DNA of 64,000 nucleotides from Streptomyces sp. NBC_01723 (GTDB lineage Bacteria > Actinomycetota > Actinomycetes > Streptomycetales > Streptomycetaceae): NCBI RefSeq assembly GCF_036246005.1, contig NZ_CP109171.1, positions 6,002,001 to 6,066,000 of the forward strand. The letters are read 5' to 3'. Shown one piece after another: positions 1 through 64,000 of the stretch. How positions within the stretch are numbered: position 1 is the stretch's first letter; every line of letters starts with the position of its first letter. Made by a program: the position numbers and the translations under genes. The notes beneath the pieces are model-generated. The model was not told where the DNA came from. It did not search any database and saw only the letters and a list, made by a program, of their open reading frames with translations.

Positions 1-1
1 G

Positions 2-739
2 CCCTTCGACGGCCGGGCCGAGTACGCCGCCGGGCATCTTCCCGGCGCCGTCTACGTCGACCTGGACCGGGACCTCGCCTCCGCGCCCGGCGGACGCGGC
101 CGGCATCCCCTGCCGGACGTGGCCGAGTTCGGCGCGGCGATGCGCCGGGCGGGCGTGTCGTCGGGCCGTCCGGTAGTCGCCTACGACGGCGGGCAGGGGT
201 GGGCGGCGGCCCGCGCGTGGTGGCTCCTGCACTGGACGGGTCACCCGAACGTGCGGGTTCTCGACGGCGGGTTGCCGGCCTGGGAGGCGCCGCTGTCGAC
301 GGACGTCCCGGTCCCCGAGGAGGGCGACTTCGCCCCGTCGCCGGGCGTGTCGGGGCTGCTGGAGGCGGACGATGCCGCCGCGCTGGCCCGCTCCGGGGTG
401 CTGTTCGACGCCCGCGCGGGCGAGCGTTACCGGGGCGAGGTCGAGCCCATCGATCCCGTCGGCGGTCACATCCCGGGGGCCGTGTCCGCACCGACGACGG
501 ACAACGTGACGGCGGACGGCCGCTTCCTGCCCGCCGGGGAACTCCGGGCGCGTTTCAAGACACTCGGCGCCACGGAGGGCGACGAGGTCGGCGTCTACTG
601 CGGCTCGGGCGTGTCGGGCGCCCACGAGGTGCTCGCCCTGGCGGTGGCGGGCATCCCGGCGGCGTTGTACGTGGGTTCGTGGTCGGAGTGGTCCTCGGAC
701 CCGTCCCGGCCGGTCGCGGTGGGACCGGACCCGCAGTAG
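2..739 (+). CDS. Thiosulfate/3-mercaptopyruvate sulfurtransferase (rhodanese), 5' end off the window
   Basis: Two-domain rhodanese that transfers sulfane sulfur from thiosulfate or 3-mercaptopyruvate to an acceptor in the cytoplasm. The reading frame is open from the first full codon (PFDGRAEY...), so the start lies upstream of the window. The N-terminal, non-catalytic rhodanese domain shows AGHLPGAVYVDL and DGGLPAW. The C-terminal domain has a second substrate-side motif GGHIPGAVSAP and the active-site loop VYCGSGVSG with the catalytic Cys near position 600. It ends at a TAG and faces sepH across a hairpin. The family assignment is secure; thiosulfate versus mercaptopyruvate preference cannot be decided from this fragment. 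Confidence 0.9.
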   Translation, partial: PFDGRAEYAAGHLPGAVYVDLDRDLASAPGGRGRHPLPDVAEFGAAMRRAGVSSGRPVVAYDGGQGWAAARAWWLLHWTGHPNVRVLDGGLPAWEAPLSTDVPVPEEGDFAPSPGVSGLLEADDAAALARSGVLFDARAGERYRGEVEPIDPVGGHIPGAVSAPTTDNVTADGRFLPAGELRARFKTLGATEGDEVGVYCGSGVSGAHEVLALAVAGIPAALYVGSWSEWSSDPSRPVAVGPDPQ

Positions 740-944
740 GGGCGCGGAAGGCGCATACGGGGCGGGCCTGTTCGCGGAGCGGGGTGGACGCAGGGCTCCG
801 GTGGCGCCAGTCGGTGGCGACCGGAGCCAACGGGCCGTGTGCGCGCTCGGCCGGGGAGGCGGACGCGGGCGGGGCGGCCAGGGCGCACCCGACGGGTGAC
901 CGGTCGGCCCCGCGACCGAACAGCACGAGGGTCCCGCGCACGGC

Positions 945-978
945 ACCGGGGCCGCACCCGCGTGGGTACGGCCCCGGT
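945..978. terminator. Hairpin between convergent sulfurtransferase and sepH
   Basis: A 10-bp perfect inverted repeat (945-954 with 969-978) around a 14-nt loop lies in the gap between two convergent genes, so it probably terminates transcription from both sides. There is no T-tract, as is usual in high-G+C actinomycetes. The remainder of 740-1002 shows nothing coding that I can support. Confidence 0.5.
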
Positions 979-1002
979 CCCGGACGTAAGGGTGCCCGGG
1001 CC

Positions 1003-2064
1003 CTAGTCCTGCTTCTTGCGGCGGGTGCCGAAGACGATCTCGTCCCAGCTCGGCACCGCCGCGCGGCGGCCCGGACGGACGCCGTCGGCCTCCGCCTGGC
1101 GGTCGGTGGAGCCGGTGAGCCGGTCGCGGTGACTGGCCACCGAGCGCGGCATCAGCACGTCGGCATAGGCGGAACCGGCCGACGCTGCGGGCGCCGGGGG
1201 CTCCTCCACCTCGGGCTCCTCGGCCGGTTCCTCCACCATCGGTTCCGGGGCGCGCTCGGGCACCACCAGGTCGCCGCGGAAGCTCGGTACGGCCTCCAGG
1301 AGGCTGGTGAGCGAGTCCCGTTCGCGTTCGGCGGAGGCGGTGGCCGCGCTCTCCTCGGCGGGCTCGGACGGCGGCGGGGGCAGGCTCGGCCGCTCCCGCT
1401 GCTCCCGGTCGAGGGAACGGTCCAGCGGCCGGTCGCGCGGCAGCCGTGCGATGCGCGGCACGAACGGGAAGCTGGGCTCGGCCGCGGCGAGGTCGTCGGA
1501 CTCGCCGATCAGCGCGCGTGCCTCCGAGTCGACGGCCTGGACGAGCCGCCGGGGCGGGTCGTACGTCCAGCTCGCCGAGTGCGGTTCCCCGGCGACCACG
1601 TAGACCAGGAGTACTTCCCAGGTGCCGTCGTCGCGGCGCCAGGAGTCCCACTGGACGGTGTCCTTGTCGGCGCCGCGCAGCAACAGCCGCTCCTGGACCG
1701 CCTCGCCAAGGGGCGGCCCGGAGTTCTCGCCGGGGCGGCGGACGGGGGTCTTGCGGGCCCGCTCCGCCATGAAGGCGCGCTCGGCCAGCACGGGACCCTC
1801 GAAGCGCCGTACGCGGTCGACGGGGATGCCGGCCATCTGGGCGACCTCTTCCGCGGTCGCGCCGGCACGTATACGCGCCTGGATGTCGCGGGGGCGGAGA
1901 TGACTCTCCACCTCGATCTCGATCTGGCCGAGGCGGGGACGGTCGCCGCGCACGGCGACCCGGAGTCGTTCGTCGATCGGAAGCGTGTACTCCGTGCTGT
2001 CCGCAGCCTTCAGCACCAGCCGTGTGCCGTCATTCGAGACGGCCACGACACGCAGTTCGGGCAT
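1003..2064 (-). CDS. sepH: Cell-division regulator SepH (DUF3071)
   Basis: SepH is an actinobacterial cytosolic protein that stimulates FtsZ assembly at division septa. The protein starts MPELRVVAVSNDGTRLVLKA, the characteristic DUF3071 opening. Residues about 60-110 form a helix-turn-helix region (ATAEEVAQMAGIPVDRVRRFEGP). The C-terminal half is acidic and Pro/Ser/Glu-rich, hence probably disordered, and ends in the short conserved tail SWDEIVFGTRRKKQD. The ATG at 2064 is chosen because it matches the family N-terminus and has GGAGG just upstream; an in-frame extension to 2154 lacks both. At 353 residues the length is normal. It is monocistronic as far as can be seen, divergent from the membrane-protein gene at 2538. 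Confidence 0.93.
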   Translation of the reverse strand: MPELRVVAVSNDGTRLVLKAADSTEYTLPIDERLRVAVRGDRPRLGQIEIEVESHLRPRDIQARIRAGATAEEVAQMAGIPVDRVRRFEGPVLAERAFMAERARKTPVRRPGENSGPPLGEAVQERLLLRGADKDTVQWDSWRRDDGTWEVLLVYVVAGEPHSASWTYDPPRRLVQAVDSEARALIGESDDLAAAEPSFPFVPRIARLPRDRPLDRSLDREQRERPSLPPPPSEPAEESAATASAERERDSLTSLLEAVPSFRGDLVVPERAPEPMVEEPAEEPEVEEPPAPAASAGSAYADVLMPRSVASHRDRLTGSTDRQAEADGVRPGRRAAVPSWDEIVFGTRRKKQD

Positions 2065-2537
2065 GGGGACCTCCCGGGTGGTGCCTGCCGACGTCACGTG
2101 CGTCGCTGCTTCCGCTCTGTCGAGTGTGGCCTGCCCGGGTGCAGCCTGCCACAACCTTGCCGAGTTGCCCGGCGTGTCGGGCGCGGGCCCTGGATCGCCG
2201 TTATGGCACGGTTACTTGTTCGCAACGCTAAGTGACCAACTCCGTCACCCTGTGCAACTAGCTCCCCTCCCGGCGGTCCTTCAAGGCTCCGAACCCCCTG
2301 TCGGGAGACCGGACCCAGGGCTCGCAACAGTACTCCATTCGGGCCACGTGCGTGGATTGGCGCGCCGCCCAACTTCTGGCAAGAGGGGGTACTCGGCCGC
2401 CCCCGCCGCGAATTGCGCGATCTTGGACGTGGCGTACTTCACGCAATCACCAGAAACGGAACTAATGGTTTCGGTCGCACGTCCCTTTCTCGTGCAGTTG
2501 ATCGGTCCCGTAGGGGAAAGGCAGGCAAGGTCAGAGG
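2065..2537. promoter_or_regulatory. Divergent promoter region sepH / membrane-protein gene
   Basis: This 470-nt gap between divergent starts must contain promoters for both genes. It is more A+T-rich than its surroundings, especially 2220-2260 and 2400-2490. I see no convincing consensus -35/-10 pair and no additional gene; short ORFs on both strands here lack ribosome binding sites and codon bias. Confidence 0.35.
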
Positions 2538-3392
2538 ATGCGCGAAAAGTCCGATGGCGCCGGGGAGGCGGACGTGCGTACGGAGGGGGAGGCCAGGCGG
2601 ATCGACCTGAGCGTGGCCCAGGTCGCGGGCAGCGCGCTGGCCGCGGTGGTGGCCGCCAAGCTCGCCTCCTCGTTCGGCGTCTACGGCACGATCCTGGGTG
2701 CCGGTGTGATCAGTGTGGTCGCCACGTGCGGGGGCTCGGTCCTCCAGCACTTCTTCAAGCGCACCGGGGAGCAGTTCCGGGTCAAGCGCACGGCCGCCGT
2801 CGCCCAGGGGGCGGGACACGGAGCGGCGCCGCCTCCGGGCGAGTTCTCCAAGGGCACCGTCTACCGCGCGCGCACCACGGGCTGGAAGCGCCCGGTGCTC
2901 GCGGCGGCCCTCGTCTTCGGGGTCGCCATGGCCGGGATCACCACGTACGAGGTCGCCTCCGGCGAGAACCTGAGCGGAGGTCACCGCACCACGGTCGGCA
3001 ACGCCCTCTCCGGACACAACAAGTCCGCTTCGGATTCGGGAAACTCCGATGATTCGGGCGATTCCGGCGATTCCGGGAACTCCGAGAACGGCAAGGGCGA
3101 CCCGGGCGGCTCCGGGAACTCCGGGGGCGACGGGTCGGGAAGCGACACCCCGGCCGCCACGCCGTCCGGAACCCCGAGCGGAACCGGCGACGACACATCC
3201 TCGGGAGGTGACGCCGGGCAGGACGGCGGTACGGCGACCAGCCCGACGCCCACCCCGGGTGCCACCGAGGGCGAGGGTTCCGGCGACTCCGGGAGCCCCG
3301 CCCCCGACGACTCGGCTACGGCCCCAGAACCCGGCGCAAGTAGTCGTTCAGGAACAGACGGTCAGGGTCAAGGCGGTCCCGCAGCGCAGTGA
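2538..3392 (+). CDS. Membrane protein with long Gly/Ser/Asp-rich extracytoplasmic tail
   Basis: Function unknown. After a short charged N-terminus there is a hydrophobic Ala/Val-rich helix pair (residues about 28-70: AGSALAAVVAAKLAS... ILGAGVISVVATCGG), a basic cytoplasmic stretch, and a second clear membrane helix at about 118-138 (RPVLAAALVFGVAMAGITTYEV). Everything after about residue 150 is a low-complexity tail of GDSGNS, PSGTPSG and PTPTPG type repeats, probably outside the cell. The ATG has AGAGG eight bases upstream. The last 77 nt overlap, tail to tail, the 3' end of the lactone oxidase gene on the other strand, so the final 25 residues are antisense to that gene. Such tails tolerate extension, but a shifted frame near the end cannot be excluded. 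Confidence 0.75.
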   Translation: MREKSDGAGEADVRTEGEARRIDLSVAQVAGSALAAVVAAKLASSFGVYGTILGAGVISVVATCGGSVLQHFFKRTGEQFRVKRTAAVAQGAGHGAAPPPGEFSKGTVYRARTTGWKRPVLAAALVFGVAMAGITTYEVASGENLSGGHRTTVGNALSGHNKSASDSGNSDDSGDSGDSGNSENGKGDPGGSGNSGGDGSGSDTPAATPSGTPSGTGDDTSSGGDAGQDGGTATSPTPTPGATEGEGSGDSGSPAPDDSATAPEPGASSRSGTDGQGQGGPAAQ

Positions 3393-4653
3393 ACTCGCCG
3401 AAGCGCGGGTAGGCCCGGGAGAAGTACTCGGCGTCCCGGGTGTGCACCTTGCCCCAGTGCGGCCGCCCCTCGTGCGCCGTGAAGATGCGCTCGGCGGCGG
3501 TGAAGTACGCCTGGTAGGGCGTGCCCCGGAACATGTGCACGGCGACGTACGCGCTGTCGCGGCCTGAGGCGGTGGACAGCGTGATGTCGTCGGCCGGGGC
3601 CGTGCGCACCTCGACCGGGAAGCTGATCCTGAGCCGTGACCGGTCGACCATCGCCTTGAGTTCGCGCAGCGTCTCGACGACCGCCTCGCGCGGCACGGCG
3701 TACTCCATCTCCATGAACCGCACCCGGCGTGGCGAGGTGAAGACCTTGTGCGGGGTGTCCGTGTACGTCCGCGCGGAGAGCGCCTTGCTGGAGAACCGGG
3801 CGATCGCCGGGATGGCGCCGGGGGCGGCGCGGCCGATCCAGTTGGCGGCCTGGAAGGCGCCGTTGGACAGGAACTCGTCCTCGAACCAGCCCTGGAGCCG
3901 GCCGACGGGCTGCTCCGGTCCGGCGCTGCGGTTGTTGCGCTTGGTGTTGGTGTTCCCGGTGTGCGGGAACCAGTAGAACTCGAAGTGCTCGTTCTCGGTC
4001 CACAGTTCGTCGAAGTCGGCGAGGACCCGCTCGAAGGGCATCGGTTCCTCACGCGCGGTGAGCAGGAAGAGCGGCTCCACGGCGAAGGTGATGGCGGTGA
4101 CGACGCCCAGCGCGCCCAGGCCGATCCGGGCGGCGGCGAACACCTCGGGGTTCTCCCGCTCGGAACAGGTCAGCACCGAGCCGTCCGCGGTGACCATTTC
4201 CAGCCCCCGGATCTGGGCGGCGATCGAGGCCGACTCGCGGCCCGTGCCGTGGGTGCCGGTACTGGTGGCCCCGGAGACGGTCTGCTCCACGATGTCGCCC
4301 ATGTTGGTCAGCGACAGCCCCTCACGCGCGAGGGCCAGGTTGAGCCGCTTGAGCGGGGTGCCCGCCTCCACCGTGACCGTCATGGCGGCACGGTCGATGT
4401 CGCGGATGCCCGTCAACAGTTGAGGGCGGATCAACAGGCCGTCCGTCGCCGCTATGGAGGTGAAGGAGTGCCCGGTGCCGACCGCCTTGACCCGCAGTCC
4501 CTCCCCGGCCGCCGCGCGGACCGCGTCGGCCAGCTCCTCGACGGAGGCGGGAGTGACCTCCCGCGCGGGGCGCGCGGAGACGTTGCCGCCCCAGTTACGC
4601 CATGTGCCGTTCCGGCCGTTCGCCCTGCCGCTCGCCGTGCGTGTGCTGCTCAA
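3316..4653 (-). CDS. FAD-dependent D-arabinono-1,4-lactone oxidase family protein
   Basis: Sugar-acid lactone oxidase of the FAD-binding type 4 / ALO family, cytoplasmic or membrane-associated. The FAD domain shows AVGTGHSFTSIA, with the GxGHS histidine that carries covalent flavin in this family, and THGTGRESASIA. The C-terminal ALO domain includes HWGKVHT and ends in the typical LDPDRLFLNDYLRRVLG. I place the start at TTG 4653 because GGAGG precedes it by five bases and the family N-terminus (NGRNGTWRNWGGNVSARP) begins a few residues later. This start overlaps the end of the MFS gene by about 60 nt; GTG 4668 is an alternative. The two genes are co-directional and probably co-transcribed. 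The exact substrate is not evident. Confidence 0.85.
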   Translation of the reverse strand: MSSTRTASGRANGRNGTWRNWGGNVSARPAREVTPASVEELADAVRAAAGEGLRVKAVGTGHSFTSIAATDGLLIRPQLLTGIRDIDRAAMTVTVEAGTPLKRLNLALAREGLSLTNMGDIVEQTVSGATSTGTHGTGRESASIAAQIRGLEMVTADGSVLTCSERENPEVFAAARIGLGALGVVTAITFAVEPLFLLTAREEPMPFERVLADFDELWTENEHFEFYWFPHTGNTNTKRNNRSAGPEQPVGRLQGWFEDEFLSNGAFQAANWIGRAAPGAIPAIARFSSKALSARTYTDTPHKVFTSPRRVRFMEMEYAVPREAVVETLRELKAMVDRSRLRISFPVEVRTAPADDITLSTASGRDSAYVAVHMFRGTPYQAYFTAAERIFTAHEGRPHWGKVHTRDAEYFSRAYPRFGEFTALRDRLDPDRLFLNDYLRRVLGP

Positions 4654-5851
4654 CGGTGCCTCCCCGACGCGGATCCGGCCGCTTGAGCCGGCGGTACCCG
4701 AGGAAACCGACCGCGACCGCGACAGCCCCGGCCACCGCCGGAACCCAGTACCCCGCACGCGCCCCGGAGGCGTCGATCACCCAGCCGCCCCCCGAGGAGC
4801 CGAGCGCGACCCCGACCGCGAGTCCGGTGCTCACCCAGGTCATGCCCTCGGTGAGCTGCGCGCGTGGTACGTGCTCTTCGATGAGGGACATCGTCGTGAT
4901 CATCGTCGGAGCGATGGACAGACCCGCAACGAACAGCGCCGCGGCCAGAAACAGCAGGTTTCCGACCAGTAGCAGGGGGATCATACTCACGGCCATCGCA
5001 CACACGCCCAGCAGCCAGCGACGCTCGGGCGGACCGGCGAAGCGCAGCAGCCCGAAGATCATGGCCGCCGTGCACGACCCCGCCGCGTACAGGGCGAGGA
5101 CGAGGCTGGCGGCGGCCTTGTGCCCCTCCTCCTCGGCGAACGCCACGGTGACGACGTCGATGGCACCGAAGATCGTCCCCGTGGCCGCGAACGTGCAGAC
5201 CAGGACCTGGAGGCCCCGCGAGCGCAGCGCGGTGCCGCCGCCCTTGTGCTCACGCGGATGCGGTACCGGCTCGGTGGCCCGCTGCGCGGTGAGCCAGAAG
5301 ACGCCGGTCGCCAGGAAGCAGGCGGCGAGCAGCGGCCCGGCCTCCGGGAACCACGCCGTGGACAGGCCGATGGAGATGATCGGCCCGAAGATGAAGCAGA
5401 TCTCGTCCACCACGGACTCGAAGGAGTACGCGGTGTGCAGCTGTGGGGTGCCCCGGTACAGGGCCGCCCAGCGGGCCCGGACCATCGCGCCGAGGCTCGG
5501 CACGCAGCCGATGCCGACGCAGGCCGCGAACAGCACCCAGTCCGGCCACCCGTAGTGCGCGGCCGGCAGCAGCACCGCCGCCGCGGTCAGCGACACCAGG
5601 GTCGCCGGGCGCAGCACCCGCCGCTGCCCGTAGCGGTCCACCAGACGGGAGACCTGCGGTCCGGCCACGGCGGCGGCGAGCGCGATGGTGGCCGACAGCG
5701 CCCCGGCCAGTCCGTACCGCCCGGTGAGCTGCGAGATCATGGTCACCACGCCGATGCCCATCATCGACAGCGGCATCCGGCCGAGGAAGCCCGCGGCGGA
5801 GAAGCCCTTGCTTCCGGGGGCGGCGAACAGGGCGCGGTAGGGGCTGGCCAA
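4595..5851 (-). CDS. MFS transporter
   Basis: Integral membrane protein of about 418 residues with about twelve hydrophobic segments and the usual MFS loop-2 motif variant, here SRLVDRYGQRRVLRP (a G-x-x-D-R-x-G-R-R type sequence). The two halves are separated by a charged central loop near residue 200 (PHPREHKGGG). It is probably a drug/metabolite efflux permease; the substrate is unknown. The start is uncertain: TTG 5851 is chosen because GGAG lies seven to ten bases upstream and the sequence that follows (ASPYRALFAAPG) resembles MFS N-termini. The frame stays open to 5962. Downstream and overlapping is the lactone oxidase, which suggests a shared transcript. Confidence 0.85.
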   Translation of the reverse strand: MASPYRALFAAPGSKGFSAAGFLGRMPLSMMGIGVVTMISQLTGRYGLAGALSATIALAAAVAGPQVSRLVDRYGQRRVLRPATLVSLTAAAVLLPAAHYGWPDWVLFAACVGIGCVPSLGAMVRARWAALYRGTPQLHTAYSFESVVDEICFIFGPIISIGLSTAWFPEAGPLLAACFLATGVFWLTAQRATEPVPHPREHKGGGTALRSRGLQVLVCTFAATGTIFGAIDVVTVAFAEEEGHKAAASLVLALYAAGSCTAAMIFGLLRFAGPPERRWLLGVCAMAVSMIPLLLVGNLLFLAAALFVAGLSIAPTMITTMSLIEEHVPRAQLTEGMTWVSTGLAVGVALGSSGGGWVIDASGARAGYWVPAVAGAVAVAVGFLGYRRLKRPDPRRGGTVEQHTHGERQGERPERHMA

Positions 5852-6015
5852 CGAGGTCTCCGGAAAAGGCTCGGCAACGCGCTCAGTAAGGTGCGAACAC
5901 AGTCGATACAGATTACTCGCCGGAACGCCCGGAAACACCCCCGCGGACCTGGTGAAACGCACGGTCGGTACCCCGCCGTTTCCTCGCTGTCAGTGCCTGG
6001 TGGCAGGATCGAGAC

Positions 6016-7143
6016 ATGCCAGACGTGCTCGATGTCAGTCCGTACGACGCCCTGCTCCTGCTCTCGTTCGGCGGCCCGGAGGGCCCGGACGACGTGGTCC
6101 CCTTCCTGGAGAACGTGACGCGAGGGCGGGGCATCCCGAAGGAACGCCTCAAGGAGGTCGGGCAGCACTACTTCCTCTTCGGCGGGGTCAGCCCGATCAA
6201 CGACCAGAACCGCGCCCTGCTCGAAGCCCTCCGCAAGGACTTCGCCGAGCACGGCCTGGACCTGCCGGTCTACTGGGGCAATCGCAACTGGGCGCCGTAC
6301 CTGACGGACACCCTGCGCGACATGGTCCGCGACGGCCGCCGCCGGGTCCTGGTCCTCGCGACCAGCGCCTACGCCTCGTACTCGGGCTGCCGCCAGTACC
6401 GGGAGAACCTCGCGGACGCGCTGGCCGCCCTGGAGTCCGAGGGGCTGGAGCCGCCCCGGGTCGACAAGCTCCGGCACTACTTCAACCACCCGGGGTTCGT
6501 GGAGCCCATGGTCGACGGGGTGGTCCGGTCCCTCGCCGAGCTGCCCGACGAGGTCCGCGACGGCGCGCACATCGCCTTCTCGACCCACTCGATCCCCACC
6601 TCGGCCGCGGACACCTCCGGTCCGGTCGAGGCCCACGGCGACGGCGGGGCCTACGTCCGCCAGCACCTCGACGTCGCCCAGGTGATCGCCGACGCCGTCC
6701 GCGAGCGCACCGGCGTCGACCACCCCTGGCAGCTCGTCTACCAGTCGCGCTCCGGCGCCCCGCACATCCCGTGGCTGGAGCCCGACATCTGCGACCACCT
6801 GGAGGAGCGCCGGGCGGCTGGTGCGCCCGCGGTGGTGATGGCCCCCATCGGGTTCGTCTCCGACCACATGGAGGTCCTGTACGACCTCGACACCGAGGCC
6901 ACCGCCAAGGCCGGGGAGCTGGGGCTGCCGGTGCGCCGCTCGGCGACCGTCGGTGCCGACCCGCGGTTCGCGGCTGCGGTCCGCGACCTCGTCGTGGAGC
7001 GGGCCGCCGACGAACGCGGCGAGGAGGCCGACCCGTGCGCGCTCGGCGCGCTCGGCGCGAGCCACAACCTGTGCCCGGTCGGCTGCTGCCCCGCCCGCGC
7101 CCCCCGGCCCGCCGCGGCGGGCGCCGACAGCCCCTACGCGTGA
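6016..7143 (+). CDS. hemH: Ferrochelatase, probably coproporphyrin ferrochelatase
   Basis: Inserts Fe(II) into the porphyrin late in haem synthesis. Actinobacteria use the coproporphyrin-dependent route, so the likely substrate is coproporphyrin III (CpfC). Motifs are [14 protein letters not shown] at the N-terminus, the catalytic His in IAFSTHSIP, and [14 protein letters not shown] near the metal site. A C-terminal Cys cluster ([10 protein letters not shown]) together with CALGALGA is suited to the [2Fe-2S] cluster found in many actinobacterial enzymes. ATG 6016 follows CAGGAT at normal spacing. Eight bases after its stop is the inositol-monophosphatase gene, so the two form an operon. The length of 375 residues is normal. 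Confidence 0.95.
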
Positions 7144-7151
7144 GGAAGCCC

Positions 7152-7970
7152 GTGACCGACCTGACGACCGACCCGCTCCACGCCGAGCTGCTGACGATCG
7201 CCCGGGAGGCCGCCCACCGCGCGGGCGCGCTGCTGCGCGACGGACGGCCGGCCGACCTCGCGGTCGCCGCCACCAAGTCCAGCCCGATCGACGTGGTCAC
7301 CGAGATGGACATCGCGGCGGAGAAGCTGATCACCGGGCTGATCGCCGATCGCCGCCCCGAGGACGGCTTCCTCGGCGAGGAGGGCGCAGCCGCCGAGGGC
7401 ACGAGCGGCATCCGCTGGGTCATCGACCCGCTCGACGGGACGGTCAACTACCTGTACGGGCTGCCCACCTGGGCGGTCTCCATCGCCGCCGAGCAGGACG
7501 GCGAGCGGGTGGCGGCGGCGGTCGTGGCCCCGATGCGGGGCGAGGCCTACCACGCGGTGCTGGGCGGCGGAGCCTGGGCGACCGGAGCCTGGGAGGGCGA
7601 ACGCGCGCTCGCCTGCCGGCCCGCGGCCCCGCTGGACCAGGCGCTGGTCTCCACCGGCTTCAACTACGTCGCCGACGTCCGCGCGGAGCAGGCCGAGATC
7701 GCGCGGCGGCTCATCCCGCTGGTGCGGGACATCCGGCGCGGAGGCTCGGCCGCGATCGACCTGTGCGACGTGGCCGCGGGACGCCTCGACGGCTACTACG
7801 AACGCGGGCTGCACCCCTGGGACCTCGCGGCAGGCGACCTGATCGCACGTGAGGCGGGCGCGGTGACCGGAGGACGCCCGGGTGAGCGCCCCTCCGGCAC
7901 CCTGACCATCGCGGCCACCCCATCCGTCTTCGAACCCCTCCAGCACCTGCTGACGGACTTCGGGGCGTAG
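7152..7970 (+). CDS. Inositol monophosphatase family protein
   Basis: Mg-dependent phosphatase of the IMPase/CysQ/FBPase superfamily, 272 residues. The metal-binding motifs are complete: the GEEG loop (FLGEEGAA), WVIDPLDGTVNYLYG (the D-P-L-D-G-T signature) and, near the C-terminus, HPWDLAAGDLIAREAGA (W-D-x-A-A-G). GTG 7152 is chosen because GAGGAAG precedes it and it lies just behind the hemH stop; in-frame upstream codons belong to hemH in another frame. Substrate could be inositol-1-phosphate, histidinol phosphate or another phosphate monoester. Confidence 0.9.
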   Translation: MTDLTTDPLHAELLTIAREAAHRAGALLRDGRPADLAVAATKSSPIDVVTEMDIAAEKLITGLIADRRPEDGFLGEEGAAAEGTSGIRWVIDPLDGTVNYLYGLPTWAVSIAAEQDGERVAAAVVAPMRGEAYHAVLGGGAWATGAWEGERALACRPAAPLDQALVSTGFNYVADVRAEQAEIARRLIPLVRDIRRGGSAAIDLCDVAAGRLDGYYERGLHPWDLAAGDLIAREAGAVTGGRPGERPSGTLTIAATPSVFEPLQHLLTDFGA

Positions 7971-8206
7971 GCCTCCGGCGGTGGATCAGGGGGGGGCGGC
8001 CGGACCCCGGGCCCATCGGCGCGGCAGGGCACGACCCGGCCGGTCCCATGGCTCCCGCGCGATGCGCGGGCGGCGCGGCCCGGGGCCACTTGGCAGGGCC
8101 GGCCGGGCCACCGCGGGGCCGGCCCCGGGTGCCCGTCGTCACGGGCCTCGGCCCGAGTCCGCGCGCCGGCCCGCCGCCTCCGCGCCCGGCAGCGCACCCG
8201 GACGCG

Positions 8207-8240
8207 ACGAAACCCCGGCGCTGGATCGCCGGGGCTTCGT
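8207..8240. terminator. Bidirectional terminator hairpin
   Basis: A 14-nt inverted repeat (8207-8220 with 8227-8240; ACGAAACCCCGGCG against its near-perfect complement) with a 6-nt loop sits between the IMPase gene and the convergent small gene at 8255. The rest of 7971-8206 is extremely G+C-rich and shows no supported gene. Confidence 0.65.
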
Positions 8241-8254
8241 CATTCCTGGGTCGG

Positions 8255-8428
8255 TCAGGCGTTGGTCGCCCTTACCTCCACGCCGTGCTCGGCGGCGAGG
8301 CGGCGCAGGTCGTCGAGCTCTCCCAGTTCCACGTCGACAAGGAACTCGTCGCCCTCGTCTCGGGCCCGGGACAGGTCGGACTCGGTCGTCTGTATGCGCT
8401 GCAGAAGTCCTGCGGTGAAAGCGTCCAT
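8255..8428 (-). CDS. Small conserved-looking acidic protein, 57 aa
   Basis: A 57-residue protein beginning MDAFTAGLLQRIQTTE and ending EHGVEVRATNA. It is predicted to be mostly alpha-helical and highly charged (SRARDEGDEFLVDVELGELDDLRRL), and cytosolic. ATG 8428 has GAGGGGGC at ideal spacing, and third-position G+C is strongly biased in this frame, which is why I call it a gene rather than part of the longer open frame up to 8698. Function unknown. It sits next to cutRS, but divergently oriented. Confidence 0.7.
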   Translation of the reverse strand: MDAFTAGLLQRIQTTESDLSRARDEGDEFLVDVELGELDDLRRLAAEHGVEVRATNA

Positions 8429-8842
8429 GCTGCGCCCCCTCGTCCTGGGTCGTGGGTCGTTGGCACGGGGGTGTGCCGTTCGGAAGGGGCGATCACGTCT
8501 CCGGTGGAGTGCCCAGCGCTGCCCTGCCGGGCGGCGACGGTGCCGGACACCCACGCCCGCTCTGCGGAAGCGGACCGCGGCGTACCGCGCGGTAACGCGG
8601 TACAGGCAGAGCGTGATCGCGGGGTGTAAAGCCGTCCTCCCCCCGCTCCTCTTCGCGGAAACCTCAACCACGCGAGAAAATCCTTCATTCCCGCCCACGG
8701 GACTTTCCGCGTCGCCGCCCCGTCTCCCGCCTTACAGCCGACTTATGGCCGAAAAGGGCAGGATGGAGGCAACACACCCACCAGGCCCCTGCCCTCGTGC
8801 GCCGACGGCGCTACGCGGGTGGACACAGGAAGGACAAGCGAC

Positions 8843-9496
8843 GTGCGCGTACTCGTCGTCGAGGACGAGCAACTGCTCGCCGATGCGGTGGCCACCGGAC
8901 TGCGCCGGGAGGCCATGGCCGTCGACGTCGTGTACGACGGTGCGGCCGCCCTGGAGCGCATCGGCGTCAACGACTACGACGTGGTCGTCCTCGACCGCGA
9001 CCTCCCCCTCGTGCACGGCGACGACGTGTGCCGCAAGATCGTCGAACTGGGCATGCCCACGCGCGTGCTGATGCTCACGGCCTCCGGCGACGTCAGCGAC
9101 CGCGTCGAGGGCCTGGAGATCGGCGCCGACGACTACCTCCCCAAGCCCTTCGCCTTCAGCGAGCTGATCGCCCGGGTGCGCGCCCTGGGCCGCCGCACCA
9201 GCGTGCCCCTGCCGCCCGTCCTGGAGCGCGCCGGGATCAAGCTCGACCCGAACCGCCGCGAGGTCTTCCGCGACGGCACGGAGGTCCAGCTCGCCCCGAA
9301 GGAGTTCGCCGTGCTGGAGGTGCTCATGCGCAGCGAGGGCGCCGTGGTCTCCGCGGAGCAGCTTCTGGAGAAGGCCTGGGACGAGAACACCGACCCGTTC
9401 ACCAACGTCGTACGCGTGACCGTCATGACCCTGCGCCGCAAGCTGGGCGAGCCGCCCGTCATCGTCACCGTCCCCGGCTCCGGCTACCGGATCTGA
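8843..9496 (+). CDS. cutR: Response regulator CutR (OmpR family)
   Basis: Cytoplasmic response regulator paired with CutS. The receiver domain begins at VRVLVVEDE, with the acidic pair, phospho-acceptor Asp in VVLDRDLPL, switch Thr in LMLTASG and Lys in YLPKPF. The C-terminal winged helix (about 125-215) ends VRVTVMTLRRKLGEPPVIVTVPGSGYRI. GTG 8843 gives 217 residues, the length I recall for CutR; an in-frame GTG at 8819 would add eight. The gene is followed after six bases by cutS. CutRS was first associated with copper metabolism and later with secretion stress; the sequence does not decide the signal. Confidence 0.9.
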   Translation: MRVLVVEDEQLLADAVATGLRREAMAVDVVYDGAAALERIGVNDYDVVVLDRDLPLVHGDDVCRKIVELGMPTRVLMLTASGDVSDRVEGLEIGADDYLPKPFAFSELIARVRALGRRTSVPLPPVLERAGIKLDPNRREVFRDGTEVQLAPKEFAVLEVLMRSEGAVVSAEQLLEKAWDENTDPFTNVVRVTVMTLRRKLGEPPVIVTVPGSGYRI

Positions 9497-9502
9497 CCGG
9501 CC

Positions 9503-10747
9503 GTGGCGACGACACCCGCGCCCCCCGGGGCGCCCCCCAAGCCCACGTGGGACCCGCGCTCGGCCACCCCCCTGCCGTGGCTGCGCCCCACCATCCGCAT
9601 AAGGCTCACGCTGCTGTACGGCGGCATGTTCCTGATCGCCGGCATCCTGCTGCTGTCGATCATCTATCTGCTCGCCGCCCAGGCGGTGCGCACCGGCAAC
9701 GAACCGCTGTACAAGATCGTCGACTTCACCGACCTCAGGGTCTCCAGCAGCGACTGTCCGGTCGTGGACAACGGCAACCTGTCGCTGTCCGCGTTCAACG
9801 CCGCGATCAGCGACTGCATAGACCACCAGCGCAAGGTCGCCCTGGACAACCTGCTCAGCCGTTCGCTGCTGGCACTGCTCGGCCTCGCCGTGATCGCCTT
9901 CGCGTTCGGCTACGCCATGGCCGGGCGCGTCCTGTCGCCCCTGGGCCGGATCACCCGCACCGCCCGCGCGGTGGCGGGCTCCGACCTCTCCCGCCGGATC
10001 GAGCTGGACGGACCGGACGACGAGCTGAAGGAGCTGGCCGACACCTTCGACGACATGCTGGAGCGATTGCAGCGGGCGTTCACCGCCCAGCAGCGCTTCG
10101 TCGGCAACGCCTCCCACGAGCTGCGCACGCCCCTGGCGATCAACCGCACCCTCCTGGAAGTGCACTTGTCCGATCCGAACGCCCCGGTGGAGCTCCAGCA
10201 GCTCGGCAAGACGCTGCTGGCCACCAACGAACGCAGCGAGCAGCTCGTCGAGGGCCTGCTGCTTCTCGCCCGCAGCGACAACCAGATCGTCGAGCGCAAA
10301 CCGGTGGACCTCGCCGAGGTGGCCGGTCAGGCCATCGACCAGGTGCACGCCGAGGCGGAGAGCAAGGGCGTGGAGGTCCGCGGCGCCCGCGAGGCCGCGG
10401 TGGTCCAGGGCAACGGCGTCCTGCTGGAGCGGATCGCCCTGAACCTCGTCCAGAACGCCGTGCGGTACAACGTGCCGGAAGAGGGCTGGGTCGAGGTCTC
10501 CACCGCCGTGCAGAACGGCCAGGCGGTCCTGGTGGTCACCAACACGGGCCCGGTCGTACCGGCGTACGAGGTGGACAACCTCTTCGAGCCGTTCCGGCGG
10601 CTGCGCACCGAGCGGACGGGCAGCGACAAGGGTGTGGGGCTCGGCCTCTCCATCGCGCGGTCCGTGGCCCGGGCGCACGGCGGGCACATCTACGCGCAGC
10701 CGCGCGAGGGCGGGGGGCTCGTCATGCGCGTCACGCTGCCCGTCTGA
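9503..10747 (+). CDS. cutS: Sensor histidine kinase CutS
   Basis: Membrane histidine kinase of 414 residues. TM1 is at about 33-56 (IRLTLLYGGMFLIAGILLLS), followed by a short extracytoplasmic sensor of about 60 residues containing two Cys (SSSDCPVV, AISDCIDHQ) that could form a disulfide. TM2 is at about 118-140, then HAMP. The H-box is NASHELRTPLAINRTLL, and the HATPase domain has N-box QNAVRYN and G-boxes DKGVGLGLSIA. The start is GTG 9503, six bases behind the cutR stop, so translation is coupled. The paired extracellular cysteines would fit a redox or folding signal; that is inference. Confidence 0.9.
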   Translation: MATTPAPPGAPPKPTWDPRSATPLPWLRPTIRIRLTLLYGGMFLIAGILLLSIIYLLAAQAVRTGNEPLYKIVDFTDLRVSSSDCPVVDNGNLSLSAFNAAISDCIDHQRKVALDNLLSRSLLALLGLAVIAFAFGYAMAGRVLSPLGRITRTARAVAGSDLSRRIELDGPDDELKELADTFDDMLERLQRAFTAQQRFVGNASHELRTPLAINRTLLEVHLSDPNAPVELQQLGKTLLATNERSEQLVEGLLLLARSDNQIVERKPVDLAEVAGQAIDQVHAEAESKGVEVRGAREAAVVQGNGVLLERIALNLVQNAVRYNVPEEGWVEVSTAVQNGQAVLVVTNTGPVVPAYEVDNLFEPFRRLRTERTGSDKGVGLGLSIARSVARAHGGHIYAQPREGGGLVMRVTLPV

Positions 10748-11152
10748 GATCATGACCCCGACATCTCACCGAGAACCGAGGATGTTCGCTTTGAGCGGAA
10801 TTTCCAGGCCAGCGGCCCTGGAGTCGCCTGTGTGATCGATCACAGCAGCGGCTTTCGCGCCATCTACTCTCCGTGATCATGCACCCTGTCGGAAAGCCGG
10901 GAAAATCCCGGTTTTCAGGGGTCTTGATCACGGGAAGTACACGGTGAGACGCCTTTGAAGTGCGGTATTGGGACCGTGTACGGTCCCCATCGCCATCCAA
11001 GCCGATCACTCATGAGGGGTCCGGTTGGGTGTCGATTGAGTAACAGACCTTGATGTGAGGCAAAATCTCCGCCTCAGGTCGGGCACAAGTCCGGCCTCTC
11101 ACGCGTTACGTGCGCTGGAGACACCGCAGACACCCAGAGGGGGAGAGCGACC
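10748..11152. promoter_or_regulatory. Intergenic region with palindromes upstream of the DUF4193 gene
   Basis: This 405-nt A+T-richer gap holds a perfect 14-bp palindrome TGTGATCGATCACA (10831-10844). It also holds a hairpin CCGGGA-AAA-TCCCGG (10897-10911), which could end cutRS transcription. Several other TGATCA/TGATCAC words occur around 10875, 10926 and 11004. No gene is evident. The repeated TGATCA core suggests operators for a dimeric regulator. Confidence 0.45.
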
Positions 11153-11449
11153 ATGGCAACCGATTACGACACTCCACGCAAGACCGACGACGACGTCGAC
11201 TCGGACAGCCTCGAAGAGCTGAAGGCGAGGCGGAACGACAAGTCCGCCTCGGCCGTCGACGTCGACGAGTTCGAGGCCGCGGAAGGCCTCGAACTTCCCG
11301 GCGCCGACCTCTCGAACGAGGAACTGGCGGTCCGTGTACTGCCGAAGCAGCAGGACGAGTTCACCTGCATGAGCTGCTTCCTGGTGCACCACCGCAGCCA
11401 GCTGGCCCGGGAGAAGAACGGCCAGCCCATCTGCCGCGACTGCGACTGA
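11153..11449 (+). CDS. DUF4193 family small zinc-ribbon-like protein
   Basis: A 98-residue actinobacterial protein. The N-terminal half is acidic and disordered. The C-terminal half has FTCMSCFLVHHRSQLA and QPICRDCD, that is two C-x-x-C pairs that can form a zinc ribbon. The start is ATG 11153 with GAGGGGGAGAG upstream. Proteins of this family are abundant and conserved in Streptomyces; their function is not established. The next gene follows after 13 bases and is probably co-transcribed. Confidence 0.88.
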   Translation: MATDYDTPRKTDDDVDSDSLEELKARRNDKSASAVDVDEFEAAEGLELPGADLSNEELAVRVLPKQQDEFTCMSCFLVHHRSQLAREKNGQPICRDCD

Positions 11450-11462
11450 GGCGGGGTCGGCC

Positions 11463-12392
11463 GTGACCGGCTCGACCCCTCCCTGGAAGCGCCGCTTCCC
11501 CCAGCGGGGAGCGGACCAAGGACCGTCCGACGGTCCGCACAGCGCGCGTGACGACGAGCGAGGCACGACCGACTCCGGTACGGCCTCGCTCGAAGCAGTG
11601 GCCGGCCGGAGTGACCTCCCGGCGACCACGAACACCCCGGCGCCCGCTGCCCGGCGCCGGGCAGCGGCGTTCCGGGAAAAGGCCGGACAGACCGTCCGCG
11701 AGGGTGGCACCCGCGCCAGAGCCGCCCTGGGGCACCTCGCCGACCGGATCATCGATCTGGCCCCGCGCGTGCCCGTACGGGACCTGGCGACGCTGCGCAG
11801 ACAGTTCCCGGGCCTCGGACCCGAAGAGCTCGCCGACCGCCTCGTGGCCGGCGCCGCCAAGGGCACCGCGACCGTGGGAGCGGGGATCGGCGCGGCGGCG
11901 ATGATGCCCGTACCGCCCGCGATGCCCACCGAACTGGCCGCCGAGGTCACCGGCGTGGCGGCGATCGAGCTCAAGATGATCGCCGAACTCCACGAGGTCT
12001 ACGGCGTACGTCCGCCCGGTGGCCTCGGGCAGCGCAGCACCGCGTACCTGAACTCCTGGTCGGACGAACGCGGCGTCGACGTGGCCAAACCGTCGACCCT
12101 CGGCGCGGCGATGAACAGCCACATGAAGCGCCAGCTGCGCCAGCAGATCATGAAGCGGATGGTGCGCAACCTGCCGAACCTGATGCCCTTCATGGTGGGA
12201 GCGGCCGTAGGAGCCGTCATGAACCGCCGTGACACCAGAAAGCTCGCCGAAAAGATCCGGAACGACCTGCGCAAGCGCCAGGTCCCCTGGAGCGCCCTCG
12301 GCGACCTCCCGGCCCTGGAACGGCCCAAGGACGCCCTCGAGATGGGCGAGCTGGGCAGAGGACCCGGACCCGTCGGCCGGCCGGACCACTGA
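11463..12392 (+). CDS. Conserved Streptomyces protein of unknown function
   Basis: A 309-residue protein with no motif I can name. Residues 1-75 are low-complexity and charged. Residues 130-160 contain a Gly/Ala/Pro-rich hydrophobic stretch (GAGIGAAAMMPVPPAMPTE), followed by ELAAEVTGVAAIELKMIAELHEVYG, a pattern reminiscent of EcsC- or DUF697-like membrane-associated proteins. Another hydrophobic segment is at about 245-262 (LMPFMVGAAVGAVMNRR). Probably membrane-associated. GTG 11463 is preceded by GAGGCGGGG. It sits directly behind the DUF4193 gene. Confidence 0.75.
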   Translation: MTGSTPPWKRRFPQRGADQGPSDGPHSARDDERGTTDSGTASLEAVAGRSDLPATTNTPAPAARRRAAAFREKAGQTVREGGTRARAALGHLADRIIDLAPRVPVRDLATLRRQFPGLGPEELADRLVAGAAKGTATVGAGIGAAAMMPVPPAMPTELAAEVTGVAAIELKMIAELHEVYGVRPPGGLGQRSTAYLNSWSDERGVDVAKPSTLGAAMNSHMKRQLRQQIMKRMVRNLPNLMPFMVGAAVGAVMNRRDTRKLAEKIRNDLRKRQVPWSALGDLPALERPKDALEMGELGRGPGPVGRPDH

Positions 12393-12423
12393 CCACGCAC
12401 GCGCCCGCGCGCGTGCGGTCCGG

Positions 12424-12885
12424 CTACGCGGCCGCCTTCGCCGCCGTGAGGGCCTCGATCAGCCGCTCCGGCTCGCGCGTCGACAGGTACAGGTACGGAG
12501 TCGGGTCCTGCGGGTCCGTGACCACCACGCGCACGGCCCTCGGGATGTAGGCGCGCAGCAGCAGGAACGCCCGGGTGTCGGCCTTGTACGTGCGCCAGGC
12601 GCGAGCCTCCTCCGGATCGAGGACCTCCGCCTCGCCCAGCGCCGAGACCGGCACCCGCGCCTCGCCCGCGATCAACGAGTCGCCCACGACACGGATACGG
12701 ACCGCGCCGTACGAGCTGGCCGCCACCGCCGCCACCGCGGTGCCGCCGGCGAGGCCGCCCAGCATCGGCAGCGTCCCGAAGGGCAGCAGGATCAGCGCGA
12801 ACGCGAGCCCCACCAGGAAGGAGACCAGCCACCAGGAGCGGGGCGCGGTGAGGCGTTCTTCGTACGGGGCGGGGGAGGGCTGCAT
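12424..12885 (-). CDS. DUF3093 family membrane protein
   Basis: A 153-residue actinobacterial protein with two closely spaced membrane helices at about 18-60 (WWLVSFLVGLAFALILLPFG, MLGGLAGGTAVAAVAASSYG). A soluble domain follows with the conserved RVPVSALGEAEVLD and DPQDPTPYLYLSTREPERL segments. ATG 12885 has no good Shine-Dalgarno sequence, and may be read from a leaderless or short-leader mRNA. It is divergent from the thioesterase-dut-DUF3710 operon. Function unknown. Confidence 0.85.
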   Translation of the reverse strand: MQPSPAPYEERLTAPRSWWLVSFLVGLAFALILLPFGTLPMLGGLAGGTAVAAVAASSYGAVRIRVVGDSLIAGEARVPVSALGEAEVLDPEEARAWRTYKADTRAFLLLRAYIPRAVRVVVTDPQDPTPYLYLSTREPERLIEALTAAKAAA

Positions 12886-12942
12886 GCAACAAGCTTGGCA
12901 CGGTGGCGGTGTTCGGCCGACGCGCGGGTAAGGTCTGCGCCT

Positions 12943-13527
12943 GTGAGTGGTACTTCCCCAGGTCTTCAGCCTCCCGCCGACGCCGTGAAACCCGTACGGC
13001 ACCCCGACGCGCCCGCCCCCGGCGAGCTGCTCGGCGCCCACTACGGCCAGTGCTTCGGCTGCGGCGGCGACCAGCCCCACGGCCTGCACCTCCAGGCGCG
13101 GGCCGGCGAGGGCGTGTCGATCACCGCCGAGTTCCTGGTCCGGCCCGCCCACCAGGGCGCGCCCGGTCTGGCGCACGGCGGCGTCCTCGCCACCGCCCTG
13201 GACGAGACCCTGGGCTCGCTGAACTGGCTGCTGCGGACGATCGCGGTGACCGGACGGCTGGAGACCGACTTCCGGCGGCCGGTGCCCGTGGACACCACGC
13301 TGTACCTGGAGGCCGAGGTGACCGCGGTGGCCGGCCGGAAGATCTACTCCACCGCCACCGGCCGGATCGGCGGGCCGGACGGGCCCGTGGCCGTCCGTGC
13401 CGACGCCCTGTTCATCGAGGTCAAGGTCGACCACTTCGTGAACCACGGCCGCGAGGAGGAGATCCGCGCGGCCATGGACGACCCCGACCAGATCCGCCGC
13501 ACCCGTGCCTTCGAGGTGAACCCGTGA
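12943..13527 (+). CDS. PaaI-type hot-dog thioesterase
   Basis: Putative acyl-CoA thioesterase of 194 residues. Between residues 28 and 45 is HYGQCFGCGGDQPHGLHL, the Cys-rich lead-in seen in this subfamily. It is followed by the hot-dog core with GLAHGGVLATALDETLG (the HGG catalytic motif) and DFRRPVPVDTTLYLEAEV. GTG 12943 is chosen for its AAGG at suitable spacing and because the gene begins just outside the DUF3093 promoter. It overlaps dut by four bases (GTGA), which indicates translational coupling. Confidence 0.85.
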   Translation: MSGTSPGLQPPADAVKPVRHPDAPAPGELLGAHYGQCFGCGGDQPHGLHLQARAGEGVSITAEFLVRPAHQGAPGLAHGGVLATALDETLGSLNWLLRTIAVTGRLETDFRRPVPVDTTLYLEAEVTAVAGRKIYSTATGRIGGPDGPVAVRADALFIEVKVDHFVNHGREEEIRAAMDDPDQIRRTRAFEVNP

Positions 13528-14075
13528 CCCGCGCCGAGCTCGAGGTGCTGATCCGCCGCGTCGACCCCGACGTACCGCTTCCGACGTACGCGCAGCCCGG
13601 TGACGCGGGCGCCGACCTGCGCACCACCGTCGACTGCGCGCTGGCCCCCGGTGAGCGCGCCGTACTGCCCACCGGCGTGTCTGTGTCGCTCCCGGAGGGG
13701 TACGCGGGTTTCGTGCACCCACGTTCCGGACTGGCCGCGCGCTGCGGTGTCGCCCTCGTGAATGCCCCGGGGACGATTGATGCCGGGTACCGTGGGGAGA
13801 TCAAGGTGATCGTGGTGAATCTCGACCCGCGCGAGACGGTGCGGTTCGAGCGCTTCGACCGGATTGCCCAACTGGTCGTCCAGCAGGTCGAGAAGGTCCG
13901 CTTCCGGCAGGTCGCGGAGCTTCCCGGCTCGGCGCGGGCCGAGGGGGGCTTCGGGTCCACCGGCGGCCACGCCGGGACGGACCGTGCAAGCGGCACAAGC
14001 GGTCAGGCCGCCGAGGGCGGCCCGACGGGTGGGAATCGATACGCTTCGGTCGTATCCGACCGGGAAGGACAGTGA
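13524..14075 (+). CDS. dut: dUTP diphosphatase
   Basis: Hydrolyses dUTP to dUMP and PPi, keeping uracil out of DNA and feeding dTMP synthesis. All five trimeric dUTPase motifs are present in order: PGDAGADL, HPRSGLA, GTIDAGYRGEIKV, RFDRIAQLVV and the C-terminal arm GGFGSTG. After motif 5 there is a 40-residue Gly/Ser/Thr-rich tail that is longer than in most homologues and probably disordered. GTG 13524 overlaps the thioesterase stop. Confidence 0.96.
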   Translation: MTRAELEVLIRRVDPDVPLPTYAQPGDAGADLRTTVDCALAPGERAVLPTGVSVSLPEGYAGFVHPRSGLAARCGVALVNAPGTIDAGYRGEIKVIVVNLDPRETVRFERFDRIAQLVVQQVEKVRFRQVAELPGSARAEGGFGSTGGHAGTDRASGTSGQAAEGGPTGGNRYASVVSDREGQ

Positions 14076-14076
14076 C

Positions 14077-14829
14077 GTGTTCGGACGTCGCAAGAAGAGG
14101 GATGCCGCCGAGGACGCGGCCGGCGAGACCGAGCAGGTCGTCGACAGCGTCGACACCGAGGCGGACGGAGAGCGCGAGCGCGTGCGGCTCGACCCCGAGC
14201 CGCGGCCCGACGGGCCCTGGGACAGCACCGAGGTCCGCGACCCCGCCGAGGGACGCGTGGACCTGGGCGGCATGTTCATCCCTGGTGTGGAGGGCATGGA
14301 ACTGCGGGTGGAGGTCGCCGGAGACGCGATCGTCGCCGCGACCGTCGTGCTGCGCGACAGCGCCATCCAGCTCCAGGGATTCGCCGCGCCCAAGCGCGAG
14401 GGCATCTGGGGCGAGGTGCGCGAGGAGATCGGCTCCGGCATCACCCAGCAGGGCGGCATCATCGACGAGGTCGAGGGTCCGCTGGGCTGGGAGCTGCGGG
14501 CCCAGGTGCCGGTGCAGCTGCCGGACGGCACGGGCGGCTTCCAGGTCGTGCGGTTCGTCGGCGTGGACGGTCCCCGCTGGTTCCTGCGGGGCGTGATCTC
14601 GGGTCAGGGCGCGGTGCAGCCGCAGGCCGCGGGTCTGCTGGAGCAGATCTTCCGGGACACGGTCGTGGTCCGTGGCGACGGCCCCATGGCCCCCCGGGAC
14701 CCGATCGTCCTCAAGCTGCCGGACGACGCGCAGATGGTCCCCGAGGGTGTCCAGCAGGAAGAGGGCTCCCGCTTCTCCGGAGGCATGGGCCAGCTCCAGC
14801 GCGGACCGGAGATCACCGAGGTCCGCTAG
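14077..14829 (+). CDS. DUF3710 family protein
   Basis: A 250-residue cytosolic protein found in actinobacteria next to dut. The N-terminus FGRRKKRDAAED is strongly basic and followed by an acidic stretch. The core contains VDLGGMFIPGVEGMELRVEV, FAAPKREGIWGEVREEI and a C-terminal SRFSGGMGQLQRGPEITEVR. GTG 14077 lies one base behind the dut stop, with GGAAGG upstream. Function unknown; the constant neighbourhood with dut suggests co-regulation only. Confidence 0.88.
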   Translation: MFGRRKKRDAAEDAAGETEQVVDSVDTEADGERERVRLDPEPRPDGPWDSTEVRDPAEGRVDLGGMFIPGVEGMELRVEVAGDAIVAATVVLRDSAIQLQGFAAPKREGIWGEVREEIGSGITQQGGIIDEVEGPLGWELRAQVPVQLPDGTGGFQVVRFVGVDGPRWFLRGVISGQGAVQPQAAGLLEQIFRDTVVVRGDGPMAPRDPIVLKLPDDAQMVPEGVQQEEGSRFSGGMGQLQRGPEITEVR

Positions 14830-14867
14830 GCAAAGACTTCGTGCGGTTTCTCCGTACGCGCGCCACC

Positions 14868-14897
14868 AGGGCCGCTTCCCCAGGGGGATGCGGCCCT
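14868..14897 (+). terminator. Hairpin after the DUF3710 gene
   Basis: AGGGCCGC and GCGGCCCT (about 14868-14875 and 14889-14897) form an 8-bp stem about 40 nt downstream of the stop, placed to end the thioesterase-dut-DUF3710 transcript. Confidence 0.45.
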
Positions 14898-15000
14898 TCG
14901 TGCTGCCGGCCCGCCCGGCGGGACCGAGGTGCCGGGCCGTTGAATCCGGCGGCCTCCGCTGGCGATACTGGCGCCCGGCCGTCCGGCGGGGGAGGGGCTC

Positions 15001-15696
15001 ATGAGCCAGGTGGTGGTCACCGAGACCATGGTGCGGGTCGAGGACGTACGCAAGTCGTACGCCCAGGGGACCGCCGTCGTGCACGCCCTGCGCGGCGTCT
15101 CCTTCGAGGTGCCGCGGGGCGAGCTGGTCGCCCTCAAGGGGCGGTCGGGGTCGGGGAAGACCACGCTGCTCAACGTCGTCGGCGGACTCGACGTACCGGA
15201 CGCCGGACGGGTCGAGGTCGACGGCCGTGACCTGGCGGACCTGGACGAGGACGGGCTGCTCGCCCTGCGCCGGGACCGCGTCGGCTTCGTCTTCCAGTCC
15301 TTCGGGCTCATCCCGATCCTCACGGCCGCCGAGAACGTGGGCGTCCCGATGCGGCTGCGCCGGGCCGCGGCCCGCGAGCGCGAGGAGCGCGTCGCCCTCC
15401 TGCTCGCCCTGGTGGGCCTCGCCGACCACGCGGCCCAGCGGCCCGGCGAACTGTCCGGCGGACAGCAGCAGCGGGTCGCCATCGCCCGCGCCCTCGCCAA
15501 CAACCCCGCCCTGCTGATCGCCGACGAGCCCACCGGCCAGCTGGACGCCGAGACCGGGCACGCCGTGATGGAGCTGCTGCGGGCCGTCGTGCGCAGCGAA
15601 GGGGTCACCGCCCTGGTCGCCACCCACGACGCGACCCTCCTCGACCTCGCCGACCGGGTGCTCGAACTGCGGGACGGGGAGATCGTCGAGCAGTGA
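15001..15696 (+). CDS. ABC transporter ATP-binding protein, MacB/LolD type
   Basis: A 231-residue nucleotide-binding subunit. It has Walker A GRSGSGKTTLL (about 47-57), Q-loop FVFQSFGLIP, signature LSGGQQQRVAIARAL, Walker B LLIADEPTGQLD and the H-loop in VATHD. The TGQLD form of Walker B and the overall length match the MacB/LolD/FtsE-like group that pairs with FtsX-like permeases. No permease gene is adjacent, since the next gene is kdpD, so the partner is either encoded elsewhere or was lost. ATG 15001 follows GGGGGAGGGG. Confidence 0.9.
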   Translation: MSQVVVTETMVRVEDVRKSYAQGTAVVHALRGVSFEVPRGELVALKGRSGSGKTTLLNVVGGLDVPDAGRVEVDGRDLADLDEDGLLALRRDRVGFVFQSFGLIPILTAAENVGVPMRLRRAAAREREERVALLLALVGLADHAAQRPGELSGGQQQRVAIARALANNPALLIADEPTGQLDAETGHAVMELLRAVVRSEGVTALVATHDATLLDLADRVLELRDGEIVEQ

Positions 15697-15816
15697 CGCC
15701 GGGCGTCAGGGTTCCGTCAAAGACGGCCCGCCACCGCACCCCGCCCCGTTATGTCGCGTTTGTGGGTCGTAGGGTCGACGCTGCGCAATCAGCGGTGACC
15801 GGAAGACAATGAGGCC

Positions 15817-18363
15817 ATGGGACGCGGCAAGCTTCGGATCTACCTGGGGGCGGCCCCGGGCGTCGGAAAGACGTACGCGATGCTCGCCGAGGCGCACCGC
15901 CGCGTCGAGCGGGGCACGGACTGCGTGGTCGCCTTCGTCGAGCACCACGGCAGGGCCCGCACCGAGGTGATGCTGCGCGGCCTGGAGCAGGTGCCGCGCC
16001 GGGAGCTGGAGTACCGCGGCGGGTCCTTCACGGAGCTGGACCTGGACGCCGTACTGGCCCGGAAGCCGCAGGTCGCCCTGGTGGACGAACTGGCGCACAC
16101 CAATGTCCCAGGTGTGCGCAACGCCAAGCGCTGGCAGGACGTCGAGGAGCTGCTGGCCGCCGGGATCGACGTGGTCTCGACCGTCAACATCCAGCACCTG
16201 GAGTCACTCGGCGACGTCGTGGAGTCGATCACCGGCGTACGGCAGCGGGAGACCGTGCCGGACGAGGTGGTGCGGCGCGCGGACCAGACCGAGCTGGTCG
16301 ACATGTCGCCCCAGGCGCTGCGCAGGCGCATGGCGCACGGCAACATCTACCAGCCCGACAAGGTCGACGCGGCCCTGTCCAACTACTTCCGTCCCGGCAA
16401 CCTCACCGCCCTGCGGGAGCTGGCCCTGCTCTGGGTGGCCGACCGGGCCGACGAGTACCTCCAGCAGTACCGCAGCGAGCACCGCGTCTCGAAGATCTGG
16501 GGTTCGCGCGAGCGCATCGTGGTCGGCCTGACCGGCGGCCCCGAGGGCCGCACGCTGATACGCCGGGCCGCGCGCCTCGCGGAGAAGGGCGCCGGCGGCG
16601 AGGTGCTGGCCGTGTACATAGCCCGCAGCGACGGGCTGACCTCGGCGTCCCCGAAGGAGCTGGCACTCCAGCGCACCCTCGTCGAGGACGTCGGCGGCAC
16701 CTTCCACCACGTCCTGGGCGACGACATACCCGCCGCCCTCCTCGACTTCGCGCGCGGCGTCAACGCCACCCAGGTCGTCCTCGGCTCCTCGCGCCGCAAG
16801 ACGTGGCAGTACGTCTTCGGCCCCGGCGTCGGCGCCACGGTCGCCCGCGAGTCCGGCCCGGACCTGGACGTCCACATCGTGACCCACGAGGAGGTCGCCA
16901 AGGGCCGCGGACTGCCGGTGGCCAGGGGCGCGCGCCTGGGGCGCTCCCGGAGCGTCTGGGGCTGGTTCGTGGGCCTGGTCGGCCCGGTGCTGCTGACCCT
17001 GCTGCTCAACGCCGTCAACCTCGGGCTCGCCAACGACGTGCTGCTCTACCTCGCGCTGACGGTGGCCGCCGCGCTGCTCGGCGGGCTGTACCCGGCGCTG
17101 GCCTCGGCCGCGGTCGGCTCGGTCCTGCTGAACTGGTTCTTCACACCGCCCGTCAACCGGATCACGATCGCCGACCCCAGGAACATCCTTGCGCTCGCCA
17201 TATTCGTCGGCGTCGCGCTCTCCGTGGCCTCGGTCGTCGACGTCGCGGCCCGCCGCACCCACCAGGCCGCCCGGCTGCGCGCCGAGTCCGAGATCCTCTC
17301 CTTCCTGGCCGGCGACGTCCTGCGCGGCGAGACCAGCCTGGAGACGCTCCTGGAGCGGGTGCGCGAGACCTTCGCCATGGAGTCGGCCGCGCTCCTGGAA
17401 CGGGAGAACGACGTGGCGCCCTGGACCTGCGCCGGGCGTGCCGGATCGGGGCCCCCGGTGGAGCGCCCCGAGGACGCGGACGTGGACATGCCGGTCGGGG
17501 ACCACATGGCGCTCGCGCTGACCGGCCGCGTGCTGCCGGCCGAGGACCGCCGCGTGCTGGCCGCCTTCGCCTCCCAGGCCGCCGTCGTCCTGGACCGGCG
17601 CCGGCTGCGCGAGGAGGCCGACCGGTCCAGGGCGCTGGCCGAGGGCAACCGCATCCGCACCGCGCTGCTGGCCGCCGTGAGCCACGACCTGCGCACCCCG
17701 CTGGCCGGGATCAAGGCCGCGGTCACCAGTCTCAGGTCCGACGACGTCGCCTGGTCCGAGGAGGATCAGGCGGAGCTGCTGGAGGGCATCGAGGCGGGCG
17801 CCGACCGCCTCGACCACCTCGTCGGCAACCTGCTCGACATGTCCCGCCTCCAGACCGGCACGGTCACCCCGCTGATCCGCGAGATCGACGTGGACGAGGT
17901 CGCGCCGATGGCGCTCGGCGGGGTGCCCGAGGGGAGCGCGGAGCTGGACATCCCGGAGACGCTGCCCATGGTGGCCGTGGACGCCGGGCTCCTGGAGCGG
18001 GCGCTGGCCAACCTGGTGGAGAACGCCGTCAAATACAGCCCGGACGACCGGGGCGTCCTGGTCGCCGCCAGCGCCCTCGGGGACCGCGTCGAGGTACGGA
18101 TAGCCGACCGGGGTCCCGGGGTGCCGGACGAGGCGAAGGAGCGCATCTTCGAGCCCTTCCAGCGCTACGGCGACGCCCCGCGCGGAGCGGGCGTCGGGCT
18201 GGGGCTGGCCGTGGCCAGGGGCTTCGCCGAGGCGATGGGCGGCACCCTGAACGCGGAGGACACCCCCGGCGGCGGCCTCACCATGGTTCTCACCCTCCGC
18301 GCGGCGGGCGCCCCCGCGGCGCCCCCGCGCCCCACGCCCGCAGAAAGGCAGGCCGCCCGATGA
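15817..18363 (+). CDS. kdpD: Osmosensitive K+ channel histidine kinase KdpD
   Basis: An 848-residue membrane sensor kinase. The N-terminal KdpD domain has the nucleotide-binding loop GAAPGVGKTYAML (about 11-23) and DELAHTNVPG. A Usp-like domain covers about 228-365. Four TM helices lie at about 385-480, then a GAF-like region. The H-box is AVSHDLRTPLAGIKAAVTSL and the HATPase has ENAVKYS, DRGPGVP and GAGVGLGLAVA. It phosphorylates KdpE in response to low K+ or osmotic shift. There are no kdpFABC genes on either side, so the pair is an orphan here. The ATGA junction with kdpE shows translational coupling. Confidence 0.94.
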   Translation: MGRGKLRIYLGAAPGVGKTYAMLAEAHRRVERGTDCVVAFVEHHGRARTEVMLRGLEQVPRRELEYRGGSFTELDLDAVLARKPQVALVDELAHTNVPGVRNAKRWQDVEELLAAGIDVVSTVNIQHLESLGDVVESITGVRQRETVPDEVVRRADQTELVDMSPQALRRRMAHGNIYQPDKVDAALSNYFRPGNLTALRELALLWVADRADEYLQQYRSEHRVSKIWGSRERIVVGLTGGPEGRTLIRRAARLAEKGAGGEVLAVYIARSDGLTSASPKELALQRTLVEDVGGTFHHVLGDDIPAALLDFARGVNATQVVLGSSRRKTWQYVFGPGVGATVARESGPDLDVHIVTHEEVAKGRGLPVARGARLGRSRSVWGWFVGLVGPVLLTLLLNAVNLGLANDVLLYLALTVAAALLGGLYPALASAAVGSVLLNWFFTPPVNRITIADPRNILALAIFVGVALSVASVVDVAARRTHQAARLRAESEILSFLAGDVLRGETSLETLLERVRETFAMESAALLERENDVAPWTCAGRAGSGPPVERPEDADVDMPVGDHMALALTGRVLPAEDRRVLAAFASQAAVVLDRRRLREEADRSRALAEGNRIRTALLAAVSHDLRTPLAGIKAAVTSLRSDDVAWSEEDQAELLEGIEAGADRLDHLVGNLLDMSRLQTGTVTPLIREIDVDEVAPMALGGVPEGSAELDIPETLPMVAVDAGLLERALANLVENAVKYSPDDRGVLVAASALGDRVEVRIADRGPGVPDEAKERIFEPFQRYGDAPRGAGVGLGLAVARGFAEAMGGTLNAEDTPGGGLTMVLTLRAAGAPAAPPRPTPAERQAAR

Positions 18364-19043
18364 CCCGGGTGCTCGTGATCGACGACGAACCGCAGATCGT
18401 GCGGGCCCTCGTCATCAACCTCAAGGCGCGCCACTACGAGGTCGACGCCGCCCACGACGGGGCGGGCGCCCTCCAGCTGGCCGCCGCCCGCCACCCCGAC
18501 GTGGTCGTCCTCGACCTGGGCCTGCCCGACATGGACGGAGTCGAGGTGATCAAGGGCCTGCGCGGCTGGACCCGGGTACCGATCCTGGTGCTGTCCGCCC
18601 GGCACTCCTCCGACGAGAAGGTCGAGGCGCTGGACGCGGGCGCCGACGACTACGTCACCAAGCCCTTCGGCATGGACGAGCTGCTGGCCCGGCTGCGGGC
18701 GGCCGTACGCCGCGCCGAACCGGTCCCCGGCGACGGGGACGACGTGATCGTGGAGACCGAGAGGTTCAGCGTCGACCTGGCCGCGAAGAAGGTCCACCGG
18801 GACGGGAGGGACGTACGCCTGACGCCCACCGAGTGGCACCTGCTGGAGGTGCTGGTGCGCAACACGGGGCGCCTGGTCGGCCAGAAACAGCTGCTCCAGG
18901 AGGTGTGGGGGCCGTCGTACGGGACGGAGACCAACTACCTGCGGGTCTACATGGCCCAGCTGCGCCGCAAACTGGAGTCGGACCCCGCGCACCCGCGGCA
19001 CTTCATCACCGAGCCCGGCATGGGATACCGCTTCGAGAAGTGA
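18360..19043 (+). CDS. kdpE: Response regulator KdpE
   Basis: A 227-residue OmpR-family regulator. The receiver has DDEP, phospho-acceptor VVLDLGLPD, LVLSARH and YVTKPFGMDEL. The winged helix ends NYLRVYMAQLRRKLESDPAHPRHF..., the typical KdpE recognition region. ATG 18360 overlaps the kdpD TGA. It presumably controls potassium-uptake genes; nearby TrkA-type and KimA-like genes are obvious candidate targets, but that is inference. Confidence 0.94.
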   Translation: MTRVLVIDDEPQIVRALVINLKARHYEVDAAHDGAGALQLAAARHPDVVVLDLGLPDMDGVEVIKGLRGWTRVPILVLSARHSSDEKVEALDAGADDYVTKPFGMDELLARLRAAVRRAEPVPGDGDDVIVETERFSVDLAAKKVHRDGRDVRLTPTEWHLLEVLVRNTGRLVGQKQLLQEVWGPSYGTETNYLRVYMAQLRRKLESDPAHPRHFITEPGMGYRFEK

Positions 19044-19104
19044 GCCTCGCCATCCCTTCCCCGGAGGGTACGTGCCTGTCGGCGGGCCCCGGTACGCTTC
19101 ACAT

Positions 19105-19503
19105 ATGAGTGCTGCTCCGCGTTCCGACAAGCCGGTGGGCCGGTTCCGGCGCATGTTCGACCGGCTCTCCTCCTCGCAGGAGGACCTGGAGTCGGAGGAA
19201 CTGCGCGAGGACGCCGACACCGCCGGTTGCACCCGCATCGGCGACTGTCAGGACCGGCAGGTCGTGTCGGTTACTGGTACCTTGCGCACGGTCACTCTGC
19301 GACCGCGTGCGGGCGTTCCGGCCCTGGAGGCCGAGCTGTTCGACGGTTCCGCGGCCCTGGACGTGGTGTGGCTGGGCAGACGCTCCATCGTGGGCATAGA
19401 GCCGGGGCGCAAGCTCATCGCATCGGGCCGGATCTCGATGAGCCGGGGCCGCCGGGTGCTCTTCAACCCGAAATACGAACTGAGACCCCTCGGACGGGAG
19501 TAG
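19105..19503 (+). CDS. OB-fold nucleic-acid-binding domain protein
   Basis: A 132-residue protein. It begins with a basic/acidic N-terminus (KPVGRFRRMFDRLSSSQEDLESEEL), then a single OB-fold: DRQVVSVTGTLRTVTL, ALEAELFDGSAALDVVWLGRRSIVGIEPG, LIASGRISMSRGRRVLFNPKYEL. This is the RecG-wedge/tRNA-anticodon-like OB type. ATG 19105 lies six bases after TACGCT, a plausible -10, with no Shine-Dalgarno, so it may be leaderless. Four bases separate it from the DUF3159 gene, suggesting co-expression. Confidence 0.82.
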   Translation: MSAAPRSDKPVGRFRRMFDRLSSSQEDLESEELREDADTAGCTRIGDCQDRQVVSVTGTLRTVTLRPRAGVPALEAELFDGSAALDVVWLGRRSIVGIEPGRKLIASGRISMSRGRRVLFNPKYELRPLGRE

Positions 19504-19506
19504 CCG

Positions 19507-20301
19507 GTGACGTCGCTCGACAAGCCGACCGAAGAGAAAGAGGCGGACGACTCCCGGGCGGTGACCGAGGCCGCGCTGTTCGAGGCGTTCGGCGGCGTGC
19601 GGGGCATGGTCGAGACGGTGCTGCCGGGCCTCCTCTTCGTCACCATCTTCACGCTCAACAACGACCTGCACATGTCCGCGATCGCGGCGCTCGCCGTGTC
19701 GCTGATCCTGGTCGTGGTGCGGCTGGTGATGAAGGACACCGTGAAGCACGCCTTCAGCGGTGTCTTCGGTGTCGCCTTCGGTGTGGTCTTCGCGATGATG
19801 ACCGACAACGCCAAGAACTTCTATCTGCCGGGCATGCTCTACACCCTCGGCCTGGCCATGGCGTACATCGTCACCTCGCTGGCCGGAGTGCCCCTGATCG
19901 GCCTGATCCTCGGCCCGGTCTTCAAGGAGAACCTCTCCTGGCGCACCCGCAACCCGGGCCGCAAGAAGGCGTACACCAAGGCCAGCTACGCCTGGGGCCT
20001 GATCCTGCTCGCCAAGTCCGCGATCCTCTTCCCGCTGTACTGGTGGGCGGACACCGAGCAGCTCGGCTGGGTCCTGGTCACCCTGAAGATCCCGCCCTTC
20101 CTGCTCGCCGTCTGGCTGACCTGGGTCTTCCTGGCCAAGGCGCCGGCCCCGATCGACGTCTTCGCCGAGATGGAGGCCGCCGAGGAGGCGGAGAAGGCCG
20201 AGAAGGAGCGGGCGGAGCGCGAGAAGGCCGCCGTGTGGCAGCCCGCGGACGCCGAGAGCGACCCCGCCGACACGCACGGCGGCAGACACCGCAAGAGCTG
20301 A
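19507..20301 (+). CDS. DUF3159 family membrane protein
   Basis: A 264-residue integral membrane protein with five to six helices, beginning with VETVLPGLLFVTIFTLNNDLHMSA. It contains the conserved loop GPVFKENLSWRTRNPGRKKAYTKAS, and has a long charged C-terminal tail (EAAEEAEKAEKERAEREKA). The family is actinobacterial and usually sits near TrkA-type genes. It may be an accessory of ion or small-molecule transport; no direct evidence. GTG 19507 follows the OB-fold gene by three bases. Confidence 0.85.
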   Translation: MTSLDKPTEEKEADDSRAVTEAALFEAFGGVRGMVETVLPGLLFVTIFTLNNDLHMSAIAALAVSLILVVVRLVMKDTVKHAFSGVFGVAFGVVFAMMTDNAKNFYLPGMLYTLGLAMAYIVTSLAGVPLIGLILGPVFKENLSWRTRNPGRKKAYTKASYAWGLILLAKSAILFPLYWWADTEQLGWVLVTLKIPPFLLAVWLTWVFLAKAPAPIDVFAEMEAAEEAEKAEKERAEREKAAVWQPADAESDPADTHGGRHRKS

Positions 20302-20325
20302 CGGCCCAGCGCCGTACAGACCTGT

Positions 20326-20383
20326 GGCGGTACGACGGTGGGGGCGCCCCGAGATCTCGGGGCGCCCCCACCGTCGTACCGCC
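20326..20383. terminator. 58-bp perfect palindrome, bidirectional terminator
   Basis: Positions 20326-20354 are the exact reverse complement of 20355-20383: 29 bp per arm, no mismatch and no loop, centred on GAGATCTC. It lies between the DUF3159 gene (+) and a TrkA-type gene (-), ending eight bases beyond the stop of the latter. The simplest reading is a very strong terminator for both converging operons. Confidence 0.85.
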
Positions 20384-20390
20384 GTACCCG

Positions 20391-21068
20391 TCAGCGCGCC
20401 GGGTCGCCGCGCCGCGCCGACAGCAGGTCCTCCAACTGCTCCTCGCGGGCCTGCGCCGCGACGAACAGCAGCTCGTCGCCCGCCTCCAGCGAGTCCTCCC
20501 GCGACGGGGTCAGCACCCGGGTGCCGCGGATGATGGTCACCAGCGAGGTGTCCTCGGGCCACTCGACGTCACCGACCTGGATCCCGGCCAGGGCCGACTC
20601 CTCCGGCAGCGTCAGCTCGACCAGGTTGGCGTCGCCGTGGCTGAAGCGCAGCAGCCGGACCAGGTCGCCGACGCTCACCGCCTCCTCCACCAGGGCCGAC
20701 ATCAGCCGCGGGGTGGAGACGGCGACGTCCACGCCCCAGGACTCGTTGAACAGCCACTCGTTCTTCGGGTTGTTGACCCGGGCGACGACGCGCGGGACGC
20801 CGTACTCCGTCTTGGCCAGCAGCGAGACGACGAGGTTGACCTTGTCGTCGCCGGTCGCGGCGATGACGACGTTGCAGCGCTGGAGCGCCGCCTCGTCCAG
20901 GGAGGTGATCTCGCACGCGTCGGCGAGCAGCCACTCCGCCATCGGGACGCGCTCGACCGAGATCGCGGTCGGGGCCTTGTCGATGAGCAGGACCTCGTGG
21001 CCGTTCTCCAGCAGCTCGCCCGCGATCGAACGGCCGACCGCGCCGGCTCCGGCAATGGCGACCCTCAT
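20391..21068 (-). CDS. trkA: TrkA-type potassium uptake regulatory protein (RCK), second of pair
   Basis: A 225-residue cytosolic RCK protein. The N-terminal Rossmann RCK-N has GAGAVGRSIAGELLENGHEV and the acidic end LLIDKAP. RCK-C/TrkA-C covers about 140-215 (ANLVELTLPEESALAG..., GDELLFVAA). It binds NAD(H)/ATP and gates a K+ channel or transporter. Start ATG 21068 overlaps the upstream TrkA stop (ATGA), so the two are translated together, presumably giving a heteromeric gating ring. Confidence 0.9.
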   Translation of the reverse strand: MRVAIAGAGAVGRSIAGELLENGHEVLLIDKAPTAISVERVPMAEWLLADACEITSLDEAALQRCNVVIAATGDDKVNLVVSLLAKTEYGVPRVVARVNNPKNEWLFNESWGVDVAVSTPRLMSALVEEAVSVGDLVRLLRFSHGDANLVELTLPEESALAGIQVGDVEWPEDTSLVTIIRGTRVLTPSREDSLEAGDELLFVAAQAREEQLEDLLSARRGDPAR

Positions 21069-21739
21069 CAGTGACCGCCCTCCTCTTCGGGACCCTTGGC
21101 GAACGCCGCCTCGACCTTGTCGACCTCGTCGGTGCGCATCATCACGTGCACCAGGTCACCCTCCTGCAACACGGTCTGCGAGGAGGGCAGGATCGCCTCC
21201 CCGAGCCGGGTGAGGAAGGCCACCCGCACACCCGTCTCCTCCTGGAGCCGGCTGATCTTGTGGCCGACCCAGGACGGGGACGTGTGCACCTCGGCGAGCT
21301 GGACCCCGCCGGTGGGGTCGCGCCACAACGGCTCGGCGCCCGAGGGGAGCAGCCGGCGCAGCATCTGGTCGGCCGTCCAGCGGACCGTGGCCACCGTGGG
21401 GATGCCCAGGCGCTGGTAGACCTCGGCGCGGCGGGGATCGTAGATGCGGGCGGCGACGTTCTCCACGCCGAACATCTCGCGCGCCACGCGGGCGGCGATG
21501 ATGTTCGAGTTGTCGCCGCTGGAGACGGCCGCGAAGGCGCCCGCGTCCTCGATGCCCGCCTCGCGCAGGGTGTCCTGGTCGAAGCCGATGCCGGTGACCC
21601 GGCGGCCACCGAACGAGGAACCGAGACGTCGGAAGGCGGTGGGGTCCCGGTCGATCACGGCGACCGTGTGCCCCTGCTGTTCCAGGGCCTGGGCGAGGGC
21701 GGAGCCCACGCGCCCGCAGCCCATGATGACAATGTGCAC
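21068..21739 (-). CDS. trkA: TrkA-type potassium uptake regulatory protein (RCK), first of pair
   Basis: A 223-residue RCK protein beginning MHIVIMGCGRVGSALAQALEQQGHTV, the NAD-binding Rossmann fold, with VIDRDPTAF closing the second strand. TrkA-C is in the last 70 residues (WVGHKISRLQEETGVRVAFL, GDLVHVMM). It overlaps the second trkA gene. The pair is divergent, across a 520-nt gap, from the KimA-like permease, which could be its partner. Confidence 0.9.
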   Translation of the reverse strand: MHIVIMGCGRVGSALAQALEQQGHTVAVIDRDPTAFRRLGSSFGGRRVTGIGFDQDTLREAGIEDAGAFAAVSSGDNSNIIAARVAREMFGVENVAARIYDPRRAEVYQRLGIPTVATVRWTADQMLRRLLPSGAEPLWRDPTGGVQLAEVHTSPSWVGHKISRLQEETGVRVAFLTRLGEAILPSSQTVLQEGDLVHVMMRTDEVDKVEAAFAKGPEEEGGH

Positions 21740-21950
21740 GGCTCTACACCACTCTTCTTCCGAGCCCTCTGACGTAGGCGTACGTCCCGCTCATTTTCCT
21801 CTTTCGGCTCGACGGGCAACACGTGCGGCCCCTGTCCGGGGGGCGCCGGCCACCATCATGCCGGTCCGGCGGGTCCGGCCCCCGTCCGGGTGGCCCCCGA
21901 CGCCCCGTCGACGGCCGAGCCTACTGACGCGGAGGGCCGAGCGTCCCGCC

Positions 21951-22064
21951 TCAGCTCTCCACCGACGACCCCCGGCGCCCGATGCTGCGGATGCTGGCAA
22001 ACGTGAGGATTCCGAGGCCGGCGAGTGAGAGAAGGCCGCCGATCAGCTCCGCGGACAGGTGCAT
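21951..22064 (-). CDS. Small single-span membrane protein, 37 aa
   Basis: A short gene: ATG 22064 with GGAGG at four-base spacing, stop TGA at 21951. The peptide is MHLSAELIGGLLSLAGLG followed by ILTFASIRSIGRRGSSVES. It has one hydrophobic helix of about 20 residues and a basic cytoplasmic end (positive-inside would place the C-terminus in the cytosol). Its position between trkA and the kimA-like gene and its topology suggest a small regulatory or accessory subunit, by analogy with KdpF; that is inference. The perfect ribosome binding site is the main argument that it is real. Confidence 0.6.
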   Translation of the reverse strand: MHLSAELIGGLLSLAGLGILTFASIRSIGRRGSSVES

Positions 22065-22242
22065 GAGACCTCCAGGGTGGCAACGGCCGGGCACCGGGCG
22101 GTGTTTGCGCGGTGTTCGTCATATAGGCATGCCAGGCCCCGGACCTGCGGAATCCGCAGCCCGACCACCCGTCGAATTCACCCGTAGAGCAGACGGCGGG
22201 TGGATCGGGGGTGGCGGGTGGGCGCGCGCCCGTTCGAACGCT

Positions 22243-22256
22243 TACGATCCTCTGTT
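22243..22256 (+). promoter_or_regulatory. Probable leaderless promoter of the KimA-like gene
   Basis: TACGAT at 22243-22248 fits a -10 box eight bases before the GTG start at 22257. No Shine-Dalgarno precedes the start, so a leaderless transcript is likely. Confidence 0.45.
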
Positions 22257-24320
22257 GTGTCCAAACTGACCGACGTGCCCAAGCGGATCCTGATCGGGCG
22301 TGCACTGCGCAGCGACCGGCTGGGCGAAACGCTCCTGCCGAAGCGGATCGCCCTCCCCGTCTTCGCATCCGACCCGCTCTCCTCGGTGGCGTACGCGCCC
22401 GGCGAGGTGCTGCTCGTCCTGTCCATCGCGGGCGTGTCGGCGTACCACTTCAGCCCCTGGATCGCGGTCGCGGTCGTCGTCCTGATGTTCACGGTCGTCG
22501 CCTCCTACCGGCAGAACGTGCACGCCTACCCCAGCGGCGGCGGCGACTACGAGGTGGCCAACACCAACCTGGGACCCAAGGCGGGCCTGACCGTCGCCAG
22601 CGCCCTGCTGGTCGACTACGTCCTGACCGTCGCCGTCTCGATCTCCTCCGGCATCGAGAACCTGGGCTCCGCGGTCCCCTTCGTGGTCGAGCACAAGGTC
22701 CTCTGCGCGGTCGCCGTGATCCTGCTGCTGACCCTGATGAACCTGCGCGGCGTCAAGGAGTCGGGCAAGCTGTTCGCGATCCCGACGTACGTCTTCGTCG
22801 GCGGCGTCTTCATCATGATCGCGTGGGGCGCGTTCCGGGCCCTGGTGCTCGGCGACACCATGCGCGCGCCGACGGCGGACTACGAGATCAAGCCGGAACA
22901 CGGCGGGCTCGCCGGATTCGCCCTGGTCTTCCTCCTCCTGCGCGCCTTCTCCTCCGGCTGTGCCGCGCTCACCGGTGTCGAGGCGATCTCCAACGGCGTC
23001 CCGGCCTTCCGCAAGCCCAAGTCGAAGAACGCGGGGAACACCCTCGCGATGATGGGGCTGCTCGCCGTCACCATGTTCTGCGGCATCATCGCACTCGCGT
23101 CCGCGACGGACGTGCGCATGTCGGAGAACCCGGCCACCGACCTCATCCACAACGGTGTCGCGGTCGGCGCGGACTACGTCCAGCACCCGGTGATCTCGCA
23201 GGTCGCGGAGGCCGTCTTCGGCGAGGGCAGCTTCCTGTTCATCGTGCTGGCCGCGGCCACCGCGCTGGTCCTCTTCCTCGCCGCGAACACCGCCTACAAC
23301 GGCTTCCCGCTGCTCGGCTCGATCCTCGCCCAGGACCGCTACCTGCCGCGCCAGCTGCACACGCGCGGTGACCGCCTGGCGTTCTCCAACGGCATCGTCC
23401 TGCTGGCCGGCGCCGCCATACTCCTCGTCTTCGTCTACGGCGCCGACTCCACGCGCCTGATCCAGCTCTACATCGTCGGCGTCTTCGTCTCCTTCACGCT
23501 CAGCCAGATCGGCATGGTCCGGCACTGGAACCGCCACCTGGCCACGGAGAAGGACCAGGCCGCGCGCCGCCGCATGATCCGCTCCCGGGCCATCAACGCC
23601 TTCGGCGCCTTCTTCACCGGACTCGTCCTGGTCGTCGTACTGGCCACGAAGTTCACCCACGGCGCCTGGGTCGCCCTGCTCGGGATGTGCATCTTCTTCG
23701 CCACGATGACGGCGATCCGCAAGCACTACGACCGTGTCTCCGACGAGATCGCCGCCCCCGAGGACCCGGACGAGGCGCAGACCGACGACATGGTGCGCCC
23801 GTCCCGGGTCCACTCGGTGGTGCTCATCTCCAAGATCCACCGCCCCACCCTGCGCGCGCTCGCCTACGCCAAGCTGATGCGCTCCGACTCCCTGGAGGCC
23901 CTGAGCGTCAACGTCGACCCGGCCGAGACCAAGGCCCTGCGCGACGAGTGGGAACGCCGCGGCATCGCCGTACCGCTGAAGGTGCTGGATTCGCCCTACC
24001 GCGAGATCACGCGGCCGGTCATCGAGTACGTCAAGAGCCTGCGCAAGGAGTCCCCGCGCGACGCGGTCTCGGTCATCATTCCCGAGTACGTGGTCGGCCA
24101 CTGGTACGAGCACCTGCTGCACAACCAGAGCGCCCTGCGCCTCAAGGGCCGGCTCCTGTTCACGCCCGGCGTCATGGTCACGTCCGTCCCGTACCAGCTC
24201 CAGTCGTCGGAGGCAGCGAAGAAGCGGGCCCGCAAGCGGCAGGACTGGAACGCGCCCGGCGCGGTCCGGCGCGGTCCGCTCCACCACGACCGGGCGAAGG
24301 ACTCCTCGCCGTCGAAGTAG
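22257..24320 (+). CDS. KimA-like potassium importer (APC/KUP superfamily)
   Basis: A 687-residue permease with about twelve TM helices and a roughly 170-residue cytosolic Usp-like C-terminal domain. It shares the distinctive segments of Bacillus KimA (YdaO): SDPLSSVAYAPGEVLLVL, ASYRQNVHAYPSGGGDYEV, LLVDYVLTVAVSISSG and LLRAFSSGCAALTGVEAIS. A C-terminal HNQSALRLKGRLLF corresponds to a similar stretch there. KimA is a proton-coupled K+ importer inhibited by c-di-AMP. GTG 22257 is chosen because the conserved region starts there and a -10 box precedes it; the frame opens at 22200. The neighbourhood (KdpDE, TrkA-type proteins) fits K+ transport. Confidence 0.85.
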   Translation: MSKLTDVPKRILIGRALRSDRLGETLLPKRIALPVFASDPLSSVAYAPGEVLLVLSIAGVSAYHFSPWIAVAVVVLMFTVVASYRQNVHAYPSGGGDYEVANTNLGPKAGLTVASALLVDYVLTVAVSISSGIENLGSAVPFVVEHKVLCAVAVILLLTLMNLRGVKESGKLFAIPTYVFVGGVFIMIAWGAFRALVLGDTMRAPTADYEIKPEHGGLAGFALVFLLLRAFSSGCAALTGVEAISNGVPAFRKPKSKNAGNTLAMMGLLAVTMFCGIIALASATDVRMSENPATDLIHNGVAVGADYVQHPVISQVAEAVFGEGSFLFIVLAAATALVLFLAANTAYNGFPLLGSILAQDRYLPRQLHTRGDRLAFSNGIVLLAGAAILLVFVYGADSTRLIQLYIVGVFVSFTLSQIGMVRHWNRHLATEKDQAARRRMIRSRAINAFGAFFTGLVLVVVLATKFTHGAWVALLGMCIFFATMTAIRKHYDRVSDEIAAPEDPDEAQTDDMVRPSRVHSVVLISKIHRPTLRALAYAKLMRSDSLEALSVNVDPAETKALRDEWERRGIAVPLKVLDSPYREITRPVIEYVKSLRKESPRDAVSVIIPEYVVGHWYEHLLHNQSALRLKGRLLFTPGVMVTSVPYQLQSSEAAKKRARKRQDWNAPGAVRRGPLHHDRAKDSSPSK

Positions 24321-24382
24321 AGTGGACGGCTGCGGTCCCTTCCCGCCGTCCCCACACCCCCGTTCTCTGGAGCCATCCCGCC

Positions 24383-25735
24383 ATGCAGGCAGAACCGAAG
24401 AAATCGCAGGCGGAGTCCGGAGCGGTCTCGCTCGTCGGCGAGGAGTACGAGGTCGAGATCGGCCCCGTCGCGCACGGCGGCCACTGCATCGCCCGTACGT
24501 CCGAGGGACAGGTGCTGTTCGTCCGGCACACGCTGCCCGGCGAGCGCGTCGTGGCCCGGGTGACGGAGGGCGAGGAGGGCGCCCGCTTCCTGCGTGCCGA
24601 CGCCGTCGAGATCCTGGACGCCTCCAAGGATCGCGTCGAGGCCCCCTGCCCCTTCGCCGGTCCCGGCCGCTGCGGGGGCTGCGACTGGCAGCACGCCAAG
24701 CCGGGCGCCCAGCGCCGCCTGAAGGGCGAGGTCGTCGCCGAGCAGCTGAAGCGGCTGGCGGGCCTCACTCCGGAGGAGGCCGGCTGGGACGGCACGGTGA
24801 TGCCCGCCGAGGGTGACAAGCTGCCGGCCGGGCAGGTCCCGTCGTGGCGCACGCGCGTGCAGTACGCGGTGGACGCGGAGGGCCGTGCGGGCCTGCGCAG
24901 GCACCGCTCGCACGAGGTCGAGCCGATCGACCACTGCATGATCGCCGCGGAGGGTGTCAGCGAGCTGGGCATCGAGGCCCGGGAGTGGCCCGGCATGGCG
25001 TCGATCGAGGCGATCGCGGCGACCGGCTCCCAGGACCGCCAGGTCATCCTCACCCCGCGCCCCGGCGCGAGGCTCCCCATCGTGGAACTGGACCGCCCGG
25101 TCTCGGTGATGCGGGTCGGCGAGAAGGACGGCGGCGTGCACCGCGTCCACGGCCGCCCCTTCGTCCGCGAACGCGCCGACGGCCGCACCTACCGCGTGGG
25201 CAGCGGCGGCTTCTGGCAGGTCCACCCGAAGGCGGCCGACACCCTGGTGACCGCGGTCATGCAGGGTCTCCTCCCGCGCAAGGGCGACATGGCCCTCGAC
25301 CTGTACTGCGGCGTGGGCCTCTTCGCCGGCGCCCTCGCCGACCGGGTCGGCGACCAGGGCGCGGTCCTCGGCATCGAGTCCGGCAAACGCGCGGTCGAGG
25401 ACGCCCGGCACAACCTGGCGGCCTTCGACCGAGTGCGGATCGAGCAGGGCAAGGTCGAGGCGGTCCTGCCCCGGACGGGCATCGACGAGGTCGACCTCAT
25501 CGTCCTGGACCCGCCGCGCGCGGGGGCGGGCAAGAAGACGGTGGAACACCTCGCGTCACTGGGGGCACGGAGGATCGCCTACGTGGCGTGCGATCCGGCC
25601 GCGCTGGCCCGGGACCTGGGGTACTTCCGGGATGGGGGGTATCGGGTGCGGATGCTGCGGGTGTTCGACTTGTTTCCGATGACGCACCATGTGGAGTGCG
25701 TCGCCATCCTTGAACCGGCTGCGAAGGGCTCCTGA
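24383..25735 (+). CDS. RumA/TrmA-family RNA (uracil-5-)-methyltransferase
   Basis: A 450-residue SAM-dependent 5-methyluridine methyltransferase, probably acting on 23S rRNA. It has an N-terminal TRAM domain (EYEVEIGPVAHGGHCIAR..., RVVARV), and a [4Fe-4S] cluster motif PCPFAGPGRCGGC with a further Cys in DHCMIA. The SAM site is DLYCGVGLFAGALAD, followed by VLDPPRAGAGKK. The nucleophilic Cys is in YVACDPAALARDL and the catalytic Glu in HHVECVAIL. ATG 24383 gives the normal length. It is the last core gene before the accessory island. Confidence 0.92.
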   Translation: MQAEPKKSQAESGAVSLVGEEYEVEIGPVAHGGHCIARTSEGQVLFVRHTLPGERVVARVTEGEEGARFLRADAVEILDASKDRVEAPCPFAGPGRCGGCDWQHAKPGAQRRLKGEVVAEQLKRLAGLTPEEAGWDGTVMPAEGDKLPAGQVPSWRTRVQYAVDAEGRAGLRRHRSHEVEPIDHCMIAAEGVSELGIEAREWPGMASIEAIAATGSQDRQVILTPRPGARLPIVELDRPVSVMRVGEKDGGVHRVHGRPFVRERADGRTYRVGSGGFWQVHPKAADTLVTAVMQGLLPRKGDMALDLYCGVGLFAGALADRVGDQGAVLGIESGKRAVEDARHNLAAFDRVRIEQGKVEAVLPRTGIDEVDLIVLDPPRAGAGKKTVEHLASLGARRIAYVACDPAALARDLGYFRDGGYRVRMLRVFDLFPMTHHVECVAILEPAAKGS

Positions 25736-26099
25736 CCTGCGGTTTTGTGCGTGCGCATTATGTGCGGTGTGGGCGTTACGGGCGATATCTTGACGCTGAA
25801 ATGACGCTCGTGACGCTCATTTGACGCTCGTTCTGATGGGGCGTCAGGCGCCTTTTCGGGCAGGTCAGACCCTGTCAAGGTGGCGAGCATCGATGGGGCG
25901 CCGAGGACAGGCGACGCTGAGCGTGGACCTACTGAGTCGTGCTGATCAGATGTCCCGGAAGAGGCCAGCCAACGCCATGACCTGCGATGCCTGGGCGTCG
26001 CAGGTCGTTGACCTGCATGAATGGCCTTTCCGTTGTTTCCCGCTCGTGGTCCCGCGGGCAGGAAGCACTCTCCGTCAACCGTGCACGGGCTCGTTGAAC
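25736..26099. other. Non-coding left border of the island
   Basis: The 410 nt between the core methyltransferase and the sacsin-like gene contain the TGACGCT repeats, listed separately. No gene is convincing: the plus-strand frame at 25821-26192 lacks codon bias and a recognisable product. I see no tRNA, integrase or duplicated att sequence here. Confidence 0.5.
25791..25846. repeat. Four tandem TGACGCT repeats plus an inverted GCGTCA copy
   Basis: TGACGCT occurs at 25791, 25802, 25811 and 25822 (spacing 11, 9, 11), that is about one helical turn apart. An inverted GCGTCA follows at 25841-25846. Iterated short sites in phase are typical of operators or replication/recombination-protein binding sites. 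They lie at the junction of core and accessory DNA. Confidence 0.6.
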
Positions 26100-26144
26100 T
26101 TGACCTTCAACCCCGACTCATCTCGCGCTGGAGTTGAAGGTCAA
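26100..26144. terminator. Inverted repeat at the 3' end of the sacsin-like gene
   Basis: TTGACCTTCAAC (26100-26111) and GTTGAAGGTCAA (26133-26144) are perfect 12-bp arms with a 21-nt loop, starting three bases beyond the minus-strand stop codon. It is likely a terminator; the long loop also allows an operator-like role. Confidence 0.55.
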
Positions 26145-26146
26145 GG

Positions 26147-29100
26147 TCACAGCAGGTACGAGAAGCGCAGTGCCCCGCCCTCCTCGCGGTAGCGGCCTCG
26201 GCCTCGCTTTCCGTAGGGGTTGGGGAGCATCTGGATGGCCATCTTGTGCGGGGTGAGGGCGTGGGTGACCACCAGGAGGCGCCAGCGGTCGTTGCCCGCG
26301 TGCTGGCGGGCCGCGCGGACCTCGCTTTCTCCCAGCTCGAAGCGGCCGCCTTCGCCCCCGGTCGCCTTCACCTCGTACAGGTAGGGCCGGCTGCCGGAGC
26401 CGACCTGGAAGTCGAAGCCGAGCCCGTCGTCGCCGGACGGGCCTGGGAAGGCTTTGCGGCGGTTGCCCGACACCCAGCAAGTTTCGTCCATGCTGTCCGG
26501 GTAGCGAACGCACAGCCACTGGTACGCGTACCACTCGCCCACGTACCCGATGGCCTCCCGCTGGGCTGTGGTCAGCCCGCTGTCCGTGCCGCCCCCGTAC
26601 CGCCACCCGCGGGTGCGACCAGTGGCCTGGGTGCGCCCTGCTTGGGGGCGGGGGTCCGTGAAGCGGAGCGGTCCGGCGGCGGTGATGCCTGGCGCCGAGC
26701 CGCTCTGCAGGACCCGGTCGAGTTCGCGGGTGAGAGCGGTGAAGTCGCCTGAGTGCACGTCGAAGTCGCGGCCGCCGACGGAGATTGACCGCCGTTTGCG
26801 CTCCCGTTCGCGGCGCTCGTGTTCCGCTGCGTTGCGCACCCGGTCCAGGTCGGCCTCGGACAGCCCGTGCCGTTCGGGATCCGTCGCCACCGCCATCCCG
26901 TCGGGCCACTGGCCAAGGGCCGCCAGCCAGCCGACGACGTCGGCGGGGGACAGAGGTCGGAAGTCCAGCGCGCCCGCAGCCTCAAGCCGCGTGGTGACCT
27001 CCCCAGCTGGCTCGCCTCCGGCCAGGGCCGTCGGCAACGGGTGTCCGGCTGCCCTGACCAGGACCGCGAGTTCGGCGGCCAGGCCGGTGATCGTACGGAG
27101 GTTCGCGCCGCGTACCTGGTCGGGGGCGGGCAGGCGTTCACCCGACCGGGGCAACGGCACCGGGCGGCTCAGGCGCAGCGCCAGCTGCTCCTCCACGTGC
27201 TCCTCCAGGAGCGCCGTGGCGGCCGTGTCCACGGTGTACTCCCATGCCTCCGGCGCGGTGATCCAGTCCAGGGCCCTGACCGAGGGCCAGTCAGGCATCG
27301 GACGGCGCGCGTCGAAGTCCTCCAGCGCCGCCCAGCGCAGCCGGTCGACGAGGTCCTTCTTCCGCAGGTCCAGGTAGGTGCGGAGCGCCTCTTCATGCTC
27401 GGCGGCGTGGCTGACCGGGTCCAAGGGCGGGCTCATCGCGCGCAGGGTGTCGTTCAGCTCGGCGAATCCGATGCCCAGGTCGCGCCGCAGTTCGTCCGTA
27501 CCGCGGGCCGCGCGGGCTCTGGCGATGAATTCGGATACGGGGATCGGGAGCTCGGCGGCGTACTTCTCGAGGTGGGCCTGGAACTCCCGGGTGTCACCGG
27601 GCGGCGGCAGGATCAGCGAGTTCGCCGTCTCCGTGCCGAGCAGGTGGACGAGGAAGGGCCGGCAGCGTTCCAGGACCGCGCCGATGGCGCCGTCGATCCG
27701 GCGGCTCGTCTCCTCGACCTGGCGGACCGTGACTTCCAGGGCGTCGGCGAGATCCTCGTGGCCCGGGTCGAGCAGGTCGGCGTGGCAGGAGGCGAGCTGG
27801 TGGGCGGCGAGGCGCAGTCGGTCGCCGAACTCCCGCCGTCCCAGCAGCTCGGCGACGGCCACCACGAGGCGGGCGGTCTCCGGCCAGCCAGGCTCGCCTG
27901 CCGGAGCGAGGACCAGCGGATGCTTCGGATCGGGCAGCGGCAGCACTCCGCCGAGGCGGCCCGGCAACGTCACGGGCCGGCCGTCGAGCTCGATGTCCCA
28001 GGAGCGGTAGCGGTGCAGACGTACGCCCCGGACCAGGGACGTCAGCTCGCTCAGCTCGGCCTCGCTCGCCCGGGGGCCACGCGCCAGATGGTCGCAGAGA
28101 ACGCCCACGGCCAGCGTGAGCCAGGGCAACCGCTGGACCAGTGGCTCTCCCATGGCCGCGGCATCCACCTGTGCGCCGTCCACGGTCACCGTGAACTTCA
28201 GGTCGTCGGTGCGCCGGACGCCAGCGGGGTGTCCGGCCGCCAGCAGTGCGGCGGCCTCCGGTGCGACACCGGGAAGGATGAGCAGGGGGCGCGCCATCTC
28301 CCGTACCAGCAGGGCCGTCAGACTGTCACGTTCACCGCTGACGTAAAGCACGGTCCGGGCATCACCGTCGTCATCACTCTCCCCGCCGTCCAGGGCGGAC
28401 AGCGGTACGCTGATCAGCCGGTCCCCGGACTCAGCCAGCAGATTGGCGTCCTTGGGCAGTGCGGGACGAGGACGTCGTACGAGGTGCCTCCAGGCGCGTT
28501 CGTTGGCGCGCTGCGCGGCGGGCCGGTCCTCGGCCCCCAGCGTGCCCTCCGCCGCAAGGCGTCCCAGCGCGGCGATGAGGCGGGCGCTGTCCCGGGGGTC
28601 GTCCCAGGTCGGCAGCCGCATTTCCCGTAGGCGGTCGCCCGCCTTCCCGCGTTCCAGAAGGCGGCGCAGCCGATGGTCGACGGTCGGCGCGTACGAGGGC
28701 TCCTCCTCCAGTCCGGGCGGGCAGTGCCAGGCATCGGCCGGCCGGACGAATCGGACGGCCCGGTCGCGGCCCCGCACCGGGAGCCACGGCTGCTCCCTGA
28801 CGAAGGCGCCGAGCGGGGTCAGGACCCGTTCCCTGTCCGGGGGACTCTGGCTGCCGGCACTGGTCCAGAGGCTGGCGAACTTCGCGTCCTCCCAGCTGGC
28901 CAGGCCATGCAGGACAAGCCGTGCGTACGCCAGCCGGGCCTCCTGCCCCAGGCGCCCGACGACGTCCTGGCCGGGGAGCCGCCAGGCGGGGGTTCCCCGG
29001 TACGGCGTCCGGGGGTAGTAGACACCGGGCCAGTGGACGTACGGCTCCCATTGTTCCTGTACCTCGGCAGACACCTTCGCCATGCGGACCAGCCGCCGAG

Positions 29101-31570
29101 CGTTGAGCTTCTGGCCTTGCTCTACCCGGCTCAAGGCGTCGGGGGACCTGACCGGGACCAGCCCATCGGCGACCCCGGCCTCCAGCAGGAACGCCCGCCA
29201 CTCCTCGGTCTCGCTCCGCTTGGCGAACTCCTCGGGCGCGGCGAGGAGGCGCCCGGCGATCGCCTTGAGGCTCTTCGACACGTCCTGCCCGGCGGCGACC
29301 ACCGCTGCCAGGTCATCACCGGCGGACGCGCGGCCCCAGCCCCGGCCGAAGACGGCGTCGCTCGCCTTGATCAGCCGGCCGTCCGCCGACGGTACGTACA
29401 GTCCGAGCGAGGAGATCTCCATCCCGCCCAGCGAACGCCGTGGCTGCCACAGCCGGAAGACGAACCGCAGGGTCTGGAGCCGCAGCCGGAGATCGGTGCT
29501 CGCGCCGAGTGCCTGCCGTACGTGGTCCAGCAAGCCCTTTGTGTCGTACGGCCGGACGAGCCCTTCCTCCTCGAGGAAGGCACGGGCACTGCGCCCGCGC
29601 GTGTGCTCGCCGCGGTCCTTCCAGACCAGCCCCGGGTGCAGGTAGAACAACCGCTTGCGGAGCGGGGCGGGAACGGAGGGGGCCTCGGTCTGGTTCGTCT
29701 CCGTTTGCACCGGCTGGAAGAACGCCTCGCGACGGGCACCCTGACCGCCCGGCTTGCCCCGTGCCCGTGTGCTCGTGCCCGTACCTGTCTTGCCGGGGGG
29801 ACGGTTGGTGTGCTGCAGTGTGCGGTCCTCCGCGAGCAGCAACTGCCTGCCGTGCAGGACGTGCCCGTTGTCCGCGAAGAGGGCGGCCAGGTCCTCGTAC
29901 AGCGCGCTCCACTGCTCGGGGGATTCACCGGGCCCAGGAAGGGGAAGGCCCTGGGCGATCCGTTCCACGTGCTCGGCGAGGATCTCCGGGCCCGGCTCCC
30001 AAGGGCACCCGAGGGCCTTGCACAGGCTGGCCAGCCGTTTCAGCCGGTCGCCGCCGGTCTCGGGGTCCGCCACCACGATCCCGGTCTTGTGCGCGTGGTG
30101 TGCCGTGAGGACGGTCAGGTCGAGGTCCGGCCACAGGGCCGCGTCCCGGGGCGGAGCCCAAGCCGCCTCGGGCGGGGCGCCGTCCGAGGCGAGGACGGGC
30201 ACGAGCGGCACGTCGGCGAGTTCGCTCGCGTGCACGCGCAGGGCCGCCGCGCGGAGCCGCCCCGGCGAGCCCTTCTCGCTTTCCCAGCTCACCAGGTCCA
30301 CGGCTAGCTGCCGCATGGACGGATCGGGCACGTTACGCAGTACCGCGGCGGTCGCCAGACAGGTTTCGGCGACCGCGTCGAGCAGTAGCACGTTGAGGGG
30401 GTTGTCGAAGGGGAGCCCGGTGCGGTCGAAGTCGGTGAAGAACGGGGCGTTCATGTGCCCCGGGAACGGCGCGGTCTGGTCCCCGTCCATCGGCAGGAAG
30501 GTGTAGATCTGCCCGCGTCGCGGTCGCCGTGGGGCGGGCAGCGGGAGCGCGACCTCAACGACAGCGGACCGCTTCCACTCCTGCCACGTGTCGTCGAGCA
30601 GCCTGGCACCGACGGCCTCGGCGAGCGTGCTGTTCAGCCGTTCCTTCTCGACGGTGCCCCGGGCCACGAGAAAGGTGTCGGACGGGCCCAGGCGCACGGT
30701 CGCAAAGGAGACTGGAAATTCGTGCCCAGCGCCGTCCTGCGCCACCGCGAAGGGCTCCTCGGAGCGGGAAAGCTCGTGCCGCTCGTGCGCCTCGTGGTCG
30801 CCGTCCGGATCGTCCGCCTCGCCACCGGTGGCCCGCCGTTCCAGCGTCAGGCCGGCGAGCCGGTCGAGGAACAGCATTACGGGTACCTTCGCCCCCGCGA
30901 GCTCGCGCATCCGCAGCCGGACCTCGGCCCGGGCGGCCTCGCTCAGCAGGGGCAGCCGGACGACGGTCACATACCCCTGGGCGGCGAACTGCCGGCATGT
31001 TGCGGGCACATCGACCAGCGGCAGGGGTGCCTGGAGCGGCGGATACGTGGCGGCCACTTCGTGGGCGTTGTCCTCACCGGCGAGGAACTCCTCCACGTCG
31101 GCCCTCTGCGCGAAGCGGAAGCAATACCCGTCCAGTTCCGGGCCGAGCGGGCTGTCGGGGTCCGCGCTGTAGATTTCGGGCGCGTCGCTGATCAACAGGA
31201 TGCTGCGAAACCCGACGCCCTTGTTGCCGATGCCCTCGCCGACCTCCTTCGAGCTCTGCGCGATCTCGCAGATCCGTTCGACGTTCCGCCAGGTGAAGGG
31301 TGTGCCGCCGTTGGCGACGTACAACGTTCCCCAATCGCCCTCCGCCTCGTCCAGCAGGACGTGGACCCGTCCGTCACGGCGGTCCCTTGGATGCGCGTCG
31401 TAGCCGTTCTGCAGCAACTCGAAGAGCGAGCGGCCCGCGTACTCCCGCGCGCTCGTGTACGACACGGCGTTCACTTGCCGTGCCATGCGCAGGACTTGCT
31501 CCGACCGGGCTCCCTCCAGCACGGACCGGCCGTACTCGCGCAGCTGCTCGGCCCGGGCGTTCCTCGCCAT
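26147..31570 (-). CDS. Giant sacsin/HSP90-like ATPase with C-terminal DUF3883 domain (putative defence protein)
   Basis: An 1807-residue cytosolic protein. The N-terminal GHKL/HSP90-type ATPase fold is clear: FELLQNGYDA (about 50-59, N-box), LYVANGGTPF, and GEGIGNKGVGFRSILL (about 111-126). This is the sacsin N-terminal arrangement. The central 1300 residues are unassigned, Leu/Arg-rich and helical. Residues about 1660-1807 look like DUF3883: YVGEWYAYQWL, GLGFDFQVGSGSRPYLYEVKATGG, where D...E-x-K resembles a PD-(D/E)XK nuclease core. ATG 31570 follows GGGGAGAACC. Proteins of this layout recur in phage-defence islands, so an ATP-driven sensor with nuclease output is plausible but unproven. Confidence 0.8.
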   Translation of the reverse strand: MARNARAEQLREYGRSVLEGARSEQVLRMARQVNAVSYTSAREYAGRSLFELLQNGYDAHPRDRRDGRVHVLLDEAEGDWGTLYVANGGTPFTWRNVERICEIAQSSKEVGEGIGNKGVGFRSILLISDAPEIYSADPDSPLGPELDGYCFRFAQRADVEEFLAGEDNAHEVAATYPPLQAPLPLVDVPATCRQFAAQGYVTVVRLPLLSEAARAEVRLRMRELAGAKVPVMLFLDRLAGLTLERRATGGEADDPDGDHEAHERHELSRSEEPFAVAQDGAGHEFPVSFATVRLGPSDTFLVARGTVEKERLNSTLAEAVGARLLDDTWQEWKRSAVVEVALPLPAPRRPRRGQIYTFLPMDGDQTAPFPGHMNAPFFTDFDRTGLPFDNPLNVLLLDAVAETCLATAAVLRNVPDPSMRQLAVDLVSWESEKGSPGRLRAAALRVHASELADVPLVPVLASDGAPPEAAWAPPRDAALWPDLDLTVLTAHHAHKTGIVVADPETGGDRLKRLASLCKALGCPWEPGPEILAEHVERIAQGLPLPGPGESPEQWSALYEDLAALFADNGHVLHGRQLLLAEDRTLQHTNRPPGKTGTGTSTRARGKPGGQGARREAFFQPVQTETNQTEAPSVPAPLRKRLFYLHPGLVWKDRGEHTRGRSARAFLEEEGLVRPYDTKGLLDHVRQALGASTDLRLRLQTLRFVFRLWQPRRSLGGMEISSLGLYVPSADGRLIKASDAVFGRGWGRASAGDDLAAVVAAGQDVSKSLKAIAGRLLAAPEEFAKRSETEEWRAFLLEAGVADGLVPVRSPDALSRVEQGQKLNARRLVRMAKVSAEVQEQWEPYVHWPGVYYPRTPYRGTPAWRLPGQDVVGRLGQEARLAYARLVLHGLASWEDAKFASLWTSAGSQSPPDRERVLTPLGAFVREQPWLPVRGRDRAVRFVRPADAWHCPPGLEEEPSYAPTVDHRLRRLLERGKAGDRLREMRLPTWDDPRDSARLIAALGRLAAEGTLGAEDRPAAQRANERAWRHLVRRPRPALPKDANLLAESGDRLISVPLSALDGGESDDDGDARTVLYVSGERDSLTALLVREMARPLLILPGVAPEAAALLAAGHPAGVRRTDDLKFTVTVDGAQVDAAAMGEPLVQRLPWLTLAVGVLCDHLARGPRASEAELSELTSLVRGVRLHRYRSWDIELDGRPVTLPGRLGGVLPLPDPKHPLVLAPAGEPGWPETARLVVAVAELLGRREFGDRLRLAAHQLASCHADLLDPGHEDLADALEVTVRQVEETSRRIDGAIGAVLERCRPFLVHLLGTETANSLILPPPGDTREFQAHLEKYAAELPIPVSEFIARARAARGTDELRRDLGIGFAELNDTLRAMSPPLDPVSHAAEHEEALRTYLDLRKKDLVDRLRWAALEDFDARRPMPDWPSVRALDWITAPEAWEYTVDTAATALLEEHVEEQLALRLSRPVPLPRSGERLPAPDQVRGANLRTITGLAAELAVLVRAAGHPLPTALAGGEPAGEVTTRLEAAGALDFRPLSPADVVGWLAALGQWPDGMAVATDPERHGLSEADLDRVRNAAEHERRERERKRRSISVGGRDFDVHSGDFTALTRELDRVLQSGSAPGITAAGPLRFTDPRPQAGRTQATGRTRGWRYGGGTDSGLTTAQREAIGYVGEWYAYQWLCVRYPDSMDETCWVSGNRRKAFPGPSGDDGLGFDFQVGSGSRPYLYEVKATGGEGGRFELGESEVRAARQHAGNDRWRLLVVTHALTPHKMAIQMLPNPYGKRGRGRYREEGGALRFSYLL

Positions 31571-31761
31571 GGTTCTCCCCTCGCCTCAGCGTGATGAGGA
31601 CGGTATCCCGCCGCACTGACATCGGGGGGCGCGAGGGATCACCCTGTGGAGCGCGGCTCGGAGCTGAGCTTGACATTTTGGTCCACCGTCGAACGGGCAT
31701 CATTGATGCTTATCTCTCCATCTGCCAGTTCGGTCGCCCGTTGGTGAGTCCGATCTGCGGA

Positions 31762-32079
31762 TCACCGGTTTCCCGTCCAGACGATTCGACGTGTGAAACC
31801 GCCTCTCTCCCGCTTCTTTGCCTGGCGCAGTTCTTCTAGCGCTACCGAGTCGATGCCGAGGCTCATAGCGAGGGCATGGACGACTTCCAAGACGTCGGCA
31901 AGCTCGCCTAAGGCAACAGCATCGTCCGCGGAGAGAAATTCGGCGACTTCTTCGGTCAGCTTTTCCCGGAGCCTTCTGTGGTATTCGCCGGGTGAGGCAA
32001 CGTATGTGATCGGCTCGCGCCCATCGGCTGCGATGATTTCAGGGATACGGTCCCTTACCAACTTTCCGTAACTGCCCAT
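31762..32079 (-). CDS. MazG-like nucleoside triphosphate pyrophosphohydrolase
   Basis: A 105-residue all-alpha NTP-PPase of the phosphoribosyl-ATP-pyrophosphohydrolase-like type. It starts MGSYGKLVRDRIPEIIA, with the metal-binding helix pair KLTEEVAEFLSADD and GELADVLEVVHALA (E-E-x-x-E and E-x-x-D pattern). It hydrolyses NTPs to NMP and PPi, as a house-cleaning enzyme or nucleotide-depletion factor. ATG 32079 has GAGG six bases upstream. It is divergent from the phosphorothioation-associated methyltransferase with an 87-nt promoter region between. Confidence 0.85.
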   Translation of the reverse strand: MGSYGKLVRDRIPEIIAADGREPITYVASPGEYHRRLREKLTEEVAEFLSADDAVALGELADVLEVVHALAMSLGIDSVALEELRQAKKRERGGFTRRIVWTGNR

Positions 32080-32166
32080 TTGCTGCCTCTCTGGGGCTAG
32101 GAGGACGTGCCCGCGTAGAGTGCGGTGAAGTCGTAGCCGGCAGGTCCGTTGTATCGAGGGATATCG

Positions 32167-33609
32167 ATGGCACAACAGCTCTGGGGAAGTCAGCGACATC
32201 ACACGGCCATCGGTCGAGCCAGACTCTCGCTTCCCGCTCGCCGTGCCCTCGGCGATCTCCAGTTGCGGCCTGGGATGGCAGTCCTGGACTACGGGTGCGG
32301 GCGCGGTGGCGATGTGCGCGCACTTCAGCACCTTGGCCTTGACGTCACGGGCTGGGACCCGGTGCATTTCCCGGAGGGGCAGCGTCGGCCGGCTGACGTC
32401 GTACTTCTCACGTATGTGCTTAACGTCATCGAGGACCCCGCGGACAGGCGTCGGACGATCCTGCGAGCCTGGGAGCTGGCTAGCTCCGTGCTGGTGGTGT
32501 CTGCGCGGTTGCGCTGGGAGCGCAACCAGATCAAGGGGATCGAGTACGGTGACGGCATCCTCACCCAGCGCCGGACATTTCAGCACCTTTACGCTGCCGG
32601 AGAGCTCCGGGACTATGTCGAGGAAGCCACGGGCGTGCGGTGCTTGTCAGCGGCGCCCGGCATCGTGTACGCCTTCAAGGGCGACTCGGCACGCCTCAGC
32701 TACCTCGCCCGACAGATCGCGCCTGATGACGAGTGGTTGGCGTCCGAGGACACCGCGTCGGCGATCAGTGCGGTCGTCGCACACTTGGAACAACGCGGCC
32801 GGATGCCGCAGCTGGAGGAAATGCCGCAGCCGATCATTAGCCTCCTCGGCCACCTCCGTCCCGCCGAGCTGAAGCGCCTTGCCGAGCAGGAGGCGGACCC
32901 TGTGAAGGTAGAACGGGGTGCAGAACGGGCTGCTCTCGACACGCTGCTCTTCCTCGCCGTCGAGCTATTCCATGGCCGAGGCCCGGCAAGCAGTCTGCCA
33001 CTTCCCGTCCAGCTCGACATCCGCGCCTTCTTTCCGTCGTACATGGAGGCATGCAAGCGGGCAGACCGCCTGCTGTTCAAGCTGCGCGATGACGCCTACG
33101 TCCGCCGGGCCATGAATGGGGCGATCGCCGGAAAGTTCACTGCCACTGCTCTGTACGTCCACCGGCGCGCTCTCCACCGCATCCCGACCGTGCTGCGCCT
33201 GTACGAGCAGTGCGCCAGCATCGCCGCCGGCCGGCCTGGCGAGTGGTCGGTCGTGAAACTCCGCCACCAAGGCCGAGGCGTCAGCTGGCTCGACTACCCG
33301 GAGTTCGACACGGACCCGCACCCCCGACTGGCCGCTTCCTACGCCGTCGACTTGAGGACCCTTAAATCCTCCTTCACTTCCTACGCAGACTCAGTCAACC
33401 GACCACTTCTGCATCGCAAGCACGAGTTTCTGGCCGAAGACGACCCGGACGCACAGAAGTACCGGCGTCTGACAGAAGCCGAGGTCCGTGCCGGCCTGTA
33501 CGAGAGTCCCCACCTAATCGGAACGGAGGAGGGCTGGGAACGCGAACTGGCCAGATGCGGTAGGGCTTTGAGGGGACAACGGTTGGTGCGGCGTCCCGAC
33601 TACACCTGA
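32167..33609 (+). CDS. DNA phosphorothioation-associated putative methyltransferase
   Basis: A 480-residue protein. The opening HHTAIGRARLSLPARRAL followed by AVLDYGCGRGGDVRAL (SAM-binding motif I, about 39-53) and VVLLTYVLNVIEDP are hallmarks of the family annotated as phosphorothioation-associated methyltransferase, which recurs beside dnd loci. The C-terminal half has DIRAFFPSYMEACKRADRLLF and a characteristic HRRALHRIPTVLRLYEQCA. The substrate is not known. ATG 32167 is chosen over TTG 32149 because GAGGG precedes it at the right distance. Its presence with an SspABCD operon 9 kb away supports a phosphorothioate island. Confidence 0.85.
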   Translation: MAQQLWGSQRHHTAIGRARLSLPARRALGDLQLRPGMAVLDYGCGRGGDVRALQHLGLDVTGWDPVHFPEGQRRPADVVLLTYVLNVIEDPADRRRTILRAWELASSVLVVSARLRWERNQIKGIEYGDGILTQRRTFQHLYAAGELRDYVEEATGVRCLSAAPGIVYAFKGDSARLSYLARQIAPDDEWLASEDTASAISAVVAHLEQRGRMPQLEEMPQPIISLLGHLRPAELKRLAEQEADPVKVERGAERAALDTLLFLAVELFHGRGPASSLPLPVQLDIRAFFPSYMEACKRADRLLFKLRDDAYVRRAMNGAIAGKFTATALYVHRRALHRIPTVLRLYEQCASIAAGRPGEWSVVKLRHQGRGVSWLDYPEFDTDPHPRLAASYAVDLRTLKSSFTSYADSVNRPLLHRKHEFLAEDDPDAQKYRRLTEAEVRAGLYESPHLIGTEEGWERELARCGRALRGQRLVRRPDYT

Positions 33610-33679
33610 AGCCGTCACATCGGCCACAGAGGCGTTCAGCTCGGTCACCGTTGTCAGTGGGACATGAGACGCTCCCTCC

Positions 33680-34528
33680 ATGACCACCACTCACACGGAG
33701 GGCGCCTGCCTGCCCTCGTACCGCACCGCGCCCACACTCGCGCTTGCTGCGCCGGAGGATCACGTCCGTGAACTCACCGACTGGGTGGAGCATGCCTCGG
33801 GCGGTGGGGCAGCCGAGCAAGCCAGTTGGGAGAACGCTTACAGGTGGCTCCGCCTTGCCCAGGGGCTGCGTACGGTTACCCTCGATATGTCGTACGACGA
33901 CGGGGGCATGTGCGCGGCAGGCAGCGACTTCGACGTCGTCTGGTCGGAGATGATGGAGGAGTGGCAGCTCCACCTCGTGCGGCTCGGCTACGTTCGGGCG
34001 GCGCTCGAAGGATTCGTCAGAGTGCTGTACCCGGACTGCTCGCAGCCCGTTGCCGCCATCGAGAGGGCGGAGCGCCAGTTGTCTCACCGCACCCACGTCT
34101 GGCCAATGCACTCACGCGCGGTCGCTGAGCACCTCACAGCTCACGTGCGGAATCAGCCCAGCGACACCGCTGTATCCGTCGCCTCCGGTGTCGCCGCAGC
34201 TATGGCTTTGCACCGTCAGACGGTGAACGGGCTCGCAGGAGTTCCGGCGCCGATCGACGATGTGGATGCGAAGATCCACGCAACTGGTCACGAGGAAATC
34301 TGTGCTGCCAGGGAAGCGACCACGGCCGTCATGCTGGGCACACAGGTTCTGCTCGCTGCGGCCCTGGACGAGGGGGGTGTTGTGCTTCTCGATGAGGACA
34401 AGTACCTCTTCGACGGCAGGTTGATCCCAGATGGAGCTGACGGCAGTCGGTGGGTGGATGAAGAGATGCCCTACAGCGAATACCTGACGGTCCTCCACCT
34501 TGAGCCGGGCGAGCCGCCGGAGCTCTGA
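33680..34528 (+). CDS. Hypothetical protein, 282 aa
   Basis: No family recognised. It is a soluble, largely helical, acidic protein (pattern EDHVRELTDWVEHA..., TVTLDMSYDDGGM, SEMMEEWQLHLVRLGYVRAA), with Trp-rich segments and a C-terminal LLDEDKYLFDGRLIPDG. It begins ATG 33680, 70 nt behind the methyltransferase gene and in the same direction, and ends before a strong terminator. It is probably co-transcribed with the methyltransferase. Confidence 0.65.
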   Translation: MTTTHTEGACLPSYRTAPTLALAAPEDHVRELTDWVEHASGGGAAEQASWENAYRWLRLAQGLRTVTLDMSYDDGGMCAAGSDFDVVWSEMMEEWQLHLVRLGYVRAALEGFVRVLYPDCSQPVAAIERAERQLSHRTHVWPMHSRAVAEHLTAHVRNQPSDTAVSVASGVAAAMALHRQTVNGLAGVPAPIDDVDAKIHATGHEEICAAREATTAVMLGTQVLLAAALDEGGVVLLDEDKYLFDGRLIPDGADGSRWVDEEMPYSEYLTVLHLEPGEPPEL

Positions 34529-34576
34529 CCCAGGGATCCGACCCGACCGGCGGTTCGTTCGTTGGTGCGAAGGGAA

Positions 34577-34612
34577 GGCCGGGGACGGAAGGATCAGCTT
34601 CCGTCCCCGGCC
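34577..34612. terminator. Strong bidirectional hairpin terminator
   Basis: A perfect 15-bp stem (34577-34591 with 34598-34612) with a 6-nt loop lies between the convergent hypothetical gene and the PAPS-reductase-like gene. Confidence 0.85.
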
Positions 34613-34624
34613 GTATGCCTTGAC

Positions 34625-35518
34625 TCAGGTCATGCACCAGCCGGAGTCGCACGAACCGTCCCCGTCGTCGGCGTCACAGCTCGCCAAGCCCTCTTCAGGG
34701 ATTGCCTGCGCAAGCGGGCGGCCGTACCGCGTGAGGTAAACGGCATCGCGTCCGAGTGCAGCCCGGCGTTCGTTGATCGTCTCTTCCAGCTCCACCGAGA
34801 GGGCGAACAGCTCGGGTTCGTGCCTGCGCTGGTGCCGCCAAGCGTCGACAGTGCGGAAGGGGCAGAAGAAGCAGGAGCTTTTCGGCGGCACTGGCAGGCC
34901 CGCCTCCGTGATGAGGCGCTCACAGTCGGTCCTGCGGAGTCCGAGATCGAGAAGCGGATACTCGATGATCTCGTGAGGCTCTCGCCGACGCCGATTGGCG
35001 CGGTGGATCTCGTCGAGGGATATACCGATACCCACCGCAGCCGGATGCTCTGCGGTGGCTCCGTGCTCTCGAAGCCACCGTCCAATCACCTTGATCTTGA
35101 AGTCCGCCGTGCAGTTGCGTCGGCCCGGAGCGCCGTTGGCCATGCGGACCGGGATGGGGATCGACCGCGTGTCTGGCCGGTTCAGCCGCTGCATCAGCGT
35201 TTCGGTGGTTCCGTCCCGACGGCGGCGCTTGAGCTCATTTACCTCAATCCCGGCGCGGGCGGCGTACGGGATGGCGATCTCGCGAACGTAGGCCAGCGTC
35301 GCAGGATGCTCGCTGTCGTCGCCGACGTTGGCGAAGAGGAAGGTGCGGAAGTCGATCTCTTTGCGAGCGGCCAGTACGAGCAGGGCCGTGCTCTGGACGC
35401 CACCGCCGTAGGAGATGACCTTCATGGGGTGCCGGTTGAGCCCGCTGGAACTGGCTCGCGGAGTGGGGTCGGTTGGCTCGGCGTGATGGGCTCCCGGGGT
35501 CTGCTGCAAGATCGACAT
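34625..35518 (-). CDS. PAPS-reductase-like PP-loop protein (DndC/SspD-related superfamily)
   Basis: A 297-residue member of the adenine-nucleotide alpha-hydrolase/PAPS reductase superfamily. The PP-loop is SYGGGVQSTALLVLAA; further motifs are FANVGDDSEHP, RRNCTADFKIKVI, GISLDEIHR and a Cys pair in PKSSCFFCPFRT. The C-terminus is Cys-rich (SCDADDG, SCDSGWC). The G-G-G-V-Q-S PP-loop separates it from SspD (S-G-G-K-D-S) and from true PAPS reductases; such proteins are common in actinophages and mobile elements. The substrate is unknown. ATG 35518 is used because a -35/-10 promoter is positioned for a leaderless start there; ATG 35425 (MKVISYGGG) would also retain the domain. Confidence 0.8.
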   Translation of the reverse strand: MSILQQTPGAHHAEPTDPTPRASSSGLNRHPMKVISYGGGVQSTALLVLAARKEIDFRTFLFANVGDDSEHPATLAYVREIAIPYAARAGIEVNELKRRRRDGTTETLMQRLNRPDTRSIPIPVRMANGAPGRRNCTADFKIKVIGRWLREHGATAEHPAAVGIGISLDEIHRANRRRREPHEIIEYPLLDLGLRRTDCERLITEAGLPVPPKSSCFFCPFRTVDAWRHQRRHEPELFALSVELEETINERRAALGRDAVYLTRYGRPLAQAIPEEGLASCDADDGDGSCDSGWCMT

Positions 35519-35525
35519 GTGAGAG

Positions 35526-35554
35526 ATAGTATGGATGTGATCTGCGCAAATCAA
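35526..35554 (-). promoter_or_regulatory. Sigma70-type leaderless promoter of the PAPS-reductase-like gene
   Basis: Reading the minus strand: TTGATT (35554-35549), a 17-bp spacer, TACTAT (35531-35526), then seven bases to ATG 35518. Both hexamers match the principal sigma consensus well. The distance puts the transcription start at or next to the A of ATG; there is no Shine-Dalgarno. Confidence 0.7.
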
Positions 35555-35636
35555 GTGTTCCTCTCACAGCTGTCGGCGAACAGGGTGTGCTGGCGTGGGG
35601 CGCTTGCACGCCGGAGGTTGTGCCCGGAGAGGTGAA

Positions 35637-36284
35637 CTAGCGCTGAGGCGTGATGGTGACGGAGTAGCCGCCGGCCAGGACCGATGTGAGGAACTCGGCT
35701 GCGGCGGCCTGGTCGGCAGCAGTGAATGTCTGTGCGCCGGGCAGAGGCTTCTGCGGCGGGGATACGGCAGGGGGTCTGGTTCTGCGCCCGCGAGGTTTCT
35801 GGGAGCCGCGCTGCCCTGCACGGAGCTTGGCGACCTCGGCCTGGTCGATGGTCCGCTGCCGTTGTGGTGCGTCGGCCAGGATGGTCTCCAGGAGCCAGAG
35901 CGGGGAACCGGAGAGGACTAGGTCGGCCTCGGCGATCCTCCGCCGGTTACGCCAACGGGAGACTGCCTGTGCGTCCCGACCGAGGACGCGGCCTGCTTCC
36001 TGGATGCCGAGGATGACGGGCAGTTGCTCCTTGTCCTGCACGTCATAGCCGTGAGGGATGCTGGCCCTGTAATCCGTCAGTTGTTGCTGATCGACCTGAC
36101 GGTCGCCGTCACCGTGGATGTGAAGCACCGTCGCCAGCAGCCAGTACGGGTTGCCGGACGCGAGCAGGTCGGGCGCTGGGAGCGTGCCTTCCGTACGCCA
36201 TTTCTGTGACGTCTGGCGCTCGACGCTGAAGAGGGAGGCGATCTCGGCGTGCCCGAGCAGGTACGGGACCCGCGCTTGAGACAT
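35637..36284 (-). CDS. DNA-binding-like protein with two repeated helix-turn-helix modules
   Basis: A 215-residue protein with an internal duplication. Module 1 (about 5-60) is LLGHAEIASLFSVERQTSQKW... ASGNPYWLLATVL. Module 2 (about 88-140) is ILGIQEAGRVLGRDAQAVSRW... LSGSPLWLLETIL. Each has the A-x-x-L-x-V-x-x-Q-x-x-x-x-W layout of a MerR/excisionase-like HTH followed by the same G-x-P-x-W-L-L motif. The tail is basic and Pro-rich. It may be a regulator of the island or an excisionase-like factor. ATG 36284 has GGGAAGG upstream. Confidence 0.65.
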   Translation of the reverse strand: MSQARVPYLLGHAEIASLFSVERQTSQKWRTEGTLPAPDLLASGNPYWLLATVLHIHGDGDRQVDQQQLTDYRASIPHGYDVQDKEQLPVILGIQEAGRVLGRDAQAVSRWRNRRRIAEADLVLSGSPLWLLETILADAPQRQRTIDQAEVAKLRAGQRGSQKPRGRRTRPPAVSPPQKPLPGAQTFTAADQAAAAEFLTSVLAGGYSVTITPQR

Positions 36285-36298
36285 GCATACCTTCCCCA

Positions 36299-36485
36299 CA
36301 CCGACGTTCCTGCCGAGTGACCGCCAGATGGGCGCTCCTCACCAGGCTGTCCGCAGAGATCCTAGGCGTGCCGGCAGGCACCCCAGTGCATCAGGCCGGA
36401 GGCCGTGGACGGCGCCGCCCCGCAAGCACGTTGCCCGGGCGGGAGGCCGGCCTCGGTTCAAGGCCGGCGCGATCGCCACGGGGGG
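36299..36485. other. Short non-coding gap
   Basis: There is nothing I can support between the HTH gene start and the end of the PLD gene. It may contain the HTH gene promoter and a terminator for the helicase-ATPase-PLD operon, but no strong hairpin was noticed. Confidence 0.3.
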
Positions 36486-37388
36486 TTAGGACAACTCCTG
36501 TCCGTGGCGGATTTCCCATGTCCCGACGTCGGTGTAGAAGCGGCCGAAGTACCGAAGCCACGCCGCGATGGTCTCGGTGGTCCTTCTGGCCTGTTCGTCC
36601 GTCATGCCTGTCTGCTCCTGCAGCGCATGCTGCAACTCCACGTTGCTCAGGCGGTCTCCAGCCACGAGCGCCTGAAGAGCAGGGATTTCCCGCAGGCGGC
36701 CTTCGATCACGTCCGAGAACTCCGTCTCGGACAAGCCTGCGGGCATGCCGAGAAGCGCGAGGTCCCGGAGGATGGCCGTTTCGACAGACCGCCCGAACTG
36801 TGCTCTCCCGCAGTAGTACGGGTAGATAGCCTCCGGGCGCCGTGTCACCGGGTACCAGCCCTGCAGGGCTTCCTCTCGGGGCTGGTCGGAGGCGGTCGGA
36901 CGGTGTTCCTTCAGTAGGTCGGCCTGCCTTCTCACCAGGTCGGCCATGTGGGGCGTCGCTTCGACCGCGCGGGCCTCGATCTCGGTGAGCACCCGGACGA
37001 CTTCCGGATGGGCCGCGGGCGCCTCCACCAGGATCTCGATGTTGGCGTTGGGGACGCGCCCGGTGGCTTTCCCTGTCAGGTTGGCGGACCCGATCAGGCA
37101 GCGCTCGCCGGTGAGGTAGAGCTTGGCGTGCAAGCTCGGGCACAGTGTGATGCGCAGCCGCTTGTCCTCCTCGGCGAGCTCGATGATCTCGGGATCGGAC
37201 ACCCCTGCCGCCACCTCCTCAGGGACCCAGCGTGTGATGCACTCGATGTCCTCAGCGGTGGCTGGGAGGGCGGACAAGGTGGCCGCCAGAACCTCTCGCT
37301 TGATGAAGGGCGCCACGAGGGTCACCTGCCCGTGGGCGCCCGCCATCAGTTCTTCGATCTGCCGCCAGATGTGGCCGGGCTCGGTCAC
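36486..37388 (-). CDS. PLD-superfamily nuclease-like protein (third gene of putative SspFGH-type operon)
   Basis: A 300-residue protein with one phospholipase-D active-site motif: LCPSLHAKLYLTGERCLIGSANLTG (H87, K89, S101, N103; the H-x-K...N layout). The preceding QVTLVAPFIKREVL strand-helix is typical of PLD nucleases such as those linked to restriction helicases. A single motif implies dimerisation. The C-terminal 150 residues are helical and unassigned. GTG 37388 overlaps the upstream gene stop by four bases. With the upstream GHKL ATPase and helicase it forms a tight three-gene operon; it is the probable DNA-cleaving subunit. My assignment to the reported SspFGH system is from gene content, not alignment. 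Confidence 0.82.
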   Translation of the reverse strand: MTEPGHIWRQIEELMAGAHGQVTLVAPFIKREVLAATLSALPATAEDIECITRWVPEEVAAGVSDPEIIELAEEDKRLRITLCPSLHAKLYLTGERCLIGSANLTGKATGRVPNANIEILVEAPAAHPEVVRVLTEIEARAVEATPHMADLVRRQADLLKEHRPTASDQPREEALQGWYPVTRRPEAIYPYYCGRAQFGRSVETAILRDLALLGMPAGLSETEFSDVIEGRLREIPALQALVAGDRLSNVELQHALQEQTGMTDEQARRTTETIAAWLRYFGRFYTDVGTWEIRHGQELS

Positions 37389-39271
37389 GCGCTGCCGGCC
37401 TTTCCGTCCACGAAGTCGCGGGCGTACCGGCCCCATTCGCGGCGCGCGTCCGCGATCCGCTCGCGGAGGTTGTCGGGGTAGGTCTCGTCCTCCATCCTGG
37501 CCCAGGAGAAGAGCAGCAGCTTGAAGGTCTCCGCGGCACGGTTGAGTCGGTTGCGCAGGTCGTTCGCGTCGGCGTCCTCGGGGATGTCTTCGAGGACTGC
37601 GATGAGCTGGGCGTGCAGCGGGTGTTTCTCGTTGAAGATCACCTGCAGCATGCCGGCCATGAGGTCGATGCTGAAGAAGGCGGAGGTGTCCTGGAAGCTA
37701 GAGATCCACCGCGCACGCAGATCCTTCTCCAGGGCCTCATCGACCATGGACTGGGCGGTGTCCTCGTCGAGGTGATGCCGCTGGGTGAGGGCCGCGACCT
37801 GTTCCTGCCGCTTGGCCTCGGTGGTCGTGCCCTCTTCCAGCTCGTCGGTCTTGCCGGTGTAGCCCTCCTCGCTGCGGCGCTTGACGGCATCCGTGGCCCT
37901 GGAGGCGGCGTCCTCGTCGTGCCGCTTCTTGCTCTTGCGGGTCCCGATCGTCTGCTGCTTCAGCTGGCGCCGGATGGCCGGCAGGAGCTTCTCTTCCAGG
38001 TAGAGCACGAGGTCGATGAGGGGAAGGCGCGGGTCGCCGAGGTCGGAAAGGCGCTCCTTGAACCCCTTGAAGGATTCGCCAGCCTCCGCGTGGGCCTTCC
38101 AGTCGAAGTGGGCCAGGGACGAGAAGACCGTGGCGCTCTGCTTGTTGTTCGTCACGCCGAAGATGGGGTCGAGGTCCGGCGGGAATTCCACCTCGATGCC
38201 CCACCACCGCTCCGTCGGGTCGTATCCGATTGCCCAGGACGCGTCGAGATCCAGCTCCCTGCGCTGCCGTACGAGCGAGATGCCGACGTTGCGCCTGGCG
38301 TGCTTGCCCCACGGAAGGATGCCGGAGTCCGTCGTACGGCTGATTCCATCCGGCCACGGGTGGCCTTCGACGTCGGCGCGGCGGGCCTCCGGGCGGGCGA
38401 TGGAGGCCCGGACGGTGATGTTGTGCTTCTTGCCTTCATGGATTACGGGGAACTGCGTCACGCCGGGCTCGGATTCACTGCCCATGGAGAAAGGCATGAA
38501 CATCGGCTTGTCCGAGAACGGCTTGTCGGTGGAGGTCGGCGCCATCAGGTACAGAGGGTCGTTGGGTACGGCGTGGTACTCGCCGTCAACGACCTTGCCC
38601 TCCCGGACGGGGGCCATCCGGATGTCGACACGTCCGGCCTGGAGGTAGTGTCGGTAGACCCGGCCGATCAGGTCGGCGGTGTTCTTCAGCGTGGCTGCGG
38701 CCCCGTACCAGTTGACCTTGTCCAGGTTGGTCCAGACGACGAGCGTGCCGGTGTCCCCGAGGCCCTCGCTCAGGTCGCGCCAGTAGTCCGGCAGCGGGGA
38801 GTGTTCAGGCTCGGGGACGTCGTCGATCTCTCCCTTCTCGATCTCTTCGAGGCTGAGGTAGGTGTGCATGGCGTTTCCCGCGCCGTTGGTCCAGGACCAG
38901 ACGTCGAGCCGGGTGCACTGGGACATGCTGGAGTTGGGCAGGCCCATGCCGAAGCGGCCGATGCGATCCGGGTCTGCCCCATCCCCGTCGCCGTACTTCA
39001 GGGCACGCCGCAGTTGCGGTACTTCCATGCCGTGGCCGTTGTCGAGGACCGCGATGGTCTCCACGCGGTGGCTGGTTCGGGAGCCGACCTGCACGGGGTT
39101 CTCGCAGGCGAAAACCTCCACGAGGGTGGCCTTGGCGTCGATGCTGTTGTCGATCAGTTCGGCGAGGGCGTAGGCGGTGTTCTTGTAGCCGCTGTCCCGC
39201 ATGGCCTTGACGGTCAGCTTAGGACTGACGATCCGGTAGTTGCTGCCGTCGTTGGTCACGCTGTCTCCCAT
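37385..39271 (-). CDS. GHKL (HATPase_c_3) ATPase (second gene of putative SspFGH-type operon)
   Basis: A 628-residue protein with an intact GHKL fold. It has the N-box YALAELIDNSIDA (about 34-46; Asn42 for Mg), DNGHGM (77-82), and the lid RIGRFGMGLPNSSMSQ (about 103-118), the MORC/MutL-like style. A middle transducer-like region contains NVGISLVRQRRELD and VTNNKQSATVF. The C-terminal part has a long charged helix (KRHDEDAASRATDAVKRRSEEG). It probably cycles between open and ATP-closed dimers on DNA. ATG 39271 overlaps the helicase stop by 16 nt, and the gene overlaps the PLD gene by four. Confidence 0.85.
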   Translation of the reverse strand: MGDSVTNDGSNYRIVSPKLTVKAMRDSGYKNTAYALAELIDNSIDAKATLVEVFACENPVQVGSRTSHRVETIAVLDNGHGMEVPQLRRALKYGDGDGADPDRIGRFGMGLPNSSMSQCTRLDVWSWTNGAGNAMHTYLSLEEIEKGEIDDVPEPEHSPLPDYWRDLSEGLGDTGTLVVWTNLDKVNWYGAAATLKNTADLIGRVYRHYLQAGRVDIRMAPVREGKVVDGEYHAVPNDPLYLMAPTSTDKPFSDKPMFMPFSMGSESEPGVTQFPVIHEGKKHNITVRASIARPEARRADVEGHPWPDGISRTTDSGILPWGKHARRNVGISLVRQRRELDLDASWAIGYDPTERWWGIEVEFPPDLDPIFGVTNNKQSATVFSSLAHFDWKAHAEAGESFKGFKERLSDLGDPRLPLIDLVLYLEEKLLPAIRRQLKQQTIGTRKSKKRHDEDAASRATDAVKRRSEEGYTGKTDELEEGTTTEAKRQEQVAALTQRHHLDEDTAQSMVDEALEKDLRARWISSFQDTSAFFSIDLMAGMLQVIFNEKHPLHAQLIAVLEDIPEDADANDLRNRLNRAAETFKLLLFSWARMEDETYPDNLRERIADARREWGRYARDFVDGKAGSA

Positions 39272-40884
39272 ACGTCTTCCCAGTTGGTGAATGCTTCTGC
39301 CACGTCGCCGAACCCGGGAAGCTCCGGGTTCACGACGGTGATGATTTCGCAGGTGTCAGTGCCGCCGGCCTTCGGGCCGCGGATGACGCGGCCGACCATC
39401 TGGCTGTACAGCACGAGGGACTTGGTCGGACGGGCGATCACTGCCGCGCTGGCCGCCGGTGCGTCGAAGCCTGTCGTCAGGACGCCGAAGTTGCACAGCA
39501 CCATGGGGCGCCGGCCGGACCCCTTGAACCGCGAGATGACCTGGCTGCGATGCCGAGGGGAGGACTCGCCCGTCACGAACTCGGCATCGAAGCCGGCAGC
39601 GGACAGCACGGCCGCGATGAGCCTGCAGTGGTCCACGGAAGCGGCGAACACCAGGATGCGCCGGTGCTGCTGCTGAAGCAGCTCCGTGATCGTCTGGACG
39701 ATCTTGAGGTTCCACTGCTCGTCGCCCGCGAGCTCGGCCATCATGCTGGCCGGGATGTCGAACGACCGCGCAAGGAGCTGCTGGTCCTGGGCAGACAGTT
39801 GCATGCCCGCCTCGGAGGCCACCGTCCGCATCAGCGGCTTGGCCAGGTAGCCCTGCTCGATCAGGGCCGTCACCGGGTTGGTGTAGCCCTCGATCTCCAG
39901 CATGACCTTCTGCCGGGAGAAGTAATCGGAAAGTTCCTCGTCCTTGGAGATGTCCGCCCACGTGCGTCCCGGAGTGGCGGTCAGCCCGAGCAGGCTCGCA
40001 TCGTGACGGATCGTCAGTTCGTCGACGACCCTCTGGAAGGTGGGGGCGATGATCTGGTGAGCCTCGTCGAAAACCGTCAGCGTGCTGCGTGCCGCGAGGG
40101 TGGCCAGAAACTGCGGGTCCGACTTGGCTGCCGAGACGGCCTTTTCCAGCCCGAGAACGACCAGCCCGTCGGTCATCTCCGCAAGGTCTGCGGGAGTGTT
40201 GCCCCATACCCGCAGCACGGGGAGCGGGCGGTCGCCGACCTTCGTCCAGGCGCGCTCGAACTCGGCGGCGGCCTGCTCCAGCAGCTCCTGCCCGTGGGCC
40301 AGCCACACCACCACGGTGGGCTCGTGCTGCCGCAGGTGATCGCAGATCAGGCTCATGCCCGTGCGTGTCTTGCCCACGCCTGTCGGAAGATGCAGCACCG
40401 TCCGCCGCGGCCCGTCATACAGCAGTTCCTTGACCCGGGCCGCCGCGTGACGCTGATGCGGGAACAAGCCGTACTCGGGAGCCGACTCCTGCTTGAACGC
40501 CGGAGGAAGGGACGGTACCCGGTCGATCGTGAAGCCGAAAAATTCCAGCAGTTCGCGCCGCTCGTCCGCCGTCCACTTCAGGCTCTGCAAGTAGTCCAGC
40601 GGCGGCTGCTCGTCGCCCACGGAGCCCAGGCGCTGCGCCAGCTCCGCCCGCTTGGGCCCCGGAACCAGGGCGATCAGAGCGGAGCGCTCAGCCTCGTCGG
40701 CGACCAGACGCTCGGCGTCGATGGCGATCGGGGCAACGGCCCGAAGACGGTCGTCTCCCGCTGCACCTCCCTCGATCAGATCGAGCAGAGCGCACAGCCG
40801 CTCGCCGACATGCCCCCGGATGTACGCCATCGGCGCATCCGCGAGGAGCGCCTTGAAAGACATCCCCGGTGACCACGTCGTCAC
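39256..40884 (-). CDS. DEAD/DEAH-box superfamily 2 helicase (first gene of putative SspFGH-type operon)
   Basis: A 542-residue helicase of the restriction type. Motif I is LHLPTGVGKTRTG, motif II FDEAH (about 272-276), motif III LGLTATPGR, and motif VI LYSQMVGRVIRGPKAGG. The segment VLCNFGVLTTGFDAP is motif V. The N-terminal 130 residues are unassigned. Start GTG 40884 has AGGTGAGG upstream; ATG 40863 (MSFKALL) is the alternative. The gene is divergent from sspA with a 470-nt promoter region between, so the effector operon can be regulated apart from the modification genes. Confidence 0.88.
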   Translation of the reverse strand: MTTWSPGMSFKALLADAPMAYIRGHVGERLCALLDLIEGGAAGDDRLRAVAPIAIDAERLVADEAERSALIALVPGPKRAELAQRLGSVGDEQPPLDYLQSLKWTADERRELLEFFGFTIDRVPSLPPAFKQESAPEYGLFPHQRHAAARVKELLYDGPRRTVLHLPTGVGKTRTGMSLICDHLRQHEPTVVVWLAHGQELLEQAAAEFERAWTKVGDRPLPVLRVWGNTPADLAEMTDGLVVLGLEKAVSAAKSDPQFLATLAARSTLTVFDEAHQIIAPTFQRVVDELTIRHDASLLGLTATPGRTWADISKDEELSDYFSRQKVMLEIEGYTNPVTALIEQGYLAKPLMRTVASEAGMQLSAQDQQLLARSFDIPASMMAELAGDEQWNLKIVQTITELLQQQHRRILVFAASVDHCRLIAAVLSAAGFDAEFVTGESSPRHRSQVISRFKGSGRRPMVLCNFGVLTTGFDAPAASAAVIARPTKSLVLYSQMVGRVIRGPKAGGTDTCEIITVVNPELPGFGDVAEAFTNWEDVWETA

Positions 40885-41354
40885 TGCCTCACCTGCCCCG
40901 CAGGCTCCAGCCCGCGCGCGTCCGTGGCCGGAACAGCTGTCGTCATCAACTTCCACCCCCAGTTCGAGCACGCCAAGCACCGCCCCAACGTGCGTCGTTA
41001 CAACGCTGCAGCGTGCGGACCACCCTAAACGGGGCCACTGACAACAGGTGCACCATCAGACGAAAAGCCCAGCCAGGAAGGGCATTTGCCCCCCGCTAGG
41101 CGACTCGTCGGGCCAGGATGAGGATCTTGCACGACTTGCGCGCAAAGCACCCTGAATAGAACAGTCGTTCGGTAAGCGGTGCACGACACCACGCGTTCGA
41201 GTGATTCGAGGAGTGGATCTCGGCTCGCGGCTAGGATCACGGCGTGCTCCTGGTGGAACCCCGGATGCAGGGGATGGTTTCCACCAGCAGTACATTGGTG
41301 TGCGACACGAGCGAGGCGGGGTGGCTGATGATGAACGGGCTAAATGGGCCGGAT
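40885..41354. promoter_or_regulatory. Divergent promoter region helicase operon / sspA
   Basis: This 470-nt gap must drive both the sspABCD operon and the effector operon. No clear consensus hexamers and no RNA gene were found. The frame upstream of sspA stays open to 41244, so part of the gap could be coding if a more distal start is used. Confidence 0.4.
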
Positions 41355-42506
41355 ATGTCCTACCTTGATTACAATGCCACCGCTCCGATCCGGCCTGAGG
41401 CTCTTGCAGCCGTCCTTGAGGCCATGAAGTCGGTTGGAAACGCCTCAAGCATGCATCAACCGGGGCGGCAGGCGGCTCATCGGGTCGATGTCGCCCGTCG
41501 GCAGCTAGCCGACCTCCTTGGCTGCTCGCCCGGCGAGATCATCTTCACATCCGGGGCGACCGAGGCGAACAACCTGGCCCTCCGCGCCGCGTTCACCGCC
41601 GGAAATCCCCTGGTCACCAGCCCTGTTGAGCACCCGGCTGTCCTAGAGACAGCCCGCGCGGTCACCGCCGAGAGTCCCGAGGATCTTGTGCTGCTCCCGG
41701 TCGGCGCCGACGGCCTGGTGGATCTCGGCGCCCTGGATCAGGTTTTCCCGGCACGCCGTGGGGGTGTGGTCTCCCTGATGGCGGCGAACAACGAGACCGG
41801 GGTCCTCACTGATCTCCGCGTCGCGGCCAAGGCGGCCCATGAAGCCGGTGCACTCGTACATACGGACGCCACGCAGATCATCGGCCGCCTCCCCATGGAC
41901 GTTGCTGAACTCGACGTCGACCTCTTGTCGCTGTCGGCCCACAAGTTTGGCGGCCCGCAGGGAGCCGGCGCCCTGTATGTACGGCGCGGGTCTCCACTCC
42001 CGCACCGACCACTCCTCGTGGGCGGCGGACAGGAGCGGGGCTGGCGGGCAGGCACGTTGAACGTGGCAGGGATTATCGGCATGGGAGCAGCGGCCGACGC
42101 CGCGCGCCGCGGTGTCGGTGAGGAGGCCGAGCGGATCGCGGCCCTGCGCGACCGCCTCGAAAGCCTCGTGACCGGTGCCCTGCCGGGCTGCCGTATTAAC
42201 GGCCGACGCGATCAGCGCCTGCCGGGCGTGACGAGCATCACCTTCCCGGGCCTGCCGGCGGATGCGGTCCTGGCGGCCATGCCCGAGGTCGCTGCCTCGG
42301 AGGGCAGCGCGTGCGCCTCCGGTGCTCCGACGCCGAGCCACGTGCTCCTGGCGATGGGCCTATCCCGGGACGACGCCGACAGCACGATCCGCTTCTCGCT
42401 GGGCTACGCCACCACGAATGCCGAGATCGAGAACGCCGCACATGCCGTCAAACGCGCCGCGACGCAGGTTCGTGCCGCGCTGGCCGAAGCCCACGGTCCT
42501 AGCTGA
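41355..42506 (+). CDS. sspA: Cysteine desulfurase SspA (DndA/IscS-like)
   Basis: A PLP-dependent enzyme that takes sulfur from cysteine and delivers it as persulfide for DNA backbone sulfuration. 383 residues from MSYLDYNATAPIRP. Motifs are FTSGATEANNLAL, PLP-contacting His93 in SPVEHPAV, Asp in VHTDATQ, the Schiff-base Lys197 in LSAHKFGGPQG, and the catalytic Cys320 on the mobile loop ASEGSACASGAPTPSHVL, in the SSGSAC(T/A)S style of DndA. The start is the ATG that matches the family N-terminus; in-frame ATGs at 41328 and 41331 behind GGGTGG are possible. First gene of the operon. Confidence 0.88.
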   Translation: MSYLDYNATAPIRPEALAAVLEAMKSVGNASSMHQPGRQAAHRVDVARRQLADLLGCSPGEIIFTSGATEANNLALRAAFTAGNPLVTSPVEHPAVLETARAVTAESPEDLVLLPVGADGLVDLGALDQVFPARRGGVVSLMAANNETGVLTDLRVAAKAAHEAGALVHTDATQIIGRLPMDVAELDVDLLSLSAHKFGGPQGAGALYVRRGSPLPHRPLLVGGGQERGWRAGTLNVAGIIGMGAAADAARRGVGEEAERIAALRDRLESLVTGALPGCRINGRRDQRLPGVTSITFPGLPADAVLAAMPEVAASEGSACASGAPTPSHVLLAMGLSRDDADSTIRFSLGYATTNAEIENAAHAVKRAATQVRAALAEAHGPS

Positions 42507-42564
42507 CCGTTATCCCGTTTACCACTTCGTTAGAGCAATCGCATTGGACACAGAGAGGTCCCGA

Positions 42565-43677
42565 ATGTCAGACAGCCGGCTTGGGGAAGCCGCCCATTTT
42601 GCCTTCGCGCGACACGAAACGTTCGCGCCCCGCTTCGGCTGGCTGCACAAGGCGTACATGCAGGTCAAACGCGACCAGGGTGCGTTTCTCGCGGACGACG
42701 CGCCGGTGTTGTTCGGCGTGGGCAAGAACATGGTCAACGCCATGCGCTACTGGTCGCGTGCGTTCAAGCTGACCCGCGAGCACTCGCCCGCGCAGCGCAC
42801 ACAGGCCAAGTTCTCCTATCCCACCTGGGAGGCCCGCTGGCTCCTCGACGAGGACGGAGCGGACCCGTATCTGGAGGAGAATGGCAGTCTGTGGCTGCTG
42901 CACTGGTGGCTGGTCTCTTCCCGCCCCGGGGCCAAGAGCCACGCGCCGGCCTGGTATACGGCCTTCCACCTGGCGCCGTTCTCCCGGTTTACGACCGCGG
43001 ACATGACGCAGGTGGTCACCCGGCATGTGAACTTCTCCTACGACAAGAGCCCGGAAGAGGCGTCGATCGTCCGGGACATCGACTGCATCACCAAGATGTA
43101 TGCGCGCAGCGCCCCGGAGAAGGCCGGCTCGCCGGGCAGCTACGAGGACCTGCTCGCCTGCCCCTTCCGTGACCTTGACCTGCTCACCTTCGTCGGGACG
43201 CGCGGCAAGCCCGAGTGGCAGTTCACCAGCGGGCACCGCACCTCGCTGCCCGCCCGGGTCCTGGCCTACGCCTGCCTGGACTACGCTGCCAAGTTCTCCC
43301 GCCAGGCCAACTCGATCTCCGTGGCCCGCCTCGCCAACGAGCCGGGCTCCCCTGGGCGCGCTTTCCGTGTTCGGGAGAACGAGATCGTCGTGGCGCTGCA
43401 GAAGATCGCCGCGGACCACCCGCAGCTCAACCTGACCGAGGCCGTGGGACAGCGCAGCCTCGCCTTCACGGCCGACCCTTTCGAGCTGGCCTGGGAAGTG
43501 CTGGACGAGCAGTACGACTTCGTCACCCGCCGTCCAGGCTTCCCCACCCGCGGGGAGTGGGCTGCCAAGTTTCCCGAGCTCGCCAAGGCCGAGCAGAAGG
43601 AACTCGCCACGAAGGCCACGGACGCCACCGAGGCGGCCGACACCACCGAGATGCTCTTTGCTGAGGAGACCGCGTGA
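42565..43677 (+). CDS. sspB: SspB, DUF4007 protein (DNA-nicking subunit of ssDNA phosphorothioation)
   Basis: A 370-residue DUF4007 protein. It shows the family opening FARHETFAPRFGWLHKAY, FGVGKNMVNAMRYWSRAF, GSLWLLHWWLVSS and FSRFTTADMTQVV. SspB homologues nick DNA to allow sulfur insertion on one strand. ATG 42565 follows GAGAGG. A short acidic tail (DTTEMLFAEETA) precedes a GTGA overlap with sspC. DUF4007 next to a cysteine desulfurase, a large P-loop ATPase and a PAPS-reductase-like enzyme is diagnostic for Ssp rather than Dnd. Confidence 0.88.
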   Translation: MSDSRLGEAAHFAFARHETFAPRFGWLHKAYMQVKRDQGAFLADDAPVLFGVGKNMVNAMRYWSRAFKLTREHSPAQRTQAKFSYPTWEARWLLDEDGADPYLEENGSLWLLHWWLVSSRPGAKSHAPAWYTAFHLAPFSRFTTADMTQVVTRHVNFSYDKSPEEASIVRDIDCITKMYARSAPEKAGSPGSYEDLLACPFRDLDLLTFVGTRGKPEWQFTSGHRTSLPARVLAYACLDYAAKFSRQANSISVARLANEPGSPGRAFRVRENEIVVALQKIAADHPQLNLTEAVGQRSLAFTADPFELAWEVLDEQYDFVTRRPGFPTRGEWAAKFPELAKAEQKELATKATDATEAADTTEMLFAEETA

Positions 43678-46600
43678 CCACCGCAACCCCCACGCGGACC
43701 CCGAGCAGCCCGGCGAGCTCCGCCCCGCAGTTCCCCGCCGGCATCGAACTTGTCGGCTCCCAGATGCGCTCGACCAACCTTGAGCGCGATGTCGAGGACG
43801 CCCTGCACGACCCCTACGTCGGCGCCCGGGCCGTCGATGTTCTGGAGCGCATCGCGAGCGCCCTGGCCGACCAACGCCGTACCCGCGCGTGGTCGTTCAC
43901 CGGCCCCTACGGCTCCGGCAAGTCCACTCTGTCCAACATCATCGACGCTCTGCTGGGCCGGGATGCCAAGCGGCGCAGCGAGGCCGAGCGCATCCTCGAA
44001 GAGGCCAGCCCCGCGCTCGCCCAACGCCTTGCCGCCGCACGCGACGCCATCGCACCCGAGGGATTTCTCGGCGGCGTGGCCACCGCGCGCCGCGAACCCG
44101 TCGTCGCCACGCTCTCCCGCGCCCTGCACACCGCGGCGGCGCGACGCTGGGGTAAGCGTGTCCCGAGGGCCATCGCCGCCGCCCTGCAGGCGTGCGCCGA
44201 CCCGGACCGCGCCGGGGCCAAGGAGATTCTCGGCGCCGTCACGGCTCTGACCGCAGACGGTCAGCAGCCTCTGCTCCTCGTCATCGACGAGTTCGGCAAG
44301 ACGCTGGAACACCTCGCCGGTCACAACGAGTTCGCTGACGCCCAGCACGACCTGTTCCTGCTGCAGGAACTCGCGGAGAAGGCGGCTGGCCCCAACGGGC
44401 TGCCCGTCTACCTGATGACCTTGCAGCACCTGTCGTTCATGGACTACGCCTCACGGTCCAGCGAACTCAAGACCCGGGAATGGGCCAAGATCCAGGGGCG
44501 TTTCGAAGACATCACCTTCGTCCCCCACCACGGCGACTCCCTGCACCTGCTGCGCCGCCGCCTCGACCGCTCGGCTGTCAACTCGGCGGGGCAGGCCCTG
44601 ATCGCCGCGTCGGCCGAGGCGTCCGCGGACATCTGGACACAGCACGGGCTCGGTGTTCTGGCCGAACTCGGCCCCGCCCACTTCGCGGACCTCTACCCGC
44701 TGCACCCGATCACGGCCCTGGCCGCGCCGATCCTTGCCGCTCAGATCGGCCAGCACGACCGCAGCCTGTCGGGCTTCCTCAACAGCGGCGAGCCCAACAC
44801 CGTCCACCACTCGCTGGCAAGGCACAGCAACCGGGAGGCGGAGCACGCCAGCACGGTGCGACTGCCGCAGCTGTGGGATTACTTCCTCAACTCCGGGCGC
44901 ACCACCCTGCTCGCCTCCGCCAACGCGAGCCGGTGGATCGAGGTCGACTCGCGTATCCGGGACGCCAACGGCCTCGCGGATGCCGACCAGGACGTGCTGA
45001 AGACTATCGGCGTCCTCAACCTGATCGACTCCGACGGGGCGCTCAGCGCCACCGCGCCGATGATTCACTTCGCGCTCCACGACCCCACCGACGTGGCCGA
45101 CCCCGACGCTTTCACGGCGCTCGAAGAGCGGCTCGCCGACCTCGTCAGCCGGGGCTTTGTGGTCCACCGCGAGTTCAGCGGTGAATACCGAGTCTGGCAG
45201 GGCACGGACGTCGACATCGACGGCCGGCTCAAGGAAATCATCAGCCGTTTCGATGATGCCTCGGTCATCAACCGGCTCGGCAGCCTCGTCCCGCAGGCAT
45301 TCGTGGCCGGCCGCCACAGCCAGGTCACCGGCATGATGCGTGTGTTCTACACCGCGGTCAGCGGCCCGGAGACCAAGTCCGTCGCCGCTCCGGACGAGCT
45401 GAAGGAGCCTGCCGACGGCCTCGTCGTCTTCCACCTCGGCACCGACGCTGACCGGCCCACTGTCCACTCGCCCCTGCCGGTACTCGTCGGCACCACCCCC
45501 AACCCCGACGTGGTACTCAGCACGGCCACCTACCTCGTCGCGCTGAAGGAACTCAGCACCGAGCAGGACATCGACCACGTCGCCCGGCGGGAAGTCATCG
45601 AGCGGCTCGTGCAGGCCGAGGCCGAGCTGCTGGAACTCCTGCAGGACGCCTTCTACCCACCGTCCTCCGAAGCGTCCTGGAGCCTGTGGCACACCGGAAT
45701 CGCCCCCGGCGAAGAACCCGCTGCATCCGGCCTGACGGCCCGCAGCCTGAGCGGCTTGGTGTCCCTCGCCTGCGAGTCGGTGTACCCGCACACCCCGCAC
45801 ATCCGCAACGAGATGCTCGGCCGCCACGTCCTGACTAGCCAGGCCGCCCAGGCCCGCGGCGTACTGCTGACGGCCATGCTCTCCGCCTCGGGCGAGGAGA
45901 ACCTCGGCCTCATCGGGTACAAGGCCGAACGGGCCATCTACAGCGGTGTCCTGGCCTACCTCGGCCTGCACCGCGAAAACGGGGTAGCCCAGGCCGAGAG
46001 CCAGCAAGAGAGCCTGCTCCCGTACGGCTTCTCCCCGCCCGGCGAGGGACACGAGCACGCCCAGCCCGCCTGGAACGCCCTCAACGAAGTACTGACCAGT
46101 GCCACCGAGCGGGTCAGCGTCGAAGAGATCATCCGTGTCCTGATGAGCCCACCGTTCGGACTCAAGGCCGGCGTGATCCCGGTCTTCCTGATCCCCGCCC
46201 TGGTCATCCGCCGCCACGACATCGCCCTGTTCGAAGAAGGCACCTACCTTCCCCGGCTGACCATCGACGTGGTCGAGCGACTCGTCAAGGGCCCGGCACG
46301 CTTCTCGGTGAAGTACACGCCAGCCGGAGGCGGCCAGCGCGGCAGCATCATCAAGAGGCTGATGGTCTCGCTCGGCGTCGAGGCACCGCGCTCCAAGGCC
46401 CTGCGCAACCCCGACCTCCTCTCCGTAGCCAGCGCCCTGATCGTGCGTGTGGCCGACCTGCACAAGTACGCCCGCACCACCAAGAACATCTCCGCCGACG
46501 CCCGCACCGTGCGCACTACGATCGCCAGTGCCCTGGATCCCGACGATCTGATCTTCCATGCGCTGCCGAAGGCGCTCGGTCTGCCCGAGATCCCGGCCCG

Positions 46601-47252
46601 CACCCGCGCCGACACGGAAGCGGCGAACACCTACGTCGAACGACTCACCGCGGCGGCCGACGAACTCGTGGCCATCGACAGCAAGCTGCGGGCCGAAGTA
46701 GTCAGTGTCCTCGCCCAGGAGTTCCGCCTGCCGGCCGAACTGCCGGAGCTGCGCGCACAACTCGCTGCCCGGCTTCGCGGCTTCGCCGGCGCGGTACTGA
46801 CTCCGGAACTGCGCGGCTTTGTCGACTTCGTCCTCAGCGACAGCCTTGAGGACGACGACTGGCTCGAGCCCATCGTCGTGCGCCTGACCAACTCGGCCCT
46901 CGGTGACTGGGACGACCACGAGGCCAAGGTCTTCCCGCAGAAGGCCCGGTCGATGGCTGCGGCCCTCGACCGGGTCGGGCACCTGCACCACGCCGGGAAC
47001 GACGTCCGAGGGCGGGAAGAGAAACTCGACGCGCAGTTGTTGACCTTGACTGACAGCGCCGGCGTGGAACAACGCACCCTGATCTACGTGCCGGAACAGG
47101 CCCGCACCGAGGCCAACAGCCTCGCGGCCGACGTCCTGAAGCAGGCCGAAAAGGCTCTCGGACCGGACGGAGCGAGGATCCTGCTCGCGGCCCTTGCCCA
47201 GCGCGTGACCGATGCCGCGACAGCGGCGAGTGAAAGGAAGGCACAGGGATGA
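43674..47252 (+). CDS. sspC: SspC, large P-loop ATPase of the Ssp phosphorothioation complex
   Basis: A 1192-residue ATPase. Walker A is FTGPYGSGKSTLSN (about 75-88) and Walker B is PLLLVIDEFGKTLEHL (about 199-214). The rest is a long helical protein without other recognisable domains. It is thought to power DNA handling for sulfur insertion. GTG 43674 overlaps the sspB stop; the 3' end overlaps sspD by four bases. Codon use is as G+C-biased as in core genes, so the operon is well adapted to a Streptomyces host. Confidence 0.85.
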   Translation: MTTATPTRTPSSPASSAPQFPAGIELVGSQMRSTNLERDVEDALHDPYVGARAVDVLERIASALADQRRTRAWSFTGPYGSGKSTLSNIIDALLGRDAKRRSEAERILEEASPALAQRLAAARDAIAPEGFLGGVATARREPVVATLSRALHTAAARRWGKRVPRAIAAALQACADPDRAGAKEILGAVTALTADGQQPLLLVIDEFGKTLEHLAGHNEFADAQHDLFLLQELAEKAAGPNGLPVYLMTLQHLSFMDYASRSSELKTREWAKIQGRFEDITFVPHHGDSLHLLRRRLDRSAVNSAGQALIAASAEASADIWTQHGLGVLAELGPAHFADLYPLHPITALAAPILAAQIGQHDRSLSGFLNSGEPNTVHHSLARHSNREAEHASTVRLPQLWDYFLNSGRTTLLASANASRWIEVDSRIRDANGLADADQDVLKTIGVLNLIDSDGALSATAPMIHFALHDPTDVADPDAFTALEERLADLVSRGFVVHREFSGEYRVWQGTDVDIDGRLKEIISRFDDASVINRLGSLVPQAFVAGRHSQVTGMMRVFYTAVSGPETKSVAAPDELKEPADGLVVFHLGTDADRPTVHSPLPVLVGTTPNPDVVLSTATYLVALKELSTEQDIDHVARREVIERLVQAEAELLELLQDAFYPPSSEASWSLWHTGIAPGEEPAASGLTARSLSGLVSLACESVYPHTPHIRNEMLGRHVLTSQAAQARGVLLTAMLSASGEENLGLIGYKAERAIYSGVLAYLGLHRENGVAQAESQQESLLPYGFSPPGEGHEHAQPAWNALNEVLTSATERVSVEEIIRVLMSPPFGLKAGVIPVFLIPALVIRRHDIALFEEGTYLPRLTIDVVERLVKGPARFSVKYTPAGGGQRGSIIKRLMVSLGVEAPRSKALRNPDLLSVASALIVRVADLHKYARTTKNISADARTVRTTIASALDPDDLIFHALPKALGLPEIPARTRADTEAANTYVERLTAAADELVAIDSKLRAEVVSVLAQEFRLPAELPELRAQLAARLRGFAGAVLTPELRGFVDFVLSDSLEDDDWLEPIVVRLTNSALGDWDDHEAKVFPQKARSMAAALDRVGHLHHAGNDVRGREEKLDAQLLTLTDSAGVEQRTLIYVPEQARTEANSLAADVLKQAEKALGPDGARILLAALAQRVTDAATAASERKAQG

Positions 47253-48082
47253 CCGACGGAGCCGACACCCAGAAGGTCCGGCACGTTCTCGGAATCTCCG
47301 GCGGAAAGGACTCCTCAGCGCTCGCCGTCTACATGCGCAACCGAGTCCCGGAGATGGAGTACTTCTTCTGCGACACCGGCGCCGAACTCCCGGAAACCTA
47401 CGAGTACCTCAACCGGCTTGAGGCCGCCCTCGGCAAGTCCATCGTGCGACTGAACGCCGACCGCGACTTCGACCACTGGATGGAGGTCTACCAGGGCACC
47501 CTGCCCAGCCCCCAGATGCGCTGGTGCACCAAGAACCTCAAGATCAAGCCCCTGGAAGACTGGGTCGGCGACGACAAGGTCATCTCCTACGTCGCCATCC
47601 GGGCCGACGAGAACCGCATCGGCTACGTCAGCACCAAGCCGAACATCGATGCCGTCTTTCCCTTCCGAGAGGAAGGCATCGACAAGGAAGGCGTCATGCG
47701 CATCCTCGACGAGGCAGGCATCGGCCTGCCCGGCTACTACGAGTGGCGCACTCGCTCGGGATGCTACTTCTGCTTCTTCCAGCGCAAGCACGAGTGGGTC
47801 GGCCTCAAGGAACGCCACCCCGACCTGTACGCCAAGGCCGTGGAGTACGAGGACAAGGTCCGGTACCGACACACCGCCATGAAGGGCCGCAACTACACCT
47901 GGTCGCAAGGCGAGTCGCTCCCGGAGCTCATAGAGCGCAAGGACGAGATCGAGGCCAAGCACCAGGCGGCCCTTGAGCGCGCGGCCAAGCGCATCAAGCC
48001 CAACCGCCCCCTGCTGGAAGTTCTCTCCGACGCTCTCGACTCCGACGATGACGAGGCCGGCTGCTCCGTCTGCCACCTCTGA
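47249..48082 (+). CDS. sspD: SspD, PAPS-reductase-like ATP pyrophosphatase
   Basis: A 277-residue enzyme equivalent to DndC. The PP-loop is LGISGGKDSSALAV (S17-S23), followed by FFCDTGAELPETYEYL, the substrate-binding MRWCTKNLKIKPLEDW, and Cys pairs in RSGCYFCFFQRKHEW and AGCSVCHL that can hold an Fe-S cluster. It activates the DNA backbone phosphate using ATP. ATG 47249 overlaps the sspC stop (ATGA). It is the last gene of the operon and is followed by a strong terminator. Confidence 0.9.
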   Translation: MTDGADTQKVRHVLGISGGKDSSALAVYMRNRVPEMEYFFCDTGAELPETYEYLNRLEAALGKSIVRLNADRDFDHWMEVYQGTLPSPQMRWCTKNLKIKPLEDWVGDDKVISYVAIRADENRIGYVSTKPNIDAVFPFREEGIDKEGVMRILDEAGIGLPGYYEWRTRSGCYFCFFQRKHEWVGLKERHPDLYAKAVEYEDKVRYRHTAMKGRNYTWSQGESLPELIERKDEIEAKHQAALERAAKRIKPNRPLLEVLSDALDSDDDEAGCSVCHL

Positions 48083-48097
48083 CGCGAAACCACACAC

Positions 48098-48132
48098 ACA
48101 GCGGCCCCAGCAGCACGAGCTGGGGCCGCTGT
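48098..48132 (+). terminator. Terminator of the sspABCD operon
   Basis: A perfect 14-bp stem (48098-48111 with 48119-48132) and 7-nt loop, 15 bases after the sspD stop and followed by TGCTTTCC. Confidence 0.9.
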
Positions 48133-48706
48133 TGCTTTCCTGACTTCCGATCGAGCTCGTCTCGCTTGCGGTTGTGGCCTTGCCCAGACTCTGTCTCAGA
48201 CCTCGTGAAGGAGCGCAGCGCACTTGCCCACGACAAGTCGAGGTACTTCGCGATGGCGTGACGCAACGTCACATGTGGGGCATGATGGGCGCATGCCGCT
48301 CCTGCTACCTCTGTCGACCACTCATATGCCACCATGAGGACGGCTCACCCACAGGCGTGGAACGGTGACGGAGAGAAACCGAGCATATGGAAACTCGCGG
48401 GTCTTTGATGCGGCACGGATGTCAGCTTCTCGGTTCCTCAGTGAGTCCAGTCAGGGGGCTCCATATTTCTTTGTATCAGTGCCCAGGCAGCTGGAGCTGC
48501 CCGAGATCAGGTGACTTCTCAGTTGCGTCGCGCACGTCCTTGATCAGCGTGCCGAGTTCGAGGGCTCAATCTGTTTTCTCTGTACTGTCATCGCGCTTCG
48601 CGAATCAATTACATGATCGTTGAGTCGAAATGCAGGTTGGCAGGTACCTCCCCAGGTGATGCCGCATCTGATCTGAACGAACCTGCTGAACAAAGAGGGG
48701 CTACGC
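48133..48706. promoter_or_regulatory. Intergenic region between sspD and sspE
   Basis: 574 nt without a supported gene. It is visibly less G+C-rich than its neighbours, above all 48410-48640, and must include the sspE promoter, since the sspD terminator separates the operons. Several short open frames lack ribosome binding sites. No RNA structure was recognised. Confidence 0.4.
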
Positions 48707-51169
48707 ATGCCAACGCAGGCCAAGGAAATATTCGAGGCGCAGAGCAAGAGTGTTCGCGAGCTGCTTTCTGACAACGGCCTGGGCCTTTACCTGCCGCCCT
48801 ACCAGCGTCCGTACGGCTGGGGCAAGGACAAGGTCGAGAAATTGCTCGACGACACACTGCATGGCCTCAAGAATCTCAGTAAGGCGCCGGACAGCTTCAC
48901 CTTCTTGGGGACCGTCATCACCATCCATGATGTCAACCATGTCACTGTGAAGCCCATCGTCAAGTCCGAGGTCCCGGCCAAGGTTCTTACCGTGATCGAT
49001 GGGCAACAGCGTTTGTCGAGCCTTCTAATCCTGCTGGTCGGCCTGCACAACCTCATTCGTCAGCGTGCATGGAAGGTCTTCAAGGGCAAGACGCCGGATC
49101 CGACCGACAGTGCTCGGACTCACCTTTACTCGGAAACGAGCGACATGCTGCAGATGCTCGCGGCAGCGTTCTACGAGCGAAAAAACTACGGAATCAAGCC
49201 GCCGATCTACCCGCGCCTCATCCGAGCCTTCGTGGATCAGTGGGCCAGGGACGAGAAGCTCAAGAAGTATGAGTCGCCGATCGCCAACCTTATCTACCAG
49301 TACTCATTGCTAGCCGATAGTGAGCCGGCAACTTCTAGGCCGACCGACTTCAGGCCGACGGCGCGACAGAACGCGGGTGAAGGCGAAGGCGATCTCATCA
49401 AGAGGTACAACGAGATCCGTATGGGGTTGACCAAGCTGTCGCAGCGAAAATCCATCGAGGAGCTGGAGGATCTGCCGCCTCTAGCAACCCTTGCTACCAA
49501 CATCGAGTTCCAGCGTGCGCTCTTCAACCACGAACTCGACCCCGAGCTCTGCGCCTGGCTGGGGGAGTTGCAAGACGAGCCCGCAGCTGAGCTGATGCGA
49601 CTCGTCATGTTTGCCGCCTATGGCTTGAACCGTATTGCTCTGACGGTCGTGCAAGGCAAGGACGAGGACTACGCCTTCACGATCTTCGAGTCGTTGAATA
49701 CCACGGGCGAGCCTCTGACTGCCTTCGAGACCTTCCTCCCTCGGGTGGTGATGGCAGAGAAGATTCAGGACTACCAGGACTCGGACGCACACGCGTACAT
49801 GAAGGCGGTTCAGGGCTACCTGGACCGCTTCGACGTCGGAGACAAGCTTCAGAACGCAACTCGAGACCTGCTGGTCGCTTTCGCGTTGGCAGAGACTGGG
49901 GAGAAGCTCTCCAAGCGCCTCCCGGATCAGCGGGTCTACATGCGCGATACCTTTGAGCGCCACAAGGACTCGGCCGGTGATCGAAGCGCGTACTTGCGCC
50001 ACCTATGCGACACTGCGGCCTTTGTCGGGAATGCCTGGGAGCCCGCGAATAACTCTTCTCGCGCGCTACCCGGGCTAGAAGCGACCGCCATGACGGACAC
50101 CGTGAAGTTGTGTCTATCCTTTCTCAATTCGCTCAACCACACCATTGCCATCGCGCCGCTCGTGCGCTTTTACTCCGAGGCTGTCCACGCGGACGAAGGG
50201 GAAGCGAGGGAAAAGCGCATCGCCGAGTTCGAGAAGGCGATCAAGGCAATCACTGCCTTCACGGTCTTCTGGCGAGCAACCCGCCGCGGCACGGGCAACA
50301 TCGACAGCCAGTACCGTGCGGTCATGGCTGGGGTGGACTCGCTCACGGGCATGGGACCGCTCGCTCGCCAGTGGGCAGTGCCCAGTGCATCGAAGGCTGA
50401 TCCGATCGTCGACGCCGAGGCGCTGAAGAAGGAACTTGCGGCGCGCTTGTCGCACTCTAAGCACGGCGCCATCCCAAACTTGCCCTCGTTCCTGGCAGAT
50501 GCTTCCGCGCTGCCGCTCTACAAAATTGCCCGTCCGCTGACGCGTTTCCTTCTTCTGGCTGCGTATCACGACACAATTGAAGATCCGGAGAATCCGGGGC
50601 TGATCATCCAAGGCAAGGCGGGGGTCGCGTCATGCTTCACCGCAGACGGTTGGGATGACGAGAAGCACCTCACGATCGAACACATCGCACCACAGCAGGC
50701 CACGAGTGGGTGGGATGAGGAGTTCTACAGCGAGAAGGAGACCGTCCACAAGCTGGGCAATCTGGTCCTGGCACCGGGCGCTGCCAACACGTCCCTCAGC
50801 TCGCGGCCTTGGACCGAGAAGAAGGTCCTGTACGCGGCACTCGGTGCCTCGACGGCCGACGATGCCAAGACCATCCTCAACAGTTCTGGCTTCACGTTCG
50901 CGCAGACGACTGAAGATCTAGCGTCCCTGTCGCGCTACCTCCCGCACCTGCGGGCACTGGGTCAGCGTGAGGACGAGTGGAATCCGACGTTCATGGATCA
51001 GCGTGCTGACGTCCTCCTGCGTCTGGCCTACACGCGACTCAAGGGCTGGCTCGGTCTGGAGCTGTCTGACTCCAGCAGTGATCAGGTGGTCCAGGTCGAG
51101 GATGTGGAGATCGAGAGCGATGAGCTCGACGAGAGTGAGGATGCCGCGGGAGCGGTTGGAACGGCGTAA
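48707..51169 (+). CDS. sspE: SspE, phosphorothioate-sensing DUF262/HNH nuclease
   Basis: An 820-residue protein. The N-terminal DUF262 (GmrSD-N-like ParB-fold) NTPase has LPPYQRPYGWGKDKVEKLL (about 29-47), VLTVIDGQQRLSSLLIL with DGQQR at 98-102, and FTIFESLNTTGEPLTAFE. The C-terminal DUF1524-type HNH domain has LTIEHIAPQQ (His659) and VHKLGNLVLAPGAAN. SspE binds phosphorothioated self DNA, which stimulates its NTPase, and nicks phage DNA. ATG 48707 has GAGGGG upstream. Codon use is less G+C-biased than in sspABCD (many GAA, AAA, ATT codons), which suggests a separate, later acquisition. Confidence 0.87.
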   Translation: MPTQAKEIFEAQSKSVRELLSDNGLGLYLPPYQRPYGWGKDKVEKLLDDTLHGLKNLSKAPDSFTFLGTVITIHDVNHVTVKPIVKSEVPAKVLTVIDGQQRLSSLLILLVGLHNLIRQRAWKVFKGKTPDPTDSARTHLYSETSDMLQMLAAAFYERKNYGIKPPIYPRLIRAFVDQWARDEKLKKYESPIANLIYQYSLLADSEPATSRPTDFRPTARQNAGEGEGDLIKRYNEIRMGLTKLSQRKSIEELEDLPPLATLATNIEFQRALFNHELDPELCAWLGELQDEPAAELMRLVMFAAYGLNRIALTVVQGKDEDYAFTIFESLNTTGEPLTAFETFLPRVVMAEKIQDYQDSDAHAYMKAVQGYLDRFDVGDKLQNATRDLLVAFALAETGEKLSKRLPDQRVYMRDTFERHKDSAGDRSAYLRHLCDTAAFVGNAWEPANNSSRALPGLEATAMTDTVKLCLSFLNSLNHTIAIAPLVRFYSEAVHADEGEAREKRIAEFEKAIKAITAFTVFWRATRRGTGNIDSQYRAVMAGVDSLTGMGPLARQWAVPSASKADPIVDAEALKKELAARLSHSKHGAIPNLPSFLADASALPLYKIARPLTRFLLLAAYHDTIEDPENPGLIIQGKAGVASCFTADGWDDEKHLTIEHIAPQQATSGWDEEFYSEKETVHKLGNLVLAPGAANTSLSSRPWTEKKVLYAALGASTADDAKTILNSSGFTFAQTTEDLASLSRYLPHLRALGQREDEWNPTFMDQRADVLLRLAYTRLKGWLGLELSDSSSDQVVQVEDVEIESDELDESEDAAGAVGTA

Positions 51170-51194
51170 CGCCACGGGCCGGTTGGAACGGCGT
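51153..51194. repeat. 15-bp direct repeat at the sspE 3' end
   Basis: CGGTTGGAACGGCGT occurs at 51153-51167, inside the last codons and stop of sspE, and again at 51180-51194 at the edge of the IS remnant. This is compatible with a duplication made when the mobile element inserted or was deleted. Confidence 0.7.
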
Positions 51195-51420
51195 TGCGGC
51201 CCGGATGCGCTCGAGCATCCACCGGTAGATATCCAGGCCAGCACCGTGCAGGGGTCTGCGTCGAGCGATGGCTGGAACGATGCCTCGGGCACGAACCTGG
51301 TCGCGGTAGACGTCGTGGTTGTAGCCGCTGTCGGCGAACAGCGATTCGTCTGCGACGGGGACGTCCAACCTGTCCGTGGGCCGGCGGGACGCCCTGACGC
51401 CGTAGCTCGGGTTCGAGCAG
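51186..51420 (-). mobile_element. Remnant of an IS5-family-like transposase gene
   Basis: The minus strand encodes LFADSGYNHDVYRDQVRARG, then IVPAIARR and DIYRWMLERI. This matches the D-x-G-Y-D-x-x-x-x-R...G-I-x-P-x-I-A-R-R...R-W-x-V-E-R region of IS5-type DDE transposases, including the final E. Neither the N-terminal part nor a proper C-terminus is present, so it is a dead fragment. Confidence 0.6.
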
Positions 51421-51459
51421 TAGAGGTCTCCGCCGCGTATATAGCTGCGGCGTAAGCCA

Positions 51460-51496
51460 TGGTCCGCAGTTCAGCGTGTGTTTGAGCTGCGGACCA
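51460..51496. repeat. 10-bp inverted repeat flanking the IS remnant
   Basis: TGGTCCGCAG (51460-51469) pairs with CTGCGGACCA (51487-51496) around a 17-nt loop. It could be a terminator or a leftover of an IS end. Confidence 0.5.
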
Positions 51497-51543
51497 GAGT
51501 CGTCATACCGTCTACCCAAGTTGCTTGCTGGCGTCAGCTCGCC

Positions 51544-51841
51544 TCAGCCTTCCACCTGCGGGGTGTGCCATCCGTTGACGTACCACTTGTCGGCGGCAAG
51601 GCCCCGATACAGAGCGCTTCCCATGGTGTTGGAATCGCCCGCCCTCTGTTTTGTTGTAGAGCCAGTGGGATACGTCCCTAACGGGAGTGGTCTTGAGGTC
51701 GTGGTTCGTGGCCGCGATGTGTGTGGCGTCCAACTGGCAATAGCGGTAGTCGAGATCGAAAACCCTCAAATGGGTGCGCAGCCGTCCGGTGAGAGTCGCG
51801 CTCCAGCCGGGGTGAGGTTCGACGAAGAACTCCACGGACAT
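51544..51841 (-). pseudogene. Frameshifted small hypothetical gene
   Basis: ATG 51841 behind AGGAAG begins MSVEFFVEPHPGWSATL and continues through CQLDATHIAATNHDLKT to SHWLYNKTE. The frame is then lost at the G-run around 51642-51650. One base fewer would restore ...TEAGDSNTMGS...KWYVNGWHTPQVEG and a stop at 51544. The restored product is about 98 residues, of unknown function. Either a real +1 mutation or an assembly error in a homopolymer. Confidence 0.6.
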
Positions 51842-51985
51842 CGGCTGTCTTCCTTGGGTTCTCGGACTCTGGCGCGCAGCCAAGGGGGGAGCTGTCGGAG
51901 GCGCGCGCTGGACCTCAGCTCGGAGCCTGGCATGCCGATTCCCTCGACGGTGAGGCGTTTGACTGCTGAGGCAGGGCGAGGTCCC

Positions 51986-52037
51986 GCTCAGAGTGATAGA
52001 GCAGGCGCTTAGAAGGCACTTGCTCTATCCGCTGAGC
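51986..52037. repeat. Inverted duplication of a tRNA D-arm
   Basis: GCTCAGAGTGATAGAGC (51986-52002) on the plus strand mirrors GCTCAGCGGATAGAGC of the tRNA-Arg fragment on the minus strand (52037-52022). Two D-arm-like sequences therefore face each other across the anticodon region, forming an imperfect palindrome. Confidence 0.5.
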
Positions 52038-52046
52038 TACGGGGGC
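52005..52046 (-). tRNA. 5' half of a tRNA-Arg (anticodon TCT), pseudo-tRNA / attachment-site remnant
   Basis: Reading the minus strand from 52046: acceptor GCCCCCG, D-arm GCTC...GAGC, and anticodon loop CTTCTAA (anticodon TCT) closed by GTGC/GCGC. The sequence then stops resembling a tRNA: no variable loop, T-arm or acceptor 3' strand follows. About 42 nt of 76 remain. tRNA genes are favoured integration sites for actinomycete elements, so this probably marks a recombination boundary between the phosphorothioate island and the element to the right. Confidence 0.65.
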
Positions 52047-52050
52047 TGAC

Positions 52051-52098
52051 CTGCGTAAACGCAGCCTCCGGGAGCTGTCCCCCAAGTCGCGGGGGACA
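52051..52098. repeat. Two short palindromes beside the tRNA fragment
   Basis: CTGCGTAAACGCAG (52051-52064) and TGTCCCCC...GGGGGACA (52076-52083 with 52091-52098, 7-nt loop) lie directly outside the tRNA 5' end. They look like recombinase arm/core or terminator structures; function unproven. Confidence 0.4.
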
Positions 52099-52256
52099 CA
52101 TGGGGGAATCGCAGATTGCCGGTGACCGGGGGACGCGAGCGCTCCCCGATCGGGCAGTACGTAGGGTCTCACATTATCTTCACGCCCCCGAAGTCTCTCG
52201 CGGAAACAATCCCGCACCCCGTCGGCGTTGGTGATCTCCGAGCCGAGGAGGGGAAG

Positions 52257-53155
52257 GTGTCGGGCCTGAAGCTGTTCCGCAGGGACACAACGAATAGCGG
52301 CATGACGGAGGTCATGCCGCGTCTTGCTGAGGTCGAGGCCGATGTGCAGAGTCTCGTCGAGGCGCACATGGAGATGCTGCTGGGCGTCCGGTTCCTGGCG
52401 AGCGAGAGTACAGCACTGGGCCCGCCCACGGGGGTCGGATCGACTCGCTCGGGCTGGACGAGAACGGATCGCCGGTCATCGTGGAGTACAAGCGCGGCAC
52501 GGACGCTGGCGTCATCAACCAGGGCCTGTTCTATCTCTCGTGGCTGATGGACCACCGGGCGGAGTTCGAGCACCTGGTCCGCGTCCGGCTCGGGGTGACG
52601 GCCGTGTCCCAGGTCTCGTGGAGTAGCCCGCGCCTGATCTGCATCGCCGGCGACTTCACCCGCTACGACGTACATGCCGTGCGCGAGCACCGGAGGTCGA
52701 TCGACCTGGTCCGCTACCGACTCTTCGGCAGGGACCTGCTCGGGCTTGAGACCGTGGCCTCCGTGAGCGGCGGCACGCAGGTGTCCCGCCGGGCACGGCG
52801 CGGGGCGGTCGCCCGGGCGGCGGCTGATGTCCAGGGTGCGGCGATGCGCGAGTTGGCGGGTGCGGTCGACGAGGCCCTGCTCGGGCTCGGGGACGGCGTG
52901 AACCGGGTGGAGCGCAAGACCTACCGGGCGTATCAGCGGTTGCAGAACTTCGCCTGCCTGTGCCCGCCGCAGCGCAGCAAGCTGCTGGTCTACCTGAAGG
53001 TCGACCCGAAGGACGTTGACCTCGTTCCGGGCTACACCCGGGACGTGTCCGGTCTCGGTCACCACGGGACGGGTGACCTGGAGGTGCAGCTCCGTACGCT
53101 CAGGGACGTGGAGCGGGCACAGGATCTGTTCCGCGCAAGCTACGCGGCGGCCTGA
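52257..53155 (+). pseudogene. DUF5655 protein with NucS-like nuclease domain, broken by a 2-nt insertion
   Basis: GTG 52257 behind GAGGAGGGGAAG begins VSGLKLFRRDTTNSGMTE, then VEADVQSLVEAHMEMLLGVRFLASE. The frame is lost at the GAGAG near 52404-52408. Removing one AG restores YSTGPAHGGRIDSLGLDENG, then SPVIVEYKRG (D...E-x-K nuclease core) and the rest, which is open as a separate frame from 52481. The C-terminal DUF5655 domain is clear: VERKTYRAYQ, VYLKVDPKDV, TRDVSGLGHHGTGDLEV. The intact protein would have about 298 residues. These proteins combine an endonuclease-like fold with a DNA-binding-like domain; a defence or repair role is possible. Confidence 0.75.
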
Positions 53156-53264
53156 TCGCTTGCAGAGGCCGGCCTCGTGACGGGTTGCGGCACGTGTGGT
53201 GTCTGCGGTCGTGGCAGGAGCCTCTCTACGTACGGGCAGGGCGTGGCGGTGGTCCATCTATGGT

Positions 53265-53303
53265 GCGCGGGATCGCCGGTTTGGCCAACCGGCGATCCCG
53301 CGC
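53265..53303. terminator. 17-bp hairpin, bidirectional terminator
   Basis: Perfect arms 53265-53281 and 53287-53303 with a 5-nt loop TGGCC lie between the convergent DUF5655 and DUF317-like genes. Confidence 0.85.
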
Positions 53304-53332
53304 TATGTTGCCCCGCTCGTGCGGGCCGGTGA

Positions 53333-54697
53333 TCAGCGTGAACGCCTGGCGGGTTGGCCGGACGTGACCGCCGGAGCCGCTGACACGCCGGCGGCGAGGC
53401 GGAGCCTGTGCTCGCGGCCCGGCTGCGCCTGGCGTGTGCCCGTCTCGTGGGCGAGAGTTTCGGAGAGGTCGGCCAGCAGCGAACTCGGGGTGTGTGGGGA
53501 CGCGGTGATGGTCCAGGTGGGCCGGTCCGGGTCGGGACCGGCCCAGATGGTCCAGGTGGCAGAGTTCTGGGGGGCCTGCGCGGTCAGTGGGTCAAACCGA
53601 ATGCTTGCCTGCCCGTCGGGGGACGTCCACCGGATCCCGTGCCCTGTCAGTGTGTGCTTCCACCCCGCCTCAGTGAGCGGCTGCGTTGCTGTGGTGACCG
53701 TCCTCTCGTCCACCGGGACGCCGATGACCGTGTCCCAGCCCTCTCCGTCGGCGAGGTGGGTTAGCAGAGCCTGCAGCGCCGGGGCGGGGGTGGCGCCGGT
53801 CGCGGTGAGGTGCCACATGCGGTCGGAGACGGGTGTCTCGTAGGCGGCCACGGTCCAGGCGATCTCGCGGCCTTGGGTTTCGTGAACGCGTTCGATGCGC
53901 AGGGTCTGCGATTCGTGGATGGCGTGGGTCGTTTCATCGGACCAGGTGCGCCACCAGCCGAACTCGCCGTGCTCGTCGAGGAAGCTGTCGAGGAGCGCGT
54001 CGTGGTCACCGGCATCGGCCAGGTAGACGGGGACGGTATCCGGCTGGGGGCGGGACGGTTCGGACTTGTCTGCGGTGACGTCGAAGACGGAACGCGCTGC
54101 GATGGCGGCGCGTTCGGTGTCGGTCAGGGGCGCAGGGCCGGGCCGCATCTCGGCCGCGTGGACCTTCTCGAAGGCCACCAGTGCCTCCGCGGGTGAGTCG
54201 AAGGTGTCGGCGACCTGACGCAGATGATCCTCGCCGTGCAAGTAGACGGACTTGCCGCCCCGGTGGAGGTACGTGCCAACCGCGACGGTGGTGTGGCCGT
54301 CGTGCGCGTGGGCGTGAATCAGGAGGTGGCCGTTGCGGATGTCGTCGTGGATCTTCTGCGCCTCGCTGGAGACCTCGCGGATTTCGCTGCGGGTGCACCA
54401 GGGCATCGGGTAGTTCACCCAGGTCCATTCCTCGTCGATGGCCTCCTGGAGGCGCGGGGTGATCTCGACGGTGATGCCTTCGGCGGTCAGGCGTTTGGCT
54501 GCGTCGGCGGCCCAGTAGGGCTCCTCGTGATCGATGCGGGCCAGGACCAGGACGCCTGTGGCGGCGACACTCCAGCCGGCAGCCTCCAGAGCCATGGAGG
54601 CGACGCGGGCCTGGGTGCCGGCTAGGTGGGCCTGCACGGCGCTCGGGTGAGTGGGGTGGGTGTCGAGGCGGACATGGGCGTCGATGGAGGCAGTCAC
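53333..54697 (-). CDS. DUF317-containing protein of an integrative element
   Basis: 454 residues. The last 120 residues follow the DUF317 layout (GIRWTSPDGQASIRFDP, then WTIWAGPDPDRPTWTITASPHTPSSLLADL). An earlier related segment (RMWHLTATGATPAPALQALL) suggests two copies. The N-terminal part is unassigned. DUF317 is a Streptomyces family concentrated in conjugative elements and linear plasmids; its function is unknown. ATG 54697. It is probably the last gene of the minus-strand operon that runs from the window end to the terminator at 53265. Confidence 0.75.
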   Translation of the reverse strand: MTASIDAHVRLDTHPTHPSAVQAHLAGTQARVASMALEAAGWSVAATGVLVLARIDHEEPYWAADAAKRLTAEGITVEITPRLQEAIDEEWTWVNYPMPWCTRSEIREVSSEAQKIHDDIRNGHLLIHAHAHDGHTTVAVGTYLHRGGKSVYLHGEDHLRQVADTFDSPAEALVAFEKVHAAEMRPGPAPLTDTERAAIAARSVFDVTADKSEPSRPQPDTVPVYLADAGDHDALLDSFLDEHGEFGWWRTWSDETTHAIHESQTLRIERVHETQGREIAWTVAAYETPVSDRMWHLTATGATPAPALQALLTHLADGEGWDTVIGVPVDERTVTTATQPLTEAGWKHTLTGHGIRWTSPDGQASIRFDPLTAQAPQNSATWTIWAGPDPDRPTWTITASPHTPSSLLADLSETLAHETGTRQAQPGREHRLRLAAGVSAAPAVTSGQPARRSR

Positions 54698-54761
54698 GTG
54701 GGGGTCTCAGCTGTTCTGCCGGTGGCCGGGCCTTCGGGTCCGGCCACCGGCGTACTCGGGG

Positions 54762-55880
54762 TTATCGGGTTGCTCGTGTGGGTCGGGCGGAGTGTGCGGC
54801 CGTGGTGGTCGGAGGGCCGGCGCGGATGGCAGGCGCCGGTCGCCGCTGCTGTGGCGGGGTGGTTCCGGTGGCGTGCTGCCAGCGGGTGCGGACGGCGGCG
54901 ATGTCGGCGAGGGCGCGGCGGGCGCCGACGACGAGCTGGAAGGGGGTGTTCGCCGGGTCGCCGGCGTACGCCTCGATGCGGCGTCCGGTGTGCTTGGCCG
55001 TGGCCAGGAGGGAGCGCTGCAGGGCGCGTTCGGCCCAGTGCCCGACGGATCCGGCCGGTTCGGCCAGCATGCGCAGGACTTCGCCTGGTTCACTGCCGTC
55101 GTCCAGCAGGCCGCGCTGCTGGGCTTCCCACAGGACGGTGACGGGATCGATGGGCTCGCCTCGGCGGGCGAGGGTGGTCAGGCACTGCCACAGGCCGGCG
55201 TGCAGCGGCACGGCGAGGTCGTCAGGGACCAGCCACCGCACGGCGTCGATGTCGTCAGGGCGGGCGGTGGCGGTGGCGAGCAGCAGTTGCTCCTCCTCGA
55301 CCGCCTCGGCGTAGTCCGGGGCGAGATCGGGGGGCGGTGCCGGGGTACGGGGGAGGACGCCGGAGCGCGGGGGGAAGCGGTTCGCGATGTCGTCCACGAC
55401 CGCGGCGAGCGCGTCGGCCTCGGCGAGCACCGTCTGGACGGGGAGCGGGATGCCGGCGTCGTGGACGGTGTGGACGAGGTGTTCGGCGGCCGTCAGCAGG
55501 CGGCGGCGGGCGTGCTCGGCCTCGACCATGCGGGCGTAGGCGGGGGCGTGGCGGGGCCAGGGGCAGACCTGGATGAGGGTGTGCAGGTAGGTGGCGGTCA
55601 GGCCGCGTGCCTCCTCCAGGGCGGTGGTGAGCACGTGGTCGAGCCACTTGGTGTTCTTCGCGTGTTCGGCGGGGTCGGGTCGCGGCAGGGTGTTGATCGC
55701 TGCGTACAGGGCGGCGTGCGCGGCGGTGGAGAAGGAGTCGGCGGTGATGCCGCTCACGTCGTCCTGGCGGTGCGGGTCGAGGAGGAGGGCCCCCAGGAGG
55801 GCCTGCTCGACGTGGAACACCGGCTGGGGCGGTGGGACGGCGTCGAGACCGTCTTCGTCGGGTTCGGGGGTGTGGGGCAT
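54762..55880 (-). CDS. DnaB-type helicase N-terminal-domain protein without helicase core
   Basis: 372 residues. From about residue 20, HVEQALLGALLLDPHRQDDV, then FSTAAHAALYAAINTL and HAPAYARMVEAEHARRRLLTAAEHL are the DnaB N-terminal (DnaG-interacting) fold. A second related stretch (EEEQLLLATATARPDDIDAV ... GEPIDPVTVLWEAQQRGLLD) repeats it. There is no Walker A or RecA-like core, so it cannot unwind DNA by itself. It may recruit primase or act as a loader/inhibitor. ATG 55880 overlaps the methyltransferase stop (ATGA). The C-terminus is Pro/Thr-rich. Confidence 0.75.
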   Translation of the reverse strand: MPHTPEPDEDGLDAVPPPQPVFHVEQALLGALLLDPHRQDDVSGITADSFSTAAHAALYAAINTLPRPDPAEHAKNTKWLDHVLTTALEEARGLTATYLHTLIQVCPWPRHAPAYARMVEAEHARRRLLTAAEHLVHTVHDAGIPLPVQTVLAEADALAAVVDDIANRFPPRSGVLPRTPAPPPDLAPDYAEAVEEEQLLLATATARPDDIDAVRWLVPDDLAVPLHAGLWQCLTTLARRGEPIDPVTVLWEAQQRGLLDDGSEPGEVLRMLAEPAGSVGHWAERALQRSLLATAKHTGRRIEAYAGDPANTPFQLVVGARRALADIAAVRTRWQHATGTTPPQQRRPAPAIRAGPPTTTAAHSARPTRATR

Positions 55881-57150
55881 CAGGCGGCGAGGGTGAAGTC
55901 GTCGGGGTCGAGGGGGAGGCCGAGGTGCGGGGCGAGGAGGTGGCCGGCGAGCAGCGGAGGCACGGCGTTGCCGATCTGGGAGAACTGCTGGCCCTTGTTC
56001 CCGGCCCAGGGGTAGTCGGCGGGGAAGGTCTGCAGGAGGCCGGCCTCGCGGGCGGTGATCCGGATCGGCTCGGGAACAGCCGGCGCATCGGCACCTTCGG
56101 CTGGCGGTGTGGCGGGCTCGGCCACCCAGGTGCACTCGTTGGCGCGGTGCCCGAAGAACAGCGTGCCGGCCGGCTCGGACAGCAGACGGACGGTGGCGTT
56201 GGCCTGGTTGTTGCTGCGCAGGGACCAGGACCAGCGGTGGGCCTCGGTGGCGAACGTGGGCGCCGGAGCGTCGGCGGCACGGTTTTCTCGGATGCCGTGC
56301 CGGGCCGCCCATCCGGCGCCTTCGCGGCGGGACTGCAGAACCGCCCCGTCCGGCCTAGGTATCCAAGTGCCGCGCTCCCGGGCATCGGACAGCGTCTTGC
56401 GGGAGCCCGAAGGGAACGGCTCGGGTCCGCCTCCGGGCCCACCGCCTGCGCAGACGGTGGGGACGGGCCGGTCAGTCGCGCCCCACCCCAAGGCTTCGGC
56501 CATGCTGACCCAGCGGGCACGGCCCGGACCGAACAGCGATTCCGGCTCAGCGAGCGGGGCGTGCGTGGGCGTGGGCGGCTGGGCCGTACGGACGCGGGAG
56601 GCCAGCAGGATCGCTCGCTTCCTGGTCTGCGGGACGCCGAAATCGGCGGCATTGAGGATCCCGCACCAGACGGAAAACCCCCACCCGCGCAGGACGGCCG
56701 CGTACTGCTTCCACAAGGGCAGCACGTCCGGTACTTCCTCCATGGCGACCCAGTCGGGCTCGCCGACGTGTTCAGCGCGTACAGATAGCGCATCGGCTCG
56801 GCAGCGAGCAGGGAGCGCTCGTCACGACAGGCGGCGAGGAGGCGCTCGCGGGTATCGCGACCGGCGGCCAGATCCTCGACCGCCGCGTGCACCAGCGGCT
56901 GGTCGACCAGGCCCAGGCGCTTGCCGGCCATGCTCCACGCCTGACACGGCGGCGAAGCGATCACACCGCGGGTGCGGCCGACGAACGGCCAGGTCGGATA
57001 CCTCGCCACGTCGCACCGGATGGTCAACTGCCCTGCCGCAGCGCGCGTCTTGCACGCCCACTGATCCCACTCCAGCCCCACGTCGCGCACGCCCAGGACG
57101 TGCAGTGCCCTGCTCCAGCCGCCCGGCCCCGCGAAGAGGTCGAGTATCAC
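55880..57150 (-). pseudogene. C5-cytosine DNA methyltransferase with a one-base deletion
   Basis: GTG 57150 (overlapping the upstream stop) begins VILDLFAGPGGWSRAL (motif I); GVIASPPCQAWSMAG is motif IV with the catalytic Cys. The frame breaks at about 56773: inserting one G gives YALEHVGEPDWVAMEEVPDV (motif VI), and the second frame continues to the stop with QTRKRAILLAS (motif VIII) and IGNAVPPLLAGH (motif X). Between VIII and X lies the target-recognition region. All catalytic motifs are conserved apart from the single deletion, so it is either a recent pseudogene or a sequencing error. If intact, about 423 residues; likely a solitary modifying enzyme protecting the element. Confidence 0.8.
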
Positions 57151-58070
57151 GTGGCCAGCCCGAAGTCGTCCTGCGTCAGCGCGTCGGCGTCGCCCCGGCA
57201 CGCCCAGGGTGAGCAGCCGTCCTCGACACCGTTCTCCAGGACGTCGGCCTCGTCCGCGCTGATCCGCAGGGCGGCCCGCTCGGCAGCCGTGACGTGATCG
57301 ATGGGGGCTTCGCTGAGCGGGACGCGGGAGCGGTGCAGGAACGCCTCGCCGAGCAGTCTGTTGCCGGTGGCGTTGGCGCGGGCATTGCCCTGCCGGATGG
57401 CCGCGTCGAATTCGACGACGTCCGCCCACTCGGACGGAGAGGTGTCCCTGATATGCCGCCACTGCGCATTTCCATGGAACGGGCATCCCAGGCAACTCGA
57501 CTTCGGGGTATCGGCGAGACCGAGGGAAGTCAGGTAGCGCGCGCAGTCGGCCCTGCTCCAGGACATGTCCAGAAGGGGATGCCGGTTACGCATGTACTTG
57601 ACGTCCGCGTCCTTCGCGCGGTGGAATTCATCCGTGGAGATTCCTACCCGCTGCTCGACGAAAACGCCCTTCGGGATGCGTGCCGGATAGGGGTAGCCGA
57701 GCAGTTCGCGGACCTTCTGCTTGATTGGCTTAACTTTATATTCGCCGGTGCACTGCCGCCGGGTCATCCCAGGTCGCCCGTCCTGATTGAGGATGTGGAG
57801 CGGCATGGAGGCGAACCGGTGATCCGGGTTCAGGGCGTCGTCTCGGATATTTCCGACCGACACGCGCAGTACGGGTATTCCGGCGAGGGCTGCTATCTCT
57901 TCTTCCAGGCGGTCAAGGTGTGCATAGACCGCTGCGGGTTCCCATCCGGTGTCGGCGAAAATCGCGTAGTCGACCTTGGGGAGAATGCCCTCGGCTGACA
58001 GGGCGAGGAGCGTGCTGGATTGAACTCCCGCGCCGAGGGAGAGTGCGCGGAATCGGGGCTGATCTGAAAT
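57147..58070 (-). CDS. PAPS-reductase-like PP-loop protein with an unusual start
   Basis: About 307 residues. RALSLGAGVQSSTLLALSAE (PP-loop), FADTGWEPAAVYAHL, RRQCTGEYKVKPIKQKV, GISTDEFHRAKD and PKSSCLGCPFHG are the hallmarks of the phage/ICE type seen also at 34.6 kb. The C-terminus has two more Cys (DGCSPWACRG). The first ATG/GTG/TTG is GTG 57863, which would delete the PP-loop. Upstream the frame is open without a standard start; an ATT at 58070 with AGGA eight bases before it is the best candidate. A one-base error in the C8T5 run at 58090-58102 could instead connect it to an upstream ATG. Function unknown. Confidence 0.72.
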   Translation of the reverse strand: MSDQPRFRALSLGAGVQSSTLLALSAEGILPKVDYAIFADTGWEPAAVYAHLDRLEEEIAALAGIPVLRVSVGNIRDDALNPDHRFASMPLHILNQDGRPGMTRRQCTGEYKVKPIKQKVRELLGYPYPARIPKGVFVEQRVGISTDEFHRAKDADVKYMRNRHPLLDMSWSRADCARYLTSLGLADTPKSSCLGCPFHGNAQWRHIRDTSPSEWADVVEFDAAIRQGNARANATGNRLLGEAFLHRSRVPLSEAPIDHVTAAERAALRISADEADVLENGVEDGCSPWACRGDADALTQDDFGLAT

Positions 58071-58124
58071 GGTCTGTCCTGGGTGTAGGAAAAAGGGGGG
58101 GGCGCTCGCATCGCGGCTGTCGCG

Positions 58125-58571
58125 TCACTGGCAGGGGGATTCCGGCCACTCGCGGGCGTCGCAGAGGGCGGGGATGCGGTCGAGGAGGTCGGCGGCCGAC
58201 TCGATGAACTGCTGCGGTGTCGGCCCGATCAGGACGACCCGCCGTGATGTGGCGGCGGCCTGGCGGCGCTGGTTCTCCACGGCTCGGGCAAGAGCAGCCG
58301 TCAGTTCGGCAGCGGCGTCCTGGGCGGCCTTGGCGATCTGCGCGACGTGGTGAAGAAGCAGCAGGTCCGTAGGGGAGGGCCCCGACGTCTGGCGGCTGCG
58401 GGTGAGAAACAGCCGCAAAGCGATGCCGGCGAGGTCCTGGGCGTCAGTGATGCGCGCGGCCAGTGCGGATGCGTCCCGTTCGGTGGGCAGGGCACGCAGG
58501 GCCTGGTGCAGACAGGACGCGTCGGAGGCGATGCGGGACAGGACCGGGACCGGGTCGGTGGAGTCAGGCAC
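58125..58571 (-). CDS. Hypothetical helical protein, 148 aa
   Basis: Ala/Leu-rich, predicted all-alpha and soluble (SRIASDASCLHQALRALPTE, ITDAQDLAGIALRLFLTRSR, EFIESA-like end). No family recognised. GTG 58571 overlaps the TrpA-like gene stop by eight bases, which supports co-translation. Downstream is the PAPS-reductase-like gene. Confidence 0.6.
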   Translation of the reverse strand: MPDSTDPVPVLSRIASDASCLHQALRALPTERDASALAARITDAQDLAGIALRLFLTRSRQTSGPSPTDLLLLHHVAQIAKAAQDAAAELTAALARAVENQRRQAAATSRRVVLIGPTPQQFIESAADLLDRIPALCDAREWPESPCQ

Positions 58572-59358
58572 GGGTCTCCGTGGTGGCGTACGGGTACAGG
58601 GCGTGGGCGAACGCGGTGGTGAGCGCCGGGGCCTGCTCGGGGGAGGCCATCAGGGCGCGGACGACGGGGGTGCCGATGACGACGGCGTCCACCAGTGGCG
58701 CCACGCGTTCCGCGAGGGCCGGGGTGGAGATCCCCACGCCCGACACGACGGGCAGGGGGCTCGCGGCACGAAGGCGTGTCGTGAAGTCGGCGAGCGCGGG
58801 CACGTCGAGCGGGCCGCGGTAGCCGGTGGGGCCGGTGCTGGCGGGTGCGTAGAGCCATCCCGACGCACCGGCGGCCACGGTGGCGAGACCGGTGTCGGCG
58901 AGGTGGCGCGGGACGAGGCGTGGGGTGGCGAGGTTCGCGTCCTTCGCTGCGGCCTGCCAGCGCTCCGCCTGGTCGTCGGGCAGGTCGACGACCATCGCCC
59001 CGGCGGCACCCGCGTCAGCGAGCAGTCGGGCCAGGTGTTCGGGGCCGTGCCGGTGGACTGGATCCCAGTAGGTCATGACGACGGTCGGCCGAAGGCCAGC
59101 GGCGTGCTCGACCGCGCGCAGGGCGCGGGCGAGGACGTTTCCGCGGCTCAGGGCGCGGCGGTAGGCGGCTTGGATGACGGGCCCGTCAAGGCCGGCGTCA
59201 TGGTGGGCGAGGCCGATCTCGAACAGATCGGCGCCGGCCCAAGCGATCTGGTCGAGCTGACGGCGCTCGGCGCGGGCCGGATGCAGTCCGGCGGGAACGA
59301 ACACGCCGAGCGCGCACCGGGGTTGGGCAAGGAGGGCGTGGAGGGAGTCGGTGGCCAG
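58564..59358 (-). CDS. Tryptophan synthase alpha-chain-like (TrpA) TIM-barrel protein in a mobile element
   Basis: About 264 residues with the TrpA layout. It has CALGVFVPAGLHP, then the catalytic pair in DLFEIGLAHHDAGLDGPVIQAA (Glu and Asp at the equivalent of E49 and D60), VVMTYWDPVHRHG, the phosphate-binding GASGWLYAPASTGPTG and the final VVSGVGISTPALAE and VVIGTPVVRAL. All the barrel motifs are present, but no TrpB is nearby. The start is unclear: no ATG/GTG fits. CTG 59358 aligns with the family start and has GAGAAAGG at good spacing; GTG 59448 would overlap the upstream gene. Whether it makes indole or works on another substrate is open. Confidence 0.75.
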   Translation of the reverse strand: MATDSLHALLAQPRCALGVFVPAGLHPARAERRQLDQIAWAGADLFEIGLAHHDAGLDGPVIQAAYRRALSRGNVLARALRAVEHAAGLRPTVVMTYWDPVHRHGPEHLARLLADAGAAGAMVVDLPDDQAERWQAAAKDANLATPRLVPRHLADTGLATVAAGASGWLYAPASTGPTGYRGPLDVPALADFTTRLRAASPLPVVSGVGISTPALAERVAPLVDAVVIGTPVVRALMASPEQAPALTTAFAHALYPYATTETRA

Positions 59359-59395
59359 GAGATGCCTTTCTCGGAGGGCGGGCTGTCGCGGCAGG

Positions 59396-59923
59396 TCAGC
59401 GGTGGCGTGGTGCCAGCGTGGGCGGGGAGGCCACGGGGGTGGTGGCACTGACGTGGGCGGCCTGGGCACGGGGCGTGGTGGGCTGGTGGCTGAAGGCGGG
59501 GGCCACGCGGTCGAGGGCCTGGGCGATCTGCCGGGCCTGGTCGTGAGCAGTAGCGAGCTGCTCGGCGACATCGGTGGGGAAGCGGTCCCACTGGGCTCGG
59601 TACTGGTATCGCTGGATGATCTCGGCGGCGTTGCGCAGCTGCTCGGCGACCTGCCGCAGGACGGCGGTCTTCCGTTCCGGGGCGGTCGCGGTGTGCGTGG
59701 CTTGCAGAAGCGAGTCCAGCGCGGTGGGCAGCGACTCCTCGTGCGTGGGAAGGCCGTAGAGGGCGGCGTGCAGTGCCTGGGCGTAGACCGTCACGGGTCC
59801 GCCCCGACCGCGGCTGCGGTACTCGATGGGGGCTTGCCGGCGGGCGCCGAAGCTGACGGTCACGTCCCGGGGAGCGGCACCGGGGTGAAGCTGGTCGGCG
59901 AGGGCACGGGCGAGATCATGCAC
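59396..59923 (-). CDS. Hypothetical helical protein, 175 aa
   Basis: Starting at GTG 59923 (HDLARALADQLHPGAAP), the protein has a short beta-like N-terminus and a long helical core (ALHAALYGLPTHEESLPTAL, KTAVLRQVAEQLRNAAEIIQ, VAEQLATAHDQARQIAQAL), then a Pro/Ala-rich tail. The frame remains open to 60097, but that extension overlaps the upstream gene and is of poor composition. Function unknown; same operon as the TrpA-like gene. Confidence 0.55.
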   Translation of the reverse strand: MHDLARALADQLHPGAAPRDVTVSFGARRQAPIEYRSRGRGGPVTVYAQALHAALYGLPTHEESLPTALDSLLQATHTATAPERKTAVLRQVAEQLRNAAEIIQRYQYRAQWDRFPTDVAEQLATAHDQARQIAQALDRVAPAFSHQPTTPRAQAAHVSATTPVASPPTLAPRHR

Positions 59924-59984
59924 GGTGGGGGTGTCGGAGGACGTGGAAGCTCCTCGGATGGCGGTGCCGGATGCGGCGGGGTGG

Positions 59985-60368
59985 TCAGCGGGCGCGGCGA
60001 GGGGCCGACAGTGTGGTTCGCGGACCGGTGGCGGGAGCTGAGCGGCGGCGGGCGCTGGCGGGGATGTCGGCTGGTGTGGGGATGCCCAGGTGGACACGCG
60101 CGCTGAGACCGTGGGCGTACGCGTGTGCCTCGGCAGCGGTGACGGCGCTGAGCAGCTGGCGCTCGTCCAGCCCGTCCCGAATGCGGTAGGACGCGCCGTC
60201 TGCTGTGGGGACGAAGCCGTGTTGCTCCAGCAACAACCGGGCGGGAGGAATGGCAGTGCGCTCGCGGCAACGGACGGGTACGTGCAGCCGAGTCAGGGCG
60301 TCGTTGTGCCGGGTGAAGTAGCCGGCGAGGAGCAGGAGGTGCTCGGCCGGCCCAGTCGGCTCGTTCAG
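59985..60368 (-). CDS. Small hypothetical protein of the element
   Basis: Clear coding bias over LNEPTGPAEHLLLLAGYFTR, then HNDALTRLHVPVRCRERTA, RLLLEQHGFVPTADGASYRI and LLSAVTAAEAHAYAHG. The start is uncertain: the frame is open back to about 60453 but has no ATG/GTG. CTG 60368 or tandem TTG codons at 60239 and 60236 are the options, neither with a good ribosome binding site, so coupling to the upstream DUF317 gene is likely. Its opening resembles that of the gene at 63496 (LLLLADQYVQHNDML), so the two may be paralogues. Confidence 0.5.
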   Translation of the reverse strand: MNEPTGPAEHLLLLAGYFTRHNDALTRLHVPVRCRERTAIPPARLLLEQHGFVPTADGASYRIRDGLDERQLLSAVTAAEAHAYAHGLSARVHLGIPTPADIPASARRRSAPATGPRTTLSAPRRAR

Positions 60369-60399
60369 CTGGGGATGAGGGGTTTCGGTGAGGCCGGTG

Positions 60400-61152
60400 T
60401 CAGCGGCGGTGTACGACGCGGCCGAGCTGGGCGCCGGCGTGGTGGACGTGTGGGTTCACGGCGACTCGGTGCACGGGGGTGATGAGCGTGTCGTCCAGGT
60501 TCTGCACGAGGTAGGGGACGTCACGGAAGGTGCGCTCGACCGGGGTGGTCGTCGCGAGGTGGGTGAAGAACTGGGCGACGAGCCGCTCGGGGGTGTCCTG
60601 GGTGAAGGAGGCGTCCCAGTGGGTGTCGAAGCCGTCGTACACGTGGTGCCGGAAGTGCCACGGGGTGTCTTCCGCCGGAGTGTGCTGCAGGTGGCAGTGG
60701 CCGTCGGGCGAGGTGAACGTGCCGTTATCGCGGTGCCAGTGGTTCAGTTCGGCGATCTGTGCGAGGGGGGTGGTGGTGAGCGGGATCCGGTCGATGTGCC
60801 GGTCGTCGCCGAGCAGCTGGGGCAGAGCCTGGGTGACGGCGGCGATGGCCTCGATCGGGGTCTGCCGGGTGAAGTGGGCTTCCCAGTACGGCTCGTGGTG
60901 CGCGAGGGACCACCAGTGGCCGTGGGTATGCCGGGAGTTGAAGTTGACGAGCAGGCTGCCGTCGGGGCTGTGGATGCTGATGCTTCCGCTTGCGCGATCG
61001 TGCTCGCTCGGCCAGCCGAAGAGGTGGATCAGCGGGCCGATCGCATCGGCGAGCCGGTCGATGCCCGCTCCCGCCAGATAGCGCGGGGAGACCAGGACCC
61101 GGTCCTGGGGCGCGAAGGGCCTCACCGCCGGGCCTTGTACCGCAGGCGGCAT
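60400..61152 (-). CDS. DUF317 domain protein
   Basis: 250 residues with two DUF317 copies. The first is DRVLVSPRYLAGAG... SPDGSLLVNFNSR... WEAHFTRQTPIEAIAAVTQAL; the second is ...TSPDGHCHLQHTP... HWDASFTQDTPERLVAQFFTHLA. These are the conserved V-S-P-R-Y-L-A-G and W-x-A-x-F-T-x-x-T-P motifs. ATG 61152 precedes the first copy directly; the frame is open further upstream without a supported start. Typical cargo of Streptomyces conjugative elements; function unknown. Confidence 0.78.
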   Translation of the reverse strand: MPPAVQGPAVRPFAPQDRVLVSPRYLAGAGIDRLADAIGPLIHLFGWPSEHDRASGSISIHSPDGSLLVNFNSRHTHGHWWSLAHHEPYWEAHFTRQTPIEAIAAVTQALPQLLGDDRHIDRIPLTTTPLAQIAELNHWHRDNGTFTSPDGHCHLQHTPAEDTPWHFRHHVYDGFDTHWDASFTQDTPERLVAQFFTHLATTTPVERTFRDVPYLVQNLDDTLITPVHRVAVNPHVHHAGAQLGRVVHRR

Positions 61153-61316
61153 TGGGCCAGGACTGATCGGGTGCAGCGCGTCGGTGCCGGTGTGCAGGAG
61201 ACGTCTGGGACGCGTGCGGGCGGGGCCTCGTATCCGTCCATCCGGGCGCGGGGTGGATCCGGGTGTTGGGCGCGGTTGTGCGAGGTCATGGGCTGCTGTG
61301 GGCTCCGATGGGTCAG

Positions 61317-61622
61317 TTAACGGCTGTGGGCGGCCGTCTTCGCAGCGGTGGGTGCGGGCGCGGGCGTCGTGCCGGGCGCCCTGCGAGTGGGCGGGCTGCT
61401 GATGGCTGTGGCCAGCGCGGTGGTGCCGGCGGGAGTGAGGCGGACTCGGTCCTGGAGCGGGCCGCCCACATAGGCGGCAGGCGCGGACTGCGGAACGCGC
61501 TCCGCGAGCCCCTTTGCCTCCAACGCCCGCAGTGTGCCCATGAGCACGCGCTCGTCGCGGTAGTGGACGTTTTGCCGTCCCAGGGAGCTGGTGACCACCA
61601 CGTTCCCGCAGGCGATCTCCGT
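61317..61622 (-). pseudogene. 3' part of a gene interrupted by the IS110-family element
   Basis: Encodes TEIACGNVVVTSSLGRQNVH, then YRDERVLMGTLRALEAKGLAERV and QDRVRLTPAGTTALATAI, a winged-helix-like DNA-binding end with a Pro/Ala tail. It has no start of its own. Removing the IS joins it in frame to the 5' part at 63041-63496 (...AAHHTAL-TEIACGN...). Confidence 0.75.
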
Positions 61623-61639
61623 AAGTTGTTGGGTGGCCC

Positions 61640-61817
61640 GGGAGGGCTGGGTGTGGCACAGGCGTTCTTGTCTGCAGTGGCTCTGTGGGAGTGGCCGCCC
61701 GGCCCTCCGGGGCGCCCTGGCTGCTGATTGAGATGTGCGCTTCGGTCGCTGATTACGGAGATGACAGCGGGGTGTTCCTCGGGCCGACGGCATGCCGTGT
61801 GGAACGAGGAGGGGCAA
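61640..61817 (+). ncRNA. Candidate bridge RNA region of the IS110 element
   Basis: The left non-coding end carries short segments complementary to the insertion flanks. TACGGAGAT (61754-61762) is complementary to ATCTCCGTA at the left junction (61615-61623). CGCCCTG (61713-61719) is complementary to CAGGGCG at the right junction (63041-63047). CTGTGGGAGT (61683-61692) is complementary to ACTCCCACAG at the right end (63034-63043). This is the arrangement expected of target- and donor-binding loops of a bridge RNA; exact RNA ends unknown. Confidence 0.5.
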
Positions 61818-63020
61818 GTGAGCAAGCGACGAGCCTGCGTCTGGGCCGGCATCGACGCGGGTAAGGGCCACCACTGGGCTGCGGCGGTCGACGAGACCGG
61901 GGCGACCTTGTGGTCGAAGAAGATCGACAATGACGAGTCGGCGATCCTGAGCGCGCTCGGCGAGATCCTGGACCTGGCGGATGAGGTCCGCTGGGCGGTT
62001 GACATCTCCGGCACGGCCTCCGCGCTACTTCTGGCCCTGCTCGCGGCGCACGGCCAGCAGGCCGTCTACGTTCCCGGCCGCACGGTCAACCGGATGGCCG
62101 GGGCCTACCGGGGCGAGGCGAAAACCGATGCCCGTGACGCCTACATCATCGCCGAGACCGCCCGGCACCGCCGGGACTTTGCGACCATCGATGTGCCCGC
62201 CCAACTGGCGGCCGAACTAGCCCTGTTGACCGCCCATCGCTCTGACCTGGTTGCAGACAGGGTGAGGATGATCAACCGTCTCCGCGATGTCCTGACCGGC
62301 GTCTTTCCCGCTCTGGAACGGTCTTTCGACTACTCGGCTCACAAAGGTGCCCTGGTGCTGTTGACCGGCTACCAGACCCCCGCCGCGATCCGCCGCCGCG
62401 GCCGAGCCCGGCTCACGGCCTGGCTGGCCAACCGGGGCGTGCGCAGCGCTGACGCCGTCGCGGTCACTGCTCTGGAGGCTGCCCGGACCCAGCAGACCGC
62501 GCTGCCCGGCGAGGAGGTCGCCGCCCAAATCGTCGCTGACCTAGCCGAACAGATCCTGGCCCTGGATGAGCGGCTCAAGCGCATCGAGAAGCGTATCCGC
62601 GAGACCTTCCGCAGCCATCCACAAGCGGAGATCATCGAGTCGCTGCCCGGCATGGGGCCCATGCTCGGGGCCGAGTTCGTCGTGGCGGCAGGCGACCTGA
62701 CCGCCTACGCGGACGCTGGTCACCTGGCGTCAGCGGCCGGACTTGTACCTGTGCCACGCGACTCCGGCCGGCGGACTGGGAACCTGCACCGGCCCAAGCG
62801 TTACAGCCGCCGTCTGCGAAGGGTGTTCTACCTGTCCGCGCAGACCAGCATCATCCGCGAGGGCCCTAATCGGGACTTCTACCTCAAGAAGCGTGGCGAG
62901 GGGTGCAAGCACGTCCAAGCCATCATCGCCCTGGCTCGCCGACGAGCGAGCGTGTTGTGGGCATTACTTCGTGACGGACGAATGTTCACGACCGCCCCGC
63001 CAGTCACGCAGACGGCTTGA
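61818..63020 (+). CDS. IS110-family transposase (DEDD)
   Basis: A 400-residue recombinase. The N-terminal RuvC-like DEDD domain has WAGIDAGKGHHWAAAVDE, VRWAVDISGTASALLLAL, and KTDARDAYIIAETARH (D-x-x-D). The C-terminal Transposase_20 domain has IIESLPGMGPMLGAEFVVAAGD, with the conserved Ser in LASAAGLVPVPRDSGRRTGN. GTG 61818 with GAGGAGGGG upstream is chosen over the in-frame ATG at 61728, which lies in the non-coding left end. It appears intact. Confidence 0.92.
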   Translation: MSKRRACVWAGIDAGKGHHWAAAVDETGATLWSKKIDNDESAILSALGEILDLADEVRWAVDISGTASALLLALLAAHGQQAVYVPGRTVNRMAGAYRGEAKTDARDAYIIAETARHRRDFATIDVPAQLAAELALLTAHRSDLVADRVRMINRLRDVLTGVFPALERSFDYSAHKGALVLLTGYQTPAAIRRRGRARLTAWLANRGVRSADAVAVTALEAARTQQTALPGEEVAAQIVADLAEQILALDERLKRIEKRIRETFRSHPQAEIIESLPGMGPMLGAEFVVAAGDLTAYADAGHLASAAGLVPVPRDSGRRTGNLHRPKRYSRRLRRVFYLSAQTSIIREGPNRDFYLKKRGEGCKHVQAIIALARRRASVLWALLRDGRMFTTAPPVTQTA

Positions 63021-63040
63021 CTTCGTCATTGAGACTCCCA

Positions 63041-63496
63041 CAGGGCGGTGTGGTGAGCGGCGGTCAGGGTGTGCTCCGGACCGTCGCCTGCTGCCGTCCC
63101 CTGGCGGCGTCGGATTTCGTAGGCGAGGGTGTTGGCGCAGCCCATCGCGGCTTCGGGTGCCAAGGCGGTCAGAGTGCGTGCCATCGGGAGCTGCTGGTCC
63201 GCGGAGGCACTGCTCAGGAAGGCGAGCTGCTCAAGGCGGACCACTGCGTCCGACAGGTCGGGACTGCGGAAGAGGCGTCCGTCGGTGACCGCTTTGAGGG
63301 CGGTGCGGGTCGCAGAAGCGAGTCGCTGGGCGGAGGCGGCGTGGGCGTTGGGCTCGGATGGCGGATGGGCCACCCGCAGGAGACGGTCGAGCATGTCGTT
63401 GTGCTGCACGTACTGGTCTGCGAGCAGCAGCAGGCGCTCAACCGGCGTCGGCGGGGCGGCCACGTCGAACAGGAAGCCCTCGGGCGGCGTCGTCAT
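63041..63496 (-). pseudogene. 5' part of a gene interrupted by the IS110-family element
   Basis: ATG 63496 (overlapping the upstream stop, ATGA) begins MTTPPEGFLFDVAAPPTPVE, then RLLLLADQYVQHNDMLDRLLR, AQRLASATRTALKAVTDGR and GPEHTLTAAHHTAL. The present stop at 63026 comes from IS sequence, adding WESQ. With the IS removed the gene continues into 61622-61317 for a protein of about 253 residues with a C-terminal winged-helix-like region. Confidence 0.75.
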
Positions 63497-64000
63497 CCGC
63501 GGCGCCGGGCAGCGGGCGCGGGCGGCGTGGAGGGCGCCTTCTGCGAGCTGGGCCTTTGGGCCTCGGCGATGAGTTGCCGGTCTTCAGCGCGCGCCGAGAA
63601 TGAGGCGAGGCGTCGAGAGAGCCGTCGCGCTACGGCGCGATAAGTGGTGGCCGCTTGCTGCAGCTCGTCTCCGGCACGGCGGAGTTGATCGCGGCTGGTT
63701 GCGGGGGTGGGGTTGGCGTCCTCGTACAGCAGGATCTCGGTGCGGTGATGGATGGCGAGGTTGCACAGGGTTGCGGCCAGGGAGATCTGGGAGCAGGCGC
63801 CGGCGAGGAACGCCAGGTTGTCGGCCCCGTCCTTCATTGCGGGGTACTGGCTGACCGACAGGTCGTGCACCTGCCGCGTGCACTTCATCGCCAGCTCGTG
63901 CACTCGCAGGCTCAGGGGTGCGATCTCTCGGACGGGCTTGGTGATCTCGCCCTCCCGGATGCGTGCCGCCTCCGCGGACAGTTCCTTCAGGGCGGGGGCC
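63493..64000 (-). CDS. Hypothetical helical protein, 5' end off the window
   Basis: The frame is open from the window edge (ALKELSAEAARIREGEITK, VREIAPLSLRVHELAMKC) through NLAFLAGACSQISLAATLCN, then AIHHRTEILLYEDA, AGDELQQAATTYRAVARRLS to a basic Pro/Ala-rich tail. GTG 63903 could be an internal start, but coding bias clearly continues upstream. All-alpha; no family recognised. It overlaps the interrupted gene by four bases, extending the minus-strand operon beyond the window. Confidence 0.6.
   Translation of the reverse strand, partial: APALKELSAEAARIREGEITKPVREIAPLSLRVHELAMKCTRQVHDLSVSQYPAMKDGADNLAFLAGACSQISLAATLCNLAIHHRTEILLYEDANPTPATSRDQLRRAGDELQQAATTYRAVARRLSRRLASFSARAEDRQLIAEAQRPSSQKAPSTPPAPAARRRG

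Follow-up and report, generated by a model that had tools for sequence, protein, structure and literature searches.

A divergent helicase-GHKL ATPase-PLD nuclease operon as a candidate second effector beside an SspABCD-SspE phosphorothioation locus in Streptomyces

Introduction

Is SspE the only effector that works with the phosphorothioate (PT) mark at a Streptomyces ssp locus? As a system, SspABCD-SspE is already known and is an ordinary bacterial sulfur-DNA defence; in studied systems, SspA-D place single-stranded PT at 5'-CCA. A sequence-only reading of the 64,000-nt stretch of Streptomyces sp. NBC_01723 analysed here (the window) had described a complete SspABCD-SspE locus. While SspABCD and SspE were correctly recognised, a more regular partner was overlooked, namely a divergent operon encoding a helicase, a GHKL ATPase and a phospholipase-D-fold nuclease (HEL, GHKL and PLD; together, the triad). 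We consider it probable that the locus combines one PT writer with two restriction effectors, SspE and HEL-GHKL-PLD.

Results

The writer genes lie on the plus strand and comprise sspA (41355..42506, cysteine desulfurase, 383 aa), sspB (42565..43677, DUF4007 protein, 370 aa), sspC (43674..47252, P-loop ATPase, 1192 aa) and sspD (47249..48082, PP-loop/PAPS-reductase-like sulfurtransferase, 277 aa), with 4-nt overlaps at sspB/sspC and sspC/sspD. They are followed on the same strand by sspE (48707..51169), which encodes an 820-aa GmrSD-type GTPase/HNH nickase effector. All five genes and their coordinates were correctly called in the sequence-only reading. The best PADLOC model for each product is the corresponding Ssp model: 426 bits for SspA (versus 392 for DndA), 412 for SspB, 1381.5 for SspC, 400 for SspD and 1097.5 for SspE. 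SspB also matched its solved relative 6JUF (576 bits) and Pfam DUF4007 (300 bits), SspA matched Aminotran_5, and SspE matched the C-terminal domain of S. scabiei SspE (7DRI) at 974 bits over 493 residues. The proposed profile check for DUF4007 and DUF262/DUF1524-type domains returned DUF4007 and GmrSD_N/GmrSD_C in Pfam, alongside PAPS_reduct. The claim that catalytic motifs are intact held for SspA (SAHKFGG and SEGSACASG), SspC (Walker A, GPYGSGKS), SspD (SGGKDSS) and SspE (DGQQR at 98-102 and HIAPQ at 659). The locus thus holds an SspA-type cysteine desulfurase, a DUF4007 SspB, an adjoining SspC P-loop ATPase and SspD PP-loop enzyme, and an SspE with DGQQR and a DUF1524/HNH end.

SspE had been proposed to sit behind a terminator and its own promoter, to differ in codon use and to be inherited separately. 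Directly after sspD, a GC-rich hairpin (48083..48150, plus strand) folds at -33.3 kcal/mol (z -5.55) and is a probable terminator or attenuator; the hairpin is real, but its T tail is weak and a simple terminator scan did not list it. Despite the 624-nt gap between sspD and sspE, separate promoter control gained no support from a sigma-70-type promoter scan of 40900-51600, which gave 0 sites (0.8 expected). Codon use differs in part, with a GC3 of 0.763 for sspE (GC 0.600) versus 0.876-0.899 for sspB, sspC and sspD, but sspA is low too (0.781).

Separate inheritance is supported. SspE was found in only 3 of 199 Streptomyces genomes. Of the 12 sspABCD loci in this sample, 3 have SspE in their genome, while the triad is present at 10. 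When the window was compared with G060 and with G188, SspE was 90% identical in both pairs, SspC 53% and SspB 56%, indicating that SspE moves separately; in G188, SspE lies ~100 kb away from sspABCD. In G184 and G077, where SspC shares 90-91% identity with that of the window, no SspE match was found at E 1e-20. As judged from these comparisons, SspE is an exchangeable add-on rather than a fixed partner, at least in this Streptomyces sample.

Just upstream of sspA and divergent to it, a minus-strand operon of overlapping genes occupies 36486-40884; it does not figure in the finding of the sequence-only reading. Its first gene, HEL (39256..40884, minus strand, 542 aa), encodes a RadD/SauUSI/PbeA-like SF2 helicase with ResIII and Helicase_C domains and the motifs GVGKT, DEAH, TATP and QMVGRVIR. 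By sequence, its top match in the PDB is RadD (6JDE), followed by SauUSI (7CLG), while its best PADLOC match is PbeA at 77 bits, over the helicase part only. GHKL (37385..39271, minus strand, 628 aa) shares a 16-nt overlap with HEL and is predicted to be a MORC/MutL-fold ATPase, with fold matches to MORC3, SMCHD1, MORC4 and MutL over about residues 1-450, a span that we take to cover the S5 domain. The operon thus has the MORC/paraMORC composition, in which a protein with GHKL and S5-type domains is encoded together with a helicase and a nuclease. PLD (36486..37388, minus strand, 300 aa) overlaps GHKL by 4 nt and combines a single HKD motif with a helical C-terminal part, with fold matches to SauUSI, Nuc, BfiI and NgoAVII. 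Between HEL and sspA, whose starts were chosen from orthologs, lie 470 bp (40885..41354) that presumably hold a divergent promoter, although the sigma-70-type scan found none there. Initial searches used longer frames, with sspA from 41244, sspB from 42559, HEL from 40980 and PLD from 37436.

Four accessory genes lie beyond the operon. A TIGR04096 "DNA phosphorothioation-associated putative methyltransferase" (32149..33609, plus strand, 486 aa) scored 509 bits (cut-off 150). The neighbouring 282-aa protein (33680..34528, plus strand), also found near four other Streptomyces ssp loci, had no family match in Pfam, PADLOC, NCBIfam or PHROGs at E 0.001. A second PP-loop/PAPS-reductase-like protein (34625..35554, minus strand, 309 aa, motif SYGGGVQST) shares 24% identity with SspD across 235 columns and recurs near 7 of 11 other Streptomyces sspABCD loci, including one that lacks the triad (G171). 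An HTH protein (35637..36299, minus strand, 220 aa; HTH_17 below cut-off) is present in four of nine other triad genomes (G184, G077, G099 and G100).

Full-length GHKL orthologs (at least 50% identity) were found in 10 of the 199 Streptomyces genomes, and all 10 lie a few kb from sspABCD and divergent to it. The G184 match includes one TGA, which by predicted frames is the gene end. Among the weaker, mostly partial Streptomyces matches listed, just three are beside ssp genes, each as a second GHKL gene after sspD.

A wider survey covered the best 80 of 256 GHKL relatives, from many phyla (7 of the 80 loci are contigs already in the Streptomyces sample), and neighbourhoods were searched with purpose-built models of chosen families. 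Within this best 80 of 256, the helicase adjoins GHKL at all 80 loci and PLD is present at 66; at least one of sspB, sspC and sspD lies within 10 kb at 74 and at least two at 72, with 1.1-6.3 kb (median 2.9) from GHKL to the nearest ssp gene. Relative to ssp, the triad is on the opposite strand on the HEL side at 32 loci and on the far side at 9, while 33 have it on the same strand; the order sspA-B-C-D-HEL-GHKL-PLD occurs at L079, L093, L103, L109 and L113. S. scabiei 87.22 (L036) carries the triad beside sspABCD, and part of the surveyed loci have the TIGR04096 methyltransferase. GHKL is also encoded on 13 plasmid records; all four examined have DUF4007 and SspC-type genes within ~18 kb, one of them from a spirochaete (34% identity), and on pAtCFBP7129b one ssp locus holds, in addition to HEL-GHKL, an FtsK gene flanked by hypothetical genes.

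Across 58 loci, distance correlations (rho) were 0.81-0.86 within the triad, 0.88-0.93 within sspBCD and 0.59-0.71 between the two sets, values that partly reflect shared host ancestry; the GHKL-SspC correlation falls to 0.49 within 32 actinobacterial loci. In G099, sspA-D are 91-97% identical to those of the window, yet GHKL is 68% and PLD 57% identical. By these comparisons, triad and writer also recombine apart.

Six of the 80 loci lack visible sspBCD, and in each the contig breaks off near one side of the operon. Five begin <2 kb from HEL; the sixth (L065) ends 1.1 kb past PLD, but has ~8 kb upstream without ssp. DUF4007 is found elsewhere in the record for three of the six. Since G200, G202 and G204 gave neither DUF4007 nor a cyanobacterial SspC, and for SspD no score above the 35 bits that control genomes reach too, orphan triads that lack a writer may exist. 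The cyanobacterial drafts G202 and G204 have another PT writer, DndC above the curated cut-off, on contigs other than the HEL-GHKL contig; a search of G200 for DndC found none.

PLD is absent from 14 of the 80 loci and, by model, from two of the four examined plasmid loci. At one of these 14 (L082), an HNH_4 protein precedes HEL; close relatives of it are present at L080 and L086, shorter relatives at L085 and L094, and candidate ORFs of the same size at L089, L100, L101 and L111; L091 and L108 carry SspE, and L078 carries a DndB-like protein. Both triad-less Streptomyces sspABCD loci (G025 and G171, their PbeA proteins 66% identical) carry PbeA-PbeC, in G025 in the slot of the triad. In G254, from the same phylum, PbeA-PbeC follows sspD, while a three-sequence model found PbeC at 1 of the 80 triad loci. 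At the G294 sspABCD locus, the stretch covered shows no triad and no Pbe, and the G377 contig is cut at sspD.

Discussion

From the genes, predicted folds, motifs and linkage observed here, we infer that the triad depends on PT and has antiphage activity, as a further PT-dependent restriction branch. SspA-D would place single-stranded PT marks on host DNA; SspE, the exchangeable add-on, would act as the known PT-triggered GTPase/nickase, and HEL-GHKL-PLD would be a second, more constant effector relying on the same mark. In the proposed order of steps, the helicase translocates along DNA and the MORC/MutL-like ATPase closes around it as a clamp, linking nuclease action to PT status or to single-strand discontinuities; DNA failing this check would then be nicked by the PLD protein, by analogy with the action of DndFGH/SspFGH on unmarked DNA. 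In some cyanobacteria, an HNH protein probably takes over the nicking role. We lean only slightly towards PT sparing DNA from the triad rather than triggering it.

The triad might instead belong to the writer, with the helicase and MORC-like clamp helping SspB, SspC and SspD to place or repair PT while the nuclease processes intermediates. Its regular linkage to sspBCD and the five loci in single-operon order are consistent with such a role, and SspB nicks DNA according to a passage of PMC8092258, so strand repair could be needed. We nevertheless regard this role as unlikely, because Vibrio anguillarum sspBCD with iscS yielded PT in E. coli JM109 (same source, in part), sspABCD occurs without the triad in G025, G171, G254 and G294, and the Pbe restriction module replaces the triad at two Streptomyces loci.

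A reading of the triad as a separate restriction system, merely sharing defence islands with ssp, would fit the general clustering of defence genes, the TIGR04096 methyltransferase at part of the loci, the three drafts with the operon in which no ssp gene was found, and the similar operons in methylation-type restriction-modification described in sections of PMC2292703. However, sspB, sspC or sspD is found a few kb from every one of the 10 Streptomyces orthologs and from 74 of the best 80 relatives, in three arrangements, whereas a random position in an 8-Mb genome would be equally close ~0.15% of the time, making independence very unlikely. Finally, only SspABCD-SspE might matter, with its neighbours irrelevant cargo; SspE is intact here and is characterised in close relatives (PMC9646914), but with SspE in just 3 genomes among those of the 12 Streptomyces sspABCD loci and the triad at 10 of these loci, this idea is scarcely credible. 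The two-effector reading remains the one we prefer.

The locus resembles SspABCD-SspE of Vibrio, E. coli 3234/A and Streptomyces in its five proteins, their motifs and the order A-B-C-D then E, but differs in the extra divergent three-gene operon and in the hairpin-containing gap before sspE. SspE structures from S. scabiei (C-terminal domain) and S. yokosukanensis are reported in part of PMC9646914. PbeABCD (DndCDEA-PbeABCD, in archaea and bacteria) shares with the triad the match of HEL to PbeA and the occurrence of Pbe at two triad-less Streptomyces ssp loci, once in the same slot. However, PbeA is a single protein that unites PLD, ResIII and helicase (PMC6459918, in part), while the triad has its PLD and helicase as separate genes, with HEL matching the helicase part of PbeA only, and its ATPase is GHKL rather than the SMC-like PbeC; we therefore rejected assignment to PbeABCD. 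PLD showed no significant similarity to PbeA profiles (hhalign probability 1.3%), which gives no support for descent of the triad from Pbe.

SspFGH, which is compatible with SspE (PMC8092258, in part), acts with SspABCD as a restriction partner of several genes, as the triad would, but SspH has an FtsK/SpoIIIE-like C-terminus; this assignment was rejected, as the three triad proteins gave no FtsK Pfam match at E 0.001. Also rejected were an MZA system (MzaB 69 bits versus a curated cut-off of 850) and DISARM (PLD versus DrmC 21 bits, curated cut-off 133). PADLOC searches of the 46 rows of set A4 at E 0.001 gave solely MzaB (46) and TmtA (1), not the SMC-like PbeC. SauUSI is a single polypeptide with an SRA domain (PMC12707154, in part) and, unlike the triad, is without a GHKL ATPase. 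In openly available full texts, none of the matches listed connects a module of GHKL, helicase and PLD with Ssp or PT, and PMC10853773 has 0 matches each for GHKL, MORC, PLD, DISARM and phospholipase.

In composition, the triad resembles the MORC/paraMORC operons of Iyer et al. 2008, which in parts of that paper (PMC2292703) join a GHKL ATPase to an SF2 helicase and a nuclease, including HKD/PLD, and for which a DNA-looping clamp model is given. Nitrococcus mobilis, a species in its Fig. 2, is the source of triad locus L067. The difference is that the paper treats methylation-type restriction-modification; its text contains none of "phosphorothio", "Dnd", "PAPS" and "desulfurase". On balance, we lean towards the MORC-like ATPase, helicase and swappable nuclease forming a widespread additional class of PT-dependent restriction, in which the clamp would check backbone chemistry, not methylation. 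If so, bacterial MORC relatives would gain a defined epigenetic partner and a testable function, and could serve as a model for eukaryotic MORC silencing ATPases. The triad could also explain what works with the PT mark where an sspABCD genome is without SspE; to the restriction branches named in part of a 2025 review (dndFGH with sspFGH, sspE and pbeABCD; PMC12707154), it would add one tied to sspABCD in many phyla.

Association of the triad with sspABCD in Streptomyces

We compared the distribution of sspABCD, whose products write the phosphorothioate (PT) mark on DNA, with that of the triad, the divergent operon (window 36486-40884, minus strand) encoding an SF2 helicase (HEL), a MORC/MutL-fold ATPase (GHKL), and a PLD-family nuclease (PLD). 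Among 199 Streptomyces genomes, 17 carry a total of 19 DUF4007 genes, of which 12 sit in sspABCD loci like that of the window; around the other seven, eight models detect the DUF4007 gene alone. Full-length GHKL orthologs (identity of at least 50%) are present in 10 of the 199 genomes, and all 10 occupy the divergent slot at one of the 12 sspABCD loci.

Many weaker GHKL matches were obtained, and just three of them adjoin ssp genes, these being second-copy GHKL genes 3' of sspD in genomes G184 (L003:6299-8305, plus strand; HATPase_c_3, MzaB-like), G077 (L005:12415-14121, minus strand), and G113 (L012:14460-16202, plus strand). This second GHKL gene is possibly another interchangeable effector. 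A related ORF of ~162 aa comes next after it in both G184 and G077.

Association beyond Streptomyces

A scan with the GHKL alignment, in which each species was represented by a single genome, gave 256 relatives, and we examined the best 80, seven of which duplicate, judging by length, contigs of the Streptomyces sample and some of which are closely related to each other. Neighbor HMMs were made from the Streptomyces members and then widened. HEL adjoins GHKL in all 80 loci (fragmented in L076 and L100), and 66 of the loci have PLD. One or more of sspB, sspC, and sspD lies near GHKL in 74 of these best 80, and at least two in 72, with the nearest being 1.1-6.3 kb away; the 74 linked loci fall into three orientation classes (32, 9, and 33 loci). 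Reading phyla from names, the 80 span actinobacteria, alpha-, beta-, and gammaproteobacteria, cyanobacteria, Gemmatimonadales, Rhodothermales, Holophagales, Anaerolineae, Blastopirellula, Latescibacterota, and Poribacteria.

Of 346 genomes sampled across the phylum, three carry full-length GHKL (the window, G459, and G318, whose contig starts within sspC), all ssp-linked. DUF4007 was found in seven, including the window and G459. Elsewhere, G254 carries sspABCD with PbeA-PbeC, parts of the PT-linked restriction system PbeABCD; the sspABCD locus of G294 has neither the triad nor Pbe within the stretch examined; the G377 contig ends at its sspABCD; and G471 and G263 gave weak ssp matches only.

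Thirteen plasmid records carry a GHKL protein, and the four that were opened, one of them from a spirochaete (34% identity), all have DUF4007 and SspC-type genes within ~18 kb, with the PLD model matching two. On pAtCFBP7129b (L129, L125), a single locus holds cysteine desulfurase, DUF4007, ATPase, and PAPS-reductase genes together with HEL-GHKL, as well as an FtsK-type gene and hypothetical neighbors resembling SspFGH.

Loci lacking ssp genes

The six of the 80 loci without sspB, sspC, or sspD could possibly include true orphan triads lacking any PT writer, which would weigh against PT dependence. Five of their records (L097, L102, L105, L110, and L112) begin less than 2 kb from HEL, and the sixth (L065) stops 1.1 kb past PLD, with ~8 kb upstream free of ssp genes. 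DUF4007 was found elsewhere for three of the six ssp-less records. In the three orphan candidates, drafts G200, G202, and G204, neither DUF4007 nor a convincing SspD was found, and a search with cyanobacterial SspC, which had no positive control, gave no match. Two of the three nonetheless hold another PT writer: DndC scored above its curated cut-off in the cyanobacterial drafts G202 (698 bits; L135, G202:C151) and G204 (two pieces, 423 and 307 bits; L136 and L137), in each case away from the contig that carries HEL-GHKL, while none was found in the 2.3-Mb draft G200. These two DndC findings weigh in favor of PT dependence, whose likelihood is left unchanged once they are set against the possible orphans, and the HEL-GHKL module may pair with Dnd too.

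Replacement by Pbe and exchange of the nuclease

Both Streptomyces sspABCD loci without the triad (2 of 12; G025 and G171) carry PbeA and PbeC. The Pbe genes occupy the triad's slot in G025 (PbeA, 593 bits; PbeC, 181 bits) and lie ~6 kb downstream of sspD in G171, where PbeA is 66% identical to that of G025 and PbeC was assigned via a blastp cluster. PbeC was detected in one of the 80 triad loci, at the edge of L059, using a model from three sequences at 60 bits that may overlook distant PbeC.

PLD is missing from 14 of the best 80 loci. In PLD-less L082, an HNH_4 protein is encoded ahead of HEL; L080 and L086 have proteins closely related to it, those of L085 and L094 are related but shorter, and PLD-less L089, L100, L101, and L111 have ORFs of the same size. 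The corresponding gene is SspE in L091 and L108 and a DndB-like protein in L078, and the records of L105 and L112 begin shortly ahead of HEL.

Distance correlations over the 58 loci in which all six genes are present were 0.81-0.86 among the triad genes, 0.88-0.93 among sspB, sspC, and sspD, and 0.59-0.71 from one group to the other; for the 32 actinobacterial loci, they were 0.49 for GHKL-SspC and 0.65 for HEL-SspC. The triad and sspBCD are two modules, associated yet recombining.

The sspABCD-sspE genes and the inheritance of SspE

The positions and identities that the sequence-only reading had assigned to the five ssp genes (window 41355-51169, plus strand) all agreed with the best PADLOC matches (SspA, 426 bits; SspB, 412; SspC, 1381.5; SspD, 400; SspE, 1097.5), and the domain search it had suggested returned DUF4007 and two GmrSD domains from Pfam. 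The sspB-sspC and sspC-sspD pairs overlap by 4 nt. Window SspE aligns over 493 residues (974 bits) with 7DRI, the solved C-terminal domain of S. scabiei SspE, and over residues 4-785 of its 820 with 6JIV, the solved S. yokosukanensis SspE (species as given in excerpts of PMC9646914). The terminator proposed 3' of sspD corresponds to a strong hairpin (z -5.55). A promoter scan ahead of sspE, where the reading had placed a promoter of its own, found none, and the distinct codon use ascribed to sspE was borne out in part, its GC3 being low (0.763) but that of sspA being low too (0.781).

The suggestion that SspE is inherited separately held within the 199 Streptomyces genomes when presence and identity were compared. 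At E 1e-20, SspE was found in three (the window genome, G060, and G188); in G060 and G188 alike, identity to the window is 90% for SspE, 53% for SspC, and 56% for SspB, and in G188 SspE lies ~100 kb away from sspABCD. G184 and G077, whose SspC proteins are 90-91% identical to the window's, had no SspE match at this threshold, nor did G113, the other genome with a second GHKL gene. SspE was seen in the flank of 13 of the best 80 triad loci, a lower bound since the flank often stops ~1 kb beyond sspD.

Other genes at ssp loci

Upstream in the window are a TIGR04096 PT-associated methyltransferase and a 282-aa protein without a family (32149-34528), followed by a second PP-loop/PAPS-reductase-like protein 24% identical to SspD (34625-35554). 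The latter gene recurs near 7 of the 11 other Streptomyces sspABCD loci, including triad-less G171, and the TIGR04096, 282-aa, HTH, and second PP-loop genes form a set recurring in many actinobacterial loci. An 1807-aa protein (26147-31570) combines a weakly sacsin-like N-terminus with a NO VEIN domain at the C-terminus, and the corresponding neighborhood of G077 holds a copy with 49% identity. Downstream, a PDC-S18 protein (52481-53155; 332 bits) covers only profile positions 90-322 of 365, and because the upstream frame has stops and relatives are ~295-350 aa, the 5' part of this gene looks to have been lost or to be out of frame. Other ssp loci contain DndB-like proteins (PF14072; L019:15137-16207, L078:6955-8319, L070:7025-8320) and, 3' of sspD in G121, an Mrr-type nuclease gene (L014:6209-7267).

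Proposed function and relation to known systems

For relatives it is established that the SspA-D writer marks a single strand and that SspE is triggered by the PT mark (PMC8092258, PMC9646914). We propose that the triad would act as an NTP-driven restriction enzyme set consisting of a motor, an ATP-gated clamp, and a nuclease, with predicted active-site residues that include the N-box E38 of GHKL, H87 and K89 of PLD, and the Walker A lysine of HEL; a 2008 paper (PMC2292703) proposes that GHKL proteins of this kind form loops in the DNA lying between recognition sites and cleavage sites. The mark recognized by the triad is probably PT, since PT writers are its regular neighbors among the modeled genes, it occupies the place held at other loci by Pbe, whose defense requires PT (PMC6459918, in part), and two of three ssp-less drafts have dnd. 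The same study counts 320 of 553 PbeAC pairs as solitary; writerless triads seem rarer in our sample, which is biased, and such scarcity, tentatively, would fit a module harmful to PT-less cells.

Taken alone, the five ssp genes are one more instance of a known system, the Ssp genes themselves having been described already. The PT restriction branches named in a 2025 review are dndFGH/sspFGH, sspE, and pbeABCD (PMC12707154), and among the matches listed by a full-text literature search, none links Ssp with a GHKL/helicase/PLD module. The operon type itself may already be drawn in a figure of the 2008 MORC paper (PMC2292703).
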